NCBI GenBank assembly: GCA_017475035.1
Contig: JAFVGK010000150.1
Span: 1-37,185, forward strand
Length of the DNA stretch: 37,185 bases
Source of the DNA: Blautia sp.
Lineage (GTDB): Bacteria > Bacillota > Clostridia > Lachnospirales > Lachnospiraceae
Direction: 5' to 3'
Positions 1-37,185 of the stretch are shown here, piece after piece (position 1 is the first letter of the stretch; each line of letters begins with the position of its first letter). The translations under genes were made by a program, and so were the position numbers. Under the pieces are notes generated by a model. It was not told the origin of the DNA. It saw only the letters and a list, made by a program, of their open reading frames with translations, and searched no databases.

Positions 1-1
1 G

Positions 2-67
2 GAAGAGAACAATCAGCTTAAAAAAGAACTGGATACACTTCGACGGATTTTGTATGAAAAACAATAA
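2..67 (+). CDS. 3' end of an unidentified gene (partial)
   Basis: An open frame enters from the left edge and stops at TAA 65-67. The 21 visible residues are charged and heptad-like (NQLKKELDTLRRIL), which suggests a C-terminal coiled coil. Such tails occur in phage proteins and in small transposase subunits, and nothing here separates the two. No upstream sequence is available to name it. Confidence 0.45.
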   Translation, partial: EENNQLKKELDTLRRILYEKQ

Positions 68-109
68 GCAGTTCGGGGACGGTGTACCCGAAGAAAAAAC
101 GCAGTGTTT

Positions 110-128
110 CCGGGGCTTTCAGCCCCGG
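110..128. other. Perfect 8-bp hairpin
   Basis: CCGGGGCT (110-117) and AGCCCCGG (121-128) form a perfect stem around a 3-nt loop. No T tract follows, so it is not a convincing intrinsic terminator. It sits between the partial gene ending at 67 and a tiny ORF whose AAGGAGG lies about 16 nt downstream, so it could be an mRNA-stabilising or translation-modulating hairpin. That role is inference. Confidence 0.4.
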
Positions 129-158
129 TACACGAGTTATCTCAAGGAGGAGAAGTTA

Positions 159-215
159 ATGGGCAGACCACCGCCGACAACCACACGTGCAACCAATACT
201 ACTAAAGAACAATAA
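159..215 (+). CDS. Tiny ORF with strong ribosome binding site
   Basis: ATG at 159 is preceded by AAGGAGGAGAAGTTA, a near-ideal Shine-Dalgarno sequence. The 18-residue product is basic and Thr-rich (it begins MGRPPPTTTRAT). I do not recognise it. The strong ribosome binding site is the only positive evidence. It could be a leader peptide or the start of a gene cut short by rearrangement, because the A-rich stretch after it (216-300) codes for nothing obvious. Confidence 0.25.
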   Translation: MGRPPPTTTRATNTTKEQ

Positions 216-311
216 AAAACCTATCAAACACTAAAAACTACTAAACCACATTCAAAAACAAAATAACTGAGCCTGATATCTAAATGCGCGCAGGGCAAGG
301 GATGTTTTCAT

Positions 312-1157
312 ATGACAAGCCAGACCACCACGAAGGTGGGAATACGGCTTTCATATGAGGAGATCCTTGTTCCTGCGTCTTTTTTTCGGGACCACATCTC
401 TTCATTCCAGTCATATGAATATTCATCCCTTGCCCTGACCGCTTGGCTCACAGCCGAGAACGGCGGAAAGGACAAGAACATGAATATCAACACAACTCTG
501 AACATCACCATCAACAACACCTCTATTGAGAATCCCACTTATGGTCAGCTTAAGAAAATGCTTCCTGGTACTGGAAAGGGACGGGTGCCGGGTGTCACAG
601 CCCTGCGTAAAGAAAAGCAGCCTGTGGTGATCGAAGCGCAGACGAGCGGCTCAGTGATCACAGTCTATGCCAACGGCTTCTTCACCTATGTTACGAAGAA
701 GCAGAGTACGGTCCAGGGCGTGGATCGCTGTGAGGAAGATATGAAATCCTTCCTGAATCCAGAAGTGGCCGGAGCGGCGGACACTGATATTGAACAGTTT
801 GTGTGGATCTTCCCTCTGGAGATTGCCGGGAGCAACAGGGTGGAGCATAACGCAGAAAGCCAGGATGAGGATTATAGGCTTTTCTCCATAGATGAAGATC
901 TGGATGCGAGAAATGAACAGCTTTCTCACAGACCGGAGCATGAGGAAATTGAAGAGCGTTTGGCACAGGAAGAGGAAATTGCGCTTTTGCATAAGGGAAT
1001 TGCAGGCCTCACAGAGAGACAGCGTTCCATAGTGTATCTGCGTTACGTCAAGGAGAAAACCCACGATCAAATAGCATCAGAATTGAAGATATCCAGGAGG
1101 ACAGTAAGGGAGCATTTGGAGAAAGCAGAGAAAAATTTAAAAAAGTTCCTGGGATGA
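312..1157 (+). CDS. Sigma-70 region-4-like HTH regulator of phage type
   Basis: The 281-residue product ends in a sigma-70 region 4 type helix-turn-helix, roughly residues 225-281, with the motifs LTERQRSIVYLRY and HDQIASELKISRRTVREHLE. This fold binds -35-like DNA or acts as a sigma-like activator. The middle is acidic (DEDYRLFSIDEDLD, then a Glu-rich helix). No sigma region 2 is seen, so it is probably a phage-type transcription regulator rather than a complete sigma factor. Two starts are possible: ATG 312 with AAGGGA upstream, and ATG 480 (MNINTTLN) with GGAAAGG eight bases upstream. The later one would remove 56 residues that match nothing I know. It is the first full gene of the phage-like block and may control it. 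Confidence 0.7.
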   Translation: MTSQTTTKVGIRLSYEEILVPASFFRDHISSFQSYEYSSLALTAWLTAENGGKDKNMNINTTLNITINNTSIENPTYGQLKKMLPGTGKGRVPGVTALRKEKQPVVIEAQTSGSVITVYANGFFTYVTKKQSTVQGVDRCEEDMKSFLNPEVAGAADTDIEQFVWIFPLEIAGSNRVEHNAESQDEDYRLFSIDEDLDARNEQLSHRPEHEEIEERLAQEEEIALLHKGIAGLTERQRSIVYLRYVKEKTHDQIASELKISRRTVREHLEKAEKNLKKFLG

Positions 1158-1237
1158 CCCGCCATTCTCCTCGATTTTATTTGGCTATATGAAGGGGTTG
1201 ATAAAAAAGCTCCTTCAAAAAAACAAAGAAGGAGGAG

Positions 1238-1360
1238 ATGAAAAAACCAATAAGCCCGGACGCAGAGTCCCGCCATTTCTCAGGCATGTTCCTGAATGTT
1301 GGCGTTAAGCCCCGCAAGGGGGAAGTCTATCACAATGGAGGAGACAGGAATGAGGAATAG
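1238..1360 (+). CDS. Small hypothetical protein (40 aa)
   Basis: ATG 1238 follows AAGAAGGAGGAG closely. The 40 residues (MKKPISPDAESRHFSGMFLN and on) end at TAG 1358-1360, overlapping the start of the next small gene by 11 nt, a layout typical of translational coupling. A competing ORF in another frame (1189-1308, MKGLIKKLLQKNKEGG) has no good ribosome binding site. I do not recognise either product; the overlap with 1350-1502 is the main reason for preferring this frame. Confidence 0.35.
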   Translation: MKKPISPDAESRHFSGMFLNVGVKPRKGEVYHNGGDRNEE

Positions 1361-1502
1361 GAAAAAGCAGAGAGAACTCCGGAAAGCAGGAATCCGCAAA
1401 GAAGAAAAACTTGATCTTTATGACTATTGCGGAATCAAAGATCCGACTCCGTATCAGGCAGTGAAGAACATGATCCGGAAGCAAGGGTCGGAAGTGAAAT
1501 GA
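1350..1502 (+). CDS. Small basic hypothetical protein (50 aa)
   Basis: ATG 1350 is preceded by GGAGGAGACAGGA, so it is preferred over the in-frame upstream codons at 1296 and 1335. The 50-residue product begins MRNRKKQRELRKAGIRKEEK and contains DLYDYCGIKDPTPYQAV. It is basic at the N-terminus and could bind nucleic acid. I do not recognise the family; it resembles small early-region phage or integrative-element proteins in size and context. The next gene starts 94 nt downstream. Confidence 0.5.
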   Translation: MRNRKKQRELRKAGIRKEEKLDLYDYCGIKDPTPYQAVKNMIRKQGSEVK

Positions 1503-1596
1503 ACCTACAGGAGGCCATAGGCAATGTGGCCTGAAGAACTGAAAAGCTGAGCAAAAAGAACATAACAAAGAGCAGATATGCGAAAGGAGAACAATT

Positions 1597-2247
1597 ATGG
1601 CAACAAAGAAAACTACAGCAGCGGCTACTGAAACTATGATGGACCTGGTAATCCCCCCGATTGAGACGAAGACTTTCAGCGTAAAGCTGGTGGGGGACTC
1701 TTCTCTTATCACACACAAATGGTCTGCGAAGGCAATGAAAATGATCCTGGACAAGCAGACAAAAAAGGCAGGCAACGGGAAAGAAGCAAAGGATCCCTGG
1801 ATGGATTATTGCGACTCCATGTATTGGCTTACTGAGATGCCGGAGAATCCGACCGAGGATGATATCGCAAATGCAAGGTTCGGCTTCCCTGTCACAGCTT
1901 TCAAAGCCTGTGCGATTGATGCTGGTTACCAGCAGGGGATTATCCCAAAGAAAACTACCGCAAGAGGAGCGTTCCATATTCTCGGTGATTTCGCGGAGAT
2001 TGAAGGAAAGCCGCAGATCCGTGAGGACATGGTGCGTGTGGGAATGGGAGTGGCTGATATCCGCTATAGAGGGGAGTTCCCTGAATGGTCAGTTGTCCTG
2101 ACAATCAGATATAACCCGAGGGCGATGTCAGCAGAACAGATCATCAATCTTCTGAACTTTGGCGGCTTCAGTAATGGCGTTGGTGAATGGCGGCCGGAGA
2201 AGGATGGTGATCACGGAACCTTCCATGTGGCCGTGAACGGAGAATAA
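1597..2247 (+). CDS. Conserved phage hypothetical protein
   Basis: The 216-residue product starts at ATG 1597 with GAAAGGAG nine bases upstream. After a Thr/Ala-rich N-terminus it has well-ordered motifs such as VGDSSLITHKW, FGFPVTAFKACAIDAGY and RVGMGVADIRYRGEFPEW, then NLLNFGGFSNGVGEWRPEK. From memory, close relatives occur in many Firmicutes prophages, always annotated as hypothetical. The compact beta-rich pattern would suit a structural or DNA-metabolism role, but I assign no function. It is the last intact gene before the insertion sequence. Confidence 0.7.
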   Translation: MATKKTTAAATETMMDLVIPPIETKTFSVKLVGDSSLITHKWSAKAMKMILDKQTKKAGNGKEAKDPWMDYCDSMYWLTEMPENPTEDDIANARFGFPVTAFKACAIDAGYQQGIIPKKTTARGAFHILGDFAEIEGKPQIREDMVRVGMGVADIRYRGEFPEWSVVLTIRYNPRAMSAEQIINLLNFGGFSNGVGEWRPEKDGDHGTFHVAVNGE

Positions 2248-2300
2248 TCAAGGCAGTTCAGTTAAAGCAAAGAGAAATCGAGATAGGCAAGGAAATGTAA

Positions 2301-2348
2301 ATGAATATAGAAGTTAATGAAACTCCTGCAGTGGGTAGTGTCAAATAG
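2301..2348 (+). pseudogene. 5' fragment of a gene cut by the insertion sequence
   Basis: ATG 2301 has AAGGAAATGTAA just upstream and opens a frame (MNIEVNETPAVG) that ends at TAG 2346, apparently inside the insertion sequence. The good ribosome binding site and abrupt end suggest the beginning of a phage gene cut by the IS. Joining position 2334 to 4326 puts this frame in register with the open frame that runs into the NUMOD-like gene. The original product may therefore be the 5' part of that gene, but this is inference. Confidence 0.35.
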
Positions 2349-2446
2349 GCTATGAAAAAAGGTGGCTAAAAGAAAATCTTCCGTTCCTGTGAATTGGTTT
2401 GGCGATCAGGATGCCGGAAGATATTCCTTGTGATGGGATTTACAGG

Positions 2447-2522
2447 CTCACGCCTTTATGCCCACCCCATTTACTGCATAACAACAGAACGCTTTCATCC
2501 CACCCCAGCATAAAGGCGTGAG
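2447..2522. repeat. 15-bp perfect inverted repeat inside the IS
   Basis: CTCACGCCTTTATGC at 2447-2461 and GCATAAAGGCGTGAG at 2508-2522 are perfect inverse copies separated by 46 nt. They lie downstream of the transposase stop (which reads on the - strand). They could form a long hairpin that terminates transcription or blocks read-through into the element. There is no adjacent T tract. Confidence 0.6.
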
Positions 2523-2727
2523 TATTGGAAGCGTGTGACAGTTGACGCCACCCTTGACAGCGTACCATGTCCGTGCTTTGTCGTTTATGCCGACGGTGAG
2601 AAACTCATGAACAGACACATTCTTCTCACCTTGTGGCTGGCCATTGTAGCACGGCCATGGCACGCCATCAAGGGCAAGCCCTGCGGGTGGCTGTATATAA
2701 ATGTTGTAATTGCCTCTGGCTCAAAAT

Positions 2728-4185
2728 CTATGAACAGACTGGCGGCTGGGCGTACTTTTGCTGCTCAAGCATTACTCTTTGACCGAGGTATATCATGATC
2801 TGCCATTGGCCAGGCATAACGCCGGCATTCTGGATCATGGGAACTTCGTTAAGGACTTTGTAACCCATTGTTTTATGGGGCCTCAGGAAGTTGTAGTAAG
2901 CGACCCAGAGCGAAAGGTCATAGTTGGCACCATCCAATCCATGGAAACCGTTGGTTTTACGGTAGGAGGCTTTGTAAGTGCGGTTCAGGCGTTCGACCAA
3001 CTGCTTGTAAGGACGGAATTCCGCAGATACAGCATCGTCATTGGTCAGGCCGATGACCTGGGTGATCTCAAACTTCATCTTATCACCAAACTGGTGAAAG
3101 AACTGTTGTGCAGCAAGAGGATAGGCACTGTAGCCGTCTGCAATGAAACGGAATCCTTCCGGAATCTTGTTACGGATATGTGAAAATGCCATGCGCATTG
3201 CCATAATGCAGGGGCCAACACTTCGGCTGGAAGAAACCTGGTAGCCAATGATAGAACGGGTGACTGAATCCATGATGAACCAGACATAAGATTTGATGCC
3301 GCGGATCTTGATATAGGTCTCGTCAGCTACAAAGGTTGTATTTGGTTTGTAGTCATAGGTATCGACAAAGGGCTTCACACAGATGGCAGCAAGCCGGCAA
3401 TAGTTGGCGATCTGTTGGTGGGAGACCTTGAAACCGTACAGATCCTGCAGTGCCTGTGAAGTTTTCCGTAAAGAGAGCTGAAGGTTTACATGAAGTGTAA
3501 GGCACAGTCCCATGACATTGGCATCATATTTTCGGAACTTCATGGTAGCGATCTTTGAAGAGAAATCAGTCAGTTTCATCTTAAAGAAATCGACAGAGAA
3601 TTCGCGGTACAGGTAGTGGAGTTTATAATCGCTTTTTCCGTTTGGAGAGTCCGAATCAACTTTCTTCAGGTTGTTCTGGTAATAAGAGCAGTTGCGGTTG
3701 ACGCATTTCCAAATACGGAACTCTTTCCGGTCCTTGATGGATACCAGCGAGTGTGAACAGAAGGGGCAGCGTAATTCGTAAGCCTTGTGGAAACGGTTTT
3801 TTTCTGCAGAAAAAAGAAAGCCGCAGACCTTGCAGAGAAACTGTCCTTTCGATCCATTGTTACGGTAGATGTAATCTGCAGGTGCATTACAGCAGGGACA
3901 CCGGGTATCGTCTGGGATTGTATTGCCCTTTCTGCGGCGGACAGGTGCAAGGATTTTCCCATCGTGTGTCCGTTGGTACTCACGTTTCAGATTCTTCCAG
4001 TCCTTATGTGGAATGGGAATGATCTTCGGGAGTTCATCAGTCTTGAACTTCTCATATTTCGGGGAGTGAGAATCATCGAAAGCCCACTGCCTCAGAGGTA
4101 CATACCGGCAGAGAAGGCCAAGAAGCATACGATTCTGTTGATAAAGTTGTTGGCAAAGAGAAAGTAAATAAAGTATAATGTCCAT
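2728..4185 (-). CDS. DDE transposase with two zinc-ribbon modules (IS6/IS240-like core)
   Basis: Start chosen at the ATG whose first base is 4185, because AGGTGG lies about 8 nt upstream on the - strand; a TTG at 4191 is also in frame. The 485-residue protein has two Cys clusters (CPCCNAPADY...CKVCGF, about residues 96-122, and CPFCSHSLV...CVNRNC, about 140-166), fitting zinc ribbons for DNA binding. The catalytic core shows Asp in VADETYIKIRG (about 288), Asp in IADGYSAY (about 350) and Glu in QLVERLNRTYK (about 398). The last two are 48 apart, as in RNase H-fold DDE transposases of the IS6/IS240 type. All three acidic residues are present, so it may be active. Exact ISfinder family not assigned. 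Confidence 0.85.
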   Translation of the reverse strand: MDIILYLLSLCQQLYQQNRMLLGLLCRYVPLRQWAFDDSHSPKYEKFKTDELPKIIPIPHKDWKNLKREYQRTHDGKILAPVRRRKGNTIPDDTRCPCCNAPADYIYRNNGSKGQFLCKVCGFLFSAEKNRFHKAYELRCPFCSHSLVSIKDRKEFRIWKCVNRNCSYYQNNLKKVDSDSPNGKSDYKLHYLYREFSVDFFKMKLTDFSSKIATMKFRKYDANVMGLCLTLHVNLQLSLRKTSQALQDLYGFKVSHQQIANYCRLAAICVKPFVDTYDYKPNTTFVADETYIKIRGIKSYVWFIMDSVTRSIIGYQVSSSRSVGPCIMAMRMAFSHIRNKIPEGFRFIADGYSAYPLAAQQFFHQFGDKMKFEITQVIGLTNDDAVSAEFRPYKQLVERLNRTYKASYRKTNGFHGLDGANYDLSLWVAYYNFLRPHKTMGYKVLNEVPMIQNAGVMPGQWQIMIYLGQRVMLEQQKYAQPPVCS

Positions 4186-4396
4186 GAGCAATCCACCTGC
4201 TTTTGAATGATGTGTGTTTGGCGATGTACATTATACACAAAAACAGGGGGTATTGCTCATTTTTTATGCGAACCCCCGAAAATCAAGGCTTATTCGTGTT
4301 TTATTCACGATATGCATTACACTACGGCAGCATAGGTACAGTAACCCGTCTTATGGTTATAACCAGACCGATGGAGGAGAAGGAACCACCAAAAAA

Positions 4397-4819
4397 GTGA
4401 TTTCAGAAGAGCGGAGACAGCAGCTTCAGGAGCAGATGAAATGGTTTCATGAAGCAAAAGTCGGGACATATGCATCTGAGGAAACACGCCGTCGGCTTAG
4501 TGAATCCCATATGGGGCAAAAGAGGGGCGTAATGCCCCTTGAGACCCGTTTGAAGATCAGCAGGACAAACACAATCCGGCGCGAGGAGAATAATGTGAGA
4601 TATCCGAACAAAGGACCGAAACAGGCTGTAATCATGCAGAATTTGAAAACGGGAGAAACACACAGGTTTGAGAGCTGTAAGGAAGCAGGTCAGTTTTTCG
4701 GCGTGAAATCGGGTACGGTTTCAAGGTGGATAAACGGAACCAGAAGAGCACCAGAGGATTTCACTTTTATCAAGGCAGATGATTATGAAGAAACCAGTCA
4801 GAAGGAGGTGGCCTCTTGA
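4397..4819 (+). CDS. NUMOD-type DNA-binding protein without nuclease domain
   Basis: The frame is open from 4214, but the likely start is GTG 4397, overlapping a TGA (AAGTGA) and following GGAGGAGAAGG; ATG 4437 is another option. The 140-residue product has a NUMOD3-like stretch (YASEETRRRLSESHMGQKRG) and a NUMOD1-like HTH segment (FESCKEAGQFFGVKSGTVSR, then WINGTRR). These modules normally form the DNA-binding tail of GIY-YIG or HNH homing endonucleases, yet no nuclease motif is visible. Its stop TGA overlaps the TTG start of the tail gene. It may be the remnant of a homing endonuclease whose front was removed by the IS, or a free-standing regulator. Confidence 0.65.
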   Translation: MISEERRQQLQEQMKWFHEAKVGTYASEETRRRLSESHMGQKRGVMPLETRLKISRTNTIRREENNVRYPNKGPKQAVIMQNLKTGETHRFESCKEAGQFFGVKSGTVSRWINGTRRAPEDFTFIKADDYEETSQKEVAS

Positions 4820-7335
4820 AGAAAAAAATAGTATTCCTGATATATGATGCAGATACGGCCGCCGGAATTAACAACGAAGGCGCGCTGGTATTCTCCTACA
4901 ACCTGGAAGACATTGATAAGACGGAATCCGGCGCGGATGTGTTCAACGGGCAGCAGTCAGTTCTCTGGAAGAACATGCGGGCTGCCTTTTTCAATGAAAT
5001 GAAGGCCATGTACCAGAACCTGAGGTCAACGGGGGTTCTCTCTTACCAGAAAGTAGAGAAGATGTTCGAGGACCACCAGGCGGTCTGGCCGGAGGCGGTG
5101 TTTAACGAGGATGCCTGGTTCAAGTACCTGGCCCCGCTTGTGGAAAAGGGGAATGCATCGTACCTGTCCATGCTCCAGGGGTCAAAAGCGGAGCAGCGGA
5201 AGTGGTGGCTGTATAACCGTTTCCGCTACATAGATTCAAAGTATAACGCCGGTGACAGCCTGTCCGATGTCATTACCCTGCGTGGCTATGCGAAGGCGGA
5301 TATCACCATACAGCCTTACGCGGATGTGTACTGCTCCGTGAAATACGGGTCATATCTTGTCCAGGAGAGAGGCGCAAGGAATGTGCAGACTACGCTGGAA
5401 TGCCCGCTCGATAATGTCAATGATACTGAGATATACATCTACTCGGCATCACAGCTGGCGGATGTGGGAGACCTGTCCGGCCTTATGGTCGGCTATGCCG
5501 ATTTCTCACATGCCATCAACCTACAGTCTTTGAAGATCGGTGATGCAGATCCTGAGTACTCGAACAGCAACCTCACCGAGCTATACCTCGGCAATAACGA
5601 CCTCCTGCGCACCCTTGATGTGCGGAACTGCCCGTCACTGGCACAGGCGGTGGACATCTCCGGCTGCTCCAATATCGAGCATGTGTATTTCGACGGCACT
5701 TCGATCACGGGCCTTGACCTGCCGCAGGGCGGTATCTTAAAGACGCTGCGCCTGCCAGGCACGATTGCCAACCTGACCGTGATCGGGCATACCGGGATCA
5801 CCACCTTTGTCCTTCCGGACACATCCCACCTGACGACCCTGCGTGTGGAAAACACCAGCACGGCGATCGACACGAAGTCCTTCTTTGACGCCATGACTGC
5901 GGGCTGCCGTGTCCGCCTGATCGGCTTCAACTGGACGGTGGGGTCAGATGCCCTTCTAAAGACTCTCCGGCAGAAGATCGACACCATGAGGGGGCTGAAT
6001 GAAGCAGGCGGCAATGAGGACAAGGCGCAGCTCCTGGGGACGATCACCTGTACCACGGTCTCCGGTGAGAACCTGAAGGGCTTCCATGAGAGCTACCCGG
6101 ATGTGACGATCAATTATACCAACCTCAACAGCAAGTGCTATTTCATGAACTATAACGGCACTTCCGTGATCTATACGGCCACGACTACCAACGGGTCGAA
6201 TGCGGTATTCAAGGGAACAACCCCGACAAAGCCGTCGACAATCTCCGAGGTGTTCACCTTTGCAGGGTGGTCCCGTACCCTTGGCGGGGAAGTGGATTCA
6301 TCCGCCCTGCTGAAGGTCTATGAGGACCGGTACGTTTATCCGGTATTTACCGCATCTGTCCGGAAGTACACGGTGCGCTACTATGTCGGCTCCACGGTCA
6401 TCCAGACGAAGAGCAACGTGCCATACGGTACGAGCGTATATTACACCGGGAATACCCCGACAAACACGGCAGACGCTGACCCGTCCGACTGGCAGTTCAC
6501 CGGCTGGGACAAGCTGGCGGAGAACATCCAGGGCGATGTGAACTGTTACGCGCAGTTCAAGTACATCGGCTCCGCCTACAAGCACCTGATGGACGGCAAG
6601 CTCTCCGGGGAGTACACGAACACGACGGCGACGATCATCGCAAACTACTCGATGTCCTACATGCAGTCACTGACGAAGGTGGAATTTACCGAGGCAACGG
6701 AAGTCGGCTACATGGGCTTTGCCAACAGCGCGAACCTGAAGACGGTGATCCTTCCGAAGGTTACGAAGATCGGCGGCAGCTCCTTCGCGAGCCTGAACAA
6801 GATCACGACGTTCACCGCGCCACTCCTGAAGGAGGTCGTGGCGAGCTCCATGCAGTACTGTTCTGCGTTAACAGCCCTGAACTTCCCGGAACTGGAGACT
6901 GTCGGGGCATCCGCTTTCCAGTACTGCTCAGGAGTGAAAACGATCAACATGCCGAAACTGAAAACTGTGGGCAACTACGGCTTCCAGTACATGTACGGCC
7001 TGACAAAGCTTACGCTTCCGGAAGGCCTGACAAAGCTCGGTGAGAAGGCGATGCGTGGCTGCTCCAACCTGACATACCTCTGCCTGCCTTCCACCATCGT
7101 AACCTGTGACAGTTCCTGCTTCTGTGACTGCTCCAAGCTGAAGAAGGTGGTCATCCTCGGGAAACCGACAGGATACTTCTCCAACTACGCGTTCAAGAAC
7201 GATACTGCCCTGACAGATATCTATGTCAACTGGAATGAAGGCGAAGTCAGGTACGCCCCGTGGGAAGCCACCAATGCCACGATCCACTATAAGAGCGAGG
7301 GCTGGATGGACGACCTGGAGAACATTTTGGAGTAA
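4816..7335 (+). CDS. Phage tail-associated leucine-rich-repeat protein (BspA/InlB-like)
   Basis: TTG 4816 is the start, with AAGGAGG seven bases upstream and a 4-nt overlap with the previous gene. Of 839 residues, the first 200 match what I recall of an internal segment of large gut-phage tail or receptor-binding proteins (IYDADTAAGINNEGAL, WWLYNRFRYIDSKYNAGDSL). Next come beta-solenoid-like LRR segments (LTELYLGNNDLLRTLDVRNC), an InlB-like repeat pair near residues 470-590 (FAGWSRTLGG; FTGWDKLAENIQGDVNCYAQF), and a BspA-type LRR_5 array from about 610 to 810 (LETVGASAFQYCSGVKTI). Such arrays mediate host or surface recognition. The N-terminus may be missing sequence relative to relatives. 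Confidence 0.75.
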   Translation: MKKKIVFLIYDADTAAGINNEGALVFSYNLEDIDKTESGADVFNGQQSVLWKNMRAAFFNEMKAMYQNLRSTGVLSYQKVEKMFEDHQAVWPEAVFNEDAWFKYLAPLVEKGNASYLSMLQGSKAEQRKWWLYNRFRYIDSKYNAGDSLSDVITLRGYAKADITIQPYADVYCSVKYGSYLVQERGARNVQTTLECPLDNVNDTEIYIYSASQLADVGDLSGLMVGYADFSHAINLQSLKIGDADPEYSNSNLTELYLGNNDLLRTLDVRNCPSLAQAVDISGCSNIEHVYFDGTSITGLDLPQGGILKTLRLPGTIANLTVIGHTGITTFVLPDTSHLTTLRVENTSTAIDTKSFFDAMTAGCRVRLIGFNWTVGSDALLKTLRQKIDTMRGLNEAGGNEDKAQLLGTITCTTVSGENLKGFHESYPDVTINYTNLNSKCYFMNYNGTSVIYTATTTNGSNAVFKGTTPTKPSTISEVFTFAGWSRTLGGEVDSSALLKVYEDRYVYPVFTASVRKYTVRYYVGSTVIQTKSNVPYGTSVYYTGNTPTNTADADPSDWQFTGWDKLAENIQGDVNCYAQFKYIGSAYKHLMDGKLSGEYTNTTATIIANYSMSYMQSLTKVEFTEATEVGYMGFANSANLKTVILPKVTKIGGSSFASLNKITTFTAPLLKEVVASSMQYCSALTALNFPELETVGASAFQYCSGVKTINMPKLKTVGNYGFQYMYGLTKLTLPEGLTKLGEKAMRGCSNLTYLCLPSTIVTCDSSCFCDCSKLKKVVILGKPTGYFSNYAFKNDTALTDIYVNWNEGEVRYAPWEATNATIHYKSEGWMDDLENILE

Positions 7336-7339
7336 AGTA

Positions 7340-7380
7340 AACGTCTCTGCCTGGGAGGCATAACTGCTTCCCGGGAGGGG
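7340..7380 (+). other. Intergenic hairpin between LRR genes
   Basis: CCTGGGAG and CTTCCCGG, separated by a short loop, can pair over about 8 bp with two G-U pairs. No T tract follows, and the ribosome binding site of the next gene lies just downstream. It may tune relative expression of the two LRR genes; this is inference. Confidence 0.25.
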
Positions 7381-7396
7381 CTGAGAGGAGGAAAGA

Positions 7397-8134
7397 ATGG
7401 CTGTAGTAGAGAAAACAGTAGACATCATCGGCGATGCCGGATTCTGCGACGTCCTGATCGAGAGAAGGGTGCCTGAAGGCTACCCCACGGACATTTATGA
7501 CGACACGGTGCAGTCGCTCAGGAACTACGCCCTGCGAGGCCTCGCGGATGTCACGTCCATCACACTGACTGCGCTGACCACGTTTGCCCAGGAATGCATC
7601 AGTTCCTGTTCTGCCCTGGTCAGGATCGAAGTGCCTGCCGTTACGACCGTGGCCTCCCATGCGATGAGGGATAACCCACTCCTGGAGGAAGCGGTCATGC
7701 CGAACGTAGAGAGCATCGGGAACTATGCCTTTACAAGCTGCCCAAGCCTCAAACGGATATGCTACCCGAAACTGAAGACGCTCGGACCGGGGGTGTATTA
7801 CGCCTGCACGAACGTGGAGCAGATCGAGCTGCCAAAGCTGGAGACGATAGGGGAATACGCCATCGCGTCCTGCAAGAAGATACAGCAGCTTGACCTGCCG
7901 TCCATAAAATCCATAGGACGCGACCTGCTTTACGCGGACAGCGAGACGACCGTGGTCAACATCGGGCCGTATATCACAAGCATCAATGCGGACGCATTCC
8001 GCTATAAGACGGATGAGTTTGTGATCAACATGGCCGTGGCGGAAGGGGCGGTATCCGGGGCACCATGGGGAGCGGTCAACGCGACCATCAACTATAACGT
8101 GCCGTATAGTGGGAATGTACCGATGCCGACGTGA
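7397..8134 (+). CDS. Second BspA-type leucine-rich-repeat protein, phage tail-associated
   Basis: ATG 7397 follows AGAGGAGGAAAGA. The 245-residue protein is almost entirely LRR_5 repeats of about 23 residues (LTTFAQECISSCSALVRIEV, then PNVESIGNYAFTSCPSLKRI and LPKLETIGEYAIASCKKIQQ). Its C-terminal motif (APWGAVNATINYN) is shared with the end of the preceding protein (APWEATNATIHYK), so the two are probably paralogous in their repeat ends. It lacks the long N-terminal tail domain, a signal peptide and a membrane anchor. That fits a virion accessory or adhesion protein made with the larger one. Confidence 0.75.
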   Translation: MAVVEKTVDIIGDAGFCDVLIERRVPEGYPTDIYDDTVQSLRNYALRGLADVTSITLTALTTFAQECISSCSALVRIEVPAVTTVASHAMRDNPLLEEAVMPNVESIGNYAFTSCPSLKRICYPKLKTLGPGVYYACTNVEQIELPKLETIGEYAIASCKKIQQLDLPSIKSIGRDLLYADSETTVVNIGPYITSINADAFRYKTDEFVINMAVAEGAVSGAPWGAVNATINYNVPYSGNVPMPT

Positions 8135-8191
8135 TGACCGGGGCACCAAGTAAAAGGAGATAGCAGGAGAAATCGGAGGAGGAAGAAAGCA

Positions 8192-8605
8192 ATGGTTCGA
8201 AAAATGCTGTATATGACGGAGAGGGAGGACGGTGGCCATACCGTTTCAACAACCCGGCCGGCATCAGGGAAGGGTTACAAAGTACGCTGGCGGCTGATCG
8301 CGGATGAGGGAAAAGGAATCACGGATGGTGAGAGAGTCATCAGGGTGGCCGATGTCGTACACAGGAAGGACTGCGGCACCTGGAAGGACTGCGACCTCCC
8401 GGAGGAGGAAGATGTGAAGAAGTTCATGAAGAAAGAGCTGAAACGTGCCAGGGAGGAAGCTGAGGCAATGGAAGCCCGGATGATGGACAAAGCATTGGAG
8501 GGGCTGGATATTCCGGAGGGATTAGTATTCATGGATCCTGACGCAGATACCGTTGGTACTGATGATGAACCCAGCCCGGAAAAGGAGGAAGAAAGCGATG
8601 ATTGA
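8192..8605 (+). CDS. Phage hypothetical protein (137 aa, acidic C-terminus)
   Basis: ATG 8192 has GGAGGAGGAAAG eleven bases upstream. The product begins MVRKMLYMTEREDGGHTVS. It has a small beta-rich N-terminal half (YKVRWRLIADEGKGITDGER), then a charged helix (KKFMKKELKRAREEAEAMEA) and a highly acidic tail. It lies between the LRR tail proteins and the lysis genes, where small tail-accessory or chaperone-like genes are common. The stop overlaps the next start by 8 nt. No family recognised. Confidence 0.6.
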   Translation: MVRKMLYMTEREDGGHTVSTTRPASGKGYKVRWRLIADEGKGITDGERVIRVADVVHRKDCGTWKDCDLPEEEDVKKFMKKELKRAREEAEAMEARMMDKALEGLDIPEGLVFMDPDADTVGTDDEPSPEKEEESDD

Positions 8606-8864
8606 CTACACTGTGATTATCACGGCGGCGAGCGTGTTCAGCTCCCTTGTCGTCCTGTTCTCCGCGGCGATCGCGGTCTACAAATGGATCCAGCGCCAGG
8701 CGGAGCAGGATAAGGACATCAAGCACACGAAGGAAGAGCAGGCGCTCCTGACATACGGCGTGCTTGCCTGCCTGAAAGGCCTGAAGGAGCAGGGGTGCGA
8801 CGGCCCCGTGGAAGAGGCGATCAACAAGATCGAGAAGCATATCAACCAGGCGGCGCATGAGTGA
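8598..8864 (+). CDS. Small membrane protein of the lysis region, possibly holin-related
   Basis: ATG 8598 is preferred because AAAGGAGGAAGAAAGCG precedes it and it overlaps the upstream stop. The 88 residues comprise one hydrophobic segment near residues 6-24 (VIITAASVFSSLVVLFSAAI) followed by an amphipathic helical part (YKWIQRQAEQDKDIKHTKEE). An N-terminal single-pass anchor with a cytoplasmic helical domain is common in proteins beside Firmicutes phage holins, either accessory or antiholin-like. No specific family assigned. Confidence 0.6.
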   Translation: MIDYTVIITAASVFSSLVVLFSAAIAVYKWIQRQAEQDKDIKHTKEEQALLTYGVLACLKGLKEQGCDGPVEEAINKIEKHINQAAHE

Positions 8865-8949
8865 GCGCCACCACCACATTAAAACCGGGGCGGGGATGAT
8901 CCTGCACCATTTTATTTGCAGCAGGATAGCTGCAGGAAAGGAAGGAACT

Positions 8950-9150
8950 ATGAGGAATTGGAAGAGTTGGTTTAAGGCAGCCGGTATCCGGGCGGTGAAG
9001 ACTTTCTGCCAGACAGCTGTGGCCATGCTGCCGGCATCCGCCATGATCAATGAAGTGGGATGGGCTACCGTGTTTTCCACGGCGGCACTGGCTTCCATCG
9101 CGTCCCTGCTTACCAGCCTCGCCGGTATCCCGGAAGAGGAACTGGAATGA
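8950..9150 (+). CDS. Phage holin (r1t-like)
   Basis: ATG 8950 is chosen because GGAAAGGAAGG lies 4-10 nt upstream; an in-frame ATG at 8857 overlaps the previous gene and adds 31 unlikely residues. The 66-residue protein has two hydrophobic stretches (VKTFCQTAVAMLPASAMI and WATVFSTAALASIASLLTSL) with the pattern MRNWKSWFKAAGIRAVKTF seen in holins of the r1t type. It would form membrane lesions that release the endolysin encoded downstream. Its stop overlaps the next start (ATGA), implying coupled translation. Confidence 0.75.
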   Translation: MRNWKSWFKAAGIRAVKTFCQTAVAMLPASAMINEVGWATVFSTAALASIASLLTSLAGIPEEELE

Positions 9151-9248
9151 TCAGGACAATCATTGAAGAGATGGGGAGGGGGAATTTCTCCTTCCTCATC
9201 CTCGTTGTCGGCATCTTACAGCTGGCCGTGATGCTCAGGAGGCGTTGA
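9147..9248 (+). CDS. Tiny membrane protein coupled to the holin
   Basis: ATG 9147 overlaps the holin stop by four bases (ATGA). The 33-residue product has a single hydrophobic stretch (FSFLILVVGILQLAVMLRRR) ending in three arginines. Start-stop overlap and topology suggest a holin partner, antiholin or lysis modulator. The evidence is the overlap plus the clear membrane segment; no family is known to me. Confidence 0.5.
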   Translation: MIRTIIEEMGRGNFSFLILVVGILQLAVMLRRR

Positions 9249-9385
9249 AAAGTGCCCGATTTCAACCTCAAATCTTTGTGCAGTAATTCTTGCTCGCAGG
9301 CGTGGATATAATCTGTGAAAGACGCTAATATGCACATACCTTGAAGAGGGGAACAGAAAAAAATACAACGCAGGAGGATAAAGCA

Positions 9386-9760
9386 ATGACAAGATTTGAG
9401 ATGGAGATCAGCGGAGCACTTGGAGCGGCATGGAAAGCCTCGGCGGAGAGGGAGATCGAAAAGCTGCAGGAAAAAGCAGACAACGGCGAGATCATGGTCG
9501 ATGCAAACGGAGCCGCAAGCTGGAGGAGCAACGGCAGGGCAATCCCCTCCGATTGCGTTGAGAAACTTTCCTGGACATCCCTCGACTTCAGCATCGAAGC
9601 GACGGCGGCAAAGCGGGATGAGGAGACAGCAGCCTTCATGGAGAACTACAGAAGGAACTACACAGGCCCCACCGCTGAAGAGCGGATGGAGATGGAGGCA
9701 GCCTTCGGCAAAGGCACAACGGTGGTGGACATCATCAGCGGAGAGCGGATCAGGCTTTGA
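9386..9760 (+). CDS. Conserved hypothetical protein of mobile elements
   Basis: ATG 9386 has GCAGGAGGATAAAGCA upstream. The 124-residue product begins MTRFEMEISGALGAAWKASA and contains DNGEIMVDANGAASWRSNGR and a C-terminal GTTVVDIISGERIRL. From memory, relatives are common in integrative elements and prophages of gut Firmicutes and are uncharacterised. It starts a short two-gene unit between the holin genes and the endolysin. A TATAAT-like sequence at 9307 has no good -35, so its promoter is uncertain. Confidence 0.6.
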   Translation: MTRFEMEISGALGAAWKASAEREIEKLQEKADNGEIMVDANGAASWRSNGRAIPSDCVEKLSWTSLDFSIEATAAKRDEETAAFMENYRRNYTGPTAEERMEMEAAFGKGTTVVDIISGERIRL

Positions 9761-9791
9761 GCCTGATTAAATAAACGAAGGGAGAAGAGCC

Positions 9792-9944
9792 ATGGAACAG
9801 AGAAAAGAACTGGAATATGAAAGACATGACCTTCCGAGCCGCTTCTGGGAGCCGGAACCGGATGAGGAAGATCTGGAGAGGATGATGCGGGAAGCGGAAG
9901 CAAGGGGAGCAGATGAGGAAGAAGAGGAGCTGCCCTTCACATGA
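9792..9944 (+). CDS. Small acidic hypothetical protein (50 aa)
   Basis: ATG 9792 is preceded by GAAGGGAGAAGAGCC. The product begins MEQRKELEYERHDLPSRFWE and ends in an acidic run before LPFT. It lies 31 nt after the preceding gene, so the two are probably cotranscribed, with the terminator at 9985-10012 ending the unit. High charge and small size suggest an interaction or regulatory peptide. No family is recognised. Confidence 0.5.
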   Translation: MEQRKELEYERHDLPSRFWEPEPDEEDLERMMREAEARGADEEEEELPFT

Positions 9945-9984
9945 GCCACTGAGATCAACTGAAAAGAGAATAAAACGAAACTGC

Positions 9985-10012
9985 TGCATCGGAGAAATCC
10001 GGTGCATTTTTT
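9985..10012 (+). terminator. Intrinsic terminator before the endolysin gene
   Basis: TGCATCGG (9985-9992) pairs with CCGGTGCA (9999-10006, one G-U) around a 6-nt loop, followed by six T (10007-10012). It separates the small accessory genes from the endolysin, or attenuates transcription into it. Confidence 0.75.
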
Positions 10013-10047
10013 ATGCCTGTGTTTATCACAGACGGAAAGGAATTATT

Positions 10048-12903
10048 ATGGCATATACGAACAGCAGCCTTGTGGCATATAAGAAGCTCTCGCCGAATCA
10101 TTCCGGCCAGAGAACACGCGGTATAGACCGGATCAGTCCGCACTGTGTTGTCGGACAATGTACCGCAGAGGGACTCGGTGACTGGTTCTCGCAGTCAGGC
10201 ACAAAGGCTTCTTCCAACTATGGAATCGACCGTGACGGCCGGGTTGGTTTGTATGTGGAAGAGAAAAACCGTTCCTGGTGCACATCTTCCAATGCGAATG
10301 ACCAGAGGGCGGTGACTATCGAGTGTGCTTCTGACACGAAGGAGCCGTACACCATGAACGATAAGGTTTATGCGGCCCTGATCACCCTCTGTGCCGATAT
10401 CTGCAAACGTAACGGCAAGAAGAAACTGCTCTGGTTCGCGGATAAGGATAAGAGCCTGAACTATGAACCGGGAGCTGATGAGATGATCATCACGGTGCAT
10501 AGATGGTTCGCAAATAAAAGTTGTCCCGGAGACTGGCTGTATGCCCGTCTTGGTGATGTCGCTGAAAAGGTGACGGCGGCGCTGGGCGGGGAATCTACAT
10601 CCTCTGCATCATCCGAATCATCCACATATCTCACTAAAGGCGACGCGGGTTCTGCTGTCAAAAACATGCAGACCATGCTGATCGCGTGTGGATATAGCTG
10701 TGGCAGTTCCGGCGCTGACGGGGACTTCGGCAACAATACGCTGGCTGCTCTTAAGGCTTTCCAGAAGGATGCCGGGCTGGCTGTGGATGGCATCTACGGC
10801 CCGGTTTCTAAGGCAGCACTGGAGAAGAAGTATAAAACGGCCACAGCATCAAAACCCGTAGAAAACACAGCAGCAACCGGGGACAGCGAAAAAACGATCT
10901 GGGATAAGCTCTACGCAGCCATCGGCAACGCCTACGGAACAGCCGGACTTGTGGGCAACCTTTACGCGGAATCTGCACTGAATCCGCAGAACCTTCAGAA
11001 TAACGGGAATACCAAACTTGGCATGATCGATGCCCAGTTTACAGCGGCTTTTGATAATGGATCCTATCCGGTTGATACCTTCATCCATGACGGATACGGC
11101 TATGGCCTGGCACAGTGGACCTATTACAGCCGGAAGGAAGCCCTGGTGGATTATGCGAAAAATGCCGGCAAATCCATCGGCGACCTGGCAATGCAGCTGG
11201 AGTTCCTGATCAAGGAGATCAAGGGCTATAAGAGCGTGTGGTCAACCCTGACTTCAGCCACATCCGTCCGTGCCGCATCCGATGCCGTGCTCACAGGTTA
11301 CGAGAAGCCTGCCGATCAGTCAGCTTCCGTCCAGGTGAAAAGAGCCGGGTATGGGCAGACATATTACGATAAATATGCGGCGCAGAAAGATTCCGGCAGT
11401 ACAGAGGAGAAGGTTCCCACTCCCAACAGCACGGAAGATAAGGCAGAAGTGAAAGATAAATACCAGAAGTACATCAGCTCCACGTCCACCCATTATATCT
11501 CCAACAGCGGGCATGATGAGAACAGCTCATACAGCGGCGGGAAAGCCGGTGACCAGACCGGGACAGAATGGCAGCTCCGCTCATGGTACAGCCGTCCGTG
11601 GAATGTTGTCCTGAGATATCCGGACCAGAAGGTTGCCCTGAAGATTGCCCGGCTGGCTGTCGACGCTGCCCTGAATGATAAGGTTGGATACGACCAGGGG
11701 CAGAGGGACACCTACTGGAATCAGCTGGTGAAAGCCGGATATGATCCGGCGAAGATTACAGTGGCTTGCGAAGCGGATTGTTCTGCCGGGGTGTGTGCCA
11801 ATGTGAAAGCCGCCGGCTATCTCTTCGGTATCAAAGCCCTTCAGAATCACGGTGGTACCTATACCGGGAATATGAAAGCAGCCCTGGTGAAGGCTGGCTT
11901 TAAAGCCCTGACCCTGCCGCAGTACCTGACCGGCAAGGACTACCTTCTCCCCGGCGACATCCTGCTGAATGAATCCCACCACACCGCAACCAATATCACA
12001 GTTGGTGCGAAGGTGAAAAAGGACTGGAATCAGGGCGAGACGAAATACACATCATACTACCGTGTGAGAAGGTCGTGGGCTGATGCCGCTTCCCAGGTCG
12101 GCGCGTTTGAATCTCTTGAGAATGCGAAGAGCTGCGCAGGTCAGAACCCGGGCTATGCGGTATTTGATGAATCCGGGAAGCAGGTGTATTCATCACCGCC
12201 GTTCATGAAGTATCAGCTTTCCGACAAACAGGTGAAACAGATCGCCCGCCTCTGCCAGCAGGAGCAGGGAACAGTCACCGGGGCGAAGGCAGAAGCATCG
12301 CTCATGGCTAACCAGCTGGAAACAAGTGCCGCCCGGAGGAACAGGTACGGCACAGGGGCGGAAGGGCTCTACAACTGGATCCGTAACGGAGGTTGGTTCG
12401 CGAAAGCAGCCCACTGGATGGATAACGGGAAAGCGACAGATGCTGTAGTAGCCGGTGTAAAGGATGTACTCGTCAATGGAAACAGGGTACTCCCTCTGTT
12501 CGTGGATGAGCATGACTGCTTCTCCGATATCGAGTCGATCAGCACGGGGGCTGTAAAAGAGCGTGGGGATTATGTCCAGGGGAAGACGGTAGTTAAGAAC
12601 AAATACGGGTCCGCCTGGACTTTCTGGTGCTTCCCGGATAAAAGCTCTGATCCTTTCGGTTATACCGATGCCGCGTATAAGGCGGTGAATGGGGCGGAAA
12701 AGAAGCAGTTCCCGTATCTGGTCAGGGTCAGTATATCAGATCTTAACATCCGTGAGAAGCCCACGGTGAATTCAAAGAGCCAGGGTTTCACGGGTTCCGG
12801 TGTTTTTACAGTGGTGGATGAATCGGATGGATGGGGGTTATTGCGCAGCTATGAAAAGAAGCGCAACGGCTGGATAAAACTGAGCTATACGGAGGAGCTG
12901 TAA
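10048..12903 (+). CDS. Multidomain phage endolysin
   Basis: ATG 10048 follows GGAAAGGAATT; an in-frame upstream ATG would run through the terminator and is rejected. The 951 residues hold, in order: an amidase-2/PGRP domain (about 25-170; zinc-ligand candidates in PHCVVGQ and VHRW...SCPGDW); a peptidoglycan-binding repeat (about 193-260, GADGDFGNNTLAALKAFQKD); a phage-tail-lysozyme-like domain (about 281-440, GNLYAESALNP with a likely catalytic Glu); a papain-fold NlpC/P60- or CHAP-like region (about 470-660, Cys in EADCSAGVCA, His in SHHTATN); a SleB-like segment (about 718-860, QIARLCQQEQG); and a C-terminal SH3 (about 887-951). It would cut several peptidoglycan bonds. The SleB and NlpC calls are tentative. 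Confidence 0.8.
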   Translation: MAYTNSSLVAYKKLSPNHSGQRTRGIDRISPHCVVGQCTAEGLGDWFSQSGTKASSNYGIDRDGRVGLYVEEKNRSWCTSSNANDQRAVTIECASDTKEPYTMNDKVYAALITLCADICKRNGKKKLLWFADKDKSLNYEPGADEMIITVHRWFANKSCPGDWLYARLGDVAEKVTAALGGESTSSASSESSTYLTKGDAGSAVKNMQTMLIACGYSCGSSGADGDFGNNTLAALKAFQKDAGLAVDGIYGPVSKAALEKKYKTATASKPVENTAATGDSEKTIWDKLYAAIGNAYGTAGLVGNLYAESALNPQNLQNNGNTKLGMIDAQFTAAFDNGSYPVDTFIHDGYGYGLAQWTYYSRKEALVDYAKNAGKSIGDLAMQLEFLIKEIKGYKSVWSTLTSATSVRAASDAVLTGYEKPADQSASVQVKRAGYGQTYYDKYAAQKDSGSTEEKVPTPNSTEDKAEVKDKYQKYISSTSTHYISNSGHDENSSYSGGKAGDQTGTEWQLRSWYSRPWNVVLRYPDQKVALKIARLAVDAALNDKVGYDQGQRDTYWNQLVKAGYDPAKITVACEADCSAGVCANVKAAGYLFGIKALQNHGGTYTGNMKAALVKAGFKALTLPQYLTGKDYLLPGDILLNESHHTATNITVGAKVKKDWNQGETKYTSYYRVRRSWADAASQVGAFESLENAKSCAGQNPGYAVFDESGKQVYSSPPFMKYQLSDKQVKQIARLCQQEQGTVTGAKAEASLMANQLETSAARRNRYGTGAEGLYNWIRNGGWFAKAAHWMDNGKATDAVVAGVKDVLVNGNRVLPLFVDEHDCFSDIESISTGAVKERGDYVQGKTVVKNKYGSAWTFWCFPDKSSDPFGYTDAAYKAVNGAEKKQFPYLVRVSISDLNIREKPTVNSKSQGFTGSGVFTVVDESDGWGLLRSYEKKRNGWIKLSYTEEL

Positions 12904-12910
12904 CGGCCCT

Positions 12911-12940
12911 GGGGGAGTGGAATGCTCCCCCTTATTTTTT
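12911..12940 (+). terminator. Intrinsic terminator after the endolysin
   Basis: GGGGGAG (12911-12917) and CTCCCCC (12925-12931) form a perfect 7-bp stem with a 7-nt loop, then TTATTTTTT. It ends the lysis unit eight bases after the endolysin stop. Confidence 0.9.
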
Positions 12941-13123
12941 GTCCAAATCTGCCAGACCAGCATCCCATCGTCCGCTCAAAATTCTCCGAATTATGCCAGC
13001 CAGAATCCCCATTCTACCTATTATTATAACTTGCTTTATCCGCCAACAGACAGTAATATCCACGTACGCCTGGAAGAGGCGGGAGTACCGCTGGTAAATG
13101 GCGGGGAAAGGAGGAAACACGCA

Positions 13124-14740
13124 TTGCAGGATTTTTCTTTGCCATCATTTGACGAACTGATTTCACAGGCTGGGTCAGCTTCCGGATCAGCTCCGTCTTT
13201 TGACAAAAGCCGCTCGATGAATGTGATCAAACCGGTCGTAACAGCGGAAAAACTGAAAGTAGCGGCTTACTGCCGGGTCAGTACAGAATACGAAGAGCAG
13301 CAGTCATCCATAAAGATTCAGAGACAGCACTTTTCCACACTCGCCGCGAAACATCCCGACTGGGAGTTCGTTGGCATCTACGCCGATATCGTGTCCGGTA
13401 CGAAAATGGAGAAGCGGCCGGAGTTACTAAGACTTCTTTCCGACATTGATTCAGGCAGCGTGAACCTGGTACTGACCAAATCCGTGTCCCGCTTCGCCAG
13501 GAACATCACTGACCTGCTGGAAATGGTCAGGAGTCTTACGGCGAACGGGGCGGACATTTACTTCGAACGTGAGCGGATCGACACCCGGACAATGGATTCA
13601 GAGTTCCTGCTGACAATCCTCGGATCACTGGCGGAGGACGAGAGCCACAGTATTGCCTCAAACTGCCGCTGGGGGCTGCAGAGGAGATTTCAGGATGGCA
13701 GTTATAGGGCGGCAAGTGCGCCATACGGATATGATCTGGTCGATGGTAATTACAGTGTGAACGAGAGGGAAGCAGCAGTTGTCCGGGAGATTTTCGATCT
13801 TGCTGAGTCAGGGTGTGGAAATCAGGCGATCGCGAAGCTCCTGAACGAAAGAGGGATTCCTACAAAACGCGCCGGCCAGGTCTGGAAAGGGAAAGAGGTC
13901 GCTGGCATCTGGTCTGGTTATCACATCCACAAAATCCTGAAAAACGAGGCCTACATCGGCGACCAGGTTTTGCAGAAAACCTACTCCGACAGCACTTTCC
14001 AGAGGCGGATAAATAAAGGTGAACTACCGAAATTCTACCTGGAAAACCATCATCCGGCGATTATTGAGAAGAAGCAGTTTGAAGCGGTCAGGGTAATCAT
14101 GGATAAGCGGAAAACGGGGCCACTCGGAGCCAGAATCCCATCCGTCTTCTCCGGGAAAATGGTCTGCGGATGCTGCGGAGCGAAGATGCAGAAAATGACC
14201 AACCGGGTGGGTAATGTGTCGATGGTTTGTGGCAGGAGGAGAAAAAAGGCAGCCCATTGTGGGCAGACGAATCTCAAGGAGGATTGGATCAAAGGAGCTT
14301 TTGAGAGTGTGGTGAACACACTGGCTGCCGATGATTCGGATCTACGGGAGTATAGAGAAAAAATTGAGGGCGAGTTCCGGGGGAGGAATGAAGAGAGGCT
14401 GAGGGTAATTGAAGCAAGATTACCGGAGATTGAGAAGGAACTGACAGCCCTCAGCCATTCCAGAAACCGAAATGTAGTCAGCGGGGCGGACTTCCTGAAC
14501 CGGCAGAATGAACTGAAAAAAGAGGAACTGGATCTACTGACGGAACTGGAGCGATTGACCGACAACAGAATAAATCAGACAGAGGAACTGCTTAAGCTGG
14601 TACACAGCCGGGGCGGTTCCTTTGTTTTTGACGAAAGTACATTTAATCTGGTGGAGAGGGTCACAGCGAGAGGGGAAGAGTTGATCTTCCGGTTCCGGTG
14701 TGGGTATGAGATGAGCGTGGAGATTGAGAGAAAGAAGTAA
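13124..14740 (+). CDS. Large serine recombinase 1
   Basis: The frame is open from 12917, but TTG 13124 is preferred because AAAGGAGG lies about 9 nt upstream and the earlier part overlaps the terminator. The 538-residue product has a resolvase catalytic domain with nucleophile Ser53 in AAYCRVSTEYEEQQ and conserved SVSRFARN. A Recombinase domain follows (SAPYGYDLVDG, AYIGDQVLQKTY), then a zinc-ribbon (CGCCGAKMQ ... CGRRRKKAAHCG) and a coiled coil. Such enzymes integrate or excise phages and transposons between att sites. It forms a pair with the next gene, 9 nt downstream. Confidence 0.9.
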   Translation: MQDFSLPSFDELISQAGSASGSAPSFDKSRSMNVIKPVVTAEKLKVAAYCRVSTEYEEQQSSIKIQRQHFSTLAAKHPDWEFVGIYADIVSGTKMEKRPELLRLLSDIDSGSVNLVLTKSVSRFARNITDLLEMVRSLTANGADIYFERERIDTRTMDSEFLLTILGSLAEDESHSIASNCRWGLQRRFQDGSYRAASAPYGYDLVDGNYSVNEREAAVVREIFDLAESGCGNQAIAKLLNERGIPTKRAGQVWKGKEVAGIWSGYHIHKILKNEAYIGDQVLQKTYSDSTFQRRINKGELPKFYLENHHPAIIEKKQFEAVRVIMDKRKTGPLGARIPSVFSGKMVCGCCGAKMQKMTNRVGNVSMVCGRRRKKAAHCGQTNLKEDWIKGAFESVVNTLAADDSDLREYREKIEGEFRGRNEERLRVIEARLPEIEKELTALSHSRNRNVVSGADFLNRQNELKKEELDLLTELERLTDNRINQTEELLKLVHSRGGSFVFDESTFNLVERVTARGEELIFRFRCGYEMSVEIERKK

Positions 14741-14749
14741 GGAGGAGAA

Positions 14750-16387
14750 ATGAGCCAACCAAAAGTACGTGTAATCAAAGGTACTGCGGTGCAGCCGGCA
14801 AGGCGGACACAGCCACCGGAGCCGCAACGGGAGAAAAAGAGGGTCTGCGCCTACTGTAGAGTTTCTACGGACCATGAGGATCAGGAAACTTCATTCGAGG
14901 CTCAGCAGAAGCATTTCAACAGCCTGATCAGTGATAATCCTTCATGGGAGCTGGTCGGTATTTATGCGGATGAGGAGTCCGGGACGAGGGCACAGAAGCG
15001 TGAGAACTTCATGCGCATGATCGCGGATTGTGAGGCAGGGAAGGTGGACATGGTGCTGTCGAAATCGATCAGCCGATTTGCCCGCAACACCCTCGACTGC
15101 CTGAAGTACATACGGAAGCTGAAAGCTCTGGGAATTCCGATCTTCTTCTCGAAAGAGGGGATCAACACAATGGACGCTGGCGGAGAAGTCCTGGTCACGA
15201 TTCTGGCGAGCATAGCTCAGCAGGAAAGCGCCAGCATTTCCCAGAACGTCCAGATCGGCGTGCGCTACCATTTCCAGGAAGGGAAGATTTGCGCCGGTGT
15301 CCACAGGCTTCTCGGTTACAACCGGACAAAAGAGGGATCGCTGGAGATCGTTCCGGAGGAGGCGGAGATCGTTCGGAGGATCTACCGGGATTTCCTCGAC
15401 GGCTACAGCATCCGCCACATTGTGGAAATGCTGCAGGATGAGGGCGTGGACGGCAGCAAAGTGACTGCCGCAGGAGTTGAGCTGCCAAGAGTGTGGTGTT
15501 TCAGCGGGGTTGAGTACATTTTGCAGAACGAAAAGTACGCCGGAGATTTAATTCTCCAGAAGTACTACACAGTGGATTTCCTGACGGAGAAAACTGCTCT
15601 GAACACCGGCCAGCTTCCGCAGTACTTTGTGGAGAATAGCCATCCGGCTGTGGTTCCGAAAGAAGTGTTTTTACAGGTACAGGCGGAGATGGCAAGGCGC
15701 AGACATCACTGGGTGGATTTCCGTTACAGCCACAAGAACGCCCTTGGCGGCCGTACTTTCTGCGCGGAGTGCGGGACACCCTTCCGGAGGGGCGGGAACC
15801 ATTGGCGCTGCGAGACAAAGATGAACCGGAAGAGACATCCGGGGGTTGAGTGTGGAAATGGGAGCATAAGTGAAAAGGATCTGAAAAAAGCAGTGGTCAG
15901 TGCGTTCGAAGGATTACCGGAGAGAAGTGAGGAATTGGCCAGGCTTGAGGAGAGATTACACTGGGGAGGCCTGGCCAGGGCGGATGAAGTCCTGGCGGCG
16001 ATCGAGACCGAGATGGGAAGCCTGGAGCAGAAGATGGCAGGAGCAGATGAAGAAGTGAGAACAGAATGCCAGGAGAAGCTGCGAGAGCTTCAGGAGCAGT
16101 GGTCAGCGGCTTCCGAGCAGAGAGCCGTCTATGCCGACAAAGCTTTACAGATCCAGAGCCTGCAGGATCGGATTACAGTCATGGCTGGTGAAGCAGAGAA
16201 GGGAGTTAAACACAGGGACGGAAGCTGCGAGAACGCAGAGGACTTTTATCGACTTACAAGACCGGAGTACCACGGAGGGGCTTATACAGACGACGATGTG
16301 ATTCGGTTCGTGGACAGGATTGTGGTTGGGGCGGATAAGGTGAGTGTGATCTTCAAGGCTGGGATCAGTGTGGATATTGAGAGATGA
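14750..16387 (+). CDS. Large serine recombinase 2
   Basis: ATG 14750 follows AAGGAGGAGAA. The 545-residue protein has nucleophile Ser39 in CAYCRVSTDHEDQETS, SISRFARN, a Recombinase domain (VHRLLGYNRTKEGSLEIVPE; EKYAGDLILQKYYTVDF), a zinc ribbon (CAECGTPFRRGGNHWRCE) and a long C-terminal coiled coil (about 390-480). It is clearly related to, but diverged from, its neighbour. Both are complete, so they may act together on att sites, as in some multi-recombinase elements, or serve different elements. A terminator follows immediately. Confidence 0.9.
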   Translation: MSQPKVRVIKGTAVQPARRTQPPEPQREKKRVCAYCRVSTDHEDQETSFEAQQKHFNSLISDNPSWELVGIYADEESGTRAQKRENFMRMIADCEAGKVDMVLSKSISRFARNTLDCLKYIRKLKALGIPIFFSKEGINTMDAGGEVLVTILASIAQQESASISQNVQIGVRYHFQEGKICAGVHRLLGYNRTKEGSLEIVPEEAEIVRRIYRDFLDGYSIRHIVEMLQDEGVDGSKVTAAGVELPRVWCFSGVEYILQNEKYAGDLILQKYYTVDFLTEKTALNTGQLPQYFVENSHPAVVPKEVFLQVQAEMARRRHHWVDFRYSHKNALGGRTFCAECGTPFRRGGNHWRCETKMNRKRHPGVECGNGSISEKDLKKAVVSAFEGLPERSEELARLEERLHWGGLARADEVLAAIETEMGSLEQKMAGADEEVRTECQEKLRELQEQWSAASEQRAVYADKALQIQSLQDRITVMAGEAEKGVKHRDGSCENAEDFYRLTRPEYHGGAYTDDDVIRFVDRIVVGADKVSVIFKAGISVDIER

Positions 16388-16413
16388 GGGGAGCTGCGGC
16401 TCCCCATTTTTTT
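16388..16413 (+). terminator. Intrinsic terminator of the recombinase operon
   Basis: GGGGAGC (16388-16394) and GCTCCCC (16399-16405) form a perfect 7-bp stem with a TGCG loop, followed by A and seven T. It starts right after the recombinase stop codon. Confidence 0.9.
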
Positions 16414-16433
16414 GTTATTCCTAAACAAATCAA

Positions 16434-16462
16434 TTGAAATAGCAGGTTGTTTGAGCTATGAT
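16434..16462 (+). promoter_or_regulatory. Sigma-70-type promoter for the Rpn-like gene
   Basis: TTGAAA (16434-16439) and TATGAT (16457-16462) are separated by exactly 17 bp. Transcription would begin near 16469, just before a terminator-like hairpin, so the leader could be attenuated. Confidence 0.6.
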
Positions 16463-16477
16463 TAAGAAAAGATCAGA

Positions 16478-16513
16478 CCCGCGTGAGAGATAATATCTTA
16501 CAGGCGGGGTTTT
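16478..16513 (+). terminator. Leader hairpin with T tract (possible attenuator)
   Basis: CCCGC plus GTGAGA pair with TCTTAC plus GCGGG through an 11-bp stem with a 2-nt bulge (16478-16508), followed by GTTTTG. It lies only about 10 nt after the predicted transcription start and upstream of the nuclease gene, a placement that suits an attenuator better than a gene terminator. Confidence 0.55.
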
Positions 16514-16585
16514 GTCATACCTGCGGGTAGATAACTGATCCGGTTTATGGTAAGATAAGGACAACCAAAAGGGGTGAGGATCAGG

Positions 16586-17497
16586 ATGCAAGAACAAGAA
16601 AGACCGCAGTCAGATAAAACACCTGTGAATACCAAATACCACTCTGGCTTTGTCAGTGGATTGGAATTATTGTTGTGGCAATACCGGGAGCAGGTTGATA
16701 TTGAGACTGAGAAATGGTTGAGTACGGAAGGAATCCGGATGGATGTTCTTATCCTGAAAAAGGATCCGTCTGTAGAGCTTGATTTTGATGTAGGCAGGAT
16801 ATTCAGAGGGCACAACATCCTGGAATACAAGAGGCCAGATGATAAACTGAATATTGATGTGTTTGCCAAGGTCATGGCATATGCTAATCTGTATAAGTCG
16901 CAGGGGATTCCTGTGAACTCTATTTCGTACAGCGATATCAGCGCGACAATTTACCGTCATGCCTATCCTCGGGACGCATTTCATCAGTTAAAAGAACATG
17001 GCGCTGTGATTGAGGAGAAGTATCCGGGCGTCTATTATGTCACTGGAATGAGCCCGTTTCCAGTCCAGATTCTTGTGGGGAGACGGCTTGATCCAAAAGA
17101 ATATGCGATGTTTCGTGTACTCAGGTCCGGGGCAAGTGACGAGGATATCAGAAGTTTCAAAGATATGGCCATCCAGAACAAGGACGCCGCTTATCAAAAA
17201 AGTGTAGACATTATTTTCCAGGTCAGTATTTCCGCAAACAAGGAAAGCTATGCCAGGTTGTATAAGGAGGATCAGGAAATGTGCGAAGCGATGAGAGAAT
17301 TGATGAAAGATGATTTTATACAAGCAGAGAAGCGAGGCGAAAAGAAGGGCGAAAAGAAGGGCGAGAAGAAAGGTGAAAGTAAGCTTGCCACACTGATGGA
17401 TAAACTGTTTTCTCTTGGCCGAGTAGAAGATGCGAAAAAGGCAGCCAGGGACGAGGTGTTTCGGGCTGGATTGTTCAAGGAATTTCAGATCCTTTGA
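16586..17497 (+). CDS. Rpn/PD-(D/E)XK nuclease-family (transposase-like) protein
   Basis: ATG 16586 is chosen over GTG 16574 because GAGGATCAGG and AAAGGGG precede it. The 303-residue protein has PD-(D/E)XK signatures: Asp in GIRMDVLIL (about 47-55) and ExK in HNILEYKRPDD (about 83-93), followed by a helical region. The C-terminal third is charged and carries a tandem GEKK repeat (about 251-262). Rpn proteins are recombination-promoting nucleases related to YhgA-like putative transposases, and many Lachnospiraceae carry several copies. It is a monocistronic unit with its own promoter and ends at structured element A. Confidence 0.75.
   Translation: MQEQERPQSDKTPVNTKYHSGFVSGLELLLWQYREQVDIETEKWLSTEGIRMDVLILKKDPSVELDFDVGRIFRGHNILEYKRPDDKLNIDVFAKVMAYANLYKSQGIPVNSISYSDISATIYRHAYPRDAFHQLKEHGAVIEEKYPGVYYVTGMSPFPVQILVGRRLDPKEYAMFRVLRSGASDEDIRSFKDMAIQNKDAAYQKSVDIIFQVSISANKESYARLYKEDQEMCEAMRELMKDDFIQAEKRGEKKGEKKGEKKGESKLATLMDKLFSLGRVEDAKKAARDEVFRAGLFKEFQIL
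17336..17371 (+). repeat. 12-bp tandem repeat, three copies
   Basis: GGCGAAAAGAAG is repeated twice exactly, with a third copy changed at two positions. It encodes the GEKK repeat in the C-terminus of the Rpn-like protein. Copy-number slippage here would change linker length without shifting the frame. Confidence 0.8.
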
Positions 17498-17514
17498 TGA
17501 GAACAAATAGAACA

Positions 17515-17595
17515 CCCGTGTGAGCTTTTTCACTTGAGTACTTGGGAGCATTCCTCCCCGGTTCTCTGGTAAAATCGCACACACGGGGATTTTTT
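17515..17595 (+). ncRNA. Structured element A (terminator-like RNA)
   Basis: An outer stem CCCGTGTG (17515-17522) with CACACGGG (17580-17587) is followed by GA and six T (17590-17595). Inside are GAG/CTC pairing and a GGGAG-CATTC-CTCCC hairpin. The motif GAGTACTTGGG and the 3' segment CTCTGGTAAAATCG match elements B and C. The element follows the Rpn-like gene directly. It certainly could terminate transcription; its 60-nt structured interior is more than a terminator needs. Confidence 0.65.
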
Positions 17596-17604
17596 ATTTT
17601 CTGC

Positions 17605-17633
17605 TTGATATTTCTGACTCCTTCGTTTATAGT
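17605..17633 (+). promoter_or_regulatory. Promoter of the 103-residue orphan gene
   Basis: TTGATA (17605-17610) and TATAGT (17628-17633) lie 17 bp apart, starting 10 nt after the T tract of element A. The gene starts 30 nt beyond the -10 box. Confidence 0.55.
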
Positions 17634-17662
17634 CCATAGCTACAAACAAGGAGGGAAAAGCT

Positions 17663-17974
17663 GTGAAAAACCTTACTGCTGTGGACTACGTAAGAACATC
17701 TCTTGACCATGACTTCAAATCACAAGCACCTATCATTCAAACCTGGCTGGAGAATCGAATGAAGGATCTGGATGATGAATGGATTCCGGTTTCTGATCAG
17801 GAACAGGCAGATTTCCAAGGTATTCTGGAACTCCTTGTCTACCCGTTTCTCGTCTGCTACAAAGCTCTGATTGACTCTGACGTTTCAGAAGCCCGTGCTG
17901 GTAAATACTGCCAGCAGATCTGGAAGAAGATGCCTGTGAGTATCATGGAAACCACACTGGCCAGCCTCGTGTGA
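17663..17974 (+). CDS. Orphan hypothetical protein (103 aa) between elements A and B
   Basis: GTG 17663 follows CAAGGAGGGAAAAGCT. The 103-residue product begins MKNLTAVDYVRTSLDHDFKS and contains WLENRMKDLDDEW, FQGILELLVYPFLVCYKALI and a C-terminal KYCQQIWKKMPVS. It looks mainly alpha-helical, with no signal peptide and no clear membrane segment. I do not recognise it. It has its own promoter and is bracketed by structured elements A (30 nt before the promoter -10 region) and B (17 nt after the stop). Whether the two RNAs are more than terminators for this cassette is open. Confidence 0.65.
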   Translation: MKNLTAVDYVRTSLDHDFKSQAPIIQTWLENRMKDLDDEWIPVSDQEQADFQGILELLVYPFLVCYKALIDSDVSEARAGKYCQQIWKKMPVSIMETTLASLV

Positions 17975-17990
17975 GCCAGGATAATATTTG

Positions 17991-18067
17991 CCCTGTGTCG
18001 CGATTTCAGGAGAGTACTTGGGGAATTATCCAACCGGCTCCGCTGAAAACGCGACACAGGGTTTTTT
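17991..18067 (+). ncRNA. Structured element B (terminator-like RNA)
   Basis: A perfect 12-bp stem joins CCCTGTGTCGCG (17991-18002) to CGCGACACAGGG (18050-18061), then six T (18062-18067). Inside are TTCAG/CTGAA, GGAG/CTCC and TTGG/CCAA helices. It shares GAGTACTTGGGG and CTCCGCTGAAAACG with its relatives and is the most regular of the three copies. It follows the orphan gene by 17 nt. Confidence 0.7.
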
Positions 18068-18090
18068 CTATTTCCTCACTATCTCAAATT

Positions 18091-18133
18091 ATCAGACAAA
18101 TAGCTACAGCATCACATATTCATCAGACAAATA
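18091..18133. repeat. Two copies of a 12-bp direct repeat
   Basis: ATCAGACAAATA occurs at 18091-18102 and again at 18122-18133. This lies in the 205-base non-coding stretch between element B and the adhesin pseudogene, where no gene or promoter is convincing. It may be a footprint of rearrangement. Confidence 0.4.
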
Positions 18134-18272
18134 CACTTTCTCCACTTCCCCATGGAATCAGGGCACTTCTCTCGCGAATTAGAACTTATTTTTTGCCGTT
18201 TTTTGCCCTTTTTCCGCAAAAACCGCCCGATTTTCTCACGCAATATGAGTTCATTTTGAATTTGGTAAACAG

Positions 18273-21200
18273 TGGGTGGATTTCCACTGGGAAGTGGACG
18301 GTCGAAGCTTTGAGTTCAGCATCCCGGGCGGCGGCTATATTGCGCTGTCCGACCTGATGGGTATGCTTGGTATCGTGAATCAGGATGCGGAGGATAAGGC
18401 TGAGCAAATCTCCGATTTTATGGCTGACGTTGAGAACGTGGAGTTCAGCGCACCAGAGTTTATGAGTGTGAGCCGGGTTGAAGAGGACACCACCGTAGGA
18501 GAAATAAAGGATCGCCTTGGTTTGGTGTGTGAAAACTCCGCACTGCTCAAAGAGGAAGCCTTGGAGGCTATAAACGCATCAGAAATCAAGGCCGGAGACT
18601 GGGCATTGATCAGCGTGGTACCGTTCGAAACGGAAGAAAACCTGATCGTTACCTTGAAGGATGACGAGGAATTCTCCATCCGGGTTACGGATGCACAGCT
18701 CAGAAAGACCGTTATCAGTGCAGATGGCAATGCCTATGAAATCACCGTAACGTATTTTGGAACGGCTCAGATTCCAGACGGTGCGGAACTCAAAGTGAGA
18801 GAAATCCTTGAGGATGACGAGGATTACACAGAATACTACAAGAAAACCATCGCGAAGACAGAAGAGCTCAATATTGACGATTTTTCTGAGAATACGTCTG
18901 ATGAGGGTGCTAAAGATCCCGCAGAAGTCCCTGAGGGTGTTAAAGATGAAGAGACGTATGTCGAGGATTCCGAAGAGAAGGAATCCACGTGGACATCAAG
19001 AAATACCTTTGCAGCAGCTGCGGTGAAGCCTGAAATCGACAAGATTTTCGATTACGTACGTTTTTTCGATATTCGGATCTGGGCCGAAGGGCGGGAGGTC
19101 GAGCCGCAGTCCGATGTTTCTGTTGCAATCTCCCTGGCTGATGTGCCAGAGGATATGTCTTCTGACCTGCAGGTCGTGCACTTTGGCAAGGGCGGCACGG
19201 AGTTGCTGAATGCTGAGGAGCACTGGAAGATCGAAGAGGATGCAGCTGTTACCGAGCTTTCATTCACAACCGATGGATTTTCGGTATACACAGTCGCGTC
19301 CACGGCCAACAACCTTGGCGAAAATATATTTCTCAGGGATTATGTGCTGGTGAACCACGGGGTTGCGGTTTCACCGGAGCAGAATACTACATCAGGTTAT
19401 ACCCAGAACCGGCGCGGTATTCCTGTTACTGTGGCAAACGGTAGAATTTCTACCGACGAGGATACACTTCCGGTATGGCGATTGGGACGAGACTGGGATA
19501 ATAGGCAAAATAAGTGGCGCTATTATGTTTCCACTATATATGAGGACAAGACACAGTACCTGCATATTGCAAACAACAACAGTGGAGCAACAAATATAAG
19601 CACCGAAAAACAGTATCTCCGGATCGAAACCCGAAACAATGGAACCGAATACAGGTTTTATCGCGAACATAGCGGACAATCGCTGGATCTGTTTGATAAC
19701 AATTACCAGCACGGCTTCGGCACCTATGATGGTAATAGGGAATATGAATACTTTACGCTCTACGAACTTGGTGAGGAGATTCGCAACAAAGTGACGGTGC
19801 ATTTTGTCGACAGAGACGGGAACCCACTGACCGGGGTAACCTACAGTGGGGATTATGGCGACTATGTCGTCAATAATGAGGATGGCACCTTTGAGATTCC
19901 CTACAACTGGAAGAGTCCCAATGAAGCTGTCGTCAACCTGAAGACAGACTTTGCCAAGTCCGGCTATACCTATTCCAGCAGTCACCTGGCAGGAATCCGG
20001 ACGGGGGAAGCCGAGCTGAAATGGGGTGGACTCACCATTGATGAGAAACTGCACAGCACGGGTCATGCCCTGGAGTATTACACTGATCGAGGCAGGAATA
20101 GTCCTCCGGATATCAACACTCAGTATCCTTATACTAACGACGTGGGAAATGTAGGATATTTCCCTCCACGCGTATTCAATTTCAACGATCAACTGAAGGT
20201 ATACAAATCTGATAACAGTGAAGTGGTTTATACTCAGGCGGGCGTGGACAAGGATGTTTATGTCATACTGGATCCGGTCACTTCAGGCAACGGTTCAGGG
20301 AACAACAGCGGCTCCGGTTCGGGCAGCAGCGGCTCCGGCAGCGGTGGAGGCTCGCACGATGCGGAGGATCCCAACTTCCATAAACAGCTGACGCCAAATC
20401 AGGACGGTACCTATACTCTGTCGCTTAGTGTGACTGGTCATGCAAAGAATACAACTGAGCAGCCCAAGGCTAATATTCTGTTGGTTGTGGATACTTCTTC
20501 CAGTATGAATGGCAGTACCACAGACTTAAACGGTAATTCCAGCACTCGTCTTAATGCAACTAAGGGTGAGCTCAAAACATTGGGGGGATTGCTGTTGGAC
20601 AAGAACACGACCGAGCATCCGGACAGCGTAGAGCTTGCCATGATTTCTTTTGATGGCGATGTCGTGAATGAATTAGACTGGGTGAAAGCCAAGAATGAGT
20701 TTAGCAGCTGTGTAGATTCCAGCAGTCATCTGAAAATGCATCGAGGAACCGACTGGGAGGATGCTCTCCAGAAGGCTTTGGAAATTGCTGATGACAAAAA
20801 GGAAAAGGAACCGGATCAGCCGGTGTTTATCGTGTTCTTCACAGATGGCGAGCCTTCCCAATATTCGAACTTTCATGGAACAGGTGATTTTAATGGCTCT
20901 GGCGGGAACTACCAGCATTATTACAGCTATTACCTTTCCAGGGAAACGACCAAGGATGAGATGCGTGCCATTGTTCTGTCGGGGCACCGACTCTACGGTG
21001 TGTATGCTTTCAATGATTATGATAACGCGAACGATAACAGACATCCAACCCATCCATATAACGAGGAGAAGGGACACGACCTGCTTCACCATGCGATACA
21101 ATACGGATATAACACCAACGCGGATCTCTCGGGTTCCTATTTCCATTATGCCAGAAACGGGTCTGAACTTAATAATGCCTTTTCTGCTATACTCAAGGCA

Positions 21201-23734
21201 ATCAATGAGACCGTCGGTTTTGACGAAGTGGTGATGACTGACAGCATCACCTCGCTCACCAGCGTAGGTATCAGCATGGACGGAGAAGAAGCGGTTGGGT
21301 TCAAGTATACCCGCTCCGGCGGACAATATGGTGCAAATGGAGAGACATGGACAACTGCACCGAAGGCAACCTATACTGAGGCGCATGATGGCGAACTTGC
21401 CAAGGTCACTTGGGATCTGAGTTCCTGCGGTATGCTGGAGGACGGCGTGACATATACGGTGAGCTTCACAGTGTGGCCGAGTCAGGATGCCTACGACTAC
21501 GTCACGAAGCTCAACAACAGGTTTATCGAATCCATTGACGATATACCTGAGCCTGATAGATCATGCTTCACATATAATCAGAAAACCGGGAGATATGAGG
21601 TCATGACCAATCCCGAGAGTGGGCCGACGCAGGATGGCAGCGTCACTAACAGGATTGACTACCATAAAGAGAAGACTGAGACAGTTAATGAACTTCCCCC
21701 GGGTGTGACGCCGGGAGTAAATATTCGGTGACTGAAGAGCCGGGGGATGACGACTGGCCGCAAGTCACAACGACGACCTGGTATAAAGAGAACGGAGAAG
21801 GAACCTGGATCAAACATGTGGTCTCCGAAGTGGTAACTGCCTTCGGACCGCCGGACGATAACATGGGCCTCGACGGCAGTGCCTTCAAGATTCGGAAAGA
21901 GTAGAGGGCCAGCCGTGAGAAGGAAATGATTGAGTTCCTCTACGACGTAACAACAGGCCTGCCCGTCGAGTCGCATATGTATCTTGATTTTAACGTCAGG
22001 AATGTAGATGACTCCGACCGTCCCAAAGATTTTTCACATGTCCGAATGGGCTACGATGAAACGATTCATGACTACAGATGGGCGGATGCAACGCACTCTG
22101 TTGAAGTGCATGGGATTTTCCATCAGGTGGGCACCATCTGGGAGAAGAATCTGGATATTTCCTATGGCTTGATGCTTTCTCCCGAGAACGCGAGTCTACG
22201 AGGACTTAAAGTGGATGACAAGCGTTATATCCCGATTTACGCGAGCAATGAGGACAGGCAAAATGGCATTATCAGTTATTATGTTTTGGAAAAGGGCCAC
22301 GACTACCAGATCGATGAACCCAGTCTGGATTACCGCTTCGAATTCGGGACCGACATCTACCACCCCATGCTGGTCAACGGTGAGCCTTCAAACGTGAAGA
22401 TCTCGTACCATCGGGCGAACGGAAAAGAGTACGGTATGCTGAAGGAATCGGAACAAACGTCCATATTGATAGGATGGAACGTGCTTCGCGGCAACCTGAA
22501 GATGAAAAAGACCGTGATCGGTCCGGACGGTGAACCGGAAACGAACAGTACCGCCAGCTTTGAATTCAAGGTCACACTAGCCAACGAAGGGGATCCTGGT
22601 CCGTTCTACAACGGCGTTGATGAGCATGGCGACCCAATCCCAGACGAGCAGAATATACCCTGGTACGGTGTGCAGCACAACGGTACAGGAGAAATCCTGT
22701 ATTATCACAGGGTGCTTGAGGATGGCAGCTACGAGTACGCAAATGAACTGACGGCTTGTGTGGACGGTAACTACAATAACGGCCTGCTGGAGGGCTATTT
22801 CGGAAACCAGATGATACCGGACGGGGAAAACCCCAGAAATATAGTTACGGCAGATATCCGGATGATCGCGACCGACGTGTGGACTATCGCCAACATCCCC
22901 AGCGGAACCATATATACGATCGAGGAGATCCCAACGAAAGGATATGATTTTGTCGACGCGGTGGAAACGGGCAGTGTTCCCGAAAACAGGGTCGACAGTC
23001 CGGATGCTCCCGTCATAGAGGGCGATGTCGAAATCAACACCACAACGGAGGTCGTATTTAAAAACCAGCGATGGCTCGAATTCGAGCTCCTCAAAGTAGA
23101 CGTGGATCAATTGGACGAGGAGAATCCCGAACCGCTGACCGGCGCGGCGTTTAAATTGCAGAAATATACGGATGTTAATTTCAGAACTCTGGATACAAAG
23201 TGGGGGAGCCGCGGCGAAAAGACGGCTGTGGATACAGCCGAGAATCCCGGCATCTTTCACTTTGAAGGTCTTCTGGAGGGTTATTACATGCTGGTGGAGA
23301 CAGCCTGGCCGATGGGATACGTGAAACTGGATAGTGATCCATTGTTCAAGGTAACCTTTACGAATGGTGAATTCCAGTTGCAGCTGCTCAAAGACGATGG
23401 CAGCGGTAATTTCGTTTCCGCCGATGGAAATCGCAATAACAATGTGAAGATCATGACAGTTCAGAGACCTGTTGGAAATGATTATGAAGGATCCGGCGGA
23501 ACTCAGTCAGACCCTCAGACCAACTCTGAAACTGACCCGGAGACCGATCCCGAAACTGATACGGAGAATGTGTTTCTGTTTATTTACGGCAACACCCCCG
23601 GTGCAGCTCTACCGAACGCCGGTGGCCTCGGAACGAATCTTTTCCACCTCATCGGCTGCATCCTGACGATGCTTGCAGGCGTGGGGATGGTTTTGAAGAG
23701 TAGATGGATGGAAGCGGCGCGAGAAAATCGATAA
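18273..23734 (+). pseudogene. Broken LPXTG-type vWA/Cna_B adhesin, paralog of the giant adhesin
   Basis: The reading frame opens at about 18273-18276 with no ATG or ribosome binding site, precisely where similarity to the giant protein begins (VDFHWEVDGRSFEFSIPGGG against VDFHYEINGKVYEFSIPGGG). The signal sequence and about 870 N-terminal residues of that paralog are absent. Three segments remain: frame to 21731; after a frameshift near 21718-21724, a second frame (SVTEEPGDDDWPQVTTTTW) to TAG 21902; then the same frame to 23734. Recognisable parts are a Ser/Gly linker, a von Willebrand A domain with MIDAS VVDTSSSM and FFTDGEP, Cna_B/SpaA-like regions (GAAFKLQKYTDVNFRTLDTK) and an anchor ALPNAGG followed by a hydrophobic segment. 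Unlikely to make functional protein. Confidence 0.8.
21902..21904 (+). other. In-frame TAG in the adhesin pseudogene
   Basis: The segments ending AFKIRKE and resuming at REKEMIEFLYDV are in one frame, separated by this TAG. In related adhesins I recall a Trp directly after RKE, so TAG probably arose from TGG. This is from memory and not checked. Confidence 0.55.
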
Positions 23735-23744
23735 ATATTCTGAG

Positions 23745-23785
23745 ACAGGCTCTGTGAATGATAGGAAAATCATCACAGAGCCTGT
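23745..23785 (+). terminator. Inverted repeat after the adhesin pseudogene
   Basis: ACAGGCTCTGTGA (23745-23757) and TCACAGAGCCTGT (23773-23785) pair perfectly over 13 bp around a 15-nt loop. The tail TGTTGATG is only mildly T-rich, so termination may be weak or bidirectional. It begins 11 bases after the stop codon. Confidence 0.6.
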
Positions 23786-23892
23786 TGTTGATGACAGCTG
23801 CGACAGTACGATTCCTGTCTTCTCTATTGATGTAATGAAGGGAAGTGTTGCGTATGCAGATGGCATGCTTCTTTATTACTTATTGAACGATA

Positions 23893-23968
23893 GCCTGTGT
23901 TCTGTTTTCGCGAGAGAACCGGGGTTTTTTCCCTCCTTCTCCGCTTAAATCGGGACACGGACTTTTTT
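23893..23968 (+). ncRNA. Structured element C (diverged relative of A and B)
   Basis: The outer arms 23893-23904 and 23951-23962 pair over 12 positions with three G-U pairs and one mismatch, followed by six T (23963-23968). Inside, GAGAA/TTCTC and a GGGG-loop-CCCT hairpin correspond to the inner helices of B. Shared segments are TTTCGCGAGAGAACC-GGGG and CTCCGCTTAAATCG. The pairing survives despite sequence changes, which supports a real RNA structure. No gene ends directly before it except the pseudogene, 158 nt upstream. Confidence 0.55.
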
Positions 23969-24426
23969 ATTTTTCTGGAAACCTATCAATTCACTTCCAT
24001 ATCCTCTTGTTGAAAAAAACTCTGTTCAAAGATCAGAATGGGGTTTATTCAAAACAGATAGTCAAAGCCAATCCGCTTTAGCTTCGTATAATAACAAATG
24101 AATAATAACAAGGTTTTCAGAACTGCATTCAAAATAATATGCATTTCTTCTGCTGCCCATGAATGAAGCTGAGCAGAAGCCGCTGTTTAAAGAAGATGGC
24201 AGAAGAGAAGGTCGTGACGAAGGAGTGTTGTTTCATTACGTTCGGAAACGACAGAGGTTTACGTAAGAAAAATATAAAACAGGCTTACAGAAAGATAAGA
24301 AATATCAGTTGAAAAAAGCAAATTACTGTCTGAACCTGCAATTTCTATTATCATAACATAAATCGGTAAATCAACGTAAAAATACGAAAAAAATATATTG
24401 AGTCTGTTGGTTGGTTTATATTTTAC
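23969..24426. other. AT-rich non-coding stretch
   Basis: No convincing gene is present between element C and the adhesin promoter. The only coding-like trace is a 35-residue frame at 24159-24266 that resembles an Rpn-family C-terminus. The rest is AT-rich sequence with no strong ribosome binding site. Confidence 0.5.
24159..24266 (+). pseudogene. Possible remnant of an Rpn-family C-terminus
   Basis: The 35-residue frame contains KPLFKEDGRREGRDEG, similar in style to the Glu/Gly/Arg repeats that end Rpn and related nuclease-transposase proteins. It has no ribosome binding site and no preceding catalytic domain. It could be a decayed relic of a copy like the one at 16586, or chance. Confidence 0.25.
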
Positions 24427-24465
24427 GTGACAATTGGTTGTAAATATGATATAATAAAACCAATT
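24427..24465 (+). promoter_or_regulatory. Promoter with overlapping inverted repeat, upstream of the giant adhesin
   Basis: GTGACA (24427-24432) and a perfect TATAAT (24450-24455) are spaced by 17 bp. AATTGGTT (24432-24439) and AACCAATT (24458-24465) are inverse copies covering the spacer edge and the start region, a placement that would suit an operator. The resulting leader would be about 350 nt. Confidence 0.55.
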
Positions 24466-24624
24466 ATGATTACTGTTTTTTCTTGCATAAGGCTCAGAAA
24501 TTTGGGTTGAAACAGTATTTAGAATAATTGCTTGATATTGTAAAAAATACATATTATTTATATATCTGATTCATGATATATGAGCAATAAAGTAAATAAA
24601 TGATTCTGGTATTAATAATTCCTC

Positions 24625-24812
24625 CGGATTGCTTGACGTTGAGTGCCGCCACAATCCGAAGAGATACGGGCATATCATAGGAATCTGCCGTTCTGTATGT
24701 TCGTATCGGGATGTAACGGAAGGGAGTCGCCACTGCAGGGCTGTTTTTAGTGGAAACAGGCTTTTTCACACCGGAATCCAGACGTAATTGTGACGACGAA
24801 AGGGGAATGGAA
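24625..24812 (+). other. Structured 5' leader of the giant adhesin
   Basis: Downstream of the promoter the sequence becomes GC-richer. It can form CGGATTG/CAATCCG (24625-24631 with 24652-24658) and a GATACG/CGTATC hairpin soon after. No known riboswitch class is recognised. The stretch from 24466 to 24624 is AT-rich and without a gene. Confidence 0.3.
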
Positions 24813-27800
24813 ATGGTTGGACGGAAGAAGGATAATGCGATTCGTGAGATAATGGACAAGGTATACCGGAAAAAGCCATGGAACAGGGGAGTTACTGCGA
24901 TTGCCGCCGTAATTGTATTTATCACGACATACCTGTTGATCCTTCCTGCGATTACGATGACAAAAGACATTGTCTGCGGGAAAGAAGAGCATATTCATAA
25001 TGACCAGTGCTATGAGACGACATATCAGCGTGTACTCAACTGCCCATATACGCAGATGGGAGATGGCGTAATCATTCTGCATAAACACGATGAGAATTGC
25101 TATGATACCGAAGGAAAGCTGATCTGCCCGCTGCAGGAAACAGAAGAGCATGTACATACTGCAGCATGCTATGGCGTTGAGGAGCAGGACTTGTTTGGCT
25201 CCACAGCAGTCGAAGACGGTTTCGGCGCGGGGATCTCTTTTGCTCCGGCAGATGAGGGTTTTGGAGCTTCAGAAGGTACGGATCTGTTTTCGTCATCCGC
25301 TGCCGTGCCTCCATTATGTGGGATGGCGGAACTTGTTCCTCATACTCACACAGAGGAATGCTATGATTTTTATGGAAATCTGATCTGCGGGAAGCCGGAA
25401 GTGATTGTGCATCAGCATGGTGAAGAATGCTTTTCCTTTGTTCCGGACAAGCGGGTTCTGATCTGTGGGAAAGAGGAGCACGTGCATGACGATTCCTGCT
25501 ATGCCTCAAAGAATGAGGAGCTGCCTGAAGAAGTCGGGGCAGTCGAGGATCTGTTTACCGGAGAGACAGCGGAAGAAAATGCCGTGGTCGTGATCGACGA
25601 AATTGGAGCAGCGGATGATTTTGCTGCTGCCCCGGAAGATATGTTTGGTTCAGAGACCGAAGAGGAAATTGCAGGCATTATTCCGGAAGATAGCGATAAC
25701 AATGAAGGCAGTCATTCTCTTGCTTTCTTTATCGGAGCAGGTGGAGAAGAAGCCTTTGAGCAGGCCGCGGCAGGTGAGGATCTTTTTTCCTCAGGCGAAT
25801 CTGAGAATCAGGAGCCTGGCTTTGACAGCGGTTCCGACGGAGATGCTGCCCTTCCTGCCGAAATAGAGGGAGAAACCGTGACAGAGGCTCCCGACAAAAC
25901 AGACGGCGGAAATGTATTCGAGGAGAGCTTCGGAGAAAGCACCACTGCTGAGGAAACAACGGAATTTACGGTTGTTGAGACCACGACGGAAATAACCACG
26001 GCTGCTTTTGTTCTGGTTTTCGATGAAGACAGGGAAGCGTTGGCTGAAAAAGAAAGCGAAAGCGAAACAATACCCGGAGAGAACGCGGAGCAAGGTGAAG
26101 GCGACGATGCAGGCGAGATAATCGCAGAAGCCGGTGAGGAGGAAACGACTGTAGAGTCGATCACGGAAATCACCTCGGAAGTGACAACCGAAAATACGAT
26201 CGGCGGGCAGACAACAGAATTCATTACAGAAGAAACATCCGCAGAGCAGTCAGCGGAAGAAACGACGGGAGAGTCTTTGACAGAGCCTGTTGCGGAGATC
26301 ACGACAGAGGAAGTATTAGTCGAACAATCTACGGAAGTAACGACAGAAGCGACATTGGTTGAACAGTCTACAGAAATCACGACAGAGTGGATGACCGGAG
26401 AGCAAACGACAGAGGTTGTGACGGAAGTGACTTCTTCTGATTCGATGACAGAACAGACGACGGAGGGTAGGACAGAATGGACGACCTTCGAAGCATTGAC
26501 AGAGCAGACAACGGAAGGAAAGACAGAATGGACGACCTTCGAGCCGCTGACAGAGTATACGACGGAGGGTAGGACAGAATGGACGACCTTTGAGCCTGTG
26601 ACAGAGCTAACGACAGAAAGAGCGACAGAATGGACCACATTTGAGCCATCCACCGAGATGACGACGGAATGGACAACCGTAGAAAACAGCACAGAGCAGA
26701 CGACGGAATGGATCGAGACTACAGAGTATGTGGAGCAGACGACTGCAGTCCTGGAATACATCGGGAGAGATTATAAGGTTCGCGTGACCTATCTTCCGGC
26801 TTCCGGGATCCCTGCCGGAGCAAGAGTAGAAGCAGAAGAGATCGCATATGATTCAGATGAATACGCAGAATATCTTGCGCAGGCAAAGTCTGCCCTTGGC
26901 TTAGATGAAAGCAAAGAATTGCCGAAGGAATATGCTCGATTTTTCGATATTCAGATCATGGCTGCCGGTGAAGATGGTGAATGGAAAGAAATCGAACCGA
27001 CCGGACCGGTACGCGTAGAAATTATCTATGACCAGCCGGTGAATGTTGAAGGAGCCGACACAGCGGCAGCAAATATCGTACACTTTGACCAGCAGGAAGA
27101 AGAGACAAAGGTTGAAGTTCTCGCGACGATCGATGCCACACCAAATGGGGAAAATAGCGAAGAGGCGAATCATGTTGCGGACACGGGAGTGAATGAAGCA
27201 GAGAACAGCCAAGGTGATGGAACGACCGGCGGAGAGGAAGACGAAGAAAGCGAGGATATAGATAGTCTTTTTTCGCCTGAAGAAGATGTGAATGGTAATG
27301 GGCCAACCCAAGAGGTAACCGACGAGACGGATTCGGAAGATGCTTCAGCTGTAGAGGGAACAGAAGATAAAACCAAAGGAATAGTATCATTTGAAACAGA
27401 TAGTTTTTCTGTGTATGGCGTTATTTATACGGTGGATTTCCACTACGAAATAAATGGGAAAGTGTATGAATTCAGCATCCCTGGAGGGGGGTGTGCGACA
27501 ATTTCGCAAATTGTTGAACTGCTTGGAATTGCAAATAAACAGGGAAATACGTGGAGATCTGCTGAAAATGAGGGAAATAGACAGATTAACGATGACGCTA
27601 TGGAAAATGGCGATGATGGCATCGATAATTTGGTGGAGGAAGTGATAGATGTAAGTAACGATATACAAAATGAGGATGGTGAAAATGCTGAAGGATTAAT
27701 TGGAGGTGGAACTGACGATACTTCTGTTGCGACGTTAACGGATCAGAGTATGGGGGATGGCAATGGGGTTTTTGGTGACCAGGAAAACACAAATGCATCT

Positions 27801-30800
27801 GGAAGAGCTGATACAACAGAAGAAACTAATTCTCCGGAAAATTCAACAGATTCCACAAATACTAATGATCTGAAATTTCCACCAGTACCGTTAGTTATTT
27901 CTCCCGAATCGGGAGAAAATACTGATGCTTCTGGCTTACATGCAAACACTGTTTATGCTGGTATTTCATCAACAACTTTCTCTCTGGATAATGTAATCAT
28001 TACAGATGAAACCAGAGATTTTGTATCTGATATTGCCAATGTGGAATTTAGTAATTCCAGCCTTCTTTGGGTTGGAAAAGTAAATGACAACACTACTATT
28101 GGACAGCTGAAAGAAGCTAATGGCTTAGATGTTCAGTATTCTGCTGTTCTTACAGAAGATGATATTAATGCTTTAAATAGTTCTTCTGTAGAAGAAGGTG
28201 ACTGGGCATTGATCAGTATCGCTCCATTCGATACACAAGAAACATTAACCGTTACCATGAAGAGCGGAGATGTCTTCACAATTGATGTAACGGATGCTCT
28301 TGTCGATAATGATGCTGTAGAAGATAATAAACCCTATATCCTTTACGGGGTTTATACAAGAACCGGACAATATTATGCTCTACGGTACAATGGTGATTGT
28401 TATGCTGTCCCGGGTAATAACCTGGATTCACTGGGGGATGACTTTTACTGGTACCATAACTCCAGTGACAATAGATGGCATTCCGGTTCTTTTGATAATC
28501 ATGAATATTACATCAATCTATGGTATGAAAACCTCCAAACTGCTATTGTCAGAGATTGGGGCTCTGAAATTCACATGGTTGATGACTGGGATCATGATGG
28601 AGGTTATTACTTCAATACATACTCCTGGGATGGCAATACTTATGTCCTTTGGCTTTATTACGATTATAACTCTGACCCCAGCCAGTGGCGCTTTGTTTCC
28701 GGTCAGGGTGGTAACACAGGTAATGGAAGCCCGACTTATATATATCAGAAAGGCGAGAAGCATAAACTCACAATCGAAGTGGAAGATAATTCCAGCAATA
28801 CCGGGTTTGTATATATCGGTGACTGGGTAACAGAAGGCCAGGTAGATATCAGCAGTAACGGCACCAATGCCGACGAGATTCTTGCTGGCGTGAACCTTCA
28901 GAATAACTATTGGTTTGATCATTGGGAATTGGATGGACAGATAATCGATGAATCCGAAAATGTCAGATCTTTTGAATATAATGGAGCCTCTTACGGATGG
29001 ATTGCAGCTGGTGCATTAACCATCGGTAACGAGGATAATCATGTATTGAAAGCAGTGTTCGTGCCGGAGACGAGATTTGATGTGGAAGTTTCTCCATCTG
29101 AGGGTGGCTCTACTAACGTATCCAGTTCTGCTCGGACGAAGGACGGATATAACAAGGAAGAAATCAACGCATCAGCAAAAAACGGATACTGGTTCGGCCA
29201 TTGGGAAATCGATGGAGAGGAAGTGCCTGAGAGCAACTATAATATTGCAGAAGATGGTCTGAGCAGTACACTACCGGTCCATTCTTTAGAGATCGGTGAT
29301 GGAGAATGCTTGACTGCGGTATTTATTCCTCAGATCACTTATGATGTGGTGGCGGCTCCAGAGACACCTGGTGCCAGCATTACTGGTTGTACGGTACAGG
29401 TGGGAGAAAGAGCGGCAGATTCGGTACCAAATAATAACATGTCTCGTTGGGGCTATAATCTTGAGAATATTACGGCAAATGCAGGTCCTGGTTACGTGTT
29501 TAAAGGATGGATGCTTGACGATGAGCCTATTTTGGGTGATGCAGAGATTGAAAGCGCATTAGACGGATCTACGAGTAAAATAAAAAAAGGAACGCTCCAG
29601 GTCAGCCCTGATGGTCTTTCTCACGTGGTAAAGGCTTTGTTCGTTCAAGAGTACAATTTTACTGTAACTACATACCCGAATGGTGGTGGCAAGGTACAGG
29701 ATGGAGACAAGATTGACGGCGCAGCTCCGACAATTTTTGCGTCTATGACGAAAGATGGTCACAACAAGTATGACATTACTGCAATTCCCAATAATGGATA
29801 TTCTTTCCTACATTGGACGATGAACGGTCAACCACTACAGGAAGGAGAAGGAGAGGAGAAACACTTTTTATATACAAATGGTATTATTCCGGAAGGTGAA
29901 CTGGACCTTACTTCTTCGGATAACATCTGTGCAGTATTTGTGAAGAATGAATATGAGATTATAGTTAAAAATGACACACATGGCAAAACCTCGATCGGTA
30001 ATGGCACGAATGATAAAACTGAGAAGACTTGTAATACGGTTAATAATGGTAATGAAGCCAAAGAAGCGGTCTCAAAGATTAATGCTTCACCTGATTCAAA
30101 TTATAAGTTTGCGTACTGGAAGGTTGGATACTGGGAATGGCAGAAGGATTCGCAGAACAATTTAAGATATGATGAAAATGGTTATCCTATGACGATTGAG
30201 TATCCAAATGATTCGGTTATCGACTGGGGAGAAGGTTATTCGGTAACAAGCAGTACAATCCAGCCCAAGGTAAACGCTGATACTGTGCTGACAGCGATGT
30301 TTGTGAGTTCAAACCAGCGTGTTTTCACAGTTACGGTTGATGACCCAAGCCACGGAACGGTTTATGGCCCGGATGTGAGCGGAAATAACGTCTCTAATGA
30401 TGCTGTGGGTGTGACAGCTTACGTAGCTAAGACTGCTCTTAACAATAACCATCAGTCAAATGATGGTCGTCCACAGGTACGAACTGTAGCCAGCGGATAC
30501 GAGTTTTTGGGCTGGAATCTATACAAGTCAGACGGAACGACATTGGTTGCATCGTATAATGGCTATTTTGACAATAGTCTTAGTGGAAGAAGCCAGCCCG
30601 ACTTGCTGAAAAAGTGGCAGCTCGATAATAAGAGCATCTGGTTTGATCAAGATGACATGGTTCTCATGGCAATGTTCGGGCCAAAAGAAGTGCCGGATGC
30701 TTTTGAGGATGATGCTATGGATGCACTCTCAGAGTGGGCTGCCGATATCGCTGGAACTAAATATCTGAGCGACAAGGAGGCTGAGGTATTTGATTACGAC

Positions 30801-33800
30801 AACCGCATCTACAGGATTAAGATGTCTGCTTCGTCAGAAAAGGAGGCTATCGATAGCAGTGTGGTAATTAACTTCATCACAGATGCTTCTAGGTCTATGT
30901 ACTTCCCGGCAACTTTAAACGAGGATCCGGATGGTCCATATTGGACTGGAGGATATATAGAAGGAAATAAATATGGTGAAAAACTCAACAACTGGTTGAA
31001 TGCGGTTGAAAGCCGAAAAAACAACATATATTACTTTATCTCTAATCAGTATGTAAATGCGACCGTAAACACTGTATGGTATGATACAGCAAAGCGCCAA
31101 TGGCTATATGTGGATGCTTCCTACTATGTAGATAATGCTGATGACGGTATGGTTCGCGAGGGGAACCCCGTAACTGGTTTTAGCGGAACGACAAATACTG
31201 ATCCGACTAAATGCGACGATTTCAGGATCTATACGGCAGACGCTAGAGTGGAAAACAAACCATGGTCCCGTCTGGACTATTTGGTTATGAGCGTTGAGAC
31301 AGCCGTGAAGGCAATCTATGAGATATGTCCGAATGCTCAGATTGATTTGACCACTTTCAATCGGTCGGCGACCTACAAGGGTACGCTTCCAAATAACGCT
31401 GCTGATATTGAGGCAAGGTTACGCAACCTTGATGTGACAGGTGGCACTCGTCAGGATCTGGGGTTGCGGGAAGCGATGGACCATTTCACCGAGGGATCAT
31501 CCAAGCGGCAGGTAGCAGTGCTTATCACTGACGGAGCACCTAATTCAGGCATATCTGATGTGAAGGAAAATGTTATAACTTCGAATGCCAGTTTCTATGC
31601 TGGTAAGCTGAGAAGCATCAAAGATGCAGAAGGAAATAATCTGGAACTTTATACCATGGGTTTGAGCCTTGATAGTACGAGGCAGTCTTTCATGAATAGT
31701 CTTGCATCAGGTGCTGATTATGCCAAGTCTGTTAATAGTGGTCTGGAGACCAGTCAGGCGATTCAGGACATCGTGAATAGTTTGTTAACTAGAGTCTCGC
31801 TTTTTGGTACAATCACAGACACTGTTGATCCTGCATTTTATCCGGTGGATAAAAAAGGTGATCCAATCAAGCCGGGATTATATGCCATAGACGGTTCTAA
31901 GCTCACAATCGCACCACAGGATAACACACCTTACTATATGTGGGAAGTTGAAACGAAAGATGGCGTTGATTACTGGACGATCACTTGGCTTAACCAGACA
32001 ATGCCGTGGGCTATCGATGAGATCACACCAGGATGGCAAAACGAATTCTACGTTAAGGCGAAGGAGGATTTCCTTGGCGGCAATAAGATAAATACAAACT
32101 ATGGAGAGGATAACGGTATCACGTTTAGCGGTTATGTGAAGCTTGATACTTCAATTGGTCCGTTAAATGATATAGAACTGAAGCCTTTTGATTACTCTCC
32201 CTATGTAAACGTTGATGAACTCCACATAGAAGGTAATGAAACTGAATGGACAGTATATCTGGGTACTGAAGTCGATCCCGCGACACAGCTTATAAAGCTG
32301 TTGAAAGAAATCCCTGTAAAGCAAGTAGTGAACAAGGGTGGTACAGACGAAAACGGTATCTACATGGTCGGTGCAGATCAGATGAAGTATGCCCATAATA
32401 GTGATGCGGTTGATAACTATGATGATGACGCACCTGCAAAAGGAACGTCTCAGATACTGCCGTTAGCGCACTATGTGGACTTTACTTCGAACAATATCAG
32501 CACAGAATTAACGTCAAAGCTTGCTGAACTGTCAAACCATGAAGGTGAGACTACAGAAACGATAGATGGAATTAAATATATTAAGAAGACCGTAATGGTC
32601 GATAATATCGTCTATGATGAGTATAACCATGCAGCTGGTAAATTTACCGTAACAGTTACGAAGTGCGTGAATGAAGCTGCTTCTGTTGATGGTGCTCCGG
32701 CATTTCACGAGACAAAGCTGACAGGCGATGCAGTTGAGACGTATACTCTTTCTGTACAGTACACTCCATATACCGATGGTGCATCAAATAGTTATGACCA
32801 CACTGTATTGACAGGAAGTGCTGGTCAGATTACGAATGGCGCAGGTAAGGACGAAGTAAAGAGTGAGAATACTCATGTGATCAATGTGATCGAGAAAGGC
32901 ATTAAAGTTGTCAAGAGAGATTCAGCTACGGGTGAGGAAATCCTGAACAATGTAGACGAAGTGGACCGCACAGCAAAATTCAAACTATATCGAGCTCTTA
33001 AAGAAGGTGAAACTTCTGATAAGACCATTAAGGTCAACGAGATGGACGTAGTGGTACAAGAAGTGACCGAACTTGTGACGGGCCAGATTTCTGGCGGATC
33101 AAACTCATCAGACAGTGCAAAGATTGACAGTTTGCCTTGGTACAAAGCAGCAACCAGTGAATATGATGGAAAGTACTTTCTTGTAGAGGAGGAAGCGCCT
33201 GATGGATTCCTGAAGATCACGAAATCTGTCGTGATTTCTTTGAACATGACAAATGAATATAAGGATCTAGATGGCACTGTTGTAGAAGAAATAGATGAGA
33301 TCCCATACTGTCAGGAACAGACGGTGGGTATAGAGGTTACCTTTAAAGGTGAGACTTCGGAAATCAAAGAGACATCCGGGATATTTAATGTAGATGTTCC
33401 TAATCCTCCGAAAGGCGCAATGGCAGTGAAAAAGAGAGTACAAACTCTTGACAATGCTTCTATTGAAGGGATGAACGGATTATACACATTCTCTTCGTAC
33501 GGTCCAGTAGGTTCAGATGAGCAGTTCACATACTATTTGGCATTCAATGTAGTAAACGGCCAGATGACTACTTATACTTTTAAAAAGTATGAAGGTGCTG
33601 AAGCAGATCCTGATGAATCTCAACCAATTGAAACAAAGACGGGATCGGTTACAGATCAGAATCTTGGCTACCTTATTGATGACATTGAAACAGGCATCTA
33701 TGCTATGGAAGAACACCTTTGGGTTTTGGAGAACAATATGGTTCATCCGGACGACATTTACCTTAAGGATATTACACTTGAGCCTGCCAGTGGAGGCAAT

Positions 33801-35486
33801 ACTACAGATGTATTTAAGAGGACGACCAGTGTGTATGTTACTGCACAGAATACTGCGGAGGATCCTCTCAAGGTAACATTCATCAACGAATACGCGCCTG
33901 AGCGAGATCAGTTTGGTGTTCAGAAAGTATGGCAGAAGGAGAACGGAACTGAGATGGATCCGAATGCACCGTGGGATGAGCGAATTTCAGTAATTGAGTT
34001 CTCTGTAAGTCAGACGAATAGTGAAAATGAGACTAACCTGCTGACGTTCAGGACTGGGACTCCTGGGGCACAAGTTAATACATCTAGGCTTTTAATTCAG
34101 CGCTATGGCAGAACCGCACGTGTTTCGCCTTCAGAACGGGGCAGCACAGTTTATGACCTTGAGTGGGTGACAGGAGGTAACCAATGGGAGACTTTCATTT
34201 CCGGGCTGGAAAAGAAGGATCCGGATGGAAACCCCTATACTTATAAGATCGAGGAGATCAGTATCCGAGATGTATTTGGTTCAATTGTTACCGGATATGA
34301 GACGACTTATGATCTTTCAAAAGATAATTCTTTGCAACTTGAAGGAGAGCTTATCACAGAGGGTGGGAAAAACGTTGGAATTAAGATTGTTAACGATGAA
34401 GCGACGGCGTTCATCAATAACAAGAAGATAGAGGAAGCTGAGCTAAACCTAAAGAAGATATTGGAAGTGAGTGAAGAAAAGCCTTTGTGCAGTGACTTGA
34501 CCATGGCTGACGGATCCTACACATTCACTGTCAGTGGGCCGGAAGGGGCAGAAAAACCTATCACAAAGTATGTGAAGATAAATGCTCAGTCAACCGACAA
34601 TGGTGAAAATGCCAATCCGAGATTTACAACGGCTTACACGTTCCAGATTGGTGATACAATTGCGGAACGGGATGCTATGTCAGCAACAGCCGTGGTGGAT
34701 GGAGGCGTTCCGATCCAGGGTTTGACACCTGGTAAATATACTATTACGGAGACTGGATGGAGCATTTCCACAAGCTCACACGGCGGTTTTATGTATTTGA
34801 AGGACATTGACGTTTCCAGTGGAAGCAATAATGAAACGGATCTTTCTGAGAAAGTAGCTGAGGTGTACGCTGGTGAAGGCGAGGTCGGCAGCCTGGTGGT
34901 TGAATTCACAAATGCTCTGAAACCCTATCCAGGCATACAGATTGAGAAGATTGACGAATTTACACGCCCTGCAGATAAAACAACAAAGTTCCTGTCTGGA
35001 GCAGAATTCGAAATCCGGAAGTGGAGCGATACAAATTCAAATTATCTTGTATATCCTAATGAACCAGATTCAAAAGCTGTCACACAAGGTGATGGTAGGG
35101 TAGTTTTTATAGGAATCGAACCCGGTGAGTATAAGATTATTGAAACTGTTACTCCTACCGGATATGTAAAACTAGTAACAAATGATATTTTCATCAATGT
35201 TGCATACAACGAGTCATCAGGCTTACACACGATCACACGGTACAAGGAAGCGTATAATGGTAATAATACCTCAAGGACGGTAGTAAGTGAGAGTGAAAAT
35301 GTGTTGGGCGTGACATTTGCACAGGCAACTATTGCAACAAGTGCCACGTTAACCGTTGGTAACGAACTAGGTGCAGCTCTTCCCGCCACTGGTGGCTCCG
35401 GAACGACTCTCTTTTACTTGATCGGTGTTCTCCTGACCACGCTCGCGGGAGGCGGAGTAGTAATGAAGAGGAGAAAGGTAGCCTGA
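24813..35486 (+). CDS. Giant LPXTG-anchored vWA/Cna_B adhesin (3557 aa)
   Basis: ATG 24813 is preferred (AAAGGGG seven bases upstream) over ATG 24807. Order: cytoplasmic start and membrane/signal segment (about 27-49, AAVIVFITTYLLILPAI); Cys/His motif modules (54-240, EEHIHNDQCYETTY, HTHTEECYDFYGNLICG); an acidic Thr-Glu-rich stalk to about 645; a conserved domain beginning VDFHYEING at 874; six InlB-like repeats (about 1314-1956, NGYWFGHWEIDG); a von Willebrand A domain (about 1996-2340) with MIDAS FITDASRS, the Thr of TGGTRQD and LITDGAP; Cna_B/SpaA-type domains (about 2690-3496); and LPATG at 3523 with a hydrophobic tail and RRK. Sortase would attach it to peptidoglycan, and Cna_B domains often carry isopeptide crosslinks. 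Role inferred: host or glycan adhesion. It is the intact paralog of the pseudogene. Confidence 0.85.
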   Translation: MVGRKKDNAIREIMDKVYRKKPWNRGVTAIAAVIVFITTYLLILPAITMTKDIVCGKEEHIHNDQCYETTYQRVLNCPYTQMGDGVIILHKHDENCYDTEGKLICPLQETEEHVHTAACYGVEEQDLFGSTAVEDGFGAGISFAPADEGFGASEGTDLFSSSAAVPPLCGMAELVPHTHTEECYDFYGNLICGKPEVIVHQHGEECFSFVPDKRVLICGKEEHVHDDSCYASKNEELPEEVGAVEDLFTGETAEENAVVVIDEIGAADDFAAAPEDMFGSETEEEIAGIIPEDSDNNEGSHSLAFFIGAGGEEAFEQAAAGEDLFSSGESENQEPGFDSGSDGDAALPAEIEGETVTEAPDKTDGGNVFEESFGESTTAEETTEFTVVETTTEITTAAFVLVFDEDREALAEKESESETIPGENAEQGEGDDAGEIIAEAGEEETTVESITEITSEVTTENTIGGQTTEFITEETSAEQSAEETTGESLTEPVAEITTEEVLVEQSTEVTTEATLVEQSTEITTEWMTGEQTTEVVTEVTSSDSMTEQTTEGRTEWTTFEALTEQTTEGKTEWTTFEPLTEYTTEGRTEWTTFEPVTELTTERATEWTTFEPSTEMTTEWTTVENSTEQTTEWIETTEYVEQTTAVLEYIGRDYKVRVTYLPASGIPAGARVEAEEIAYDSDEYAEYLAQAKSALGLDESKELPKEYARFFDIQIMAAGEDGEWKEIEPTGPVRVEIIYDQPVNVEGADTAAANIVHFDQQEEETKVEVLATIDATPNGENSEEANHVADTGVNEAENSQGDGTTGGEEDEESEDIDSLFSPEEDVNGNGPTQEVTDETDSEDASAVEGTEDKTKGIVSFETDSFSVYGVIYTVDFHYEINGKVYEFSIPGGGCATISQIVELLGIANKQGNTWRSAENEGNRQINDDAMENGDDGIDNLVEEVIDVSNDIQNEDGENAEGLIGGGTDDTSVATLTDQSMGDGNGVFGDQENTNASGRADTTEETNSPENSTDSTNTNDLKFPPVPLVISPESGENTDASGLHANTVYAGISSTTFSLDNVIITDETRDFVSDIANVEFSNSSLLWVGKVNDNTTIGQLKEANGLDVQYSAVLTEDDINALNSSSVEEGDWALISIAPFDTQETLTVTMKSGDVFTIDVTDALVDNDAVEDNKPYILYGVYTRTGQYYALRYNGDCYAVPGNNLDSLGDDFYWYHNSSDNRWHSGSFDNHEYYINLWYENLQTAIVRDWGSEIHMVDDWDHDGGYYFNTYSWDGNTYVLWLYYDYNSDPSQWRFVSGQGGNTGNGSPTYIYQKGEKHKLTIEVEDNSSNTGFVYIGDWVTEGQVDISSNGTNADEILAGVNLQNNYWFDHWELDGQIIDESENVRSFEYNGASYGWIAAGALTIGNEDNHVLKAVFVPETRFDVEVSPSEGGSTNVSSSARTKDGYNKEEINASAKNGYWFGHWEIDGEEVPESNYNIAEDGLSSTLPVHSLEIGDGECLTAVFIPQITYDVVAAPETPGASITGCTVQVGERAADSVPNNNMSRWGYNLENITANAGPGYVFKGWMLDDEPILGDAEIESALDGSTSKIKKGTLQVSPDGLSHVVKALFVQEYNFTVTTYPNGGGKVQDGDKIDGAAPTIFASMTKDGHNKYDITAIPNNGYSFLHWTMNGQPLQEGEGEEKHFLYTNGIIPEGELDLTSSDNICAVFVKNEYEIIVKNDTHGKTSIGNGTNDKTEKTCNTVNNGNEAKEAVSKINASPDSNYKFAYWKVGYWEWQKDSQNNLRYDENGYPMTIEYPNDSVIDWGEGYSVTSSTIQPKVNADTVLTAMFVSSNQRVFTVTVDDPSHGTVYGPDVSGNNVSNDAVGVTAYVAKTALNNNHQSNDGRPQVRTVASGYEFLGWNLYKSDGTTLVASYNGYFDNSLSGRSQPDLLKKWQLDNKSIWFDQDDMVLMAMFGPKEVPDAFEDDAMDALSEWAADIAGTKYLSDKEAEVFDYDNRIYRIKMSASSEKEAIDSSVVINFITDASRSMYFPATLNEDPDGPYWTGGYIEGNKYGEKLNNWLNAVESRKNNIYYFISNQYVNATVNTVWYDTAKRQWLYVDASYYVDNADDGMVREGNPVTGFSGTTNTDPTKCDDFRIYTADARVENKPWSRLDYLVMSVETAVKAIYEICPNAQIDLTTFNRSATYKGTLPNNAADIEARLRNLDVTGGTRQDLGLREAMDHFTEGSSKRQVAVLITDGAPNSGISDVKENVITSNASFYAGKLRSIKDAEGNNLELYTMGLSLDSTRQSFMNSLASGADYAKSVNSGLETSQAIQDIVNSLLTRVSLFGTITDTVDPAFYPVDKKGDPIKPGLYAIDGSKLTIAPQDNTPYYMWEVETKDGVDYWTITWLNQTMPWAIDEITPGWQNEFYVKAKEDFLGGNKINTNYGEDNGITFSGYVKLDTSIGPLNDIELKPFDYSPYVNVDELHIEGNETEWTVYLGTEVDPATQLIKLLKEIPVKQVVNKGGTDENGIYMVGADQMKYAHNSDAVDNYDDDAPAKGTSQILPLAHYVDFTSNNISTELTSKLAELSNHEGETTETIDGIKYIKKTVMVDNIVYDEYNHAAGKFTVTVTKCVNEAASVDGAPAFHETKLTGDAVETYTLSVQYTPYTDGASNSYDHTVLTGSAGQITNGAGKDEVKSENTHVINVIEKGIKVVKRDSATGEEILNNVDEVDRTAKFKLYRALKEGETSDKTIKVNEMDVVVQEVTELVTGQISGGSNSSDSAKIDSLPWYKAATSEYDGKYFLVEEEAPDGFLKITKSVVISLNMTNEYKDLDGTVVEEIDEIPYCQEQTVGIEVTFKGETSEIKETSGIFNVDVPNPPKGAMAVKKRVQTLDNASIEGMNGLYTFSSYGPVGSDEQFTYYLAFNVVNGQMTTYTFKKYEGAEADPDESQPIETKTGSVTDQNLGYLIDDIETGIYAMEEHLWVLENNMVHPDDIYLKDITLEPASGGNTTDVFKRTTSVYVTAQNTAEDPLKVTFINEYAPERDQFGVQKVWQKENGTEMDPNAPWDERISVIEFSVSQTNSENETNLLTFRTGTPGAQVNTSRLLIQRYGRTARVSPSERGSTVYDLEWVTGGNQWETFISGLEKKDPDGNPYTYKIEEISIRDVFGSIVTGYETTYDLSKDNSLQLEGELITEGGKNVGIKIVNDEATAFINNKKIEEAELNLKKILEVSEEKPLCSDLTMADGSYTFTVSGPEGAEKPITKYVKINAQSTDNGENANPRFTTAYTFQIGDTIAERDAMSATAVVDGGVPIQGLTPGKYTITETGWSISTSSHGGFMYLKDIDVSSGSNNETDLSEKVAEVYAGEGEVGSLVVEFTNALKPYPGIQIEKIDEFTRPADKTTKFLSGAEFEIRKWSDTNSNYLVYPNEPDSKAVTQGDGRVVFIGIEPGEYKIIETVTPTGYVKLVTNDIFINVAYNESSGLHTITRYKEAYNGNNTSRTVVSESENVLGVTFAQATIATSATLTVGNELGAALPATGGSGTTLFYLIGVLLTTLAGGGVVMKRRKVA
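26457..26738 (+). repeat. 51-bp (17-residue) repeats in the Thr-Glu stalk
   Basis: Four consecutive units of 17 residues (consensus TTEGRTEWTTFEPLTEQ) are followed by two shorter 13-residue units (TTEWTTVENSTEQ type). Nucleotide identity between units is high, indicating recent duplication. Length change here would extend or shorten the stalk in frame. The region is rich in Thr and could be a flexible or glycosylated spacer. Confidence 0.8.
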
Positions 35487-35589
35487 GGGATAGTTCGTAA
35501 ACGAAGGCAGGGATTTACTACTTCTTTAATTCTCCTGAACCGGGGTAAAAACAACAGATGACGGCATAACTTATCATATTTGAATTACC

Positions 35590-35645
35590 ACGGCTCTCAC
35601 ATTGCCAATTCATATAGAAAAGCGATGTGGGAGCCGTTGGTTTTT
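35590..35645 (+). terminator. Terminator after the giant adhesin
   Basis: ACGGCTCTCACAT (35590-35602) and ATGTGGGAGCCGT (35625-35637) pair over 13 bp with one U-G wobble around a 22-nt loop, then TTGGTTTTT. It lies 100 nt beyond the adhesin stop and just before the glycoside hydrolase. Confidence 0.75.
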
Positions 35646-35697
35646 CATTAGAAACAAAATATAGCCTGTTGGTATTATTGAAAAAAGAGGGATGATC

Positions 35698-36963
35698 ATG
35701 ATTAAGAATTGGCCGAGATACCGTCTGGTTTTTATGATGGGCATGATAATAATAATGCTCTTTGTGAATGTGTTTTCGGGGCGAATAGTTGTAAATGTAA
35801 GGGCTGAAGAAAGTGGGATTTCGCTTAGCGTGGCGGATACTGGAAGATATGTAGAGAAAGTTGAACAGCTTGCAAGTGACCTATATAATAACAATAATTT
35901 CGCCACACAGACAGGCGGTGGAGCCGCTCCCAATAGTGGAAAGTATGCTGCCTATGCACCGACAGGTTATTTTTCCTGGGATTCAGAAAGTACAAGTGTG
36001 GGTGGTTCTCCCAAAAATCGGAGCTGGACATATTATAACGGCATTATGATGGATGCCTTTTTGATGCTGGATAGTGCAAGCTATATCCAAAAAGTAAATG
36101 ATTTTTATGATATTAATATTAACTCATCTGGAAATGTAGATAATAAAAATCCGGACGATTCGAACAAAAACAAGAACAAATATGCCACTGAAGAACTAGA
36201 TTCCATACCACCTACACGTGCATTATTCGATTTGATAAAGAGCGGGAACCGAGGAGATGGTAATAAGTATGTATACATGATAGACTATGTATACAATGTT
36301 ATGGAGAATTATAAAACGGCATATCTTTCTAATAGTGAATATGGAGTACTGGGATTCTTTGAGAATTGTGGTGGTAATTTTAGACATAAAATTGTTAAAA
36401 GGAATTCGGGAAATTCTTGGCTTACGTGGCCAATTGCCCTTGATGGATTATACATGGCTAATCCGTTTTATATGGAGATAGCAAACGCTTTGGATGCAGG
36501 AATTCTCACACAGAATGATTTTATACAGTACACAGGCATAAATAATGCTCCGACATCAGGAACTCTCTATAATGAGGTATGCAACCGTTTGCTATGGATA
36601 GGAAATAATCTCTATGATTCTTCTTCAGGACTCTATCATCATGGATACAATCCGGCTACTGGTAAAGGAAACGGTCATTTTTGGAGCCGCGCAATTGGAT
36701 GGTATGCGGCAGCTCTTGCAGATGTAATTAGTATGTTGCCAGCAGGATATGAAAGCCAAAGAACTGCTTTAATAAATTATGAAAAACAGCTGTTCGATGG
36801 CATGTTGGCTTACCAGGATGTTGATACTGGTATGTGGTATAACGTGGTTAATAAAACATCTGATGATTATTCTGCGAATCTGTTAGAATCCTCCGGCACA
36901 GCACTCATGGCTTATTCCTCTGAATTTTGGACAATTTTCTACGTATTATTTTTGGCGAGATAA
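35698..36963 (+). CDS. Secreted GH88/GH105-like glycoside hydrolase, C-terminus probably truncated
   Basis: ATG 35698 is preferred over 35692 because AGAGGG then has proper spacing. The 421 residues begin with a signal peptide (MMGMIIIMLFVNVFSG, likely cleaved near VRA-EES). The (alpha/alpha)6-barrel motifs of unsaturated glucuronyl/rhamnogalacturonyl hydrolases follow: WTYYNGIMMDAFLM, IALDGLYMANPFYMEIANAL (Asp candidate for catalysis), GLYHHGYNP, HFWSRAIGWYAAALADVI and SSGTALMAY. It would act outside the cell on unsaturated oligosaccharides left by polysaccharide lyases, from pectic glycans or glycosaminoglycans. After AYS the sequence turns hydrophobic (EFWTIFYVLFLAR) and stops, earlier than the family usually ends, so the 3' end may have been replaced. 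Confidence 0.7.
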   Translation: MIKNWPRYRLVFMMGMIIIMLFVNVFSGRIVVNVRAEESGISLSVADTGRYVEKVEQLASDLYNNNNFATQTGGGAAPNSGKYAAYAPTGYFSWDSESTSVGGSPKNRSWTYYNGIMMDAFLMLDSASYIQKVNDFYDININSSGNVDNKNPDDSNKNKNKYATEELDSIPPTRALFDLIKSGNRGDGNKYVYMIDYVYNVMENYKTAYLSNSEYGVLGFFENCGGNFRHKIVKRNSGNSWLTWPIALDGLYMANPFYMEIANALDAGILTQNDFIQYTGINNAPTSGTLYNEVCNRLLWIGNNLYDSSSGLYHHGYNPATGKGNGHFWSRAIGWYAAALADVISMLPAGYESQRTALINYEKQLFDGMLAYQDVDTGMWYNVVNKTSDDYSANLLESSGTALMAYSSEFWTIFYVLFLAR

Positions 36964-37029
36964 GAAACAGCTCTTTCTAAGCAGATTAGACAATGTTAAC
37001 ATGATATGAGCAGTTATTAAATGCAAATA

Positions 37030-37074
37030 ATTATACGTTATAACATTGACTTATTCGCGTTAATGACGTATAAT
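37030..37074 (+). promoter_or_regulatory. Consensus promoter within an inverted repeat
   Basis: TTGACT (37046-37051) and TATAAT (37069-37074) are 17 bp apart. ATTATACGT (37030-37038) and ACGTATAAT (37066-37074) are perfect inverse copies that enclose the -35 box and overlap the -10 box, so they could be an operator or part of an IS end. Confidence 0.7.
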
Positions 37075-37095
37075 CCTACATATAATATATGTAGG
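37075..37095 (+). promoter_or_regulatory. Hairpin covering the ribosome binding site
   Basis: Arms CCTACATATA (37075-37084) and TATATGTAGG (37086-37095) pair perfectly over 10 bp. The right arm includes the first bases of AGGAGG (37093-37098), so folding would mask the start of the next gene. The mRNA begins very close to the left arm. Confidence 0.55.
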
Positions 37096-37103
37096 AGGTT
37101 CCA

Positions 37104-37185
37104 CGTGGCTAGGAAAGCTGACCCCAATACACGTTATAAGGTTTACCGCCAAAGAGATGGTAAATATCATTATGCATCTGTTCAA
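37104..37185 (+). CDS. 5' end of a probable transposase (partial)
   Basis: GTG 37104 follows AGGAGGTTCCAC. The 27 visible residues (MARKADPNTRYKVYRQRDGK, then YHYASVQ) resemble, from memory, the N-termini of IS1634-type transposases of gut Clostridia. The strong promoter with an RBS-masking hairpin is the kind of control seen in IS elements. The gene runs off the right edge, so no catalytic residues can be checked. Confidence 0.35.

What the first reader, a model, noticed from the sequence alone, without database searches (positions are those of the whole stretch)
17515..23968. Three homologous structured elements (A, B, C) that look like an undescribed RNA family
Elements at 17515-17595, 17991-18067 and 23893-23968 are all on the + strand. 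They share one plan: a long outer stem of the CCYGTGT...ACACRGG type, a second helix, an inner hairpin and a T6 tract. A and B share GAGTACTTGGG. B and C share TTTC..GAGAG and CTCCGCT.AAA.CG. The outer stems differ in sequence but remain paired (perfect 12 bp in B, G-U pairs in C, 8 bp in A), which points to selection for structure. The interior is far larger than a terminator needs. I do not recognise a known riboswitch or ncRNA class. Function is unknown: a repeated terminator, a 3' processing signal, a mobile hairpin or a small RNA are all possible.
Basis: partly seen in the sequence, partly recalled or inferred. Interest (0 to 1): 0.75.

Follow-up and report, generated by a model that had tools for sequence, protein, structure and literature searches.

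The report
Repeated long terminator-like hairpins
Three look-alike 75-80 base hairpins are real and belong to a small family scattered through this bacterium's genome, but they look more like repeated transcription stop signals than a new kind of functional RNA.

Summary
A, B and C lie where stated, fold far better than shuffles (z -5.6, -7.5, -4.4) and share sequence. A model of these three finds further copies in the same genome; a 12-row model scores 12 places there at 53-88 bits, 11 of them in its training set. Pairing is kept through changes on both sides at 16 of 26 pairs. Rfam has no match.

Conservation sits in the paired arms (0.67 pairwise identity), not in the unpaired interior (0.41). 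Both strands match, so the element is a near-palindrome. Each window copy ends in T6; A and B start 17-18 nt after a stop codon. Hairpins as stable follow 7, 5 and 16 of 170 other genes: A-C are at the strong end but not alone. The genome holds other dispersed palindrome families.

Best reading: a lineage-restricted family of long intrinsic terminators, probably often bidirectional. Loose end: 5 of 12 independent own-genome copies follow Rpn-type nuclease genes (one sub-threshold, one a remnant); this does not generalise (53 against 170 genes, p 0.74). Termination is untested.

The parts
17515..17595 (+). Element A: 8-bp outer stem, interrupted inner stems, T6 tail; starts 18 nt after the stop of the upstream gene
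17991..18067 (+). Element B: 12-bp perfect outer stem, TTTCAG/CTGAAA middle stem, T6 tail; starts 17 nt after the stop of the 103-aa ORF
23893..23968 (+). Element C: outer stem with G-U pairs and a bulge, T6 tail; 159 nt after the stop of the SpaA-domain gene
16574..17497 (+). Gene upstream of A: 307 aa, weakly Rpn-like (TIGR01784 16.7 bits, below the 52.1 cut-off; no Pfam match at 0.001)
17663..17974 (+). 103-aa ORF between A and B; no Pfam match at 0.001, no NCBIfam match at 1
21926..23734 (+). SpaA-domain surface protein gene upstream of C
23744..23786 (.). A further hairpin between the SpaA gene and C (GGCTCTGTGA/TCACAGAGCC), stem resembling the family's outer stem, no T tract

Best explanation
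A, B and C are members of a low-copy, lineage-restricted family of dispersed near-palindromic hairpins (about 75-90 nt) that sit mostly at the 3' ends of genes and act as long, often bidirectional, intrinsic transcription terminators. The transcript folds into the long stem and RNA polymerase is released at the following U tract; where an A tract precedes the stem the same palindrome can serve the other strand. Shown: homology, pairing with compensatory changes, T-rich tail, 3' position of most copies, near-palindromy, lack of a conserved unpaired interior. Inferred: that they terminate transcription, and that the copies spread by duplication and recombination of segments that end at the hairpin.
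For: R1, built from A, B and C alone, scores copies it was not trained on at 65.1, 64.8, 59.0, 56.0, 43.6, 43.6 and 40.3 bits in the own genome, against at most 38.2 bits in 60 relatives. Paired columns 0.67 identity, unpaired interior 0.41. 16 of 26 pairs have a change on both sides; 0 of 500 shuffles reach this. T-rich tail: 14 of 15 copies by script with 6-7 T in 8; the script misread C, whose T6 is seen. By my gene of 15 copies examined (13 own, G032, G350) lie 3' of a gene, 8 of them within about 40 nt of its stop (A, B, C131, C49, C55, C87, C33, G350); C2 does not. A-rich stretches precede the stem in several (C65, C79a, C79b, C87, C2, G032, G350). Two sets of paralogous segments break off at or within about 13 nt of the hairpin (C131 against C49/C55; C65/C77/C79a/C79b).
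Against: A simple terminator scan (28 sites in 14000-33999) did not list A, B or C, whose stems are long and interrupted. Orientation of each copy was mostly picked by model score, and the model includes the T tail, so the tail count leans towards the reading. Lying 3' of some gene is expected for most intergenic sites, so only the close ones weigh. C lies 159 nt after its gene, C65 and C79a about 320-350 nt. A plain terminator does not need 12 related copies. By stability A, B and C rank near the top of 170 control 3' ends, so they are stronger than a terminator needs. No transcript data are available.
Confidence: 0.75

Rival explanations
1. A mobile palindromic DNA repeat (REP-like or MITE-like) moved by a transposase; termination is a side effect.
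For: Matches on both strands; the sampled own genome (1.25 Mb) holds other dispersed long-palindrome families of 10, 7, 5 and 4 members; homology breaks at the hairpin edge in two paralog sets.
Against: Only one Y1 transposase fragment (50 profile positions, at the start of a contig) was found in the own draft genome; no GTAG or GTGG is seen at the 5' foot (15 sequences printed, by eye); copies are divergent and few; no empty site could be shown (the one 99% identical flank, in G457, breaks off at the end of the fetched locus).
Confidence: 0.25
2. The hairpin is a 3' end belonging to Rpn-type PD-(D/E)XK nuclease genes, for example an end on which the nuclease acts.
For: Own genome: PDDEXK_2 genes at C87 and C33, C-terminal Rpn-type fragments at C49 and C55, a remnant at C131, and a weakly Rpn-like gene before A: 5 of 12 independent copies (C49 and C55 counted once). 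A post hoc binomial with an assumed 4800 genes gives 8e-11 to 3e-8, or 3e-6 to 9e-5 without C131 and C33.
Against: 53 PDDEXK_2 genes (usable ones of 89 loci, from a search of 120 family genomes) have 3' hairpins no longer and no more stable than those of 170 neighbouring genes (19.5 against 20.2 pairs, p 0.74; energy p 0.86). R2 finds no strong copy in 90 such loci (best 23.3 bits) or in 40 loci that include 29 homologues of the window gene (best 16.9 bits). Other Rpn-type genes of the own genome (C183, C21, C14, C192, C24, C82) show no copy.
Confidence: 0.08
3. A cis-regulatory or trans-acting structured RNA.
Against: No conserved unpaired motif, variable apical part, no Rfam match, and no common downstream gene seen in the gene calls beyond the duplicated segments.
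Confidence: 0.06
4. Integron-like attC sites flanking gene cassettes (A - 103-aa ORF - B).
For: Folded, sequence-variable hairpin after each of two ORFs on one strand.
Against: No GTTRRRY core in any of 15 copies; RYYYAAC in B only, inside the hairpin; no match over the cut-off to the integron-integrase model in the own genome.
Confidence: 0.01

Closest known systems
Rho-independent (intrinsic) terminators
   Same: G+C-rich stem followed by a T tract, just after stop codons for A and B
   Different: Stem long and interrupted; about 12 related copies share sequence; not caught by a simple consensus scan
Palindromic candidate RNAs of human microbiomes (PMC8040213, passages and section 8 read)
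   Same: Palindromes found on both strands, the named examples 80-132 bp; 230 of 250 such candidates there were predicted terminators
   Different: The named examples are mostly or entirely from Bacteroidetes; their sequences were not compared with this family
Stem-loop sequence families of bacterial genomes (PMC2267715, abstract, outline and passages seen)
   Same: Repeated stem-loops, two thirds of the families structured and intergenic; terminator use is proposed there for one kind
   Different: 40 other genomes as far as the passages show; sequences were not compared
REP sequences with TnpA-REP/RAYT (PMC6006769, passages seen)
   Same: Dispersed intergenic palindromes
   Different: 21-65 nt with a GTAG/GTGG guide at the 5' foot; neither is seen here

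Membership tests
Intrinsic terminator | Stable stem-loop directly followed by a T-rich tract | tested here: met
   the orientation caveat is in the report
Intrinsic terminator | Simple consensus: stem of at least 5 pairs, loop of 3-8, then a T-rich stretch | tested here: not met
   A, B and C are not among the 28 sites; the scan does not allow long interrupted stems
Intrinsic terminator | Position 3' of a gene | tested here: met
   14 of 15 copies by my gene calls, 8 within about 40 nt; C2 not
Intrinsic terminator | Ends transcription | not testable with these tools
   needs Term-seq or a reporter
Rfam family | Match to any of 4227 models | tested here: not met
   0 matches at E up to 1 in the window and in 10 loci with other copies
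Structured ncRNA with functional interior | Conserved unpaired nucleotides | tested here: not met
   0.41 unpaired interior against 0.67 paired, 12 rows
Structured ncRNA with functional interior | Covarying pairs | tested here: met
   16 of 26 pairs, 0 of 500 shuffles; a DNA palindrome would give the same
REP/TnpA-REP | GTAG/GTGG guide at the 5' foot | tested here: not met
   by eye on the 15 sequences printed
REP/TnpA-REP | Full TnpA-REP (Y1) gene in the genome | tested here: inconclusive
   one fragment at the start of a contig; draft genome
Integron attC | GTTRRRY and RYYYAAC cores | tested here: not met
   15 copies
Integron attC | Integron integrase | tested here: not met
   no match over the cut-off; sub-cut-off matches ring in all 14 control genomes too, none of which is over the cut-off, so there was no positive control

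The most novel reading that the evidence does not exclude
The palindrome is a recognition or boundary site for Rpn-type PD-(D/E)XK nucleases in this lineage: gene-plus-hairpin units move, and segments are exchanged with breakpoints at the hairpin. That would give this nuclease family a defined DNA end.
Probability: 0.06. Interest if true: 0.65.

Novelty: new member of a known kind. Interest (0 to 1): 0.2.

Why it matters
It adds a lineage-restricted repeat family to a known kind, and shows that covariation in a palindromic hairpin family is not by itself a sign of a new RNA class. If the nuclease link were real it would point to a DNA end for the Rpn family, whose targets I recall as poorly defined.

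Tried and rejected
Rpn genes as general owners of long 3' hairpins: rejected. The first run (52 against 171 genes) had one strand typed wrongly, so one nuclease gene stood among the controls; the corrected run uses 53 of 89 loci (1 dropped for an incomplete ORF, 35 for under 150 nt of sequence or under 110 nt of free space downstream) against 170 neighbouring genes under the same rule, with the same outcome. The 89 loci were chosen from the best of the matches listed, not at random; locus L135 was not included. In that run A and B were measured from their stop codons, C from position 23881 on, not from the stop.

Conservation of A with homologues of its upstream gene: rejected (the 60% identical gene of G357 has none). 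Family hits outside the genome: in 397 family genomes (own included) one strong place, G350 at 51.8 bits; the next, 35.0 in G357, is a different long palindrome. Only 11 candidates per genome were scored there, so weak copies are lost. A pattern of both arms gave 2 places in genome contigs: one inside an 891-aa frame of a Sulfurospirillum MAG and probably chance, the other in a rumen Clostridia MAG about 130 nt after a gene that I judged Rpn-like by eye only. It gave none in viral contigs. Phages and plasmids: no match to B. Empty-site search for one copy (C131), 60 genus genomes: uninformative. GAGTACTTGGG as a family tag: rejected, the third copy is coding. A first palindrome scan was too strict and crashed when saving; replaced. 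Clustering at E 1e-4 splits this family into groups of 3, 3 and single copies, so family sizes there are lower bounds. In the literature search, 8 of 10 listed papers were about CRISPR or Cas12a; I do not claim that this family is absent from print.

Full report
WHAT IS THERE. The three elements are at the stated coordinates with the stated pairing. They fold well below shuffled sequence (z -5.6, -7.5, -4.4) and align over their whole length. Each also matches the model on the opposite strand, so they are near-palindromes. Rfam gives nothing at E up to 1 for the window or for ten loci with other copies.

HOW MANY. A model of A, B and C (R1) was run on the own draft genome (5.08 Mb, 200 contigs). 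Copies it was not trained on score 65.1 (C77), 64.8 (C131), 59.0 (C65), 56.0 (C79b), 43.6 (C49 and C55) and 40.3 bits (C79a), then 35.6 (C191, a 53-nt hairpin), 32.0 (C87) and 30.3 (C2). In 60 relatives the best are 38.2 bits, a different and longer palindrome in G003 (sequence), and 30.5 bits in G032. A 12-row model (R2; 11 own-genome copies and G032, with C55 left out as nearly identical to C49) scores 12 own places at 53.6-88.5 bits; 11 of these 12 are its training rows, so those scores are by construction. Only 150 of 1626 candidates were scored there. A search of 1.13 Mb of own-genome stretches found one more full-length match at 39.7 bits and several weaker or shorter ones, so the count is a lower bound. 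In 397 family genomes only G350 has a strong copy (51.8 bits); many of the weaker matches listed there span only 36-57 nt.

STRUCTURE. On the 12-row alignment 83.8% of cells pair, 16 of 26 pairs have a change on both sides, and no shuffle of 500 reaches this. Sliding the partner by 1-3 columns drops pairing to 35-58%. Paired columns have a mean identity of 0.67, the unpaired interior 0.41; the outer stem and the TTTCAG/CTGAAA stem are the conserved parts (0.77 and 0.85), the inner part is not (0.45). This is what a hairpin needs. Covariation cannot tell an RNA hairpin from a DNA palindrome.

SURROUNDINGS. A starts 18 nt after the stop of a 307-aa gene, B 17 nt after the stop of a 103-aa ORF, C 159 nt after the stop of a SpaA-domain gene. 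By my own simple gene calls, 14 of 15 copies examined lie 3' of a gene, 8 of them within about 40 nt; C2 does not. Most intergenic sites lie 3' of some gene, so only the close ones carry weight. Several copies have an A-rich stretch before and a T-rich stretch after the stem, as a two-way terminator would. A simple consensus scan for terminators does not list A, B or C.

IS A LONG 3' HAIRPIN UNUSUAL HERE? It is at the strong end but not alone. Of 170 control genes in regions from family genomes, 16, 23 and 35 have a 3' hairpin with at least as many pairs as A, B and C, and 7, 5 and 16 have one at least as stable. In 1.25 Mb of the own genome 105 long palindromic hairpins lie outside ORFs of 100 aa or more, and several fall into dispersed families, the largest with 10 members.

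THE NUCLEASE LINK. Copies C87 and C33 follow PDDEXK_2 genes. C49 and C55 follow the same C-terminal fragment at contig ends, related to an Rpn-type protein on C21, and C131 holds a remnant of that 3' end. The gene before A resembles the Rpn model only below its cut-off (16.7 against 52.1 bits). In G350 the upstream gene looks to me like an AAA-ATPase with a PD-(D/E)XK-type end; that name is recalled, not tested. Within this genome the link is stronger than chance (post hoc, gene number assumed). But 53 nuclease genes in the family have no longer or more stable hairpins than 170 neighbours (p 0.74 and 0.86), 90 such loci hold no strong copy, loci with 29 homologues of the window gene have none, and other Rpn-type genes of the same genome lack it. 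I take it as local history: a few gene-terminator segments were duplicated. The bolder reading, that the palindrome is an end for these nucleases in this lineage, is not excluded and is kept as the novel case.

HOW THE COPIES SPREAD. C131 and C49/C55 share about 160 bp that end at the outer end of the hairpin. C65, C77, C79a and C79b share the hairpin and what follows it: a promoter-like stretch (TTGACA...TATAAT, by eye) and, in all but C65, the start of a gene that I recognise as TetR-type (recalled, not tested); the homology begins at most about 13 nt before the stem. So segments were exchanged with edges at the hairpin. Whether the palindrome itself moves could not be decided: no empty site was found, the only close flank breaks off at the end of its locus, and the genome shows one Y1-transposase fragment only.

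VERDICT. Published surveys describe the same kind of thing: 230 of 250 palindromic candidate RNAs of human microbiomes were predicted terminators (PMC8040213, section 8 read), and 92 repeated stem-loop families were found in 40 bacterial genomes (PMC2267715, abstract and passages seen). On checking, the finding that A, B and C rank high in stability made me lower the confidence in the plain-terminator reading slightly, from 0.80 to 0.75.

Noticed in passing
window 23744-23786: Another hairpin between the SpaA gene and C, stem GGCTCTGTGA/TCACAGAGCC, like the family's outer stem but without a T tract.
   Followed up: no
window 12917-16387: Two neighbouring large serine recombinase genes (Resolvase, Recombinase and zinc-ribbon domains), perhaps the end of a phage or integrative element; the elements studied lie just beyond.
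   Followed up: no
window 18276-35486: Related surface-protein genes in a row (VWA, DUF7604, SpaA, DUF7601 domains in the first two; the third ORF, 3578 aa, was not scanned). The 1151-aa ORF starts with a stretch that recurs in similar form inside the 3578-aa one, so the first may be truncated.
   Followed up: no
L201, L203, L230, L246, L259, L260, L261, L264, L265, L272: A second dispersed palindrome family, roughly ACAAAAGGTCATGCAAAAATGAGC/GCTCATTTTTGCATGACCTTTTGT, 10 members in 1.25 Mb of the own genome.
   Followed up: partly
L200 (two), L226, L260: A third palindrome family, roughly GAGTCAGGGGGACAGGTTCCTTGACTC, 4 members.
   Followed up: no
L022 1501-1553, L028 341-393, L030 1501-1553: Three similar 53-nt hairpins with an outer stem like this family's and similar gene surroundings.
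   Followed up: no
L049 4690-5250: C131 joins a transporter-gene fragment (MATE-type, recalled, not tested) to the 3' end of an Rpn-type gene; in C55 the matching block lies about 900 nt on the other side of the hairpin.
   Followed up: partly
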